Positions 1 through 64,000 of a DNA stretch of 64,000 nucleotides are shown in pieces. Made by a program: the position numbers and the translations under genes. Origin of the DNA: Tetrahymena elliotti 4EA (lineage: Eukaryota > Ciliophora > Oligohymenophorea > Hymenostomatida > Tetrahymenidae); NCBI GenBank assembly GCA_000231825.2, contig JH720332.1, forward strand, positions 345,766 to 409,765. The letters run 5' to 3'. Under the pieces are notes generated by a model. That model was given only the letters and a program-made list of their open reading frames with translations, was not told the DNA's origin and ran no database searches. Position 1 is the first letter of the stretch; every line of letters starts with the position of its first letter.

Positions 1-1894
1 TAATTTTTTGCACAAATTACTAATATTTGTTCAAAGAATTTCAAAGTAGTTTTAAATATAATTTGTAGATTTTCTTTCATTAATTAATCATTCATTTTTC
101 TTAAAAGGGTCTTTTAACCAAGCTCATTTCAGCTTGCATGTACCTGTACACAATTAATATCATATCAAAGAATACATTAATTTATCTATCAATCAACTAT
201 TTTTTTTTCATTGATAATATCAGCCTCTTGATTGGAAATTTAATTTAAACAAATATTTCTTTCAAAATAGTCATTTTTATTTGTGATATTTATCAAATTT
301 TGTATTTGGTTAGGAGAAGAAATTAGTAATTCAATTGTAATCGTTAAATTAATATTGATTGAATTTGTGGATTAAAGTAAAAATAGAGGGTGATTACTTA
401 ATTAATCTTTTTTGGCTTATAAGTCAGGCAGAAGGTATAATTTAAATCTAAACTGTTCATTAAGGGTTAAAGCTTTCTTCAAATCATTTTCTTATTATTT
501 CGAAAAATTATTTTTCTACTAATCTTAAAAAATATTAAGGTATTAGATTTCGTTCATTACTTTTCTAATTACCTTTGAGAATGCTTTTAAAATATAGCAG
601 AAAATAGCTAAATTTATTTTCATATTTGAGCAATAGAGTTAATCTATTTAGATCACTACTTTATTTTAATTCAATTAAAAGGCTAATTTGTTCTTTTTGG
701 TTACACTTCTAATACAATTTGAAACGAAAATTAGTCAGTCATATATATGTTGTTAGGTTATTTTTTTAATATTTTTAAAATAAATACTAATTCAATAACA
801 AACAATTTGTTGTATTGATTTATATGTAAATTAATATTATCATTTACAAGTTTTGTTTTTATGTGATTTTAATTTAAATTTGTATTTTTTGATATTTTAT
901 CCTATAAAAATAAGTACTGATAGGATATTAATCCAGTTAAAATTGGACAAGATGAGTAGTAAATAAAGTTTAAATGTAGATGAATAATTTAGTTATGGAT
1001 AGTACAAATGAGTTTTTCAAAAAAAATATAGTAAATATGTGGAGTTTTAGAGATAATTGCTGACACCTCAAGCTAAAGTAGGTGATTTACAGCTTGTATC
1101 ACAGAATAATATAATTAAATAGGCAAATACTCATCCATTTAAAACACTAGATTTAATTTAAAGAAGAAAAGTTATTTAAAAACAAAACAGATTAAAAAGC
1201 AGCCAGCTAAATAATTGTTATGAAGCAATCAGAAATCAAATCATAAAGGAAGCAAAAATCTACCTTTAAAAGTAGTTTTATGTAAAGAGTAAACAAACAT
1301 ATTTGTTTGCAACATGTTATTTAAATAATTGGTTTACAAATTGCATAGAAAAATATTTAAAGGTATTACTTATTTATTGCTTATTGTTTTAAGAAGATTT
1401 TATGTAGATTTTACAAGAAATTTCTTAAGATGATTTTTGATTTGAGTAGACTTTTAATTTATTTTTCAAAAAAGAAGAATGTATTTAAAAATATTTCAGT
1501 ATGGTTAAAGTAAATAAATATCAATAAGCAAGATACTTTATTTAGAAGAAACTCTAGATGAATTAATAATATTGTCCACTTTTTTGAATGAAAATAAAAA
1601 TATATTTTCTCAAAATTTTAATTAATTGTGGTTGACGCTTGAATTTAATTAAGTGTTATGTCATTTTGTCGTAATTACTCAAAGAAAATTGAAAATTAAT
1701 TAAAAATAGAGTAAGCAAGTCTCATCAATAAATTTAGATTTGAGAATCCAATTTATTTTATTTTAATTAAGAAAATTTTTTTAATTATTTAGAAATTGAT
1801 TAATATCTAGGATTAATCTTATAATTAATTATTTCAGAAAAACAAGCAACCAGACAAATAAACAATTAAATAAATAAATAAATAAAAGATAAAA
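1..1894. other. AT-rich intergenic DNA, no gene recognised
   Basis: Very AT-rich sequence with no frame of protein-like composition that I could support on either strand. The last 150 bases, which include a TAAATAAATAAA run just before the next ATG, look like a typical ciliate 5' flank. Short undetected exons cannot be excluded. Confidence 0.4.
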
Positions 1895-2620
1895 ATGACC
1901 ACTTTACCAAACTTGAAATTAATAGATCCTAAATACTTTTATGCCGAAGAAATACAAGAATTAAAAGAAGTTTCTTTTGTTTAAAATGATTTGAAATTTC
2001 AGAGATAAGCTCTTTACGAAAGATTCGATTTTGATTTAAAGCCATTTAATGATGAAGATGCAGAGTTATTATGTGAAGAAATGAGCTTATTTTTAAATAA
2101 AATTGAAAAACTATAAATTATTATAACTGATGATGATTTTTAATAAGAATATCTTTAACTATTTGGACAAAAAATTTCGAAATGTCAAAATTTAAAAAAT
2201 TTAAATGTCTGTATCCTTGATATTAAGCATAAACCTTATGATGCAGAAAATGATAATGAATAAGAAAATGACTATGTTGCATTTTCTAAATAGATATCTT
2301 AATGCAAAAATTTGGAAATATTAGATTTAGATCTAGAAGAAGGATACATAGATGATGAAATATGTCTTAAAATGTTGAGAAATATTGTCACTCTCCCATA
2401 GCTATCATAGCTTCGTTTAAATTTAGCTGAAAATCCTTATGATGTAGAGTAAGATGATTGGCGCTAACTTGTTAAGATTATTTCGAAAATCAAAAAGTTA
2501 AATTATCTAAACATTGCTTTCGCTGGTGAGCAAACTAGTAAATTCATGAATAAATTAAGAACAATATTTAAGAGAAAAATGAAATAATTGGTTTATCTCA
2601 ACTTACATTGGCTTGATTGA
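1895..2620 (+). CDS. LRR-type protein, 241 aa, single exon
   Basis: Open frame from ATG 1895 to TGA 2618-2620, with about 15 internal TAA/TAG read as Gln. I chose this start because it follows a TAAATAAATAAAAG leader, the usual ciliate context. The protein shows degenerate leucine-rich repeats, including ISKCQNLKNLNVCIL, ISQCKNLEILDLDL and LPQLSQLRLNL, and an acidic N-terminus. The SKCxNLxxLxL pattern is the same LRR style encoded exon by exon elsewhere in the window, but here the repeats lie in one uninterrupted exon. There is no signal peptide or membrane segment, so it is probably an intracellular protein-interaction scaffold. The partner is unknown. It could be the 3' part of a longer gene, because upstream exons were not searched exhaustively. 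Confidence 0.7.
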
Positions 2621-3363
2621 TTGGTTGATTCATTCACATTTACATTAATTTTTTAATAGCAAAGCACAAAGATAAATAAAGAACTCATTTTATTATTAAA
2701 TCAGTTCTTATTAAGCAAATAATTTGCATTTTATGTCAGTGCCTTTTTATTTCTTGTTAGGTCAGTTCATCTTTTTCATTACTAAATAATTATTTGCCAA
2801 TAAAGAAGCTATTTCTTATCTTATCTTTTTTACAATTTGTTTCAAAATATTTTTTTGATTTTCTTTAAAGTTGGTGTTTATTTATATTGTAAAATTCTTC
2901 CATTTATTATGTTGCAAGCTCAACCTCAGCATTACTTTGTTATTGGATCGCAAAATCTTTTGACATATTTACACAGGATTTTTTTATAAAGACAAGTAAA
3001 TAGCTTCGAATATCGATTTAAAGTTTTATGATAAGTAACAGATAAATCTCTTTCAGTAGTAAATATTAGCACATTTCTTAATATTTTTAAAGAAAATATT
3101 ATTTTTATTAATCAATTATTGCTTGTTACTATGATTCGTCATTAATTACCACCTACTTAGAGTAGATTTTGGACCTATCATGAATTAAATTAATAATTAA
3201 TTGTCAATAGATAAGTTAATTTCTTATTTTATTTACAAGTTTTTTTCAAAAATATTTTTTATTTTCATAAAAGTTAAAAAGATATTTACTTTCTTAAAAG
3301 AAATTAAAATTTTTAAAATATTCTTTTAGGAGTTACACTAGATTTTTTTATAAACACAAATAA
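2621..3363. other. Intergenic region with a short repeated block
   Basis: No supported gene. A block of about 35 bp, centred on a GATTTTTTTATAAA core followed by an ACAAxTAAATxGCTT motif, occurs at 2971-3006 and again at 3335-3370. The second copy leads into the ATG of the next ORF, which suggests a duplicated 5' flank. Confidence 0.35.
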
Positions 3364-4041
3364 ATGGCTTACACACAAGATGTAGAGGATCCTTCAAACA
3401 ATTTTAAGAGTTTACATAACTCAATTTGTGATTATTTTGATCAACCTTTCTTATTATTATAATAATGCAAAACTTTTCAAAATTATTGTAGATTAGCTTT
3501 TTTAATCGATTAAAATAGGATAAAATATATTAATTTTTAAAATAAAAAAATAAACTAGGTTTTTTAAGTGATACCTTTTTTTTATTTTATATTAATTTAA
3601 AGTTATTCTAGAAAAAGAAAATTTGTTACAAAGAATGAAATTATTAGGTTATTATTTCAATTAATTGGGTAAATTTTGAATAAGTAATTTAAGCTTCACT
3701 TGATGAAAATAGCAAATTTTTGGATTTGTATAGAACCCTTTTCTCTAAAATGTGCATTTTTTATCCTAAATACGAAAACATTCAGTTTACCATTGAACTC
3801 TTCAAATTTTTTCATTAAAAATAACACTTATTTCTAAAGGTTAAAATGTCACAACTAAATTAATCACTCATCATGTTACATATTCTTTGATAGATTTAAA
3901 AAATTTTTAAATTCTCTCTTCATTTTTATGTGGTTAAATATTACGCATTTAAAATAATCAATCATGAGCAATCATTTTTTGTCTAGAAACAACATAACAA
4001 AAAAAAAAAATGTCTTTTAAAATTTGTTCATCAAATTATGA
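3364..4041 (+). CDS. Candidate hypothetical protein, up to 225 aa
   Basis: Open frame from ATG 3364 to TGA 4039-4041. The first 60 or so codons have good protein composition (start MAYTQDVEDPSNNFKSLHNS, then CDYFDQPFLLLQQ) and follow a TAAACACAAATAA leader. The later part is much richer in F, I, L, N and K and may be intron or 3' flank read through, since only TGA stops translation. No domain recognised. A TGA-free run this long is only modestly improbable at this base composition, so it is a candidate only. Confidence 0.4.
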
Positions 4042-4274
4042 ATCAATAAATCAGTCAATTAAATTAAATGAATAAGGCATCAAAAATACTTACAATTCTA
4101 ATTTTAATAAAAGTGTCATACTTTTATTCAATATATTTTCAATATTTTGAATATACTAATAACTGTTCCCTAATAATTTATAAAGAAACATATTTACTTT
4201 CATTATAATTTATTCATAGATTAAATCAAATAGATTTGTTAATAAGAATTTAGGTTAAAGGTAATATAGGAAAA

Positions 4275-6246
4275 ATGGACTAAAAAAGCTAAGTTTCATA
4301 GCAATAAGATAAGATTAAACAGAAGCTAGTCAGGCATATAGAAAATAGGTAGAAAATCAGAAAAATTTATGCAGATAAGGGCATCTAAATGCTTGACAAA
4401 CAAGATCTATTACGTAAATATTCTTTTTTACATTTAAATTATAATAATATTTCTCATTTAATGATCTAAAAATTATTTTTCCATTTTAAGTTGCTCATTT
4501 ATTTTTTACATTCAACCTGTATTATTTTAAAGATAAGTTACTTCTACCATTATTTTATATAAAAATACCAATAGTTGAGGATATTTAAGATCCAATTTTG
4601 AATGCCAATTAGAATGATATCTACAATGCAATGTAAGGCGAACTATCTCAAAAAGGATATAGCCATTTTAGGTTTTTAGGATAAGGAGCATAAGGATTAG
4701 TCGTTCTAGCTAAAGATTAGTTAACTAACAAGAGATTTGCCATCAAAGGAATACAAATCAAGGATTCTAAAGGAAACGTTGATCAGCAAGCTGTAAAATA
4801 GGTTAATCAAGAAATTAATATGCTCAATGAATGCAAAGGATCACCATATGTTGTCAATTTCGTAAGAAAAATAGAAGGATAACAGTTTGTATATCTAGTG
4901 CTCACAGAATGCTTAGGTAAAAAATAGAAAAAGCAGATTATAATCAATTAAAAAATAATATAAGATGCAAGATAACCTTTAGTAATTTTTAAAAAAAGGA
5001 ACTCTTAATCAAATCATTTAAAAGAATCCAGATAAGAAGTTGAATGAATTATCAGCTATTAAGTATGCCAAAGATATTGCTGAGGGCCTTTACTTTATTC
5101 ACTCAAAGAAGTGTTTAGTCAATGATCTTAAAATGGATAATATTCTTATAGATTATAATGGAAATGCAGTTATTTGTAAATTATTTTTATCAATAAAAAG
5201 AAAGAATCACTCTTATTTATTAATTTTATTTATTACTTACTTACTAGCTGACTTTGGATTGGCAGATAATCTCCCTAAATAATCAGGATATGCCTTGAAT
5301 TTATATGTATTTTTAAGTAAACTACATATCCTCTCATATCAAATAAATTTGTTGGTTAATTCAGATGGGCAACGTTGCATATTAGGCACCTGAGTGCTAT
5401 GATCCACAACATTTTGACACTTACTTTTTAGAATACTAAAACTTAGGAATTGTTGTTAAAAGAGAGCCAAGTTAAAGAGTAATTCATTAACTTTTTGCTG
5501 AAGAGAATATTTATTTATAAAAATTAACTAATTTTATAAAGAGTGAAGCATGTTCATTAGGTAAATAAACCAATAGAAATGATAAACGTAATAGCAGAAA
5601 TTATTTTTAAATTGATGATAGGCTACCTAATTTACACTATGATTTCTGGATTCAGTAGCAGCATGATGTTCAACAAGCACAATCCTTTACCATACAAGCC
5701 AGAATTCTAAAACTTCACTTACAAGAAGCAACTTCAATACATAATTGATGGATTGACTTAATTTATCCCAAGAAATAGGTTTGAGATCAAAGATGTTTTA
5801 ATTATATTAAAAGGAATTATTTCATTTGAATTTTCTTTAGATAGTAGGTTTATCGAACTCGTTGAAGCTGAAGAAGAAGAAGAATCACTTTAACAATTAA
5901 TAAAAAAATTCAAGAATGAAATTGAATTGGTTCAGCACTTTGAAAATAAGTTTTATCCAGTCATGTATGTAGCTTTTTAAACCCTCTGATAATTACCTCT
6001 AAATATTTTTATAGTAAAAATGAGTAGAACTTACTTTAGCAACTTTACTCAAAACAATCTTAACAAGTTGATTCCAAATTAGAAGAACTAAATTAAAAAA
6101 TAAAGAGCTTGAATGAAACTATTTAGCAATTACAAAATGAAAAGAAATAATATTAGAATTATACTAACAAGTAATTAGACTTTGTTGATTTCATAAATTT
6201 AAATGTGACTTATTAAAGATTCTTTCCAAAATACTATTTAATTTGA
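4275..6246 (+). CDS. Protein kinase, copy 1 (7 exons, Ser/Thr-type fold)
   Basis: Exons read as 4275-4413, 4575-4916, 4999-5175, 5248-5306, 5365-5560, 5598-5968 and 6028 onward; all junctions keep frame. N-terminal basic helix, then the kinase fold: glycine loop GQGAQGLVVLAK, Lys in FAIKGIQ, helix-C Glu in NQEINML, catalytic loop VNDLKMDNIL (His and Arg of HRD replaced, catalytic Asp, Lys and Asn kept), DFGLAD, then YQAPE. Subdomain IX is degenerate (KSEACSLEIIFKLMIG; Asp, Trp and Gly changed). A coiled-coil tail follows. Activity is plausible but uncertain given the altered HRD. The last exon either ends at TGA 6244-6246 or splices at 6170 (AACAA followed by GTAATT, phase 2) into the micro-exon ladder. 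Copy 2 lies at 21.1 kb. Confidence 0.8.
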
Positions 6247-6461
6247 GGTTTTAGATCAATAAACAACAAAAATACATTTAAGAAAATCAAAAAATTAATT
6301 CATTAGATAACTTGGTTTATTTACTGGCTTTATGAATGAATATATATGTTAAAAGATCTTTTAAAATAACATCCTTATTTCTTAAAAAAATTAAAATTCT
6401 TTTGTTAAGTCATTTGAGATCATTTGGAAAATTTACTATTTTGTAATAATAATCAAAACAG

Positions 6462-7981
6462 GAAGTAATTATTCGATCTTATTTGCATATTAAACACAAA
6501 ATAATGGTTTAACTAATTAGAAAGTATCCTTTTTCAAATTGCTTTTAATTATGCTAATTAAATGATCTTATTGTTCATTATTAACAGAGGGTAAGCAGTT
6601 CAAAATATCATTTTTTCTTTATTTACTTTTCTTTTATAAAAAGCTAGTAAAATTATCAACATTCCTCATTTGTTTGCCAAAATAATTCATTGATTCTAAT
6701 TTTATAAAGTCTGTAAAATTTTAGCTGCTTCTTTTATCTTCTTTACAACTAATTAGAATATACAATCTTCTAATCAATTATTTTTATTTCAAAAGCTAGT
6801 AATTTCTTAAATCATAATGAATCCATTCATTTCATAATTATTTTCATATTAAAAATAGCTAGTAATTAATTAATATTCTTGAAGGATTTTAGATTGAAAG
6901 ATGATGAAAATCATGACCATGCAGCATTCTGAATTTATTTATTTATTTTCATATTAAAAATAGTGTGTAAAATAAAAAAATATTGATTGAAAATAAAAAA
7001 TTTTTTTAAAATAAAATTTAGTTTGTAATTTTTTGGAGATGAAATTAAAAATACAAAAACTATTTGGTAAGATAACTAAATAAATAAATAAAATATAAAA
7101 TAAAGAAAGTAAATTTTAAGATAAATTTTGAAGATTAAAAGACATTTATAACTTTGAAAATAAAAGTGAGTAAGGAGTTGTTTAAAAATAAATAAATAAT
7201 AAATTAACTTATTAACTATCTATTAGTATATTTGTTTTTTAATTAAATAAATAATTAGATAGTTAGTTAGTTATTTAAAAATTGCAGATATTTATAAATT
7301 CCTTTAAAACTAAAATAGGCAGTAAAATTACTAGATAATTTTTGATTAGTTTTGTTTAAATCTAAAAATCTGTAATGACAAATAGGAAGTAATAAATACA
7401 TGCCAATAAACTAATTTGAATTGTTGACATATTTATTATCTAAAATATAATCTAGGGAGTAATTTTTAAGTTTTTTTACATAAGTTAAGTCAGAATTAAC
7501 TTAAATACGAAATGTAGATAGTAATTATTTTTAAAAAAAACTTAAATTAAAATATTTATTTATTTAATTATTAAAAAATAGGATGTAATTAATGACTTAT
7601 GTTTTCTCTAATTAACTTATGATCAAATAAATCTAAAAATAGCGGGTAGTTTATTAATTGATGAAAAATTTATTATAATAATATCTATACAAATCATAAA
7701 TATTTATTTTAATAAATGTGTTTAACAATTATTAAATAATTAATAGATGGTAATTAATAATTTATCCTTTTTGGTTTATAATGAGAATAAACTATGATTA
7801 AAAAAGGATGTAAATATAATTTAAGCTGTATGAAGCAGAATAAATAATCAATATTTATTTTGAAAATAGCAAGTAATATTTCGACTTATTTTCAGTTAGA
7901 AAGAAGAAATTAAATAAAAACAAAATAGGCGGTAATATTAAATTAGAAATTATTGAAAATTAACTAATATTTTATTAGCGA
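6462..7981 (+). other. Micro-exon block A (exons 1-22)
   Basis: First bases of the 3-nt exons: 6462, 6521, 6588, 6644, 6710, 6796, 6859, 6964, 7022, 7106, 7167, 7319, 7386, 7456, 7518, 7582, 7643, 7747, 7807, 7870, 7929, 7979. Each follows AG and precedes GT; the donor is GTAA except 6521 (GTATCC) and 7643 (GTAGTT). Exon 7167 is TGA as a triplet, harmless in phase 2. The 149-nt gap 7170-7318 may hide one more exon (ATA at 7259-7261 with a weak GTTAGT donor). Confidence 0.8.
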
Positions 7982-10900
7982 GTAAAAATTTCATTTGATG
8001 ATTTAATGCAATTTTAGTAAGAATACTATGATAAATTTGAAATTAATAGAGATATCGAGAAGTAAAATTGTTTGAAAGATTTATGCTTTTCAATAAAATA
8101 TACTTATTTTGTTAATGCTAAAGAGGAGAGTAAGGATTTAAAATGAAAGTTAACTTAAATTGATAAATAAACATATTGTCTAAAACATTCAAACAGTGGG
8201 TAATATCGTTTAAATGAATCAATTTTAATATATATGATTTAATTTAATTCAATAGTTAGTAAATATTTTACTCAAAATAATTTCTCCTTAAACAAAATTG
8301 AACAAAAACCACAAACATAAAAGGAAGTAAATTAATTAATAAATAAAATAATTCACTCCTTTATTTGATTTTAATCAATTTCAACATGTTTTTTATTTAA
8401 AAATTTTTAAAATATGAATAAATAGCATGTGAGATCAATTAATTAATCTTAGCTAGTACAGAAACTCAAAATTTTATCATATTTGTATTTAGGATGTAAT
8501 AAATAAATAAATTAATTTCTTATTTCATTTATTTTTTTTTTAATTAATAATTTCTTAATCCTTGATACTAATAAATTCTTATACAAACTAAACTAATTAG
8601 ATTGTAAGAAAATTGAACAACTCTTTTATCCTTTATGCTTGAACATTTTATTTCACAATTTAAAAAAAGATGGTAAATTTATTTTTATTTTCTTAGTTTT
8701 ATTCTAAATTTAACTTTATATTTAATATAGGGAGAAGTAATTCTTAACATTTTATTTCTAAGAAGAAATTTTAAACTTCTTGAATATCTAAAATAGCTAG
8801 TAATTTTTCACTATGTTAATTCTAATAAATATTAACAAAATAACTATTATAATAGTTCGTAGAAACTTTAAAGGATTTAAATTGATTTTAAGAAATGAAT
8901 TTTGATATTTAAAATAGTTCGTAATACTTTCAATTATTGATTTCTTTCTAAAAATATTAACCAATTTTAACTTATTTACATAGGGAGTAAGAGAAATACT
9001 TTGTGACTTTAATTAATAAATTTTATAAAGGAAATAGTAAATAAATAAAATTACTTGTATTAATAGGATTAAGTATATTTTTGATAATAATTAGGATGTA
9101 ATCTAATAATTTATTTAAATTTAAATTAAACAAATCAAATCAACAACCAACCATAAAATAGAGGGTAGAACTTGAAATACTTTTGAGTAGAATATTTTTA
9201 ATGTTTTTTAATAAAATAGGAGGTAAAATTTTAGAATGAAGCTTAAAGAAGATGGAGAATATAATTTATTTAATATCTAAATAGAGTGTATTAATTCTTA
9301 TTATTTCAATTCTAATTAAAATATTAATTTCTTTTTAAATAGTTCGTAATATTTTTAATTGGACAAGAAAAGAACTCAATTGATTAACAGACCTTCTTTT
9401 TTTATAAAAAGATTGTAAAAGATATTAAAACTCTATCTATTTCAATACTACTAAAATATTTTTTCTATTAATTCAAAGAATGTAAGTTAGCATTTAGAGG
9501 TTCTCTAAACTAAAAATAGTTTTAATTTTTTATTTTTAATTGCAAAACAGCAAGTAATTTCTTTAGATAATTTAAAATAAAAATGCTAGAATAAATTTTA
9601 AATAAACAAGTGGGTAATCTAATCTATATCTTCAAATAAATTTGATAGAAATAAATGAATTAATGGATTAACTTTTAAACAGAGAGTAAGAATTATTTTA
9701 AATTAGAAAACAAAGCTAATTAATACAAAAAACAAATTTAAAAGAAGGTAAATTAAATTTTTAATGGCCTTACTGGATGTAGATAAGTTAATCACTTACT
9801 CTTATTTCTCAAAATAGAATGTAAATAATGCTTTGATCAAATTGCTATCAATTCACTAATAATGTTGAGTTAACTGTTATTTGAAAAATAGTTAGTAAAT
9901 TTTAAATTTTATTTCAAATTCAAATATTAATTATTTATTTTATAAATTAAATTATAGTCAGTAATAATTTTTGATGATTCTAGTTAGACTGATTAATAAT
10001 ATTTTAAAATTTATACTTCAAAATAAAACAGTTGGGAGTAATATTATTTATTTATGAAAAGCTTTTTTATTTAAAGTAAATTTATTTAAAAAACTAATTC
10101 AAAATAGCTACGAGTAATATCTGAAATAATTTAATATTGAAAAATATTAAATTTAATTTTCAAATTAAAATAGCAAGAGGTATCAAACATTTTCATAAAT
10201 TTTAACTGAAAAATATTAAAATAAATTTAAAATCAAAATAGTAAAGAGTAATATTATAAAATGATTTAATATTTGAAAGAGGCTGATCTATTTTTTTAAT
10301 TCTAAATAGAGAGAAGTAATATTCTTGATTCAATAAATTCATTTATTCTTTTAAATTTTTAACCAACTTTAAAAATAAAAACAGCTTGAAGTAATATTGA
10401 AATGATGAAATATTGATAGTACAATACATCAAATACTTTTTAAAAAAACAGATCGTATGATTACAAATTAATAAAAGTTTAAAAAATGAATTGAACTTGA
10501 TTTTTGAAATATTATATATTAGATTGACCAAGTAATACTTTAAATTAATTTAAATACAAAATTAATGGCTAAATTAAATGACTAAATACATTTTTTATCA
10601 AAAATTGAAAATAAAATCTGGAAAATGTAAAAATATGTTTTGAGTTGACTCTGATTAATATTTAAATTAGACCGTAAACCATTTTATTTTATGGAAAAAT
10701 AAATAATTGAATAAATTTAACATAAAATAAAGGAAGTAAAATTTGATTGTGAAATTTAAATAGCTTATGAAAATTGCTCTATTAAATTAAAATTCAATTT
10801 AGCATGTAATTCTTTTTAAATTTTTCTAAATTACAAAAATGAATGTAATACTTTATTGAATAATTCTAAAAGCGAGTAAGATTTATCAATGTTTAGATGA

Positions 10901-11255
10901 AGTATCTATTAATGATTAAAAATAAATAGATAGTAAATTTTTGATGGGAAAACTCAGTATCAATCAGACTTTAATTTAAAATAATTAATCATTTTAGCGA
11001 GTAGATTTTTGTTTTGATTAAGACTTTGATTTGATTAATTTTAAATAAATATAACAGACTGTAAAATCTATCAATTCAGAAAGATTTTATTAATCAAATT
11101 AAATAAACCAACCTAAAACAAACATAGCTTGTAATAGATTTAACCTGTTTTATTAGATGTCATTAATTCAATAACTTTTTTAATTAAGCTGGTAAAATTA
11201 ATATCTGAAATGAATCTTCTTTTATTTTTGTTTAATTGTTGGTATAAAAAAGATA
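6462..11255 (+). CDS. Micro-exon ladder: ~70 exons, mostly 3 nt, encoding ~82 aa
   Basis: A run of acceptor-exon-donor units, typically (A)nATAG or ACAG, then a tiny exon, then GTAAN, recurs about every 60-70 nt for 4.8 kb. I read 70 exons: 59 of 3 nt, nine of 6 nt, one of 9 nt (10523-10531) and one of 12 nt (8050-8061). All are multiples of three. Joined with every intron in phase 2 they give one open frame of about 82 codons, with fragments KKGYLYYVLNEQKEQIGW, GRVSLINGERIYHWDYDK and LTKPNIEYELF, ending at a TGA split between exons 11189-11191 and 11253-11255. Composition (K, E, N, I, Y, D, with AAG, GAG, AAC, ATC codons) fits a ciliate protein. No family recognised. The 5' exon is unresolved: either an own start upstream or kinase copy 1. 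Intron lengths of about 47-105 nt are normal, so recognition is presumably by intron definition. The frame, not the ladder itself, is the less certain part. Confidence 0.82.
8050..9960 (+). other. Micro-exon block B (exons 23-52)
   Basis: Larger exons: 8050-8061 (12 nt), 8124-8129, 8731-8736 and 9031-9036 (6 nt each). First bases of 3-nt exons: 8197, 8256, 8324, 8426, 8453, 8493, 8601, 8670, 8797, 8856, 8918, 8984, 9095, 9162, 9220, 9285, 9343, 9412, 9479, 9551, 9611, 9683, 9745, 9818, 9892, 9958. Exon 8453-8455 is doubtful: it leaves introns of 24 and 37 nt, whereas dropping it leaves one of 64 nt, with no frame change either way. Confidence 0.8.
10032..11255 (+). other. Micro-exon block C (exons 53-70), including a run of 6-nt exons
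   Basis: Six consecutive hexanucleotide exons: 10032-10037, 10108-10113, 10174-10179, 10242-10247, 10310-10315, 10385-10390. Then 3-nt 10452, 9-nt 10523-10531, and 3-nt exons starting at 10671, 10733, 10803, 10873, 10930, 10998, 11058, 11128, 11189 and 11253. A further AAA unit at 11374-11376 and a bare AG/GT at 11313/11314 lie beyond the predicted stop. The 139-nt intron 10532-10670 is twice the usual length. Confidence 0.8.
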
Positions 11256-12315
11256 GTAAAACTTTTGAATTCGAAATAAAAGCAAAAACTAATTATTTTT
11301 GGAATTCTATTAGGTAAAATTATTGTTAGAAATATTTACTTTAAGACCGACCACTCATCATTATGTCAAACAGAAAGTAAATTTATTCTAAACACATCTT
11401 CTTTTTTATACAAAATAAAAAAATGAATTTTAACAAAAGTTGGAAAACCAATAAAGGAGTGTCATTAGATTTAAGAAATACTAAAATAGAATCAATAGAT
11501 GACGATATATGAGACACACCTAAAACATTAAATAAAATGGAAAATGAAAATAGATAAATAAGTTATAATATGTAAAACCTGTAATTGATTTATGTAATGG
11601 TTACTTGTATATTTATATGTTGTAAACTTAATTTATTAATTAATTTTTTTTTTTTTTGAACAAACAAAATAAAGAAAATAAAGCATCATTTTATAGATAA
11701 TATCTATTAATTTTTTTTCCTTTTGAGTCGTCATTCTATTCTAAAAAACTAAAAATATTTTCTAAGATTATTTTTTTTAACTTTGAACTTTTAATGAGAT
11801 AAATAAATTCAATCAACAAAAATTTTAAATTTAAAGAAAATAATAAATTGATTTTGAAAAAACAAACAAATTTAAGAGAAATAATAAAAATTACATAATG
11901 CTGCTAAAAGAGAGAAAGAATACTTTAGTTTGAAAAATAAAGATAGAAATATTTTTTGATAAAAAAATGATTAAAGATTATTTTTCATTGTTATCCATAA
12001 ATTTATCTCTACAAATTAAAAATAAAAAGAGTTAATTAATATCAAAAACTTTTTTTAATCTTTTTTACTTTTAAATTAAAAGATTTTTTGGTTGATCTCA
12101 ATATTTAATCTATTGGATCTATTGTTAAATAAAAAATAAAATGAAACATTAAAATTGTTTAGATGTATGAATTTTACTTGCATCAATTTCTTATGGAAAT
12201 TACTAAAACAAGAAGTTTTAATGAGGATTATTTATTACTTTTTTCAGAGCAATATTTCTTTTAAATAATTTTTTTAACTACTTAAAAATAGCAAAAGGTA
12301 CTATTTATTATAGAG
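11256..12315. other. 3' flank of the ladder, no further gene recognised
   Basis: Contains one more micro-exon-like unit (11374-11376) and an acceptor at 11438-11439 followed by a short open stretch. These could be untranslated terminal exons of the ladder transcript. The rest is low-complexity AT-rich DNA. Confidence 0.4.
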
Positions 12316-12837
12316 ATGGTTTAAAATAAGAAAATAGCACTAATCTAAGTTATATCTACAATTGAAGGTTTTACATAATCTAATCCTTTCTTTATGTTTA
12401 AAGTGGAAGTGTTGTAATCGATAGCTGATAAAAGATAAACAATTATGACAGCAATCTCTGAAAAGAAACTATAGATCTATTTAGATGAACTATCAAATAT
12501 TCTTAGATATAAGATACTTCCAAACATAATTTGTAAACTTCCAATAACAAAAAAACCTGTTCGAGATGAAATTATCTGAAGTATAATTACAATTATTATT
12601 TTTCTAATTTCAAAAATCATCCAAATTAAAATTTTTTTTTTGTTAGTAGTATCTATATCACTCATCATTGCATTTGTATTATTTCTAGTTATTAAACTCT
12701 TTTAATCATATTTTGTTATCAATAAATTTTAAGTTTAGATGGAAAAATTTAACAAATCACTTTAGCAAATCTTTTCTTTATAAATTATAATTGAATATTA
12801 AGTCTATAAGATAACCAAGAGCTAAGATATTAATTGA
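12316..12837 (+). pseudogene. Small membrane-protein-like ORF interrupted by an in-frame TGA
   Basis: One frame runs 173 codons from ATG 12316 to TGA 12835-12837, but codon 88 (12577-12579) is TGA. Before it: a soluble segment with KVEVLQSIADKRQTIMTAIS and LSNILRYKILPNIICKL. After it: two hydrophobic stretches (SIITIIIFLISKIIQI and FFLLVVSISLIIAFVLFLV) and a Gln-rich tail. Composition is protein-like on both sides, so the two halves probably belong together. Possible readings: a nonsense mutation, an 87-residue protein plus read-through of its 3' flank, or UGA recoding. I saw no GT-AG intron that removes the TGA and keeps the frame. No family recognised. Confidence 0.5.
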
Positions 12838-13164
12838 AATTAAAAACATTTCTTTAGTAAAGCTATCCATCTTATTTAAATTTAGCAATATATGAGTTGA
12901 TATAAATATTACCTCAGTAGAGATCAGTCTTGAAAATATAATAAAAGCTTGTTACTAAAGTTTTACTAACCATAAATTTTATTGTAAGTAAGGACTTAAA
13001 TAGTTTAGTTGATAACTTAAGTAATAGTATGAATGTAGTTATTCATGCACTGCATGATAAATAATTTATTTTATTTTATGTTTCCTTGTTATCAGATTGC
13101 ATAAACTAAATGTTTTCAAAAAATTAAAAATTATATGTTTAATAGCCACTTAAAAGCTCAATTC
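12838..13164. other. Short AT-rich spacer
   Basis: Between the preceding ORF and the 3' end of the convergent minus-strand Cys-rich gene. No feature supported. Confidence 0.4.
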
Positions 13165-16100
13165 TCATGTCATTTGTGGAATTTTTTGGTAAACTTTAAG
13201 AAGCAATTCCAATTTGTTGCTATAACATAAAAGAATATTAAATATGAGAGTAAAAAGGAGTTAATGCTATAAATAGCTAAAGTAGTATGAACATTTTGGA
13301 ATAATAGCTTTGAAGTTTAAAAATGGTTCACTAAACTATTGTTCAATTTCATTGCAATCTGTTTAGTTTATTTCATCATACCCAATTTTACAGTTACAAG
13401 AGCAGTCTATTGAGTTAAATTCTCTAGTTTTTGAGCTGCACATAGAACAACCTTCGCTTGAGTTAGGAATCCAACAATACTCACAGCTTATGTGGCAAGG
13501 AAACTCTTCTCCGTATTATATACAAGTTTATCTATTAGAACAAAATTAGCAGTATTCTTAACATTCTAAAGAGCATGTTTAAGAAATCTCATCAAAGAAT
13601 ATTCCTCTTTTATATTAAAATTTTATATTGAAATTGAAATCAAAAAAAACTAGATAACTCAAAAAAGTAAAAATACCTTAAAATCTTATTTTAGGTTAAA
13701 TTTTAATAAAATACAAATTTTAGTTTTTGATTTATTTTCTTTAATCACCTATTTTAAAATTAGATCTTTGATAAGTTAGGATAATAAGTGAGGTTATTGG
13801 GTAGATTTTAAATAAAATTGATAAATTAAGATTATAAATAAGTGAAGTTGGTTATTGGGTAGATTTTAAATAAAATTCAACAAATTTTCAAAAAAGTAAA
13901 ATACTTTCCACAAAACTTGCAAGCTCCTTTAAAATTTTAAAACCCATTTTTACATTTCTAGCACAAAGGAAGAAATTTTTCTAATACTTCACAATTTTCA
14001 ATGGATGGGTTAATCAGGCACTGCTTTTAAGATTAGTTGTAGTAAAAAGTTTCATCTGAGCAAACACAAGCCGAAAAAATTCTGTTAAAAGTAAATTTAG
14101 AAGGGCATTCGCATTTACCTGTCATAGGTTGATACTCCATTAAATTTGAGTCTATACAATCACACTTTTTTTGCAAATTGTTGTAAGTAAAAGTTTCTTT
14201 ACATTCACAATTTTTTGTGAGTGAGGGATAGACCATATTTTGAAGATCTATACATTCACATTTTTACTTGTTATTATTAAATTTCATCTAAATATTACAT
14301 TCACATTAAGCTATGTTCTAATTATATTGCATATTAGTAGCATCAATACAAATACATTATTTCTGATTTTTATCAAAAATCATAAATTATTTGCATTCAC
14401 ATATTCCTGTAGTAGAATTATATTTCATGTTAATTGCATCTATGCAATCACACAATTTAGATACATTATTAAAAATCATTGTTTCTTTACATTCACATAC
14501 AGTATCATTATATTACATATTAGTAGCATCAATACAAATACATTATTACTGATTTTCATCAAAAGTCATAAATTATTTGCATTCACATTTTCCTGTATCT
14601 GCGTTATATTTCATGTTAATTATATCTATGCAATCACACTAGTTAGAAACATTATTTAAAGTCATTGTTTCTTTACATTCACATTCAGCTAACTTATCAT
14701 TATATTGCATTTTAGTCGCATCAATACAAATAAATTATTACTGATTCTCATCAAAAGCCATAAATTATTTGCATTCTCATTTTCCTTTATCTGAGTTAAA
14801 TTTCATATTAATTATATCTATGCAATCACACTATTTAGATGCATTATTTGAAATCATTGTTTCTTTACATTCACATTCAGCTAATTTCTAATTATATTGC
14901 ATATGAGTAGTATCAATACAAATACATTATTACTGATTCTCATCAAAAATCATAAATTATTTGCATTCACATATACCTGTATCTGAGCTATATTTCATGT
15001 TAATTATATCTATGCAGTCACACTATTTAGATTCACTATTAAAAATCATTGTTTCTTTACATTCACATATATTTTTTACAGGGTTATATGTCATCTTTAT
15101 TAAATCTAAACATTCGCATAGTTAGGGAAGAATATCGAATTTCATAGTTTCTTTGCATTGACATTTTCTCTCATTTTAGTTAAAGTCCATTTTTTATGCA
15201 CCAATGCAAATGCACTAATTTTTATTAATGTCGAATTTCATGGTGTCATTATCTAAGCAAGAGCATATTTATTTTGAGTCATCATATTGCATGTGAATTT
15301 AATCTACACATTAACATTTTTATAGTGTTGGGTTTTCAATCATTGTTTACTTATCCTGACATTCACATTTTTTTGCATTCTAATTTATAATCATAGATGA
15401 ATCAATACATTAGCATTCATTTGAATTAAATTTCATGTAGATTGTATCAATACAAACTAAGCAATTTTAAGTGCTGTTTTCGCATGTTAGGCAAAAATCA
15501 CCACATTTAATACAAATATTTATGTCTCTAACTTCATCACGTGTTAAATAGTAACCAGAAGGACATGCTTAGCATTTTTCTTCAAAATTAGCTAAACTGC
15601 CAGAGCATTTAATCATTTAAAATATAAGGAGTTAAGATTAAATCCCTTATAATTTCGAATCAGACCATGAAGAATAACTTATTTCAATTTAATTATTATT
15701 AGTAAATTAATAAGACATTTTCTATCTGATTTAGTGATTTTTTTAATAATAGCCTGTCTATCCAATCATGAAGCAATACTAAATATATTCTTCAGGACAA
15801 TAATATTTCGAATCAATATTATAAGATGTCGTTCCTTTCTAAATTGAATTTGTAAGTGTTTTGTATTAAAGATCTTCTTAGCGATAGATCTTATAATACG
15901 TTGAGCTACCAATATCATTTTCTTCATAATAAATATAATTAATACTAATAAATGTAATATCGTTACCATCCTATTTTGAAAAAGTAAAGTAGAATCCATC
16001 ATCTTTTGTTTCAGTATTTTCTATAAATATACTTTATTAATAGTTAGAGCTAGAACTATATAACACACCTGTTATGTATGGATATACTACCATTTAATTA

Positions 16101-16531
16101 TTAAAATTAGGTGGGATAACATTGTATTAAAATTAGTTTTGTGAGTTGAATGAAATATCAGTAATATTTTATGAGTCTACATAGAAAGTATCTATACATA
16201 TTTCTGCTAAAAAAAAACTAGTTTATGTGCTTTATTAATAAATATTGTATTCAGCTATATTTTCATCTCTATAACTGCTTTGTAAAATAAAACCTAACTA
16301 ATCTGAAGGGATATCTAAATTAAGGTTTCCTACAAGCAATTTCCTATTTGAGCATAGTAACTAAAATTAATGTTAAATAGTTTTAATCTATTGGTTTCCA
16401 TAGGTAATCAAAGTGTATTATTATATATGAATTTTATCATCTTATAGAAAAGTAAATGTTTCTTAGCATTGAACCTGCTTTAAAAAGGCTACGATTAACC
16501 CAAATAATAACATAAAATTTGTGGGATTCAT
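13165..16531 (-). CDS. Secreted/surface Cys-rich repeat protein, 1022 codons, one internal TGA
   Basis: Exon 1 runs 16531-13905 and exon 2 runs 13606-13165; the phase-2 join keeps frame (3069 nt). The N-terminus MNPTNFMLLFGLIVAF followed by LKQVQC is a clear signal peptide. A beta-rich region of about 300 residues precedes a Cys block, then about 20 tandem modules of the form CxC-ID-x(4)-MKYN-x(6)-CECK-xFM-x(9)-C. A second Cys-rich segment lies in exon 2 (PCHISCEYCWI, CSCNCKIGYDE) with a hydrophobic C-terminal stretch that may anchor it. This resembles the EGF-like/furin-like Cys-rich surface proteins expanded in ciliates. Codon 585 (14779-14777) is TGA where sister modules have TGT, so the gene is either a pseudogene or recoded. 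Plus-strand frames over the repeats are antisense shadows. Confidence 0.8.
13782..13878. repeat. Tandem duplication in the intron of the Cys-rich gene
   Basis: About 40 bp containing GGTTATTGGGTAGATTTTAA occurs at 13782-13819 and again at 13837-13878, inside the intron 13904-13607. Confidence 0.75.
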
Positions 16532-17453
16532 CTCAAAAAGAAATCTTTATTACAATTACTAATTTTTAATGTTTTCTTTAATTTTGTTTTTTCTTTCCTT
16601 ATCTATTTTATCAGAAAATAAATTAATCTCTCTCTGTAAGTAAATTGCCTAAATATTTTCTTTGTCTAAATCTGAAAAGCAAATTTCTTCTTACACTAAT
16701 AACAATTATTAAGACAAACATCACATTTTTTTTGTTTCAAGCTTTAAATTTTTTTCATCTTTTTAAGGTAAAATAAATACTTGTAACCATAGACCAAATA
16801 AATAAAGAAGATTTTTAATTTTTGGTTGCTTTGATTTTCTTTCTAAAAAATAAATTACATAATTTCTTATCATTCATTAACTGTAAACAGTTCAAAAATT
16901 ATCAAAAGTTAAACTAATCGAAAAGAACTAAGTAAAATTAGATTTTGAATTTATTTTATCAAAAAACAAAATATTAATTTATTTACTCAAATTTCTTCTT
17001 TAAATTTAAATTTATTTGCAAATAATAAAAGTAAAATAAAAAATAAATTTATTTACTCAAATTACTTCTTTAAATTTAAATTTATTTGCAAATAATAAAA
17101 GTAAGCAATTTAAATTTTATCAGAAATTTTTCAGCCATTTTTGATAGATTTCTAAGATTATTTTTTAATTAAAGAAAATATATGATGTGCTTCTTCTTGA
17201 TAGTCTTTTTACAGAAATATTTCTTTAAAATTTTTTTTAACATCAACATTTTCAAGTTTTATAAAATGGGTATTAATATAAGAGGATATTAATTAATGAG
17301 AACTTACAGTATTTAATTTATTGTAAATTTAACTTTAAAAGTTTAGAAATCTAGATTTCCATTATCGATTAAATTATTTATTATTTTCTGTACCTTATTT
17401 TTAGCTTCTTTTTTTGAAAATAAATTAAAATAAATTTGCTATTTTCTCACTAG
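16532..17453. other. Spacer between divergent units; LRR array 5' end not found
   Basis: Upstream of the first clear LRR exon of the plus-strand array and of the start of the minus-strand Cys-rich gene. A start exon for the LRR array should lie here or further upstream, but I could not identify it. Confidence 0.4.
16976..17104. repeat. 59-bp near-perfect tandem duplication (period 70)
   Basis: Copies at 16976-17034 and 17046-17104. Both run from AATTTATTTACTCAAATT to AATAATAAAAGTAA, differing by about one base. Such a fresh duplication suggests recent slippage or repair. Confidence 0.85.
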
Positions 17454-20301
17454 TTAGAATTATCTTGGCACAGAAGTAGCAAAAAATATTCTAAAGAACT
17501 TAGATAAGTGTAAAAATATGAGTTGTTTAATTCTCAATCTGAAGTAATTTTGCTCAATATTAATTTTATTAATAAACATATCATTAAAGAACCAATAAAA
17601 GAAAGAAAGAAATAAGTAAAGAAGGAAAAGCTGCTTGAGATTGAATATTCATTTATTTATTTCTTTCTTTCTGACTTCCAATTTTCCTATCTTTTATTTA
17701 TTACTTCAAAACAAAATATTATTTTCTAGTAATTAAGATAATATTGATGCAAAAATAATATAAAATATTGGATTAAGCTTAGAAAAGTGCTAAAATATCA
17801 ATTCTTTGTATCTGAATCTTAGGTAGATTTTTAAACACTCATTTTATTAAACAAATGATTAATTAAGTACAAAACAAAGAACTAAAGAAAGTAAATAAGT
17901 AAGAAAGTTCAGCTGTTTTAGATTAAATATTTATTTATTCATCAAACAAACAATCAATTTATTATATTTATTTATTTACCTATTTCATTTTTATTAACTT
18001 TTCTTATTTGTCAAAACAACAAACAAAAAAAATTGTTATTTTCTGAGTAGTCGAAATCGTCTTGGTGCAGTAGGAGTAAAAAATATTGGAATGAGCTTAG
18101 TAAAGTGCCAAAATATCATTTCTTTGGATCTCAATCTTGGATAATTTGTTAAAGTTTTCAACAAATTATTAATTAAGCACCTAATTTTTTACTTCTTCTT
18201 ACTTTTAATTTTTTATCTAACATTTATTTTTTTCTAAACAAATTTGTTCATTTCTGAGTAGAGACAATAATCTTGGTGTAGAAAGAGCAAAAAATATTGG
18301 AATAATCTTAGAAAACTGCCAAAATATCATTTCTTTAGATTTAAATCTTGGGTAATTTTGTTAAAGACTGTTTTTGACAACAAATTTTTAATTACGCTCA
18401 AAACAAAGAACTTATTTTTTACTTCTTACTTTTAATTTATTTATTTATCATTTCTTATATTCAAAACAAATTTAATCAAATTTGTTATTTTATGAGTAGT
18501 TAAAATATTCTTGGTGTAGAAGGAGCAAAAAATATTGGAATGAGTTTAGAAAATTGCTAAAATTTCACCTCTTTGAATTTTGGTCTTCGGTAACTTTGTT
18601 AAATACTAATTTTATTCAACAAACGATTAATTAAATATAAAGCAAAGAATTAAAGAAAGAAAGTGAATAAGTAAGCAAGTTAAAGCTGCTTTATTTAGAT
18701 TAAATATTTGTTAATCAATCAGTTTTTATATTTCTTTACATATTTTTTACTTTAAATTTTCTTATCTATTGTTTAAAAATAATTTAAAAAAACTGAGTAG
18801 TTCAAATAATCTTGGGGTAGAAGGAACAAAAACTATTGGAATGAGCTTAGAAAATTGCCAAAATCAGTTTTTTGAATGTAATTTTGTTAAATACTGATTT
18901 TATTCAACAAATGATTAATTAAAAAACGAAGAACCAAAAAAAGTAAATAAGAAAGTAAGTAAGTTAAAGCATTAAAGCTGCTTTAGATAAAATATTTATT
19001 TATTAATCAAACAAAAAATATATTTAGAAATTTAGTTCCTTATTTCTTTATTTCTTTATTTCTTAACTTTCAATTTTCTTATTTCAAAATAAATTAAAAT
19101 AATTGTTATTTTCCGAATAGTGGAAATCATCTTGGTGTAGAAGGAGTAAAAAATATTGTATTGAGTTTAGAAAAGTGCCAAAATATCACCTCTTTGACCC
19201 TCTATTTTGGGTAATCTTATTAAACGCTGATTTAATTACTTTTTAAGGAAATTATTAATTAAGAATAAAAGAACAAAAAAAGTAAAGCAGACAATTAAAA
19301 CTATTTTTTATTAAATATTCATCAAATAAATAATCAATTGATTCAATTTTCTTCCTTTTTATTTTCAAAATAAATTACAAAAAACTTGTTATTTTTGAGA
19401 AGTTGTAGTGATATCAAATTAAAAATTTTCAAAAATAAATATTTCAAATCTAAGCTAAGATGATTTTAAATTAAAGTGATTATTACATAAAATAATTATT
19501 TTTTTTCCATCACCTTAACTTAGAGAACTGAAAGTACAAAAGAACAGAAGAAAATAAAGAAATAACTAAGAAAATAAAACCTGCTTTTGATTAAAAATCT
19601 TTATTTATTAATAATAAAATCAATCAATTAAGATATTTATTTACTTCTTTGTATCTTACTTTTAATTTACTTATCTATGACTTCTAATTTTCAAAATAAA
19701 TTAAAACAAATTTATTATTTTATGAGTAGCTACAATATTTTTGGACGAGAAGGAGCAAAATATATTAGAATGAGCTTAGAAAAGTGCTAAAATATCAGTT
19801 TTTTGAATCTCAATCTTAAGTAATTTTCTGAAATACATATTTAATTTTTCAAAGTGCAAAGTAAAGAATGAAGCAAAGTAAATTAGCAAGTAAGCAATAA
19901 GTAAAAGCTGTTTGAGATAAAATATTTATTTATTAATCAATGAAGGATATTTTTATTTGCTTATTTCTTTATTTCTTACTTTTAATTTTCTTATCTATCA
20001 TTTATTATTTTCAAAATAAATTTTTTATTTTCGGAGTAGTGGAGATTATAATCCAAAAAAATTATAAGAAATGAAATGTGACAAATTTTAATTATTTTAT
20101 AAAAAAATATTTTCTTTCATTTTTTAAAACTCACCCCCTCTCCTGCCCTAGAATGATAATTAAATAGATGATATTAACAAAATGATTATTAAAGATAAAT
20201 CAAGTACTTTCAAAAAAAGAATAAAAAACTAACAAGGATAAGTGGGTAATAATTTAAAGAGGAAGATATTTTAAATAATTTTAAGCTCGAGCTAAAGATG
20301 A
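17454..20301 (+). CDS. LRR protein encoded one repeat per exon (array 1)
   Basis: Exons read: 17454-17543, 17730-17822, 18051-18140, 18262-18351, 18500-18589, 18801-18877, 19121-19210, 19730-19819 and a terminal exon 20040-20301 ending in TGA. Most are 90 nt, enter with one base and leave with two (phase 2), and encode a single LRR of the type NNLGVEGAKNIGMSLEKCQN followed by IxSLxLNL. Exons begin after a (C/T)TGAGTAG acceptor and end at GTAATTTTG. Exon 18051-18140 has lost its donor (GG/ATAATT). Exon 18801-18877 carries a deletion that removes the last strand and breaks phase. A relic near 19380-19440 is unreadable. The 5' end is unknown. The array precedes kinase copy 2 by 0.8 kb but is separated from it by a stop. 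Probably an intracellular interaction protein, possibly decaying. Confidence 0.7.
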
Positions 20302-21084
20302 ATATGCTTCTTAATAAAAGAAAAAGGGTAAATTGTTTGTCCAGATAAAAATATTTTTCTTTAGTATTTTTAAATAACTTTATTCAATAAATATGTTAGG
20401 ACTTCTATAATTATAAAATACATAAAAGAAGATAAATCTAACTCTTACATTTTAATTACATTTGTAAAATTGTACTTTTTGTTTCATTTTTATTTTTTTC
20501 AATTTTTTCATTCAAAATAACAAATATTTTTCAATGCTAAGAGGTAAATTGAGGACTCTTCATTTTTATAAGAAAAATACTTGGGTGAAAATATGAGATT
20601 CACTACTATTTTTTGATAGAAATAAAAAATATAAAAGTGTGTTTTTGCTTTTATGTGGTGAAAGATTAAACATCTTTAAATCGTTTTTTTCTTCAAAATA
20701 TGTTTCACTTCATTTGTAAATGAAAAACAAATAATTAAAAAAATTTTTTTATTAATTCACCTTAAACATAACTATTTTTTCTGAAGAAACAACAAAAGAA
20801 ATAAGAAAATTAAAAAGTTTTTATAATTTGTTAATCTGTGAATAAAACTAATAAAAATGAATTGAAACCTTTTGAATTCATCCTATTAATTAATTGATAA
20901 AATATATTTTTATGATTGAATACTTTTATTTAATAAAAATAGTAAAAGTTAAAATTTTTAAATATTCTAATATTTACACCCTAATAATTAAGAAGAAAAA
21001 TATTGCTATCATCTATTATTTATTCAATAATTCAATCAATTACATTTGTTAACAAGATTTTTGGTTAAAGGGATAATACGAAAA
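20302..21084. other. Intergenic, AT-rich
   Basis: No gene seen. The last 130 bases resemble, at lower identity, the 5' flank of kinase copy 1. Confidence 0.45.
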
Positions 21085-23209
21085 ATGGGTTAAAAAAGCT
21101 CTAATTAAAAGGATTAAGAGAAGATCAAAGAGAAGTTAGTTAGGCACATAGAAAATAGGTAGAAAATCAGAAAAATATATGCAGATAAGGGCATCTAAAT
21201 GCTTGACAAACAAGATTTATTGAGTAAGTATTCTTTTATACATAATAATGTTTCACATTTAATGATCTAATAATTATTTTTACATTTTAAACTGCAATTC
21301 ATTCTATTTTTTAGATTCAATCTATTATTTATATAAAATATTAATAGTTAAGGATATTTAAGATCCACTTATGTCAAATACCTTGTATGATATCTACAAT
21401 ACAATATAAAGTGAACTATCTCAAAAAGGATATAGCCATTTTAGGTTTTTAGGATAAGGAGCATAAGGATTAGTCGTTCTAGCTAAAGATTAGTTAACTA
21501 ACAAGAGATTTGCAATCAAAGGAATACAAATCAAGGATTCCAAAGGAAACGTTGATCAGCAAGCTGTAAAATAGGTTAATCAAGAAATTAATATACTCAA
21601 TGAATGCAAAGGATCACCATATGTTGTCAATTTCGTAAGAAAAATAGAAGGATAACAATTTGTATATCTAGTGCTAACAGAATGCTTAGGTAAAAAATAG
21701 AAAAAGCAGATTATAATCAATTAAAAAATAATATAAGATGCAAGATAACCTTTAGTAATTTTTAAAAAAAGGAACTCTTAATCAAATCATTTAAAAAAAT
21801 CCAGATAAGAAGTTGAATGAATTATCAGCTATTAAGTATGCCAAAGATATTACTGAGGGCCTTTACTTTATTCACTCAAAGAAGTGTTTAGTCAATGATC
21901 TTAAAATGGATAATATTCTTATAGATTATAATGGAAATGCAGTTATTTGTAAATTATTTTTATCAATAAAAAGAAAGAATCACTCTTATTTATTAATTTT
22001 ATTTATTACTTACTTACTAGCTGACTTTGGATTGGCAGATAATCTCCCTAAATAATCAGGATATGCCTTGAATTTATATGTATTTTTAAGTAAACTACAT
22101 ATCCTCTCATATCAAATAAATTTGTTGGTTAATTCAGATGGGCAACGTTGCATATTAGGCACCTGAGTGCTATGATCCACAACATTTTGACACTTACTTT
22201 TTAGAATACTAAAACTTAGGAATTGTTGTTAAAAGAGAGCCAAGTTAAAGAGTAATTCATTAACTTTTTGCTGAAGAGAATATTTATTTATAAAAATTAA
22301 CTAATTTTATAAAGAGTGAAGCATGTTCATTAGGTAAATAAACCAATAGAAATGATAAACGTAATAGCAGAAATTATTTTTAAATTGATGATAGGCTACC
22401 TAATTTACACTATGATTTCTGGATTCAGTAGCAGCATGATGTTCAACAAGCACAATCCTTTACCATACAAGCCAGAATTCTAAAACTTCACTTACAAGAA
22501 GCAACTTCAATACATAATTGATGGATTGACTTAATTTATCCCAAGAAATAGGTTTGAGATCAAAGATGTTTTAATTATATTAAAAGGAATTATTTCATTT
22601 GAATTTTCTTTAGACAGTAGGTTTATTGAACTAGTTGAAGTTGAAGAAGAAGATAAAGAATCATTTTAGTAATTAATCAAAAATTTCAATAATGAAATTG
22701 AATTGGTTCAACACTTTAAAAATAAGTTTTATCCAGTAATGTATGTAGTTTTTTAGATCCTATGATAATTACCTCTCAATATTTTTATAGTAAAAATGAA
22801 TAGAACTTACTTTAGCTACTTGACTCAATAATTGATTCAAAATAATCTTAACAAGTAGATTCGATGATACATTAAGTTCGTTGTTTGAATTAAATAATTA
22901 ATTAATTAACTAAAATAGGTTACAGTTATTGAAGAACCAAATTAAAAAATAAAGAGCTTGAATGAAACTATTTAGCAATTACAAAATGAAAAGAAATAAT
23001 TATACAATTATCCATAGAATAACTAACATTTTGTTTAAAATAAATAAGCTTATTCTAATTAGGTATTCAATTAACAAATATCAACTTAGCCAAATCCAAG
23101 TCAAAAAGATAATTCATTGAAGTAAGAGCCTTAGAAAAAAGAAGAAATTAAATTGTTTTAGCAAAATTTGAAAATGCAATAGAAACATAATGTTATTTCC
23201 ATTAGATGA
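21085..23209 (+). CDS. Protein kinase, copy 2 (8 exons, intact tail)
   Basis: Exons 21085-21223, 21348-21689, 21772-21948, 22021-22079, 22138-22333, 22371-22744, 22804-22854 and 22919-23209 (TGA); every junction keeps frame. Same domain order as copy 1: basic N-terminal helix, glycine loop GQGAQGLVVLAK, AIK lysine, NDLKMDN catalytic loop, DFGLAD, YQAPE, degenerate subdomain IX, coiled coil. It ends in a Gln/Asn-rich tail of about 70 residues that copy 1 lacks. The core is almost base-for-base identical to copy 1, introns included, while exon 1, the start of exon 2 and the 3' end have diverged. The last exons differ in structure: copy 2 has an extra intron (22855-22918), and copy 1 leads toward the micro-exon ladder. 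Confidence 0.85.
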
Positions 23210-23483
23210 GTATCTAGCTTTATTAAAGTGATGGAAATTTTTAAAACTAATTTTTAATCTAATTATTATTGTAATGAGTGAGAAATTGAATTTTATATTT
23301 TAACAATGTAGTAGATTAAAAGAATAATAAAAAAATGTTTTTGTAAAATTAATTAATTAAACCATTTTTCAACACCCAAATTATATTTTGATGGTGCTTG
23401 TATTATTAAATAAAAAATTAGGAAAACAGATTGATAAGATAAAAAAGACATCAAAAATATCAAAATTTTGGAGCAAACTATAT

Positions 23484-23600
23484 TTATTTCCACTTATGAC
23501 CTAAAGCCAAAATCATCACACTTACAGTCTAACTTCAGTTATTCACACTTCTGACTTAACATTAATTATTCACACTACTACTTAATTTGTATTTCGTTCA
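23484..23600. repeat. Left terminal inverted repeat of the mariner-like element
   Basis: Starts TTATTTCCACTTATGACC. Pairs with 24560-24670 on the opposite strand with scattered mismatches. Confidence 0.75.
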
Positions 23601-23868
23601 CTTTTATGACTTAAAGTATTTTATTAACACCTAATGATGAGTGTTTACTGCTAATACCTATTCCTTAATGTATAGGGTGGTAAAAAATAGTATCACATAA
23701 GAAAGTCAACTATTAAAATTTTAAGGATAATTACTTTTTCATACTTAATATGATAGTTCTCACCAAGCTGTATTTAAATATAAAACAAAATTAAACTGTC
23801 CTTTTAGTTTGATAAGCAAGTGATTTAATTTTGAAAAAAGTCATAAACAATACTTTGGAAAATTAATA

Positions 23869-24180
23869 ATGAATAGACAACTAAGCCCTTTTTCAAAAAG
23901 AATGATCATAGCATTTAAAATAGCAAATTTTACTGATTAAAAGGTTAAGGAATAGCTATAAAATATAGATAAAAGATGTGAGCAATCTATGGTGAGCAAG
24001 CTTTGGAAAAAATGGAGAGAATCAGGAGAATTTCAGGATAAGAAATCAGAAAATATTGGAAGGAAGAAAGCTTTAGATTAGGAAGGCGTTAATCAACTTA
24101 GATAATTTATTGAAAAGAATCCCTTTAACAGCATACAAATATAATGTTTGTGTTTCATAAATTAAAATAATTTGTAGTGA
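23869..24180 (+). pseudogene. Transposase N-terminal fragment (Tc1/mariner HTH region), 103 aa
   Basis: ATG 23869 to TGA 24178-24180. It contains LSPFSKRMIIAFKIANFTDQ, VSKLWKKWRESGEFQDKKS and NIGRKKALDQEGVNQLR, the typical paired helix-turn-helix with GRKK linker of Tc1/mariner transposases. Sequence beyond the stop retains short pieces in other frames (for example DKRYSEILL near 24450) but no complete DDE/D catalytic domain. The element cannot encode an active enzyme and would depend on an outside transposase. Confidence 0.8.
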
Positions 24181-24559
24181 AAGCTTTCATTTTATTATTT
24201 GAATTGTTAGGTACATAAGAGCTAAGTTGTTGATGAAAAATATAAACTTATCATTTATTGAGTGCAAATAGTCATCAACTATCTTTAATGAGAAAGAGAT
24301 GGTAATAAGTTATTTTTGAATATTATTAGAGCAAATATAACAAATCACTTTGGGTTAAAATGGCGAAGTCATAGAAAAAAAAGTAATAGGTTATTGGAAT
24401 TACTGAAAGGGGTTCTTCTAACTTCTAATGAACCATCTTAATTGCTGTTGATAAGAGATATTCCGAAATTCTCCTACCTATAATTTAAGCATTTATATTC
24501 AAGAATTGTACCTTCATATGCATCACATATAAGTGCACGCATGTGTTAACAAAATATAT

Positions 24560-24670
24560 GAAATACAAATTAAGTAGAGGTGCCAATAATTAGTATTAGG
24601 TCAGAAGCATGAATAACTGAGGTTAGACTGTAAGTGTAAACATTTGGTTTTAGGTCATAAGCGCTAATAA
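24560..24670. repeat. Right terminal inverted repeat of the mariner-like element
   Basis: Ends GGTCATAAGCGCTAATAA, the reverse complement of the left outer end with a few mismatches. Confidence 0.75.
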
Positions 24671-24747
24671 AATGCACTTTACCCAAATTTAGAAAGAAGA
24701 ATTAGGAAATGATTTTATTGAAAATTAAATGTGTAAATAATTTACTA

Positions 24748-25038
24748 ATGCAAAGAAGATGCTAGAAAAAATAAATTAAAAAAAAGCTTTATTCTGATCT
24801 AGAAAAATAAAATAATTTTTTAGCTGCAATATTTTTAAATTTTTTCCATAAATATTATTATGATTATGATGAAATTAAAGATGAAGTGAATAATATTAAA
24901 AATTTTGAAAATGTAGATAAAATGATTAAAATTTGTAAAAATATGAAATCAAATGTTTACATTTATTTACCCATATCTTCAAAATTTATTAGAAATTAAA
25001 TATAGCTCATAAGCAAATATTGCTGTTATGGATATTGA
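24748..25038 (+). CDS. Small ORF, 96 aa, hypothetical
   Basis: ATG 24748 to TGA 25036-25038, with fragments LYSDLEKQNNFLAAIFLNFF, DYDEIKDEVNNIKNFENVDK and SNVYIYLPISSKFIRN. Composition is protein-like and mixed hydrophobic/acidic. A second coding-like stretch in another frame (AVMDIEDAKNTLKAQNYKLF, 25024-25085) suggests an undetected intron or a frameshift. It lies just outside the mariner element. No family recognised. Confidence 0.4.
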
Positions 25039-25085
25039 AGATGCTAAAAATACTTTAAAGGCGCAGAATTATAAGTTGTTTTAAT

Positions 25086-25910
25086 AGATCAAGTATTTTA
25101 TCTTTTTTATCTATTCATATTATTAGTGATTTGGAATCCTTATTTTTTTGGATGAGATATTCATATATGTATAATTAATAATTTTTAAAAATTTTAATTT
25201 ATTTATATAATTATTTAATCAAATTTTTATTTTAGCCTTTTTTCAAATTTTTTAAGATAAAATTTAAATTTGTAACAAAATCTTTTATCTTTTTCTACTT
25301 GGTTATTTTTCAAATAACTCTCTTCATATCTATCTTTATATTTCTAATCAAAGATTCCTTAACCATTATTATAATTATTATTTTTTCATCCCTTTTTATT
25401 GAACATCGTTAATTCAATAAAAGGTTCCTCTTCCCTATCTTATATTTTTTGTATTCCACTTTAATCTCTTACGAATAAAATAATATTATATTAAAAATCT
25501 ATTCTTTTTAAAAAGTAATTTTCACATAATTAAATTTTGCTCACAAAAGTCTGTGTGTTGGTAAAAGAAAATGATAAAATCTAATTAAATAATAATATCA
25601 ATAGTAATAGAATAAAAAAATCTTTTTATAAACATTAAATGGAAAGAAAAACATTAAAACAATTTAAGAAATCTAAATTAAAAAAGTAACAAACAGAATT
25701 TAAAAATTTGATACCAAATTAAAATAGGTACTTTCATTTTTTTAATTGTTCTAAAAATAAATTTTGCTAACTATTTGAATAATAAAATCATACATTTAAC
25801 AATTTATTGTACATATTAATGCTTGAGATATTGTTCATTCTTCATAATTGAATGTTAATTTGTTAATAGACAAATAAACTAAAACCACAGTTTTAAGGAA
25901 ATAAAATTAC
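25086..25910. other. 3' flank of the minus-strand LRR array, nothing recognised
   Basis: AT-rich DNA without a supported frame on either strand. Confidence 0.4.
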
Positions 25911-28900
25911 TTTATTCCAATCTTTAATGATTTGATAGTTTTGCAAATCTATTAACTACTTAAATTGATCTGCAGTTTTTTCATAAGAATTTTTATTTGG
26001 ACTATAATAAAATCATTTTTTTTATTAAAGAGAAATTTAAATTTGAATAAATTTTATATATTTTATTGATTAAATAATAAGAACTAGTTTATTCTAGGTG
26101 AAGACTTAATTAGTAATTTTTTTGACATTTTAACAAATAATTTTAAATATAGGAAATCCCAATATTGCCAATGTGATTAATATTATCTAAGTTAATAATG
26201 CAAATTTTTTATTTATTATTTTAAGAAGTAAATAAAACATAATTAATTAAGAATAGCTTAAATAAAATTACTTTAATTCGATTTTTAATAAAGTTAGATT
26301 TTTTTGATTAAGTAACTAGCCTTCAAAATTATTATTTTTATTTCCTTGATTTAAATTTAACTTGAAAACAATAATTTTTGAACTAATTTTATGAAAATGT
26401 TTTTTTATTTCTTAATAATAGTAACTCCCCTTAAATATTCTTACTAAAATACAAAATCAGTCAAAAAAATTTTTTTAATAAATGATAATTGATATCATAA
26501 AAATATAAAATCAAAATACAAAAATAATATTTAGAACTTTGTTTTGTTAACTTTTAAAATAATAATTAATTAATTTTGTTAATTCTTCTCTAATTATTTT
26601 TTAATTTTCTTTGCTATTACCAAAGTAACAAGTAGAATTAAAAAATTTGATCTCAAATTAAAATAGGTTTTTAAATTTTTTTATTATTTTAAAAATAAAT
26701 TTTGTCAAATACATAAATCATAGAAATATAAATATAATAATTTATTTTATATTTTTTGCTCAAATTAATGCTTGAGATATTGTTGAATCTTCATACTAAG
26801 TGCTATTTATTAATTAAAAAATCAACAAAAATGAACATTTTAATTAAATAAAATTACTTTATATTAATCTTTAAAGATTTAATAGTTTTGCAGCTTGATA
26901 AACTACCTTTAAAAGAATCTGCAGTTTGGTTTGTTATTTTATTATTGCTAAATAGAATAATTTTAAAAAAATAAGATACAAGCAATAAAATATTTAATTA
27001 CTTCAGACTTAGATTTAGATATTTTAAATTTTATTATTTCATTATCAAACTTTGGATATTTAGAAGTGAATCATCCTCTAAATAGTTTTGGCTGATATTA
27101 GTTTTTAAATAATATGAATAAATTATATTATAATCTAAAATTAAAATGCTACTCCAAAATTAGACTCATGTTAGATATACTTTGACAGGAATCAATTAAA
27201 AGACAAATAAATTAACCCGTTTCATTAAGTAATTTATTATTCCTAAAAATTAGGGTAAAATAAATAAAAATAATCAGTCAAAAATAAATTGAATTTTATT
27301 AAGTATGTAAAAAAATATTCTTCAAAAGATTATTACACCAAACTTAAATAAATGTGAGTTATTTTTGTAAGTTTTATCAAGGAAAATATAATTTGTTCAA
27401 TTCCTTCTGAGGTAATATTATTTTCACTTAATTTAAAAATTGATAATAAATAAATACAAATGTAAAACTGAATGAAAAAAATAAAAATAAGACAATAAAA
27501 TAAATTTACTTCAAACTGAGACTCAATTTAGTTATACTTTCATATTTTTGTATAAGTTAAGAAATCACTTCAAGTCCTTGGTCAGAAATTTTATTTTTAC
27601 TAATAAAAATATTTTTTTTTTTAATTTTAAGAACACGAAAGAAAGAATAAATCTCATATTTTTTATTCATTAAAAGAATAAGTAATTGTTTACTCTAGAT
27701 GAAGACTTAATTCAGAAATGTTTTCACATTTTAAAAATGAATCTCTAATATAGGAAATCCCATTATCACCAATAAGATTATCACTATCAAAATTAATTAT
27801 GTAAATTTTGTAAATATTATTCAAAGAAGTAAATGAAACTTAATTAAATTACTTTAATTAGATTTTATAAATTAAATACTTAACCTTCATAATTATTATT
27901 TTCAAATCCTTTGATTTAATTTTAACTTTAAAAAATAATTTTTTAACTATTTTAATATAATCGTAATTCCCCTTAAAATAGTCTAACTAAAATATAGAAG
28001 GTATTTATATATATATGTGTATAAATTTTAAAATTTTTATTTTTTTAGTTCGATATGAGATAGACAGTCTAAAGAGAAATTAAAGTATATTAAGAATAAT
28101 ATTTAGATGAATAATTATACTTTAGAAATAAATAATTAATTTTAAAATTTACTTCATATTAATTTCTATGCCAGTAAGATTTTAAGAGTTTGGAATGGAG
28201 TAGATAATATTTTTTAGCCCTTAATATTTGATACAATTTTAACTTTTTTTGTTTTATAAATTTATTAATTGATTTTTTTAGTGAAAAAACAAATTTCAAA
28301 AAATTAATTGAATGGAATAAGAATGAAAGAAAGAAAAATTAAAAAACTAAATTAAGGTTTAAATGTTTAACATTTTTTAATTTTAGTAAACTTTTGAAAT
28401 AGCTTAATTAAGCTCCTTTATCAGAAATATCATTTTTAATGTAAAAATAATTTTAAAATACATAGATATTTGAGATTTTACCTTTTTCTAATTGAAAAAA
28501 AAAATAAATTCAGAGTGAAAATTACCTTAGCATAAGAACCAATACTTACAATTATTTAAACTTCTAAAAAGCCTTGGCAATTAGTTAAACTCCTTCATCA
28601 CGAATATTAATTTCACTAAAATAAATTTTAAATTTACTTAAACTAAAAGTAAAAATCTAATTTAAAAATTTTCAAATTCACTTGAATTCCAATTTATAAA
28701 ATAATTAAAATTACTTCATATTAATGTTTAAATATACTATATTCATCATATTATTTAGATATTTTGCTAAAATTGAACATATTTCTACTCCTGTATTATC
28801 ATCGGCTGGCCTATAATTTTTTTCCCTTTTTAAAAAAAGTGAAACATTTTTTAAAGTAAATTTAAGATAAAAAGAAAATTCATATTAAAAAAATAAAATA

Positions 28901-31900
28901 AATAAATATTTAAAAATAAAAGAAAGAGTTTATCTCATAGGTTAAGTTTATTTTTATAGGATTAAAATGTAAAATTATGAGTGAAAAATAATTAAATTAC
29001 TTTGAATAAATTTGATTAAGACTAACAGTTAAATATCTAAGACTTTAACTATTTAAAAATGCTCTAATAATAGTATGTTCTTAAACTGTAAAAGGCTAGA
29101 TGGTTTAACTATTTGAATAATAATAATAAAATTTATTGAAAAGGATATCTCAATTAATTCTAAAATTACTCTAATTAAATATTTAAGTGAGTAAAATTTT
29201 TAAATTGAATCAAAGTGTCATAAATATCAAAAATTTCAGAACTATCATCTATCATATCCATCCTTAATAAATATACAAATTTAATTAAATTCATAAAAAC
29301 ATTAATTATAAAAAAAAGGATATTTCAAACAAAATAGAATAAAGATAAAGAAAATTTACTTTAAAATGAACTCTTATCCAATATTTTTATAGAGATTTAC
29401 TTTTTCTAAGATATTGCTATTGTTTATGTTTCTTAAATCCAATTTAGGTATCCAACTTATAATTAAATTTTATCATTTAAAATATAAATATGATTATTAA
29501 TATGAAAATATAATTAAAAATACAATTAATATAACAAATCAAAAAATAATAAATTAAAATTTAAAAGTATTGATAAAATTACTTGAGATCAAAATATTAT
29601 CTTTAAAGCAGAGAAAAATTGTTAGAGGGAAAATTTTTCTTTGAGTCAAATCTATTTTTAAAAATATTTTAATTTTTTAGAAAAATATGAAAGTTAAATT
29701 TCTATTTTAATTTTAGAATTTACATTATTTTAATATTAAGACTTTAAGCATTCGTATATTTTTAAAAGAATTTTTTTAAATTAGAAATATATTATTTCTT
29801 TATCATTTGCTGACAAATCGACTAAATACAACAAAAGCATTAGTTTTTCAATAAATTTTACTCAAAAAATTTACAAGATTATTGAATTATTTTTAATACT
29901 CGAAATTATTTTATTAATGTGAGCTATTATTATTTAAATTTTTTAAATAAAATATCAAGTTTTACTTAATAATTAAATTTTAAATAAATTAAAAAAATTA
30001 CCTTAATTTTATGATACTATTTTTAAAATTGTGATTAAAATTTTTTTTAATTTTCTCCATCATATCACTTGAAATTTAATATGACCTAAATATTCAATTA
30101 TTTTTTTTAAATAAAAACTAACAAAATGAATTAAAGATTGAGAAATTTTTTTTTTTAAGACTTGTGAACAAAATTATCAATATAGGATTACTCTAAATTC
30201 AGCTCCAATTCTTAAATATTTTAGCATTATATAATAGCCATTGAAATTTAAAAAGCTCCTTAATCATTAATTGCATCAGATCTAATAGTTTTAAAATAAA
30301 ATAGGTAAATCATAAAATTTTGGTTTAACTCAAAAAGAGGATTTATAAGTAATATTTTGTATTTAATTAAAAATCACTACCAAATTTAAATTATTAAATG
30401 AAATGATATTTGAAAAGTCAAAAATATTATTGTAGGTTAAATAATAAATTAGATTAAAAAATTACTTAAGATTCAGATTAAGTTGCTTTATATTTTTTAA
30501 TTTTGATAAAGCCTATGCAAGAAAGATTATTCCTTCATTTTCTAATCTATTCTTACTAAAAAAAAATTAGTTTATTTTTGTCTTAAGAATACATTTTAAG
30601 GACGTCTTGAATAATAATCAAAAATAAATAAATAGTAAATTACTTTAAATTAAGCATCAATTATTCAATATTAAGACATTTTCCTAAAGCACTAGAAAGA
30701 TTTTTGATATCTTAAGAGCAAATTTAATTTTCTCTAATTAACATATATTTATATCTTATTAATTAAATATTTTAAATTTTTTAAAAATTGATACTTCTTT
30801 TTTCCTAACCAAAAATTAAAATGAGTTAAATGAATTAAATTACTCTAAATTTAGATGTATCTAGGTTATATCTAAACATTTTTATGATATAGATTAAGAG
30901 AGATCTTAAATTCCTTTTTATCCTAATCTATTATTTCTAATAAAAATTTTTAAATTAATTGTAAAAGAAAATAAAATTGATTAAATTTTTTCGTTGAGAT
31001 TCTAATTTGGGAGAAATATTAGCTTTAGAAAGAAATTATTCTTATTAAAAAAGAGTAAATTACTCTTAAAAATTTAAATAAAAAATAAAATTTTTCTGAG
31101 CCACAAACTCACTCAACAAATAATTTATCTGATTATTCTAATTAGTGAGTAGATACTCTAAATTTTGATTTATTAAGGAGTATTAAATCCATTTTTAGAA
31201 ATTTTTTTAACAAATCTTAGAAACTTCAAACAAAAAGAAATAACTCTCTAGAAAATTTAATAATAATTAAACATTTATAGTAGTTAAATTGCCAATAGTA
31301 ATAAAGTATAATAATTGTTTAGAAATTAGAGCCACTTTTTAACATCTTTTAAATTTATAAAAAATACTCAAAGTAGTGAAAAAAATTACTTGAGTTCAAG
31401 TTTTAAGATGTCAATCTTATTTAATTTTAGCATAGCCTGTGCTAATACCTAAAAGGAATCTGAATATATACGATTTGATCTTTTTATTAAGTTAAATATT
31501 TTTTGAATAAGGTATTAAATTTTAAAAAAGTTTATTTCAATTAACATAAATTAGAAAAAAGAAACTTAGATAAAAAGTTACATTAAATGCAGTTCAAGTT
31601 GAGAAATACAAGGGCATTACTCTAAAATTTTTGAAATAGCTAAAATAGATTAAGAAGTATCTTTTTCTTCAATATTTTTAAAAATGTAGCTTTTGTTTAA
31701 TGTTTAATAATATTACAATTAAAAGACAATTTTATAAAAATAAATTACTCTAAATTCAGTTTTAACGATGTTATTTTTTTAATCTTTATTAATGCATTTG
31801 CCAAATATTTTATTCCTTCAATACCAAAATTGTTATAACTTGTAAAAAAATTTATTAAATAAATGATTTTGTATTTGATAAAAAATATATAATTATTAAA

Positions 31901-34325
31901 ATATTTACCTCAAAATAAGATTCACAGAGGTTAAATTTTAACATCTTACTAGAGTATCTGCTAAAATGAAAATTGATTAGTCACCAAGCAGTAATTAGCT
32001 TTTAATAAAAAAATAAATAGATAGTTGAATTTTAAAGTTTGATTTGATTACTCTAAATTGAGATATAAATGAGTTAATCTGCTAAGCTTTATTAGAGAAT
32101 CTTAGATACTTTGAGTTAATTCGCAAAAAATATCTCTTTTGAGAGATAATATTTTCTTAATAAAATTTAAAGTATTGTGTAATATTTAAGAAAATTGAGA
32201 AAGCTAGCCTAAATTCAAATGTAAATTTACTATATTTTGACAAAATTTCAAAGCTCTTATAATTTATATTCTTTATATACTCTCAATTTAACATTTACTA
32301 TTATTTTAAGTATTTACATGATTCGTTAAAATAAATTTTAATCAATAAGTAATTACTCTAATTAAATTTTGAGTTTAGTAATATTTGGATTATTAGTTAA
32401 AATACTTGATATCTATTATCCTCCAAAATCATCTATCACAATATTACTATCATATAATAAATATTTGATGAATGTAAAAAATAACAATATAAAATAATTA
32501 CTTTAGAGTTAGATTTAATTCCATAATGTTTTAACAGTTTGCTAAGAAATTTGTATTCTCATTAAAAAGAAGCTCCACATTTTAATTGTTGCTATTTATT
32601 AAATAAAGTTTTTAAGTTTATTTTTAATTTTTCTTAGAAATACAAAGTAAATTAAAAAGCAGTCAAATAAAATTAAGTTATTTCAAAATTAAAGAATAAA
32701 TTAAATTTATTTTTCCACTTTAAAAAAATATTGTTATTCCTTCATTACAAAAAAAAAAAGTTAACACTATTTTTAGTTAAAAAGGTTAAAATAAAAAGAC
32801 TAAAAATAAAAAAAATATTTTGGTATCAAATTAGCTCATTTTTTAAGAATAAACAGTATTGGATTTTTAAAATTTAAATATTTTTTATCAATAAATAAAA
32901 TTACATAATATTTAAAGTAAACTTGTTCAAATTTGTAAATTTTTAAATAACATTCGCAACATTTAGAAATTTTCCTCTTTTTGTCCCATTATCTCTATTA
33001 ATATTATGTTAAAATAAATTAATTAAATGAAATTAATATTTCATAATTGTAAAAAAATAAATTAGGTATAAATTCGAAATATTACTCTAGATTTATTATT
33101 AATTCATCAATTATTTAGGGATTTTTTATGCCACCCATTATAATTTCAAAGTATCTGCAACAATTTTTATTCTACCTATTTTAAAATAGAAAAAATAAAA
33201 TAAAAATTATTTTAAACAGCTCAAACTTTTAATAAAGTTTATTATTTAAATTTTCAATTAATTTAAGCAAAAAATAAAAGTGTAAAATATTTTTTAGATA
33301 TATCATAAAAATATTAATAAACTCTTTTACAATAGAGATAACTCAAATGACTTTAGAGAATTTAACTTTGATAAAAACAAAGGCAGACTTTCTATGTTTT
33401 CCAAGCTTATAATTTAATCCCTTTTTATTAAAGACAAATTTAATTAAAGAAAATAATATTTTTCATAATTTTTAAACATAACAAGAAGTTTTTAGTAATA
33501 AAATATTAGACACTTGATTTATTTTAGTTATTTTTATTTTTTAAAAAATAAATATTTACTTAAGTAATAGACTCAATCGTGTTAAGGATTAACTATCTCT
33601 AAGATTGCAATAATAAGCATATGCTCTAAATAATTATTAGCTTTTGTTATTAAAAAATAAAAATGAATTAAAATGTTCAACTATTTTCACAAATTTTGCT
33701 TTCAATAAAGAAAAACTTTAATTAAGGAGCATAAAAATGTAAAAAAATGTTTTGAATACCCCTAAATTATAAATAATAGAAAAGTACTTTATTCTTTGAA
33801 ATATTTAAATATAATAAAAATACACTTTAGTCACATCAAATTTGAATTTGTATTTAAAATTCAAAAAATTTGTTATATATTTTTAAGTTTTAAAATTAAG
33901 AATTAATAAATGAAAATAATTTGGGATACTGTTTTATTTTAGATTTGAGTGCAAGCACTAATTTAATAAAAATAAAAAATTTTATGATTTAACACAGAAT
34001 AATGGATTAATATTGATAATTTTTAAATTCCTTAATTATGTATTCAAATAATGTTTTGAAATAAATTAGATATGTAGATTTAAATCATATTTTCAGAATA
34101 AATTACTATAAAAAATTTGGATCTAATAGTAAAATATCAAGGCTACTATATTAATCAATATCTGACTTTTTTGGTGCCACTTATTACCTTTAAATAATAA
34201 ATAGCAGTTTTCAAAATTAAATTAAATAAATTACTTGTTAAAATAAGTTTTGAAACTTTGTGAACCTGTTTCAATTTCAAAGATATTAAAAGAATCAAAA
34301 TTTTAAATGAAATTCTATTCATATC
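25911..34325 (-). CDS. Long LRR exon array (array 2), probably C-terminal part of the upstream kinase gene
   Basis: A ladder of LRR exons on the minus strand. Clearly read: 32446-32357, 32135-32052 (84 nt), 31838-31749, 31479-31390, 30936-30844 (93 nt), 30733-30644, 30555-30466, 30281-30192, 28615-28526, 26947-26858; all others 90 nt. Each enters with one base, leaves with two, and encodes one repeat, for example YNNFGIEGIKYLANALIKI then KKITSLKLNLE. Donors are GTAATTT or GTAATC. Perhaps 30 exons exist; several are degenerate. Exon 26001-25911 is 91 nt, carrying a one-base insertion relative to 26947-26858. The first kinase-proximal exon (34325-34235) does not match phase. The array lies downstream of the minus-strand kinase, matching a kinase-then-LRR layout, but continuity is not proven. 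Confidence 0.7.
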
Positions 34326-35284
34326 CTATAAACTATAAAGCAAATTCTTGACAATCAAAATATTAAATTAGATCAAACTATAATTAATTTTAAGTTAGAT
34401 TTCGAATTCTAAGGTTAATAGGTTATTAGTTGTTTGAATTATATTCTTTATTTTGTGAATCATAAAGTTAAGAATCAATTAATTAGATGAGATTAATTAC
34501 ACTTTAGCAATTTTTTTTATTGATAGATGAATATGTTTTTTTTTCTCTACCAAATTTTTAATAAAATTTTCCTAAGAGTTTGTAATAGAATTAATATTCT
34601 TGATATGGTAAATATTTTATGGTTTTATTTATTGGCATTTTTTTTTAGTATTTTTAAATATGTGCAATTATTTCATTATATTAATCTTGTTAAAAATTTA
34701 ATCCAAGCTCTAAAATAGTAGCTAGCGAAATATATAATATCCATATGTTTTTGTCAAAGCAAACTTCTAATTATTAAAACTTTGAAATACTAAAGTATTT
34801 ACAAATGATTTTTTGTAAAATTATAACAATATTTGTAAAAAGATTTCTATCACAATAATTTATAGCTTCCTAAGATAAGATATATTTATAAATAAATAAA
34901 GCAATTTATTTCAGCAATTTCTAATAATAATATTAATTATTGTAAAATTAATTATTCAATACTATTTTAAAAAATTCTAGAAAATCTTCAATCTAAAAGT
35001 AACTCTGCTTTGATAAAAATTTTAGAGATTTAATTATTAATTTGCAAATTATATCTATCTTTAAGTTTTCATTAAATTTTTTAATTGAATAATAAAAATT
35101 TGTTAAATCTTATAAAGATGATGATTAATAAAAGAATGAACCAATTATTTTAACTTTAAGGTTGAGTAAATCTTTTTCTTATAAAGGGATATTTACTATT
35201 TCCATTAATTTTTAATAGATATTTAACTTCAAACCTATTTTCAACTTCACCATTATTTAGATTATAATTTTTATAGTCCATATC
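34326..35284 (-). other. Linker between kinase and LRR array; possible frameshift near 35285
   Basis: Minus-strand sequence just past the kinase fold switches frame: NNGEVENRFEVKYLLKINGN (frame shifted by one at about 35285) is far more protein-like than the continuing kinase frame. This can reflect a missed short intron, a frameshift mutation or programmed shifting. The shifted frame stops at 35071-35069. Confidence 0.45.
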
Positions 35285-37657
35285 AAAATATCATTAGAGG
35301 AATTTTGTTCTTTTAACTCATCTGATAAATATTGTTTTATACATTCTATTGATTTTAAGTACTCTTTTCTTTAAAAAAAAATAAAACTTTTAGTTTTTAA
35401 GGCTTTGATTTTTATTAAATCTAACTTTTTTTTGTTAATTTCTAGTTTTAACTTTTCATTTGAAATTATTTAAAGAGCTATTTCAGCATATTGATATTAA
35501 GACTAATAGTCAAATATTTTGCTCTATTTATTAAATTCTAAATAATTTTCGACATCTAATAAATATTCATCCAAGAAAATATTTATTTATTCATCCTATT
35601 TAACTATCGGATCTAATAAGATATTTAAAAATTCTCTTGGGAACTCAAAACAATCTAAGTAAATAGAAGCTGTATCATCTTCACACATCTTTTGAGCTAA
35701 TTTCATTAATCCTTGGTTAATTTGGTCATCCTCCTTTAATTTTTTTAATATCTATTCTATCACTTTGCCAACAGAATAAATATCATGATAAAAAGGATTT
35801 TATTTATTTTTTGTAGGTCTAAATTTCTTAGTGAATGATTAAGATTCACTAAAAGGATTAAAAAAATCAATCATTTAAGAAGCACCAAAATCAGACATTT
35901 AATAAGTATTGTTATTTTTCAATATATTTCCTGGTTTAATATCTGAATGATGAATATATTTTGTTCTAAGTGCAATTAAAAAGTGAAGATTTCTAGAAAT
36001 AATCTTCAGAATCTGACTCACAGAGAATTAGGTATTTAAGGAATTTATTTCCTCAAGCAAACTCATTTAACATCTTTTCATTACATGAATTATATAGTTT
36101 TTTTAATTTATTTTATCCTTTATTAAATGTGAAGAAATAATTCCTAAAACACTTTACTCATACTAAAATTATTTAATATTCACGAATTCTGAAAGTTGAG
36201 AATCTAAATTTTCTAAAGGAATAATCCTAAATGCTGTATCTTGTAATTCTTTATGAGCAAAAATATCTGCTTCACCACCACTGTTTATATAATCACCTAA
36301 TTTTATTATACCATTCAAAAATTAAATACTCTCTTTAGTCAAATTTCTTTTCTTTTAACTTTAGTTTTTTTGATTATGTTTTTCATTAGCATCTTAAAAT
36401 GAATTTTTTAATTTATGCTATGAAGAAATTTTTTAAGTAACACTGATTTCACTTATGATTTCTTTTACTTTAAAGCACCTCTGCTAATTAAATTGATTAT
36501 TCTCTATTTGACAATTATCTTATGAAAAATTTCCTAACAAAGAAGCCTAACTCATATCTTAGATAGTATTGCTTTATGAATTAAGATTATTGTTTTAAAA
36601 ATTTTAATTGTTTAATTATTCTTGCTCATCTTTATTTAACTAGTTTATTTCAAGTTACTTATTTACATTTTGATTACTTTGACCAATTTTTTGATATTAT
36701 TCTAACAATTTATTGCACAAAATACCTAAATATTCATGAGTAAAATTTTTTATAATTTACTCTTTATCATCCATCTTAATTTCTTTTTAAGATTTATTTT
36801 GTTCATATTAAGCTTAATTATTATTAAATGTTTTTTCATTTAAATCTTTCATTATTTAATCAATTGTGAATGTATATTATTTTTCTAAAATATGTTTATT
36901 TTTTCTTTTAAATGTTTCATCGTTTTAGTATAACTATTACTGTTGTTACATATTTTCTTTTTATTCTTCTTCTTCTTCTTAACATAATGGCAGGTCATTT
37001 ACTTTTTTTGAACTTCCACCAAGTAAGTAATCAATTTTATAGTTAGATTTTTCCAAAATTTTTTTCTAATATTTACCAAGTTTTAGTTTATGATTAAACT
37101 TATTTATTAATTTGTGTAATTGACATTAAGATAAGTAACATAATTTTTGATAAATTTCAACAGATTTATTATCATCTTAGAAAATTTTTGATTATATTCC
37201 TTTTTATTTTTCTTTTGAATCTTTAGTAAATAAAATTATTTTTTTACTATTAATAGTTGCATCAATTTTTACCTAAAGTTTAGAATATTGCATTTTTTAA
37301 TCTCTTTAAAAAATTTTTGTTAGTTTATTCTATGAGTCTAATAAGAATAAATTTTTTGGCACTGTTATTTTCTTTCCTAACATGAAATTTTTCATTAGAC
37401 ATAAACTTGAATGAAATGATGACAAAGACAATTTTTCACCTGACTTCTTGGTATTTTTAATTTAATTATTTTCTCCATTAAAATACCTTAACTAATTTTA
37501 TTTAATAGAGATATTTTACTTATTTAAGATTAATTTTAATTAAAAATACATTTAAAGCTTCGTCATTTTTGATTAAAAGTTTCCATTTTGAATTAAAATA
37601 CTCAAAAAACCTACCAGACATATTTGAATTTTTATTGTTTTCCAAAGAATCTTTCAT
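35285..37657 (-). CDS. Large kinase-like protein (third kinase), partly degenerate active site
   Basis: Exon 1 is 37657-37520 and exon 2 starts at 37491, separated by a 28-nt intron (GTAAAATATC to AAATTAG) that keeps frame. An N-terminal region (SLCLMKNFMLGKKITVPKNL, possibly PH-like) precedes a long Asn/Gln-rich linker, then a kinase fold near 36.3-35.6 kb: LGDYINSGGEADIFA glycine loop, AFRIIPL (subdomain II Lys appears as Arg), IHHSDIKPGN catalytic loop with Asp and Asn kept, DFGAS, and DIYSVG for subdomain IX. No recognisable APE. The Lys-to-Arg change suggests weak or lost activity, so pseudokinase is possible. Downstream on the same strand lies the LRR array. A fragment of this gene is copied at 41389-41477. 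Confidence 0.75.
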
Positions 37658-38465
37658 TTTAAAAATATTGTGAATTCTAACTATCTTAAGTTAATGATGT
37701 AATAACTTTTATCTAAGAACTAAGCATTTTATTTTTGTCTTGAACAATGATTACTATTCTAGTAGTAAGAGCTGTGGTAACCATATATTTGAATTATTCT
37801 ATCCAGATAAAAGTTATACTAGTAGATAATTACTGATCTATTTCATAAAAAATTAATGAGTAAATAAAAAAACTTAATATGAAAAATCTTTTCTTTTTAA
37901 TAACTTAGTTCTACTTTCTTAAAAGTATATTTTCCAATCTCTTTCTGCATAAAAAAAATTTATTTTAAATAAATAAATAAAATATTAATACTATGGATAA
38001 GCTCATTTTGTTACTAAATTAAAATGATGGATTCACTAAATAACCAACAATTTCATGAGTAGCTATTTTTATTTAAAATAAAGAAATTAATTAAAAATAA
38101 TTTTAACAAATTTGATTAAAATGAGCAAATTATCAAATTACTATCATTTTTTATGTTAAAGTCTTGTGTGATACACCATACCAATAATATTTATATCACT
38201 TCAGTATCTGTTTTAGATAAACTTTGAAGAGTGAGGGCCATTTCTTTTTGATTTTTATCTTTTAGATATAAAAATAATAATTTATTTTATGATAAAATTT
38301 ATAAAAATAAATTAAAAAATTTTAAATTATTGAACTATTCTTAGTTTATCATTTTATCAAAAAATAATTATTAAAAATTCCTCGTTGATTATAATTATTA
38401 AGAAACTGCAGATTATCATTAATTTTTGTAAAATTATACACTTTTTAAGAAAATTTTTTGAAAAA
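37658..38465. other. 5' flank of the minus-strand kinase, no gene seen
   Basis: AT-rich, with no supported frame. It should contain the promoter of the kinase and the 3' flank of the next minus-strand ORF. Confidence 0.4.
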
Positions 38466-39131
38466 TCAATTAATTGTTTGATTTTAATGACTAATAAAGG
38501 AAATTAAAGAATAAATATTCATATTCCAAAAGAATTTCATTTAATCTTCCATAAATAATTTAATTAATTAAATTATTATAATTTCCTTTTCCTTTTAATA
38601 GTAAATATTATCCTATAAATTATGATAAAGCAATTTTTAATGTTGTAAAGATTTATTTTAATCATGTTTAGATTGTGAAAAACGGAAATAAATTTAGCTT
38701 ATTGATATTTAAAAATCATTTTAATTTAAAATTTTACTTTTATCATGGTAAATCTCTATTTTAGAATACTTTTTATTGGAGAAGAAGTATTTTTTCAAAA
38801 CATTTTAGGCATTTTGTAAGAAATTGGATTGATTTATTACTATTTTTAGCAGTTTATCTTAAATATGATATAAATCTAACTTAAAATAATTCTAACGCAT
38901 TAAAAATGCAGTAAATCCTAACGAAGCCTTACAGTATTTTTTTGATTGTATAACTTTGAAGTTTATAGGAGGATGAAGGCTCTTTTAGCTGTCATAATTT
39001 TCTAAAAATTATTTCTACTATCTTAGAAAATGTCTAAATATTTTTTTTAGTGACGTCATTATATATGAATAATCATTTAAGACCTGATTTGGAGTAGAGG
39101 TTGATATCTATTGATTGATGAATTGAGACAT
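38466..39131 (-). CDS. Hypothetical protein, 221 aa
   Basis: ATG 39131 to TGA 38468-38466, with fragments MSQFINQQISTSTPNQVLND, LKKIFRHFLRQQKQFLENYD, HPPINFKVIQSKKYCKASLG and QDKLLKIVINQSNFLQN. Composition is balanced (C, H, P and D present), favouring a real exon, at least in the N-terminal half. The C-terminal half is richer in I, N, Q and K. Introns were not resolved. No domain recognised. A chance open frame of this length is uncommon but not negligible with a single stop codon. Confidence 0.45.
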
Positions 39132-39820
39132 CCTGGATTATTACTTCAACTGTATGGGTTTTTTTATACTTGCTTTAAAGTTGTCTTGCCTTTTTCTAAT
39201 TATCTTATTCTTTTAATGTATCTATTTTTTTATAATCCTCCTATTAAATATTTTCTGATATATTTTTTTATTTAAGATATAAATTAATATATCCTTAATC
39301 GAAAAAATTAAGATACCTTTATTATCATTTTTTTATCAAATTTTTGAAAAACGAAACTTGAATATTTTTAGCAAATTTTATTCACCTAAAATTTTAATGA
39401 ATAAATATTCAACTATGTGTGAATAAAAAATAATCTATGGTGAATTGAAAAAAAAGAAGCTAAATTTAAAAAATTGATGTCTCAAAAATTCTTAATTATT
39501 AAATGAATATTTATTCTATCATAAATAAAAAATATTTTCAAAAAATCTATTTTAATTTATTTAATGATCTTTAAATACGTCTATTTCAAAAATAATTGTA
39601 TCTAAACAATTAAGTATCATAAAGTATCACTTAAATCTTGTAGATTAATTAGTATCCACTTTAATTAAGAAAGTAAAATTTTTCTATCACTTTCATCAGA
39701 AAAATTGATATGTGGGTAGGATAACTATATAAACTAATAATTACAATGGTTTTTAGATATTATATTGAGATAATTATTAATTAATTAATAAATTTATAAC
39801 TAAACAAAAAAAAAAAATCA
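39132..39820. other. AT-rich spacer upstream of LRR gene
   Basis: No gene recognised. It ends with a poly-A-rich leader directly before ATG 39821, and the same leader-plus-start region recurs at about 43.02-43.1 kb and 53.75-53.8 kb. Confidence 0.4.
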
Positions 39821-42515
39821 ATGTCGATGTAAGAAATAAAATATTTTAGAAATCCCTATGATGTACTTCAATTTCTTTAAAACTACCAATACATTTTAAT
39901 TTTTATCTATTTAAAGTTCTTTAACTCTAATTTAACTTCCCACTTAAATCTTGACCTCAGTTTTATGTAAAATTATTAATTTTTCTTTATTAAATCTTTA
40001 AATTTTGACTTTTAATCTCTTAAAAAAATAGTGTTTCAATACTATTTCAACAGTTTTTAGCAAACAAAAACTTGAATTTAAGATTAATTTGGTTTTATTA
40101 TTGAATACAAATTTAAATGTTTTTTTATTCTTTTAAACATTTCTTTATTCTATATTTATGTGTGTTATTTTTTAAAAGTGAAAAAAGATTTGGAGAAAAA
40201 AAAGCAGTAAAATTAGGAAAGGCCTTAGCAAAATGCTGTCATCTCTAAACTTTGTATCTTTCGTAAAAATAGTGTTTCAATTTTAATCATGCATTTTTGA
40301 ATAAATGAACAAATAAATAAATACTTGAATTTATGAGTTACTGACCTGCGAAATTGGGTTAGTTTACTTGATATTTATTTAGTTGCTCATTCATTAAACT
40401 TTTATTTATGTTTTTATCTTTCTTTTAAATATTTTTTATCCAATATTTATTTTTATTTTTTTTAAAGTACGAGGACAATACGTGATAATGGTGCATAAGC
40501 ATTAGGATCTGGATTAGAAAAATGCCCTAATCTCTAAACTTTGTCTCTTAGGCTAAAGTAAAAATAGTGTTTCAATATTAATTTGTATTTTAAAATGAAA
40601 TAAAAAAATTTCTGAATGACTAACTAACTAAATTAATTGATTTACTTGATATTTTATTTAGCTTGTTTGCTCATTCATTAATTCAATTTTATTTGTTCTT
40701 TAGAAATTCAATTTAAATTTATCTTTTTTCACATACTTTTCAACATTTTTTTTCCTAATATTTATTTTAACAACTCTTTAAAAGTTACAATAATATTGGT
40801 GAAATTGGTATATAAGGATTAGGATCTCACTTAGCAAAATGTTGTAATCTCTAAACTTTGACTCTTAGCCTTTGGTAAAAGTAGTATTTAAATATTAGCT
40901 ATTTGTTTTTGAATGAATACATAAGGACTTTAATTTAAGAGCACTTAACAACCAATATGTATTTTTGTAATTTTTTAAAAGGGATAATAAAATTGGTGAT
41001 TTGGGAGCATAAGGATTAGGATCTGAATTATCAAAATGCTCTAATCTCTAAACTTTAACTCTTTACCTCGAGTAAAAATAGTTCTTTAGTGTTAATTATG
41101 CATAGAGTTTGATAATGAATTCCTCATTTTCCTGCAGAAACCAGATGCATTTTGACAATATCCAGAGGAATTACTGGCTTAATAACTTTTTTTCAAAAGA
41201 ATCATATAATAATAATTAAATATTTATATTGAATATCTCATCTAAGATAAATTTCATTAAAATATAATTGAAATAAATAAACTGATTTTTAAACATTTAA
41301 GTTTTGTTCAGTTTCAAAACCTACCATCAAAAATATAATTTTTACCAATTATGATGGTTTTACAAGCTTTCCATCAAATTCTAAAAAAACCTAAATATTC
41401 ATGAGTACAATTTTTTATAATTTACTCTTTATCATCCATCTTAATTTCTTTTTAAGATTTTTTTTGTTCATATTAAAGTAATAGGTTCGCTCACTCAATC
41501 ATTAACATTTATTTTTATTTTTTTTCAGATTTAATATATTTCTTTATTTGATGTTTATGTATATAACTTTATAAAAGTGACAGTAATATTGGTGGTATTG
41601 GTGCATAGGGATTAGGATTTGGCATAGCAAAATGTTCTAATCTCAAAAGTTTGACTCTGGGCCTTAAGTAAAAAAATATATTTGCTTGGCTCATTCATAA
41701 AATTAGTTTTTATTTTTTTTTCAGATTAAAATCAAATTTTTTTTTAATTCTTTTAAATATTTCTTTATTCAATATTTAATTTTGTGATTTTTTAAAAGTA
41801 GTGATAATATGAGGGAAAAAGATCTTTAAGGATTAGTATCTGAGATAGCATAAAGCTCTACTCTCTAAAATTTTTATCTTTGGATGAAGTAAAAATAGTG
41901 TTTCAATATTAGTTATTTAATTAATAAAAAGCTGATTGAGTCATTTGATTTGGTTCACTTATTCTCAAATTACTTGTTCTTTTTTTTAGATTCAAATTTT
42001 TATGTTTTAATCGTTCTTTCAAATATTTCTTGATTCAATTTTTATTTTAAAAATTTTTTAAAAGTACTGTTACTAGTGAAATAAGTGCAAAAGGAATTAT
42101 ATCTGAGTTAGTAAAATGGTCTAATCTCAAAACTTTGACTCTTACTCTAGGGTAAAAATAATTTTTATATTCAATAAACTATTGGTGAATATTATATGTC
42201 AATCGAAAGCTTCAATATTATTTAAGATTTTTGAATGAATATTAATAAAGAATCTAATTTTTCAAAGATTAAATAACCAACTAATTTGGGTTTTTTTACA
42301 GGATATTTGCTAGGCTCATTTATTCATTAGTTTATATTTTTTCTTTTCAGATTTAATTCAAATTTTTAAGTTTTTATCATTCTTCTAAATATCTCTTTAT
42401 TCAATATTTATAATATTTTAAAAGTTGGTATTACTTTGATGAAATGCAAAAATAAAGATTTAGATCTCAACTAAGAAAAGCAAAAAGATTAGTTAAGATA
42501 AAACTTTCCTATTGA
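39821..42515 (+). CDS. LRR protein, 285 aa, 9 exons, one repeat per exon (array 3)
   Basis: Exons 39821-39966, 40179-40262, 40468-40557, 40785-40874, 40982-41071, 41578-41667, 41799-41888, 42065-42151 and 42425-42515 (TGA); the total of 858 nt keeps frame. Exon 1 starts MSMQEIKYFRNPYDVLQFLQ. Inner exons of 84-90 nt, all phase 2, each encode one LRR such as YNNIGEIGIQGLGSHLAKCC then NLQTLTLSL. Exons follow TTTTTAAAAG acceptors and end at GTAAAAATAG donors, and the introns themselves are similar to each other. A relic LRR exon end at about 39980-40030 has its donor mutated to AA. The large intron 41072-41577 carries a copied piece of the kinase gene. No signal or membrane segment, so an intracellular scaffold is likely. 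Confidence 0.8.
41389..41477. repeat. Copied fragment of the minus-strand kinase gene inside an LRR intron
   Basis: About 89 bp matching 36724-36811 with roughly two or three differences, in the same orientation, located in the intron 41072-41577. The source lies in the Asn/Gln-rich linker coding region of the kinase. It has no role as coding sequence here. Confidence 0.85.
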
Positions 42516-43062
42516 AATAATTATTAAGTTTAGTGGAATGATAGACAGATACTGTTTACTTTTAAATAATCTATTGATAATCAAAGATGAAAATTTATAT
42601 AAAATTATAATTAATTTCAACTTAATTAAGAAGCTAAATAAAAATCTTGTCTGAATATTAAAGCTTATTTATCTGTCTTAATCAGATTTATTTTATCTAT
42701 TTAAATCAATTTTTTAATTTAATTTAAAATAAATTTAATTATTTATTCTTTCTTGTTACTAAAATATTTTTTTTAATTCTAAATTTTTTCATATTTATTT
42801 AAAGATGTTTCAAAAAAGTAACCCTTGTATTTTTTTTCATTTATTTTTACGTATCCTAAAATTTTAAAAAATAAATTTTCAACTTTTGGTGAATAGAATA
42901 TCATCTTCAGATCTCAATATGAATAGAAAAAAATTTCTTTTTTAAATTTATTTTAATAATTGAATTATGCTTAAATATTTCATTTCAAAATAGTTTAAAT
43001 ATCATATTACAACACTTGTTAATTAATTAATAAATTCATAACTAAACAAATAATAAAAAAAA
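42516..43062. other. Spacer, no gene seen
   Basis: AT-rich DNA between the complete LRR gene and its broken neighbour. Confidence 0.4.
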
Positions 43063-43069
43063 AGAAGCA

Positions 43070-43860
43070 GTATTGATATAAGAAATAAAATATTTACAAA
43101 TCTCTTTAATGCAATTAAATTTCTTGAAAACTACCAATATATTTTAATTTCTATCCATTTAAAGTTACTTAGATCTAATTTAACTTCCTACTTAAATTTT
43201 CAACTTTTGATTTTACATAAAATGATTAATTTTTCTTTATTAAATCTTGATTAAATTTAGGTTTTTAATCTCTTAAAATATTAGAGTAATACTATTTACA
43301 CATTTTTAAGTAAAAAAAACTTTAATTTAAGATTGTTTTGATCTGATTATTTTATAAAAATTAAAAAATTTAAATGTTTTTTTTTATTCTTTTAAACATT
43401 TGTTAATTCAATATTTATGCTTGTTATTTTTAAAATTAAGAATTATTTTGATAAAAAATGCTCAGAAGAATTAGCATAGGGCTTAGCTAAATGCTGTAAT
43501 CTCTAAACTTTGGCTCTTGACCTAAAGTAAAAATAGTATTTCAATGTTAATTAAGAATAAATAAATACTTGAATTTATTGTTACTAACCTTGAAAATTGG
43601 TTATTTTACTTGATGTTTGTTAAGTTACTCATTCATTAATTTTTATTTATGTTTTTCTCACTCTTTTATCTATTTTTTATCCAATATTTATTTTATTAAT
43701 TTTTTAAAAGTGAAAAGAATATTGATAAACATACATACATGTAATCGAGCATTTAAATGCACTCAGATATACATCTTAAAAATTAGATTTAATGATATTA
43801 TTTTATTTATTTATATATATTATTATATATGTTTAATAATTTCCTAAATTTATTTTAAAA
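43070..43860 (+). pseudogene. Broken paralogue of the 39.8-kb LRR gene
   Basis: Sequence 43070-43230 is homologous to exon 1 of the 39.8-kb gene, but the start ATG is altered (now ATTGATATA) and the donor GTAAAA has become CATAAAA. One LRR exon relic at 43441-43526 keeps EELAQGLAKCCNLQTLALDL but has an abnormal acceptor. A further acceptor at 43709-43710 leads into sequence no longer readable as LRR. Clearly a decayed tandem duplicate. Confidence 0.7.
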
Positions 43861-43869
43861 TATATATAT

Positions 43870-44863
43870 GCTACTGGAGAATGTTCAGAGAGTTCAGGTC
43901 CTTTCAATGTAGCAGTCCAATCAGTGAATTTACTGATATAATAAGTGATATAACTAAATAAGTGATGTTTTGAATTAAATAGATACTTTGTTTTATATTT
44001 AAAAAAAGTTTATACTTTGTTAAATTCTTTTTAAATCTAAAATATTATTATTCAACAAATAAATTTTTTAAAGTCATTAAATAATTTAAGTATGGATTAA
44101 TTAAAGCTATTTATTCCTAGAAAAGTCGGATTAAATTCATTTTTAATTAAAGATAAAAATAGATATGTTATTTTATTTAATTATTAAAGATTTAAATAAT
44201 CATTATTCAACAGAAAAAATCACAAATACAAAAATTAAATTTTGAAGAATGTTGGATGGATAGTTTGAGAGCAAAGCAAGTAATAAGAATGCCTGACAAA
44301 TAAAATATGTTAATAAAAATCAGTAAAATCAGGAAGATTGTTATAATTTAAAAATGCTGCTTAAATGATAAGAAGAAAAAGAAAAGCAAGCAAATATTCA
44401 TTATTTAATTCAATTAATAAATACTTTTTAGATAAAAAAGAATTCAATTGAAAGGAAGTCTTCTTGCTTTTTTTGAAGATTTTCAAACCTAATTCATTAT
44501 TTTTACAATTTTTGATTTATTATTTGACTGATTTTTATTTGTTTGTTTATTGATTGTCTATGAATAATAAGTTATTAGTGAATTTGTTAATCTTTAATAT
44601 AGGATGGTTTTTATTTGTGAAATAATTAGTTTATTTTTCATTGAATATTTTGAGTTTTTAAAGAAAGTTTAAAGAAAAAGATATTGAAACTTGAAATAAA
44701 TAAATAGATAAAGAAACAAATCAAGCAAGCAAGCAAATAAACAAACAATCTTTTAATAAATAAAGATAGATAAAATCTAAATTAAATACAAACAAGCATT
44801 ATTAATTAAAGTTATAAATATAAGAATAATAAGAATATTTAATAAAAAAACTTAAGAATTAAA
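43870..44863. other. 5' flank of the next gene
   Basis: No coding sequence supported. It ends with AAGCAAGCAAGCAAATAAAC repeats and an AT-rich leader before ATG 44864, probably the promoter and 5' UTR. Confidence 0.45.
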
Positions 44864-46889
44864 ATGTATCCACCTTCAGTAGGCTATTAATCAAGTCCTT
44901 ATCTACATTAGCATCAGGTTCCTATAACACGTCATCTTGCATCATATAATTTGGGTGTTACACCAGCAAGTAGACCTTTTGACTCTCCATAAGTAGGTAG
45001 TCCTTAGATCATTTAAAGCAGATATATTGATGGAGTTTAATCTCAAGCTGGTTTAACTCCTTAAGGCTCTGTTTTTGGCACTAATCGTCCATAGAGTGTT
45101 TAATTTGGGCAACATGGCTAAAGCCCTGTTTCAGTATAAAGTCAATTGATAAATTCTCAATATAATAATGGAGTCTATAATCCTTAAATGAAATACATAG
45201 GAGGTGCTTAAAACAATATTACTCAATAGGGAGCAATAACTTAAGGTTTAACTTAAGGAAGTGTTGCCAATATTTAAGGAGGCTCTACAGCAGTTTAATA
45301 AAATTTAGTCAACCAATAATAAATTTAGCAATAAGGTTTACAATAGCCAAGTACAATTTAGCAATAGGATGCAGCAGTTGCAAACTAATACCAAGGAGGA
45401 TCAGTTGTAAATCCAGCTCAAGTTGGTTTAGGAGCATCTCCTTCCGTTGACATTAATAGTGCAGCTAATTATGAAAATCCCAATTTCAAGGGTGGTGATT
45501 ACTACAGAAACGGACCTAATTAGTTCACTCGTATGCCATATGATCATGCTGAAAGAGATTTATATGATTAAGATCTAACATAAACTAGACGTCGTAATCC
45601 AGGAAAGATAGTTGGTCCTCACATTTATTCTTATGGTAAATACTCATTCTTAACCTTAAAAAACATTTAAAATGAATAAAAACCCTGCAAAGATGGACAA
45701 AGTTATGCAGCAAATCATATTTTAAATATTAATTTAAAAAAAGGCTTTGAAAAGATGTTTCATTTTTAAATTATGATTTAAAAATTAGTCAATCAATAAA
45801 TAAAAGCACCATAAAAACAATAACAAAAACAAGCAAAGAAGTTTGAAAAAGCTTAAAATAAGCATCAAGAAATATTTTAAATAAAGCAAAGAGTTAGCGA
45901 GAAGTTTTGAAAGCTGTTTTTATTATTTTAATTTAAAAAATAAAAAGAAATTGAAGTAGATTTTATTCTCTCAAAAAAATTTTATTTCAAAGATTGTTAA
46001 ACGATAAGATTTTTGAACCAGTTTAAATTATGAATGATTGATTGATAGATAGATAGATAGATTCAATTAGATAATTGCTTCACAATAATTTGAAAAATTA
46101 ATTACGTTTCTGCCTTTTAAGATTTAAGAAAAATCAATTCATAAAACAAAATAAATTATCTTTAAATAACAATCAAAAAAATCAATCAATTGAAAAATAA
46201 AAAGAGAAAAGAGATTTTTGATCTATAAATATCTTTTTTAATAAAAAATTATTAATTTAAAAATAAATCATAAATAAAAAGATGACAGTGAAGACAACAG
46301 AGTAAGAAAACCACCCGATTAGGAACATGAATAAAAAATCCAAAAATTGAAGAGTGAAAAAACTAAAAGAGAACTTCACGTCTAAGAATTAGATTATAAA
46401 ATACACATCTTGGAATAAGAAAACTAAAGTTTAAGAAACTAGATGGATTAAATGAAAACAGACTACAAAAGACTTGCTTAAGTGTAATTTTTTTTATATT
46501 TTTCAAATTAGAACAAATTTTGAATTTTTAACTCCAATTCAAATAAAAAAAAATATTGTTTTTATATTACAGCTATGAAGAGAAATATAGTCACGAAATT
46601 GAAAGATTACACTTAGAAAACTAAGATTATGAGAATTCTAATAAGTAGTGGGCTACCAGATTTAAAGATTTGGTAGATAAATGTGATGACCTTGTCTAAG
46701 AAAAATAAGTAATACTTACTATTCCCATTCGCGTTAAATTCTTTTTTACATTTATCTATCTTTTTTAAATAGGATTTAGAAGAGTAAAACAGAAAATTAA
46801 ATGACAAAATCCTTCAAATTCAGGTCTTGCTCCATGAACAGCCAATTAAAAACCAAATGAGATTTGAAAGCAATAATAAAAACTTCTGA
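44864..46889 (+). CDS. Gln-rich, C-terminal coiled-coil protein, 408 aa, 4 exons
   Basis: Exons 44864-45635, 46282-46483, 46573-46708 and 46773-46889; all junctions are in frame (1227 nt including TGA). The N-terminal 260 residues are rich in Gln, Gly, Ser, Pro and Asn (start MYPPSVGYQSSPYLHQHQ) and look disordered. After PHIYSYDDSEDN the protein becomes a continuous coiled coil (HILEQENQSLRNQMDQMKTD, SHEIERLHLENQDYENSNK, LEEQNRKLNDKILQIQVLL). Codon use is clean, with TAA/TAG for Gln throughout. Such low-complexity-plus-coiled-coil proteins in ciliates are often cytoskeletal or basal-body associated, but no family is recognised, so the role is inference. Intron 1 is long (646 nt) compared with the others (64-89 nt). 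Confidence 0.9.
46039..46064. repeat. GATA microsatellite
   Basis: Short run of GATA-type tetranucleotides (GATAGATAGATAGATAGATT) in intron 1 of the coiled-coil gene. Confidence 0.8.
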
Positions 46890-47903
46890 ATATTTTGTTG
46901 ATATAAATTATATTTTTCCTTATATATAGTAAACTTATCAATTGCTTACTTAATTCCTCCACCCACCCATCCTGTCTTCAATAAAAAACCTTCCTTTATC
47001 TTTTTAAACAGTTTAAAATTTTTACTTGTAAATATGTGAATCAAACATCACTTAAAGTAGTAAATATTTGTTAGTGCTCCTTTTTTGTAATAATTATTAT
47101 CTTTTTGATGATAGAATTAAAATATTCTGATTATTTTTTTACAATTTAAAAATATACATATAAGCTAAATTTTAATCTCTTTTAACCTTATTTATTTTGA
47201 GATTCAAGAAGCCATTTTTTTAGTTAAATTTAAAAATTAATATTGCAAAAAAAACGTTTAAATTAGATAAAAGATAAATAGATGCGAAAGAACAAGAGTT
47301 AATAATTTTTAAATATTTTGATCAAATGAATGTACAAAGATTGCTCTCTATTTTCAAGTACTAAAATATTATTATTATTTTTATCAAATGTAAAATTTAT
47401 CAAATATTTAAAAAAATTAATTTAAAGAACAATTTCAATATTATTTAATCAAAAAATATATTATCAGAATTATTTTTATTTTTAAAAATCTAGTTTGTTT
47501 TTCATTCGATTTTTTTAAAAAAGCTGTAAAAAGAAGATAAAATAGATTTTCCAGAGAAAATATTGAAAGAATAATATTGATTTATTTTTTGAAATGTTTT
47601 GTTGATTTCTCAATTAAATTAATAAATTTGTTCTCTTTTGAGGAACAATAGTCAATTTCATAGATAATAATATTAACATTATTACTTATGTCATATTGTT
47701 GCTTATAAATCATTCTAACGATAAATTTGTTTTTATTCTATTAGTTGATTAATTATAATAGAGAATTCTATAATGAAATAAAAATACAAAATACAAAATG
47801 CTTTTAATTAATGACTTAAAAATAAATATTAATTTTAAATTTTGTTTGATAGAATATTTATTTAAAATCAACAATTTTATTTTTAGATTTTGAGAAAATT
47901 AAT
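46890..47903. other. Convergent intergenic region
   Basis: Lies between two converging genes and should hold both 3' UTRs. AT-rich; no gene seen. Confidence 0.5.
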
Positions 47904-50900
47904 TCAAACTGGTTTAGTGTGCTTGTGTTTTTATGATTCAACAAAGATTGTTGTCGTTGGGAAAGAAAATTGTTCTTTGAAGTCTTCTGTTACACATTAA
48001 GTGTACAAAACATACAAGAGGGACTCTATTTTATGGTGTAGCTAAACTCCTTAAAATAGACCTCTTGTATTTTCAAACTCCATTCTGCTTCCCTCATCAT
48101 TATCAAAATCACTATCTGAAAATATTACAGAGGAGTCTTTTCTTTTTACTTTCTTTTTAGATGCTTTGTCTTCTTATTTTTGAACTTGCGATTACTGCAT
48201 CTATTACTATTATTTCATCTATTAGCCTCTCAATTGTTTTTCATTCCACTAAGATAAACAAATAAATGTTTTAAAGAAAATTTAAAGACATAAATAAATG
48301 ATAAAATAATCTTATTAGATAAAGTTAATTTACTTCTTTAATGAAAGAATCTAATTTCTCATAGAAAAGCCTATCTGCTAACCTGGCTAATGCTTCTAAT
48401 AATTCTGGCATTCCCATTTGATAGTGCCTATCATATTTAATCTCATCTATTTGGGTCATCATACTCAAATTAAAGATAGCATTTACATCTCTTTCAGTAA
48501 ATCTATTTCCAATTAAGTCAGAATCACTACACACAGATCTAAACTCTTCCATAGTCATATATTTAAAAGCCATAAATTATCTTTTTTTCAAAGGATCACT
48601 GTATTTATTAAATACATTTTTGACTATTGGATTATAATACTTAAAGCAGTAATCACATCTTTCATTCCATAAGTTAGATTACCTCCAAGCTTAACAAACT
48701 TAATACCTCTTAAGAGCACTTAAGTATCCTTCATTCAAAAGTAAAGTCAAAGCTTGTGAATATTTATTAGTTATTTTATGTCTGATATACTTATCTTCTG
48801 CCAGTCTAACAATAATTTCCATAAATTAATACCTAATTAAACCTTTTTCTGGATTTCTTGGATTCCTTTTTATCTTACTGCTTGTTTTTGTTACTACAAA
48901 TTTCAAATCAACATCTGATAACTTTAAATTTAAGTTATCAATTATATTTGTTTTATTTATAAAATCTGTAAATGTATTAGTCATAATACAAGGAACATCT
49001 ATAATTGTTCCTATTGCTGCAAGATATCTGTAAGAATTTTTTATAAAAGGATATATTCCTCTAAGCTCTTCTTTCACAATTGATAAATCATTTTCATCTC
49101 TAATCATCTAGTTTATCTTTGAACACTCCCAATCAAATTCAAAACAACGCTTAATCAAACTCTAAAGAAATATTAATATATATTATAAATACTTCAAAAT
49201 TTATCTTAAAAATTTATTTCTAATATTATTTTTAAAATACAAATTTTATCAAAAATGAGTGGTTTTTAAAAAATAATGGGGGTTAAATAAATGAAATATC
49301 TTAGTAAATATAATTATATTGAAGTAGAAATAGAAGAAGAAAAAAAAAATGATTACTTCATCTTCCAATCTGAAATCTTTAAAGAGCGATTGCTAGAAAT
49401 CCCACATTTAAGCTGCTAATTACATTTATTCTCTACCTTGAAGTTGTATTCTAGGACGTAGTTTAATTTAAGGAATGTAAATTAAATCTGCTTAATTTGT
49501 AACATTAGCTACACTAGCATTTAGATTTGTATTTTTTTGATTCAAATTTTTACTTTTTGTGGGAGACATTTGTGCTTTATCTTAAGTTTTAATTGAGAAA
49601 ATGCTAAAATATTTTTAAGTTTTAAGGACATTGAAAGTCTTAATTTCTAATTTTTTCTGTTTTTTAATTGGTTTGTCAAAAATAATTAAATTTCCTAGTA
49701 ATTTATATTGAACATTGTCCATCTCTTTTTTAATTGCTTTTTCTTCCTCTTTTTAAAACTAAGACAGATCATCTAGTTTTTTCTTGTTAAAATTCCCTTT
49801 GGATGAGGCATCCATTTATATTTAAATCTTTTCTCTTCTTGATTCCCAATCTTTTTAGCTATTAATTATATCTTCTAAAATGAATGATTTTTTACTATGA
49901 TCAATTTCCTTTGAAGTGAAATTCACTATTATTCCTTTCTAAAATATTTTAAATAAACTAATTAGAAACAATTTCATCTTTTTAATTTTTCTTTTTCAAT
50001 TTTTTAATTGATTTTTAAAATGTTTCAAGGAATCTTAAAAATTGAATAAGAAATAAGTAAATTATAAATTACCTCTTCAAATCTCATAGGTTAGTCTTTA
50101 GCTATTTTTATATTAGTCATTCCATCCAAAGAAAAGAAATATCTTATTTAGCATTTAGGAGGAACCATTCTTACAAGGTAGAAATAACCATAATTGCTAC
50201 TTTCATCATTCATTCTAACAGCAGTATACCCATCAATTTCTAAATGTAAATATATAGTTTCTATATTTTCCAAATCGCCTGAAGTTACTGTCCATTCAAA
50301 TGTGTGCTCATACCAACCTTCACATATCCAACAATTATCTCCTGCTCTGATAGGTAATTCTTCTTAACATTCTTTCATTAATCTATTCTCTCCATATCCT
50401 TTAAACCTTAAAATTTAAAGAAATAAATTAACTCAAAAATAATATAATCTAATTTACTTAACTCCATCTATTCTTTTTGATAAATCTGGGATATAATTAG
50501 CATCAAATAAATCTTTTGCATAGCATTAGTGAATGAATCCCTAGTATGTGATAAAGCAGTCATGTCCTGAAAAATGGAACCCAATGATAGAAGTATTCTT
50601 TTTAATAACTTTAGACAAAAAAAGACAATCTTATATTCTAAATTAATTGTAGCTCAAATCTAAATGGCATATAGAATTCTCATTATTTGCTTCACAAATT
50701 TTCTTAAATGAGTTATTAAAAAGATCATAATTTAAAGATAACCCTATTTAATTGTGAGATAAATCTAAAACTTTCATTCTTCCATTCTCTCTACAAGCAT
50801 CCAAAATTAAAGCACCTCCTTCTCCTTTTTAATAACAAATTTATTTTGAATTAATTTCTAAAAAAAATAATTTTCATAAACAATAAATAAGTAATTATAA

Positions 50901-53289
50901 AAATTCAATTTGAAGTAATTTAGCTCTCAAAAATGTTTTCCTAACAACCAAAATGCATCCTAAATTAAGTAACTAATAAAGAAAAAAAAAATTAATTTTG
51001 TATGAATAAAACTCTCAAAAACCTTTTCCTAAAAACCAAATAATCCATCCTAAATTGCAAAGAATAAAAGAAACACAATATTTTAAAGTTAAATTTTCTT
51101 AGGAAATTAAATAAAATTTTTAGCAAAAACAAAGGAAAAAAGCAAGTTAAAATGAAAAATAAAAAGAAATTGAAAAATTGAAAGGTATTAGTTAAAATGA
51201 ATAGTAGATTTAATAATAAATATTATTTTAAAGAATGTAATGCGAACTAAACTACCTTGTATTTTATTCCAATGCAAATAGAGTTCCCTTAAATTAAACA
51301 AATTAATGATCATATCTTCAATGCTGTAACAACTTTTATTTGTGATAGAATTTTGAGATAAATTTAGGATTCTTAAGCTTTTGATGTATTGTAATCCTGT
51401 GCATAGGATGTCCACTGCTTCATCTCCTAATCCAGTTTTTTCTAATTTTAAAACTTATAGGCAGTATGAGTCAATAACAAATTTCTGCAATATTGAATTT
51501 ATGTTCTCTTCTGTCACTTAATTGTTAGACAGATCCAATTCTTTAACATCTATATCCATACAATTTATTACTTACTAAATTCCTTTTTCAGTAAAACCAT
51601 TATGTTTTAAATTCAGAGTGTCTAAATTTTCTAATTTGCTTAACCCTGCACAAAACATATCTACTGATTAATCTCCTATGTTATAATAGCTATTTGTTTT
51701 ATACAATATTTATATTAAAAAAGTTATATAACATTATTATAAAAATTGTCAGAATATAAGTGGATGGATGGATTGTAAGAAATTACAATAATAAATTAAT
51801 TTTTGATGAAAAAAGAAACATTTTTGAATAAAAATAAAAAAGTAATTAAATAGATAAATAGATACCTGATGTCAATTTTTTTACTGTTTTTTCTTTATTA
51901 AGCTATTCCATATTTCATTGGTAGACGATTTTTTTCATCAATTTTAAAAAGAAGAGAATGGAGAGCAGATTCTTCTTCATTTAAAATTGATATTTTTTCT
52001 TTTGATTTGTCAATTTTTTTATAAATTTATCTAAATTTTTCTTAGGCGGCCTCATCGTGAGTTGTAATTGGCTGTTTTGTTAAATCAGGTTAAATTTAAT
52101 TCTTTTTAGATTAAGTGAAAATCCTTTTTAATGTATGTAGTGTATCATCATGATCTGCAGAGCTTGGCCTTTATACAGAATTTAAAAATTTGACATTTTA
52201 ATAATGACTTTTTTCTTATGGGCTTATAGGTCTTAATTTAGGATTTAATTTAAGTTTAAATTATGCTCTTATAACGGTACTAGAAATGCTTTATTCAGAC
52301 TATATTTTTGGTATACTTTTCATTCCTTCCTTTTCATCATTTTAATTATTTTGAGCTTACTATTCCTAGTCTTTTTCACATATATTTTTTACAATTAATT
52401 CATCATTATTTAATATTACTTGTGATTAATCTCCTTAATTGATTATTTAATCTTCTTAATTTACTATTTAATCTTATTCATTTTTTTGATGCTCTAAAGA
52501 AGACTATCTTTTTAAAAGCTTAGCTAATTTTCTTTATTCTGACTTTTACTTCTCATTTGTAATCTGTTAATTAACAAAATTATTATGCTATTCAACCTTT
52601 TATTGAGTTTATTTTAAAACTCTTTCTGTTCTGTTTGGACTGACAGAATATTTATTTCTGATTTTGTCATTACTTTTACTTCTACTTATAAAATTGCTCA
52701 TTTTGACCTTTTAAATATTTTCTCTTTTGGATCTTCCATCCTTTTCTGCATCAGCCAAAGCTGAATTAGGACGATTTTTAAAAAATTAATTTATTTTGAT
52801 CTTTTTAATCATTAAATCTTATTGTTTCTCATTCGGTTTCAAAGAGCAACTTGTATTTATATTTGCAAAAGAAATCTAAGATTGAACTTCCAAAGGTATA
52901 CTTAAATTCAATATCTAATCTATTTTACTTTAATGTATTTCTTTACTAAGTCTAGATTGTTAGAAATTAAACAAATCCTTTATCACAATGCTTTCTCTAT
53001 TCAGCTGCTTTTCTGAAGGAGCTTGAACCACTGAAATCTTTTTGCTTAATTGAAATGGATTTTGAATTAAATTCTAAGAAAATCTAACTGCTCTTAGCTA
53101 AGGATTAAAACTAAACTACAAAAAATGAGATTCATCTAAATTTTAAGGCAACAATGGTTTAGAAACTGGTGCAACTGTAGGCTACTGCTGTATTTACTTC
53201 TGTTAAAATTAAACAAATTTTTTTCTTTGATCTTCATATGGTAAAATCCTTTATACTTTATCTTTAGATTTAAATTGAAAAACCTACAT
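47904..53289 (-). CDS. Large LRR protein of ciliary type, 1448 aa, 7 exons
   Basis: Exons 53289-51866, 51689-51256, 50857-50458, 50406-50073, 49938-49357, 49161-48334 and 48248-47904; every junction keeps frame (4347 nt). The first 475 residues are a basic, Gln/Ser-rich, probably disordered region. Then come RI-type LRRs (DQSVDMFCAGLSKLENLDTL, VKELDLSNNQVTEENINSI, SLRILNLSQNSITNKS, MKVLDLSHNQIGLSLNYDLF). Next is a Trp/Cys-containing beta domain (AGDNCWICEGWYEHTFEWTV). Then an alpha-helical region has two conserved-looking cores: EIIVRLAEDKY and MPELLEALARLADRLFYEKL. The C-terminus is Gln/Lys rich. The FLEAL-type motif and layout recall ciliate and algal flagellar LRR proteins, so a ciliary role is likely but inferred. 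Frame 48325-48573 and frame 48826-49107 are parts of this gene. Here the LRRs do not follow exon borders. Confidence 0.88.
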
Positions 53290-53801
53290 AGTAAAACCAT
53301 CAAATATATCAATTTATTAATTAATTGATTTAAAAACTTTAATATAAATCATCTATCTATCTTCAACTCTATAACTCAATAATTTTGTTATTAATCAACT
53401 CTTCAATATTTTTAAAATCAATTTAATGCATTCATTATTAGTTATTATAAAAAATAAAAATATTTTTAAAGCTTGTTTGCTTATGAATATTAAATAAGGT
53501 TTAATAAAGCTAATAAATATATACATACATACATAACTTGGTTCATAAAAAACTCTAGAAGAAAATCACAAAAATGATTAAGAAAATTTAAATATTTGAA
53601 TTCATTAAAAATATTTGGAGCTGGGTTACTTTTTTTAAATTAATTGTAATGTCTAAATTTTATTAGTAACTATCAGATGAATTCAATCTGTTTTTGTGTT
53701 AGCAAAGTTTTGTTTGAATACTTCTTTATTTCGTCTATTTTTCATAATAATTATCAATTTATTAATATTGAAATCTAAAACAAAAATTTAAAAAGAAATA
53801 A
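53290..53801. other. 5' flank shared by divergent genes
   Basis: Between the divergently oriented 1448-aa gene and an LRR pseudogene; probable promoter region. Contains an ATACATACATACATAAC microsatellite near 53520. Confidence 0.45.
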
Positions 53802-54507
53802 ATGTTGATTTCAGAAATAAAATATTTTGAAGATTTAAGTGATCTACTTTAATTTCTATTTTAATTTTTATCTCAAATCTCAACATCTATTTCAGGTTAA
53901 ATTATTAATTTTTCTTTAAAATATCAAATCTCTAAATTTGTACTATTAGCCTTAATTTTACTTTTTTGGATGTATGAATGAATGAATGAATAAATAAATA
54001 AATATAGTCTTTGAATTATGAACAACTGACAGCTGATTAATCTTGATATTTTTTTTTTCTCATTTATTAACTTTGAGTTACTTTTTTAGATTTAATTTAA
54101 ATTTTAAGCTTTTCTTATTCTTTTCAATATTTTTTTTACAATTTTTTAAAAGAGATAATAATATTGGTGAAATGGCAGTATAAGGATTAGGATCTGAGGA
54201 AGCAAAATGCTGTAATCTCTAAACTTTGACTCTTGACCTATGGTAACAATATTAATTATACATTTTTAAAGAAGAACATATAAATATATAAAAAACTTTA
54301 ATTTTATTTTATGAGTGACTAAGAACTGACTAATTTTGGTAGATTTACTTGATATTTGTTTGACTCATTCATTCATTAATTTCTTTATTTATTTTTTCAG
54401 ATTTAATTCAAATTTTTAAGTTTTTATGACTCATTAATGATTTCTTTATCTAATACTTGCTTTTATAATTTTTTAAAAGTAATAATTACTTGTAAATAAT
54501 CTAATGA
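53802..54507 (+). pseudogene. Second broken paralogue of the 39.8-kb LRR gene
   Basis: An exon-1-like start (ATG 53802, MLISEIKYFEDLSDLLQ) has an internal deletion relative to the 39.8-kb gene and ends at a phase-1 GTTAAA. One intact 90-nt LRR exon lies at 54153-54242 (NNIGEMAVQGLGSEEAKCCN, then LQTLTLDL) with canonical TTTTAAAAG and GTAACA borders. A possible short terminal exon is 54480-54507 (TGA). Phase does not match between exon 1 and the LRR exon, so a functional product is doubtful. Confidence 0.65.
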
Positions 54508-55629
54508 TTACCGTAGCTTATTTATTCATTTAAGTTATCATTTTGATAAAATTATGATGAATTTAAATCTAATTATGAATCTAAAAATGAATAAAAAATA
54601 TTTACTGAATATCAAAACTTATTTATCTATTTTTTTTTTAATATTTAATTAAATATTATTTTTATTTAATTTAAAGTATATTTCTTTTTTAAAAAAATAT
54701 TTTAATTTGCTAAAATATGAATAATAAATCATTACTTTTCATTTATTGTTTTTATTAAAATTTTTTTATTTAATAAAGTATTTGATAAAACTAAAATCAA
54801 TTAAAATATTTTGTATTGAATTTAAACTGTTTTTTTTTGATGCTTATTTATTAATTCCACAAATTGATTCAGTTTTATCTTAATAAAATTACCAAAACAA
54901 AAAAAAAGGTTTAAAAATATTTATTTTTATCTCAATCAAAATAAAAACCATTAAGTTTGAGTTATTTAATTTATGAAAGTTTATTATGAATTAAATTAAA
55001 ATTTATTGGTTTCAAGTTAATATGAGATTTTTTGAGTTGGAAACCCAAATGTAAAATTTTTATCTTGAACTAAATTTTATTCAAGTAATTATTTTTATGT
55101 AAATTAAAGGTTGAATTATTAGAATATGAAAAAAAATTACAAAAGCAAATGATTTTCGATAAAAAAATATAAAATAAATGAAATTTTCAAAACCAATTTT
55201 TCATAGATTTATTTTTTTTAAATTAACAATTTCCTTAGCTTTCTTCAATAAACTTTAACCTTTCTTAAGTGTGATTAATACAATACAATTAATGATTAAT
55301 TTATTACTAACTACATTTAAATTAGAAAATAGTTTTTAAAAATGTATTATCTATTTTTATTACATTACTTTTCTATATTATTGTATTACACTCTTTTAAA
55401 CTTATTTCTACATACTCCCTTCAATTCAAACTATGTTATAAAGATAGTATTTGATTTAAAAAATCTAACGATATATTGTTTCTTAATGGCAAGTGAATTC
55501 ATGAAGAGATATTTAAAAAATACAAATTTTTTTTATACAAAATATTAATAATAATTTCAAAATATTTGTAAAATAAATTAAGAAATAAAGGAACTGAAAA
55601 GATCTAATTTAATTCAATATAAAGTAATA
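54508..55629. other. AT-rich spacer
   Basis: No supported gene. The plus-strand frame 55342-55548 is very hydrophobic and low in complexity, and I do not trust it. Confidence 0.4.
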
Positions 55630-56400
55630 GTTTGGCACAATGAATAAAGCCGATTGCAAATGAATTAGGGATACATATATAATAGGTTTATCGAATTCTT
55701 GAAAAATTTGAGAGTACAGGATCTATTGAGATAGATCTAAGATTGTAAAATTGTTAGGAATCTATTTTTCAAGCAGAAGATTAAGAAAACTTAAAAATAA
55801 TCATAGATAATTAAGATTTATCTCCGTTTTTAGATATAAAGATGAAATAATTAATTAGCTAGACATTTTAAGCAGCGGATAGTACCATATTTAAATTACT
55901 AAATGAGATAGGAAGTTTTACCATACTGAAAATTTTGAAGTTTTTTAGAAGAAATTTTAATTAAAATTATCAATATAATTTGAATTTATTACCCTAAAAA
56001 ATAAAAAATACAACAAATGTACTGTATTCCCTTACTTATGGTATTTTTCTTATAGTATGATAATCTAATCGATACCATGAATGAATATTGTAGTTTAAAA
56101 AGTTAATAAACATTACTCTGTATAACAAAGGTAATATGGTTTTTCCAAATATAGATAGTATTTACTCTTAAAGATTAAGTTTTCATGCATCTATAGCATT
56201 TAAATCTACCTTTTTTAAAAATGCTCTCACAACTTAGCTCTAGCAATTAACAGAATTATATTAAGGTAACATCAGTTATCAAAAGACTTTTTAGAGAAAA
56301 TAATTAGCTTTAAAATTAAAAATGAGGTCAACATTGCACCTCTAAAAAATTTTATATTTCTTCTCAGTCAGCTTTGTGCTTTGCCCAATAGGAGAATATT
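55630..56400 (+). pseudogene. Probable Tc1-like transposase relic
   Basis: Broken frames here contain RFIEFLKN and, one frame over, KFESTGSIEIDLR, the pattern of the Tc1 transposase linker (W/F-x-x-FExTGSI-x-x-x-x-R). The rest (VPYLNY-like, KRLFREN-like pieces) is too decayed to place. No inverted repeats were identified. Judged from motif resemblance only. Confidence 0.4.
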
Positions 56401-56862
56401 AACAATGTTTATAATTAATAAAAGATAATATTGATATAATTAGAATATTTATAAATAAATATATCTGAATAAAAAAGATTAAATAAATTCATAAATGTAG
56501 TAAATCTGATATAAACAAACTAAAATTAAATTAAAAAAATTGTTAAATTTAATTTTCTTAATAGTAATTAAGCATGAGAATGTATTAATCCTCCAAAAGT
56601 AATTCATCCATTTTTTATTCAGATTAAAAATTTATCCTTATAAAACATCTGTGATCATTAAGGATACTTGGTATTTCAATAGCATCTAATTCTAATTTAG
56701 TTTTATATTTTTCTTTAAAGTATAAATTATTATATATGATTAATTTACATCTCTGATTATATTCTAATTTCTAAGTAAAATGTAAAAATAATTTTTAAAA
56801 ATTCATCCAAGTAAATTAGAATAAATCTAAATAAATATAATTAGCTTTAATTTTAGGCAATT

Positions 56863-57636
56863 TCAATTTATTATCAACACCACCTTTTAATTATATCTCA
56901 AGGCATCTCTCAGGAAAGCATCCCTAAATAGCTTCTATTTAGCAAGGTAAATCTAAATAGTTAACTTAAAAATCGAAATTTTCTTATTTTCTTATTTCCT
57001 CATCCACTTTATTTACCATAAAAATTAATTCTTTTCTATTTTTAAGTTACTCTCATTTGTTATGATATAACTTGCTTCAAGTTTTAGCTAAAGATAATTT
57101 AATTTAAATTTTTTAAAAAAATTCAAATTGATACTTAGAGGATTTTTAAATTAAATTTGAAGATTTTCCTCATTCAGTTTTAAATAGATTAACAAAACTT
57201 GATAATTATCAATGATGTTCTAAAGTTTATTTATATTATCAAATAATTAAGGATGGGTTTCTTCTAAATTTACTTCTTGGTCAACTAAAGGTTTTTTTTG
57301 CTTCTATTTTTTCTTCTTCTTTATTTAATTTTCTTTTTGATTTAAGTTGAATGAATTAATTAATATTCTCTTGATCGCATTTAGATGAGTTATTTATTAT
57401 ATAAATGAATTGAGATATTTCTTAAACTCTAAAAAAAGATGAGAGATTTCTATCTTTTTCTTCAAATCCTGCTTTTTTTCAGAATCTAAGCTAACATTGA
57501 TTGTCTCCCAGTAATCAGAATATTTTAGATTACAATTATCATTAGAGTAAAGATTTAATTCATTTTATATCTTTTCTATTACTAAAAAATTTCCTGATTT
57601 TTATAATTCTTCAAAAACAGAAACAATGTTTTACAT
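56863..57636 (-). CDS. Hypothetical protein, 257 aa, helical
   Basis: ATG 57636 to TGA 56865-56863, single exon. Fragments: MQNIVSVFEELQKSGNFLVI, NCNLKYSDYWETINVSLDSE, KKKIEISHLFLEFKKYLNSF, DNINKLQNIIDNYQVLLIYL, ending in LRYNQKVVLIIN. Predominantly charged helices with a Lys/Gln-rich linker. No domain recognised and no signal peptide. It could continue into further exons downstream. Composition is clearly better than chance open frames nearby. Confidence 0.65.
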
Positions 57637-58566
57637 TTTTTATTTAATTGTTTATCTAATTTCTTCATAAAATTATTTATAAAATATCAACTTGATCCTT
57701 TAGATTTAAATAATAGATGTCAAAAATCAACTTGTCACTTTAAATCTAGGAATAATTTAATTTGAAATCTGTTTAATTTTGCTAATAAAATGCCTCAATA
57801 ATTAAATAACTTTAGTGTCATTTTGTTTCACAAAATTAAACATAGTTCAAAAATCAACTTGATCTTTTCAATTTAAACATAAGATAATTAGAAATCTGTT
57901 TAATTTTGTCAACAAAATGATGCGGCAAATTTATTTGATAAATCAATCAGAATTGATCAAATAAATACTATTTTGTTATGAATTTGTAAAATTATAGAGG
58001 TAAAAAATTTTTTGAAGATCTTATTATAATTGAATAAATAAGAGTGCATTTAACTTAACAATAGAAAAATTACTTTATGTTTAGATATATTTTTAATATT
58101 AGTTGCTTATTAAAAATTTAGTTTATTTTAATTATTTTACTTTATTTTTTTATTAAAAATAATTGATTTAAATGTACATAATGATAATCTGCAAATATTT
58201 ATATATTTTTAAATAATATAAGGCAAAATCTTCTCCTCCTTCTATCTTCTCGAATCATTTTATTATTCAAATTGCTGATTTCACAAAATTCAATTTTTTA
58301 CTCAACAAGAAGAACTAAAAATATTCCATCTAAAGCATAATTAACAATAAATATAAAAAAATTAATTGTCCAAAATTATTTGCAGCATAAAAATTATGTT
58401 TAGTTTATTTCGTATAAATATAATTTTTTAGTTGAAATAATAAAATCTTATTCAAAACAAATAAATTCAAATAAATATGTTGTTAAATAAAATAAATTAA
58501 GATAAAATATAAATTTGTGAGTTTATTAAATTCCATCTCAAGAGATTCATTCTTTCAGTTATTCTT
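57637..58566. other. Spacer containing a duplicated block
   Basis: Upstream flank of the 257-aa gene and downstream flank of the next minus-strand gene. No coding frame supported. Confidence 0.45.
57723..57921. repeat. Imperfect direct repeat, about 72 bp, spacing 126 bp
   Basis: 57723-57793 and 57849-57921 share AAAATCAACTTG at one end and GAAATCTGTTTAATTTTG followed by AACAAAATG-like sequence at the other. A third partial start lies at 57684-57695. Confidence 0.7.
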
Positions 58567-61560
58567 TCAATCTATTTTATTAAATATTGTATTAAATACT
58601 TTAAAGACTTTTAATATATTAAAATGCTTACCGAAAGTTCTGAAAGGTCCTTAAGTTGAAAAAAATGATTGCTTTTGTTTATCAGAAGTGTTTGAAACGT
58701 AACTAATCATCTAGAAATTCGGAAGATCATGGTAGCCTCTTTAGAACATTAAGGAGTTGTTTTAAGATGTTTGACGAGCTTATTTGATTCTTTCAACACT
58801 TGTTACAAAGTCTTTTCTGTTTATAATTGAGGATTAGTCAATTGATTTTTTTGATTTGCTGAAAGTTTTTGTTGTCAAGGAAATATCAGGAGTAAAAGTA
58901 CATTCATCACATTACTTTTCGTATTCAATATCATAAGTAGATTTATCTCTTTTTTAAGATGATGTTTTAAATTATGACTTATATAAATTAAGAGATGATT
59001 GCATTCCAATTTAAGTATTGTTAAGCTTAGATATATTTCTTTCAATGTTTGGTTAAAATGTGCAATCTTCAAGTTCTTTTTCGCTTTGCATCTTTTTCAT
59101 ATCTTCATGCTTTCTAATTTACATATTTCTTTATTTAACTAGCAAATCTACATGCTAATTAGGAGTAAGTGGTTTCTTAAGATCAATTTAAATAATTTTT
59201 CCACTCAAGTAAGATGAATTTTTCTTCTTTTGTGGTTAATTTGCCTTCTTTTATTCATTAATTGCTCTTTAACTTAGATTTCCTATGTGCTATTAATTAA
59301 GTCTATTTTTAATAAGCAAATCATATTTAATTTAAATTGAACACTAGTCTTCACCAACAAACCAATTTTCACCTTCAAAGTACCCATATATCTTTTTCTG
59401 TTCAAATTATTAATCATTTTTTGTTCTTTCTTAAAATTTATGCATAGCCTCACTGAATTTTAAATCCTAATTTTAAAATCTAGTGTAAGTTTAGTTTTAT
59501 GTTTCATCTTCTATATTTGTTATTCTGTTAGTAATCACTGAATTTCCATCAGAATTCACAATTGAAATTTAAGAAATCTATTTTTAAAGTTTTATAATTT
59601 AATATTTATCTTGTAAATCCATTCAATAAATAACATAATTTATTCAAATTGAAAGCCTTTTACTTATTTTAATAGCTCATTCATTTTTTACAAATTTGAA
59701 AAAATAAATTCAAAATTATTTTAAGACATAAATTGTTTAGTTTTGTTGAATTACATTCAATTTTATTTGAAGAAAAATTAAAAATTTACTTTTCGAACGT
59801 TTGAGCTAATTGGAGTAAAATTTTTAGGAGATGTTTTATCTGAAATTTCTGCATTGCTCTCAAAATTAAATGTAGAGCTTTACTATTTGAAGCTTTAGAC
59901 ATTCTTGTTAGAGGTAGGGAAAATGGAGGCAAATTCTTCCAAAACAGATGAGTTTTTGATACCTTACAAATATAACAAAAATAGACCAAAGTTTCTTTTT
60001 GTTACTCCTTTAAATTTATCTCCTTTCAAATTACACCAGATATCATAAACTAAACTTCTTTCTTTTGCAAGATTAGGATTAGTTAACTTAGTTTGATTGT
60101 TAATTTAAGATGAAGGAGTTATGAATAGTAAATGTTCTAAAATTTAATTCATTCTTAGGTAATCAACTCTTTAAACATTTTGATTTTGATTTACAGATGT
60201 CTAATCAGAAGATTCTAATTATGGAACAACATGATTCCATGCATTTTAGAATAATTTAACAAAGCTATAAGTATAAACCTATTCTGAGCGTTCATTTAAG
60301 GTAATACTGCAGTTAGAAATACTGCTGCTATTTTTATTAAATTAAGAGCTTAAGCTTCTCTCTTGTTAAGAGTTTCTTCTACTTTATTGGTTTCTCCTTT
60401 AAGCATCATTGTATAAAATAACAGAAATATGATCCTTTCTTTTCAAACTCTTGCTTTTTGAATTAATTTTAGGTGAAAAAAATCCAGATTCTTCAAGAGA
60501 CATAGATGCATTTGTCTGATTAGTTTGCATTTATCTTGAATTTTAGAAGCTTTTGTCATTGCTACCTCCTACAATATCATTTAATTTATTCAAAGAAGCT
60601 TGATTCTTTTTTAAGTCTTTCAAATTATAAAGTCTTTCATGAATAGGAACTGATTTATCTCTTCCAACAGGACTTTTTGCTTCATTTATTTTTGGTTTCA
60701 AAGTGAGCTCTCTAATATTTATTAATAAAAGGATTTAAAAATTTATTCATTATTAAATAAACACTGTAAAAAAAACTTGATTTGATAAAAAAATAATTTT
60801 GAAATGAAAATAAATGATTAAATTACTTTGTTTCTTCTTATGAAACAAGCTGTTTTAATTAAGTTTATTTATTTTTTTTATTGATTTCAAATTTCTTTTG
60901 GTCTTAAAGAAAAGTTTCTAATGAGCGCTTATTTTCTGAATTATTTCTATTGATTTGAGGAGCAAAAACACATTCTTTTAATTCTTTTTAGTCTTCTTAT
61001 AACTTGAGTTGCTCTTTATGATCAGAAAATTCTTTTGCTTTGTTGTAAAGGGAAACAAAAAAACTCTCTCTAGAAGTATTAAATTGAGTAGAGTTTTTAG
61101 GGCTTTCAAGACATTCTAAGGCCTTTTAATCAAATTGATTATTTTCTATTAATTATTTAAACAAATAAAAATTAGCTAACAATATTCCATTCATATATTC
61201 TAAAAAATCTTCAATCAATCAACCAATCTAAAATAAAAATATTTCTTAAATAAAAACATTTTTTAATAAAATCCTAGTTATTTCATTATATTTTTACTTA
61301 TATTTTACTTAAAATCTGGTTAAATTAATAATAATAAGCTACAGATCCCATAAAATTAAATTGTAAGAATTTATCTTTCATATTTTTAAAAAAATAATCT
61401 ATTAATTACATTTCTTATCTTCAAGAACTAGTCCTTTCATAGGTATAATTAATGACTTAATATTAGAATCCTTCTAAACCTGCAAGACATTAGAATTGTT
61501 TTGGATTTTATTCGATTCTAAAACACTTAATGAGACATCAACACTCTTTACATTTTTCAT
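58567..61560 (-). CDS. Ciliate protein with CTF-x-P type repeats, 818 aa, 4 exons
   Basis: Exons 61560-61410, 61199-60827, 60711-59790 and 59577-58567; all phases match (2457 nt). Repeated short motifs of the form C-(V/T)-F-x-P-x-I: ECVFAPQINRN, DCTFQPNIERN, ECTFTPDIS; related ELTLKPKINE and GFFSPKINSK. These occur in a family of ciliate and flagellate proteins of mostly unknown role, often linked to cilia (family knowledge, not tested here). A middle region (DIWCNLKGDKFKGVTKRN, FGLFLLYLQGIKNSSVLEEF) may be a compact helical module. Basic overall and rich in Ser and Gln. No signal or membrane segment. Frames 58875-59072 and 59786-59989 are shadows of this gene. Confidence 0.88.
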
Positions 61561-63232
61561 TTAACCTTATTATTTTTAAAATAGCTGTTAATGTTTTATT
61601 TAACCAATATCAAAAAATATAAAATGAAGGTTTCTTCTTCCAAACAATCATAAGAGGTCTATTTTTGCTTAAAAATAAAGCATTGAGCATTTGAATAATA
61701 TCTTTTAAAAAATTATAATTAGTTGTTTTGATCCATCTAACTATAAGAAATAGTACTCTTATTTACTCTAAACTATAATTAAATTGGTATATTTTATTTC
61801 TACTTTTTTATGGTTAATGATAGCTAAGACTATTCTCCTTATCTTGCTATTTCTAAACACCTTTGGTAGACTTACTGCTAGGTTTTAAATAACTCATCTA
61901 AGTTTATGCTCTCTTTCTTCTTTAAAGTAAAATTGTTAGCTTAAAATTAAACTTTTATTTTGTATAATTAAGACACTACTTTAGTTTTTATATCTTAGTT
62001 ATTATTTAATATTAATATGCTTTCTATTTGAATTTCAACACAACCTTATTAACGGTCTACTTCTCTAGCTATCTATATTTTTATTAATATTATTAATAGA
62101 AATTTTATAATTTGAAAAAATATAAAAAAAGCATGTTGAGGTTCTTAAATAATTAGATTCCTACTGACAAAAGCACAGACACGCTATTTAAATAATAAAT
62201 CTTACTTTTTCCATTTGCATTTATTTCTTAATATTGTTTGCACAAATGAAAAATTGATTCATTTAAACTAAGAAACACACCCAAATTATTTTTCATATTT
62301 ATTTTGAAATTATTTGATGCTTAAAGCTTATTATTATTTTTTATTTTTCATCCTTTAAAAGATTTTATGAAAAAAGGCTTTAAAGTAAATTTTACATAAT
62401 ATTTAAAAAAATAAATTAAAATTTTTATTTTTATTTTTTTAAATTCTAACTTAAATTATTGTTTCTTTTTTAATAATAATAGTTTTTTTAAAATCAAAAT
62501 TTTTATTTTAAGATTCCTTATTAAAATTGTTAAAATGTTTCATAAACTTATTTTCCTTTGAAGTAAATTATATTATCTTCTTTCTACCATTTTTAAAATA
62601 CATTTATCAAAAAAATCAACTTTTAAAAAATAAATAAAAATATATATAAACAAACAATAATATGAAACCATCCTTAACTTAGAATTAAAAAACATAAGGT
62701 TATGAGACAATTCAAAATTTCACTAAATTTATAAAAGAAATCTTATTAAGAAAAGAATATTAAAGATAAATTATAAAAAATAATAATGATTATTAGGATT
62801 TGTAATAAATATTAATATTTAGACAAAATTTTTTATTTTATTTTTAATCTCAAGAACTAAATAGAAATTAATATTTTTTAAATAATTTTAATTAATTTTT
62901 TATGTATTTTAATCTTAGATAATTTCTGTCAATCATTAAAAGCAATCAGCATAATATCATTTTTTTGACTAGTCTTTTTGCTTTCATTATTTTTGATTTT
63001 AATCTTAATGTACCAATTTCACCAATATTATTCTACCTTTTAAAATATAAATATTGAATGAAGAAGTATAAAAACATAAAAATTTGTAATAAATCTGAAA
63101 GTAAAAAATAAAAAGTAAGGATTAGCCAAGCAAATACTTTGTAAATAAAAAAAACAAGCCAGTCACTCATAAAAAGAAAGTTTTATTTATTCATTCAAAA
63201 ATGCATAATTAATATGGAAATACTATTTTTAC
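61561..63232. other. AT-rich spacer, no gene recognised
   Basis: Upstream flank of the 818-aa gene and downstream flank of the minus-strand LRR array. Low complexity; I see no supported frame. Confidence 0.4.
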
Positions 63233-64000
63233 CTTAGGTCAATATTCAAAATTTAGAGATTAGAGCATTATGCTAACTGAGATCCTAATCCTTATGTGCC
63301 CATCTCCCCTGTATTAGTATTACTTTTAAAAATTATAAAAATAGATATTTAAATAAAGATAAAAAGAAATACAATATAAATTTCATTTAAATCTGAAAAT
63401 TTAACATAAAAAGTAAGGAATGAGTCAAGCAAATATCAAGTAAACTATTATTTATTCATTCAAAAATGAATTATTAAAATTGAAATACAACTTTTACATC
63501 AAGAAAAGAGTCAATGATTAAACATTTGAGAGTTTTGATAACTGAGATCCTAATACTTTTAAGCTCATTTCACCAATATTATTACCCCTTTTTAATATAA
63601 AAAATAAGTATTGAATACTAAAATTTGTCAGTCGTTCTTAAATAAAATCTTTATTTATTTATTCAAAAATACATAATTAGTATTGAAACCCTTTTTTTAC
63701 ATAAAATCAAGGATTAAAGTTTATAGATTAGAGCATTTTTCTAACTCAGATCCTAATTTTTATACATCTGCTTCACCAATTTTATTATAACTTTTAAAAA
63801 ATTATAAAAATAAATAAATAAATAAAAAAAAAATTTAAATAAATATGAAAACTAAAAATAAATATTAAGGGTTGACCATAACAAATATCAATTAAACCAA
63901 CTAAAATTATTCTATAACTCAATAATCAAAGTTCTTAAAAATTAAATCAAAAAGGTACTAATATTGAAATATTATTATTACCTCAAACCAAGATCCAAAG
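63233..64000 (-). CDS. LRR exon array (array 4), 3' part, runs off the window
   Basis: Minus-strand exons 64000-63982 (partial), 63790-63701, 63587-63498 and 63322-63233. The three complete ones are exactly 90 nt, phase 2, each one LRR (YNKIGEADVQKLGSELEKCS then NLQTLILDF; NTNTGEMGTQGLGSQLAQCS then NLQILNIDL). Acceptors TTTTAAAAG and donors GTAAAAATAG match those of the 39.8-kb gene, so this is a paralogue in inverse orientation. The 5' exons lie outside the window, and the terminal exon downstream was not found. Confidence 0.75.

Follow-up and report, generated by a model that had tools for sequence, protein, structure and literature searches.

A ladder of about 70 predicted micro-exons, mostly one codon each, as the likely 3′ end of a protein-kinase gene in Tetrahymena elliotti

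The window, a 64,000-nt stretch of the Tetrahymena elliotti 4EA assembly (GCA_000231825.2, contig JH720332.1; positions below are counted within it), carries on its plus strand a predicted gene in which ordinary kinase exons are followed by a ladder of micro-exons. The protein-kinase coding region, made up of several ordinary exons, occupies 4574..5962 and was recognised by a Pkinase match (E 3.3e-10 in the ORF at 4602-5393), by a kinase homologue and by alignment with copy B, one of the paralogous copies compared below. Among the matches listed it shows 57% identity over 89% of the query to the T. thermophila kinase-domain protein P0001 (E 1.7e-141), and its kinase domain and close relatives in Tetrahymena place it in the Tetrahymena kinase-domain family. 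The last large exon (6015..6170, its start inferred from the acceptor at 6014) is coiled-coil-like and reads to ...NYTN plus AA, ending in phase 2 at the donor AA|GTAATTA. The first ladder intron follows at 6171..6461; at 291 nt it is the longest of the set, its donor and acceptor are conserved in four copies, and no conserved internal micro-exon was recognised in it by eye. On the same strand, 20920..22862 holds a kinase paralogue, K2, which is 91% identical to 4118-6074 and behind which no ladder was found.

The coding part of the ladder (6462..11191, plus strand) comprises 69 micro-exons (3 nt in 58 cases, 6 nt in nine, 9 and 12 nt in one case each), with the predicted phase 2 product KKGYLYYVLNEQQKEQIGWIKREDIEKGDGQNMILWENYSSEKQIGRVSLINGERIYHWDYDKSKEENLKSLTKPNIEYELF. 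Within it, the micro-exons CTA and TGT together with their 102-nt intron (6859..6966) belong to a unit (6835-6970 in the window) that is tandemly repeated in paralogues. The micro-exons GAT AGG GAG AGT TTC ATT AAT CAA TGG (9095..9613) form a conserved core, predicted protein IGRVSLING, and show one or two states each across copies A (the window copy), B, C, E and F. Six consecutive 6-nt exons, then one of 3 nt and one of 9 nt, make up a hypervariable block (10032..10531) with 3-5 states per exon among five copies. The predicted stop TGA is split by an intron (11190..11253; TG at 11190-11191, A at 11253), and the TTC-TGA end is common to the six copies A-F. Past the stop lie a zero-length exon or recursive-splice-like junction, TTAG|GTAAAA (11313..11314), where TTAG|GTAA is conserved in 6/6 aligned copies and also in L030, and a 3-nt exon AAA (11374..11376) in the predicted 3′ UTR, with AG|ARA|GT in 6/6 aligned copies. 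The predicted last exon, 3′ untranslated, has uncertain limits (11440..11620, acceptor ACAAAAG inferred); DNA conservation among the copies extends to about 11.6 kb.

Between 6462 and 11255 we counted 59 micro-exon sites of 3 nt, nine of 6 nt and one each of 9 and 12 nt, 70 in all, which are exactly the numbers of the original prediction. With two hand corrections, at 8124-8129 and for the zero-length exon at 11313/11314, the full chain of copy A has 72 sites, of which 60 measure 3 nt and nine 6 nt, with single sites of 9, 12 and 0 nt. The ladder introns (n = 71) have a median of 62 nt; 61 fall within 53-71 nt, two are shorter (44 and 47 nt) and eight measure 81-139 nt. When exon length was left free, under a flat prior of 0-15 nt, a dynamic-programming chain comprised 71 exons at 257 bits, a score that is not independent because the splice matrices were trained on the array itself. 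Exon length was a multiple of three in 70 of the 71, and the sole 4-nt exon has an alternative 6-nt reading, AGGAGA at 8124-8129, with the same donor. The site at 7259-7261 has a weaker donor, GTTAGT, and is absent from this chain, yet copies A, B and C all retain it. Shuffling the exon order 20,000 times gave the run of six 6-nt exons once. No mutual similarity was seen among the introns of the window, which thus offer no proof of duplication within copy A. As in micro-exon genes, most internal exons are smaller than about 30 nt and carry canonical splice sites, although this holds for the ladder part of the gene only and the 72 sites of 0-12 nt were found by requiring AG and GT. The earlier description of a micro-exon gene segment with intron-definition-like spacing holds, its splicing being predicted.

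The rule of three holds beyond the window. In 10 stretches of genome (window included), 426 of 429 exons are multiples of three, the exceptions being the 4-nt reading of AGGAGA in A and in B and a 5-nt exon in C17. A frame count over these stretches, restricted to chains with 5 or more exons and a score of 8 bits or higher (5 bits for C56), found TGA at 27 of 499 codons at offset 0, 6 of 482 at offset 1 and 18 of 482 at offset 2. The six TGAs at offset 1, the phase-2 frame, are the terminal stops of six copies. Settled in this way by paralogues, the predicted ladder frame is phase 2, and the phase-2 joining into about 82 codons that had been proposed was right: across 482 codons it is the only frame without TGA save the terminal stop. 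The proteins that this frame yields in paralogues are related, have a core in common and stop at the same position, ending in YELF-stop in A, B, C, D1 and E and in TLF-stop in F, and the predicted tryptic peptides of the ladder product include VSLINGER and GYLYYVLNEQQK.

In single-copy tests, codon usage put phase 2 ahead by 13-15 bits with all three frames below the null (-18 to -33 bits), and an early test of GC by codon position favoured whole-codon exons; dN/dS between A and B singled out no frame. The whole-codon (phase 0) reading, first preferred from GC by codon position, was rejected because its frame contains 27 TGAs across the paralogues; the only non-self match of the phase-0 peptide in the genome, at C40:578 kb, rested on the last exon and led us to those paralogues. 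The TGA of exon 7167 is a stop only in the rejected frame, and conservation of the kinase donor at 6171 in four copies led us to drop a putative first exon, MNEYICQK..., in the ORF upstream of 6462. Searches of Pfam, PDB and protein databases with ladder peptides gave nothing significant, among 11 candidates no ladder-coded peptide was found in database proteins at E up to 10, and against the 48 relatives listed for the kinase region, from a scan limited to 7987 scored candidates, the ladder peptide scored only E 0.17 or worse. With regard to this database negative, annotation would miss 3-nt exons.

Judged from sequence, the ladder most likely forms the 3′ end of a protein-kinase gene, since copies A, B, C and D2 all keep the donor of the last large exon (CTAACAA|GTAATTA), its phase 2 fits that of the ladder, and at 11 loci among the matches listed a kinase exon lies at most about 2 kb upstream of ladder DNA on the same strand. 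Several ladder pieces had no kinase exon nearby among the matches listed. Over six hand-chosen exon pieces of the kinase, copies A and B showed no stop in 388 aligned codons (2 more were gapped), with pN (0.025) below pS (0.073).

The ladder belongs to a family. Genome pieces matching 9600-11660 number 32 (self included), those matching 6050-8600 number 73 and those matching 8600-9700 number 10. Distant members keep the ladder within the 3-4 kb read (25 exons in C50, 28 in C17), and VLDEQKYDIGWINLDDF in C50 resembles VLNEQQKEQIGWIKREDI of the window copy. Of the 72 sites, 68 are intact in register in copy B and 70 in copy C (some C entries hand-set); the four that are not intact in B accompany a free chain that breaks into three. 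For this comparison, entries 9611, 8197 and 10523 were hand-set from free chains in copies other than A and B, B was not hand-set, A carried only the two hand corrections given above, and the 9-nt exon of C at 8124 was excluded as unequal in length. Codon indels separate the copies at 10523 (9 vs 6 nt) and at 8124 (6 vs 9 nt). The unit of codon plus intron is also tandemly repeated, in arrays on C56, C24 and C106; copy A has one CTA/TGT unit and D2 eleven, and paralogues with more units have more codons, not smaller exons. The roughly 100-bp unit has matches on eight contigs, five of them with a kinase exon within 2 kb upstream; at C24:43 kb, C35 and C95 none was among the matches listed. In the C56 array, intron cores are 95% identical, whereas neighbouring exons agree at only 5 of 21 bases; at lag 3, though, the exons match at 12 of 15, as block duplication predicts. 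One tandem unit of this array has its AG mutated to AA. The claim that the exons of this array are randomised was withdrawn because of the lag-3 match.

Between A and its nearest copy, B, splice flanks differ at 13/1002 positions (1.3%), intron cores at 149/3551 (4.2%) and exons at 47/240 (19.6%), the exon count covering 67 exons and 240 nt after removal of the four non-intact B sites, the zero-length site and the last AAA (Fisher tests: exon vs intron, 1e-16; flank vs intron, 2.5e-6). Ladder pN (35.5/188) exceeds kinase pS (17/232; p 3e-4) in this pair. Within the ladder, pS is 0.24, pN 0.19 and dN/dS 0.76, so synonymous changes are raised as much as the others, and therefore positive selection on amino acids alone does not fit. 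The exon-over-intron excess is weaker or missing in pairs other than A-B: C-D1 shows no clear excess (exons 3/162 vs introns 27/2309), and in A-E the exons are less diverged than the introns (42/138 vs 816/2279). Copy E keeps the core and the stop position though its introns differ by 36%. Whether the array serves a function or is selfish or decaying had been raised at the outset; because A and B diverge less in splice flanks than in intron cores, the sequence comparison leans towards function.

How else might such a ladder arise? AG and GTAA are common in AT-rich DNA, and the ladder could in principle be an artefact of chance or composition; shuffles and control tiles refute this so firmly that we give it practically no credence. 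AG-NNN-GTA[A/G] occurs 55 times on the plus strand at 6400-11400; the remaining 59 kb of this strand have 22 occurrences and the minus strand of 6400-11400 has none, and in that region spacers of other lengths (1-15 nt) between AG and GTA[A/G] occur 0-5 times each, except 6 nt (8 times). The best of 200 dinucleotide shuffles of the ladder reached 12.2 bits and the longest shuffled chain 4 exons; nine other 5.25-kb tiles of the window (11.5 kb onward) gave chains of at most 2 exons on either strand, no second chain anywhere in the window exceeded 4.4 bits, and 224 kb of other loci held nothing comparable. The chance test called for in the original prediction thus found no comparable AG-NNN-GTAA ladder in shuffles, on the opposite strand or in the rest of the window.

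Three further accounts concern how the array is to be read. Insertion of near-identical, introner-like introns at three-nucleotide intervals into older contiguous coding sequence would suit the C56 array, with its similar cores and dissimilar adjacent exons, but it gives no reason for every exon to be 3n and in the same phase. The lag-3 match, the gain of codons instead of a shrinkage of exons where units multiply (one in A, eleven in D2), and the kinase exon upstream of the unit on five of eight contigs also speak against it, and we hold it to be unlikely. The 5-kb stretch might instead be one large intron near the gene end, cut into 60-nt pieces by stepping-stone exons whose letters are irrelevant to the protein. 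The near-constant spacing, the ratchet-like zero-length junction conserved in six copies and the free variation of exon letters at many sites are in keeping with such a relay; yet its pure form would favour 0-nt exons, of which there is one among 72 sites, and neither a phase-2 TGA that is only terminal in 482 codons (27 and 18 in the other frames) nor the retention of core and stop position in copy E is what it leads one to expect, which makes it quite improbable. Against a decaying or selfish intron array behind a kinase gene, its product no longer made, stand splice flanks that, in the A-B pair, evolve at a third of the rate of intron cores, the 68 and 70 of 72 sites intact in register in B and C (some of the latter hand-set) and the frame kept in the distant copies C50 and C17. 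The four non-intact sites of B, the AG-to-AA change in C56 and the existence of one close kinase copy without a ladder would fit decay, which we nevertheless regard as very improbable.

We consider it highly probable that the ladder is the C-terminal end of a kinase gene family, about 82 codons on about 70 micro-exons, read in phase 2 and closed by a split TGA, with splicing as predicted. Removal of some 70 short introns, all in phase 2, would join the micro-exons into one frame ending in that stop. We infer intron definition: the splicing machinery would recognise each intron of about 60 nt as a whole, and a 3-nt exon would therefore need no recognition of its own; neighbouring introns would come out one after another, with the next 5′ splice site provided each time by the upstream exon as it lengthens. 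The ladder would grow by tandem copying of one codon plus one intron, which keeps the frame because exons are 3n and the phase is constant. Its product would be a fast-diversifying tail around a conserved core, as suggested by splice sites that are held and exon letters that, in the A-B pair, have diverged nearly five times as much as introns. More tentatively, the kinase-tail ladder could be a codon-by-codon diversity cassette, in which the single-codon exon with its own intron is the unit of coding, copying and variation; we think this possible but doubtful. Units would then multiply in tandem, each addable, losable or skippable without breaking the frame, and exon letters, whatever their codon position, would be renewed faster than the surrounding introns; the driving force would be diversifying selection or even mutation directed at the micro-exons.

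If the ladder is transcribed and spliced as predicted, the spliceosome strings together about 70 consecutive exons of mostly three letters, a feat best allowed by strict intron definition, and the ladder would offer a tractable ciliate system for the order and fidelity of joining exons too small for recognition. It would likewise show how genes can lengthen by single codons, and the A-B pair, in which exon letters outrun introns while splice sites are held, calls for an explanation by selection or mutation. The likely kinase tail, the gene family and the faster change of exons than introns in A-B are newly seen beyond the original prediction. Since junction mapping in an RNA-seq study of T. 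thermophila required, in the part of the report available, at least 8 matching bases on either side (PMC3274533), micro-exon ladders may escape standard annotation, and other Tetrahymena kinase tails may be absent from databases.

In the literature searched we found no gene split as finely. The available text on Schistosoma mansoni MEGs describes 10-20 exons, most of them 15 bp long within a range of 6-81 bp (the abstract gives 3-81), together with introns of 0.1-5 kb and secreted proteins with a signal peptide (PMC10526429). These genes resemble the ladder in their many tiny internal exons, mostly 3n, and in being a variable multigene family that is hard for automatic annotation, whereas the ladder has about 70 sites, mostly exactly 3 nt, with introns of about 60 nt, and lies behind a ciliate protein kinase. 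Aphid megacycle, in the sections available, has about 2000 aa on more than 100 micro-exons (PMC9168663). The bicycle/megacycle genes share with the ladder many small internal exons, almost all in phase 2 (as are those of the ladder in its supported frame), and fast divergence; the ladder, however, places about 82 codons on about 70 exons, and the likeness drawn here is one of architecture.

Nearer at hand, Tetrahymena LRR genes, from the same genus as the nearest kinases of the ladder gene among the matches listed, are described in the excerpt at our disposal as tandem 90-bp exons against background introns of about 50 bp (PMC6564038). Like the ladder, they are built of tandem exon-intron units almost all in phase 2 and underwent lineage-specific expansion. 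Their exons measure 90 bp, in contrast to 3 bp in the ladder, which belongs to a kinase family, not to LRR genes: its exons are 0-12 nt long and its peptides have no LRR match. Exons of 1 and 3 nt have been reported as spliced, among them the 1-nt exon of Arabidopsis APC11, but the portion of that work available presents them as isolated cases, not an array (PMC4674806). Long introns of Drosophila, finally, undergo recursive splicing at zero-length exons, or ratchet points, according to the available parts of two reports (PMC8605326, PMC6110457); the ladder shares with them the AG|GT junction that would regenerate a donor and the stepwise removal that we predict, but only one of its 72 sites is of zero length, in the predicted 3′ UTR, and the rest would add letters to the message.

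The stretch behind the kinase gene had been predicted to be a ladder of micro-exons, mostly of one codon, and this was borne out both by pattern counting and by a chain search, a dynamic-programming search for successive AG-exon-GT sites. On the plus strand AG-NNN-GTA[A/G] occurs 55 times in the 5 kb of the ladder and 22 times in the remaining 59 kb of the window, and the minus strand of the ladder region gave a count of 0. With splice matrices trained on the array itself and no exon length favoured, the chain search returned 71 exons at 257 bits, of which 70 were multiples of three. The original prediction had named chance-level recurrence as grounds for refutation; in 200 dinucleotide shuffles the same search reached a maximum of 12.2 bits and 4 exons, and the ladder stands. 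In this window copy (copy A) the plus-strand exons of 3 nt start at 6462, 6521, 6588, 6644, 6710, 6796, 6859, 6964, 7022, 7106, 7167, 7259, 7319, 7386, 7456, 7518, 7582, 7643, 7747, 7807, 7870, 7929, 7979, 8197, 8256, 8324, 8426, 8493, 8601, 8670, 8797, 8856, 8918, 8984, 9095, 9162, 9220, 9285, 9343, 9412, 9479, 9551, 9611, 9683, 9745, 9818, 9892, 9958, 10452, 10671, 10733, 10803, 10873, 10930, 10998, 11058, 11128, 11189, 11253 and 11374, those of 6 nt at 8124, 8731, 9031, 10032, 10108, 10174, 10242, 10310 and 10385, and those of 9 and 12 nt at 10523 and 8050, respectively. GC content is 36% in the micro-exons versus 17% in the ladder introns. A zero-length junction, TTAG/GTAAAA (11313/11314, plus strand), is kept in six aligned copies and in the paralogous stretch L030, and would be a ratchet-like site inside the predicted 3' UTR.

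DNA searches of the same genome (90 Mb, 134 contigs), in which the window is C40:345766-409765, with window segments 6050-8600, 8600-9700, 9600-11660 and 11050-11620 matched at least 73, 10, 32 and 11 pieces, respectively, self included. We read, whole or in part, copies B (C24:299-306 kb), C (C24:64-70 kb), D1 and D2 (C24:38-46 kb), E (C82) and F (C40:601 kb, containing N stretches), a partial ladder of 11 exons (C40:578 kb) and pieces from C50, C17, C56 and C106. Chain search without length preference found 426 of 429 exons to be multiples of three in 10 stretches, a count that takes in the window and in which D1 and D2 share one stretch. Of the window's 72 sites, 68 have an intact AG-3n-GT counterpart in register in B and 70 in C; for D1, E and F, which were read in part or contain N, the figures are 47, 42 and 26. 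Genome-wide, TTGATAGNNNGTAA occurs 134 times versus 91 for the reversed control pattern, a surplus that may reflect isolated 3-nt exons elsewhere or composition alone.

The exons had further been predicted to join in phase 2 (offset 1), each intron splitting a codon between its second and third base, and the paralogues bore out this frame: over 482 codons TGA appears only as the final stop, once in each of six copies, compared with 18 of 482 codons in offset 2, and the paralogue proteins agree. Whole-codon exons (offset 0), our initial preference, proved wrong, with TGA at 27 of 499 codons in the same stretches. In the single copy, GC by codon position had pointed to whole-codon exons, and codon usage put phase 2 ahead by 13-15 bits, yet all frames fell under the null; dN/dS between copies singled out no frame. 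The predicted phase-2 protein of the window copy reads GQNMILWENYSSEKQIGRVSLINGERIYHWDYDKSKEENLKSLTKPNIEYELF-stop and that of copy C HQNMPLWESSDWKKQIGKVSLINGKKIYDWNDDLSDGENYKSCKLNCEYELF-stop. The C-terminus is YELF-stop in five copies and TLF-stop in F, and the predicted stop codon is itself intron-split (TG 11190-11191, A 11253).

With 89% of the query aligned, the protein-kinase gene upstream shows 57% identity to a kinase-domain protein of T. thermophila; the best 32 protein matches in the kinase comparison are all named Tetrahymena, the best being this 57% match. Window GC is 17-26% (2-kb tiles), and the long reading frames require TAA and TAG to encode glutamine. Kinase matches, GC content and codon assignment together point to a relative of Tetrahymena. 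The last large kinase exon holds a coiled-coil-like stretch, ...QNEKKQYQNYTN, plus a leftover AA. Because its donor, CTAACAA/GTAATTA, is letter-for-letter identical in four copies and the leftover AA fits phase 2, we strongly infer from sequence that kinase exons and ladder form one gene. Among the matches listed, 37 of them in the kinase search, ladder DNA is preceded, within ~2 kb and on the same strand, by a kinase exon at 11 loci (C40 in the window, C24 (three), C10, C17, C50, C56, C82, C106 and C122), and ladder DNA also occurs with no kinase exon nearby, e.g. on C33 (two), at C40:601 kb, at C3:1135 kb and in D2. A second kinase copy (20920-22862) shares 91% identity with the kinase of the ladder gene; its C-terminus is ordinary, and no ladder was found behind it in the window. 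The annotated tails of four T. thermophila kinase relatives (P0001, P0004, P0015 and P0020) looked dissimilar by eye, and sequence comparison did not find the ladder peptide in these proteins; their tails may come from reading on into ladder introns that annotation did not recognise. Elsewhere in the window, self-comparison revealed several families of diverged direct or inverted repeats (14295-15164, 17374-20067, 25677-27956, 39752-43724, 53979-54491 and 62965-63901), and a leucine-rich repeat (LRR) protein fragment (50930-51748, minus strand; LRR_1 E 1.4e-8) may belong to the LRR genes of Tetrahymena.

Copies A and B differ at 13/1002 positions in splice flanks, 149/3551 in intron cores and 47/240 in exons, with pS 17/232 and pN 23/932 in kinase codons and pS 9.5/40 and pN 35.5/188 in ladder codons. 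These figures suggest purifying selection on the kinase in this pair; the splice sites are conserved, and the ladder exons outpace the introns as well as the silent sites of the kinase (ladder N versus kinase S, p 3e-4). Ladder silent changes are raised as well (p 0.002), a result that simple positive selection on amino acids would leave unaccounted for. In other pairs the exon excess is weaker or reversed (exons 62/234 and introns 740/3370 for A-C; 3/162 and 27/2309 for C-D1; 42/138 and 816/2279 for A-E). Some exon states recur in distant copies, such as ATACAA at 10032 in both B and E, a possible sign of convergence or short conversion. Among five copies compared, exons at 9095-9613 and 11128-11191 are nearly fixed and those at 10032-10531 show 3-5 states each.

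The unit around 6835-6970 matches repeatedly in paralogues on C56, C24, C106 and others, where tandem arrays (C56:73922-74730, C24:43388-44315 and C106:137516-137849) have units of ~80-110 bp, each one 3-nt exon plus intron. Intron cores of the C56 array, one unit of which has its AG mutated to AA, are 95% identical and neighbouring exons match at 5/21 bases; exons at lag 3, by contrast, match at 12/15, as would be seen if three units had been duplicated together. Introns are 84% identical in the D2 array and 90% in that of C106, and neighbouring exons match at 8/33 and 8/15, respectively. The window's run of six 6-nt exons, found in 1 of 20,000 shuffles of exon order, fits growth by unit copying, although comparison of the window-copy introns found mutual similarity no longer present.

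Background introns of Tetrahymena are given as ~50 bp in an excerpt of PMC6564038. In such a setting, recognition of a ladder intron would most likely span the intron itself; three-letter exons are too small for two complexes at once, and neighbouring introns would therefore be removed one after another, the tail then being read as a single frame behind the kinase. The core of this tail is conserved and its flanks are hypervariable, a pattern suggestive of a recognition surface. Among the matches listed from open-licence PMC literature (Tetrahymena and ciliate microexons, very short and 3-nt exons, macronuclear assemblies, bicycle genes, micro-exon genes (MEGs) and recursive splicing), no title or abstract start describes a gene of this kind. 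The closest comparable systems are the MEGs of schistosomes, the bicycle and megacycle genes of aphids and the 90-bp LRR exon arrays of Tetrahymena; in the excerpts of these sources, none is described as consisting mostly of one-codon exons.
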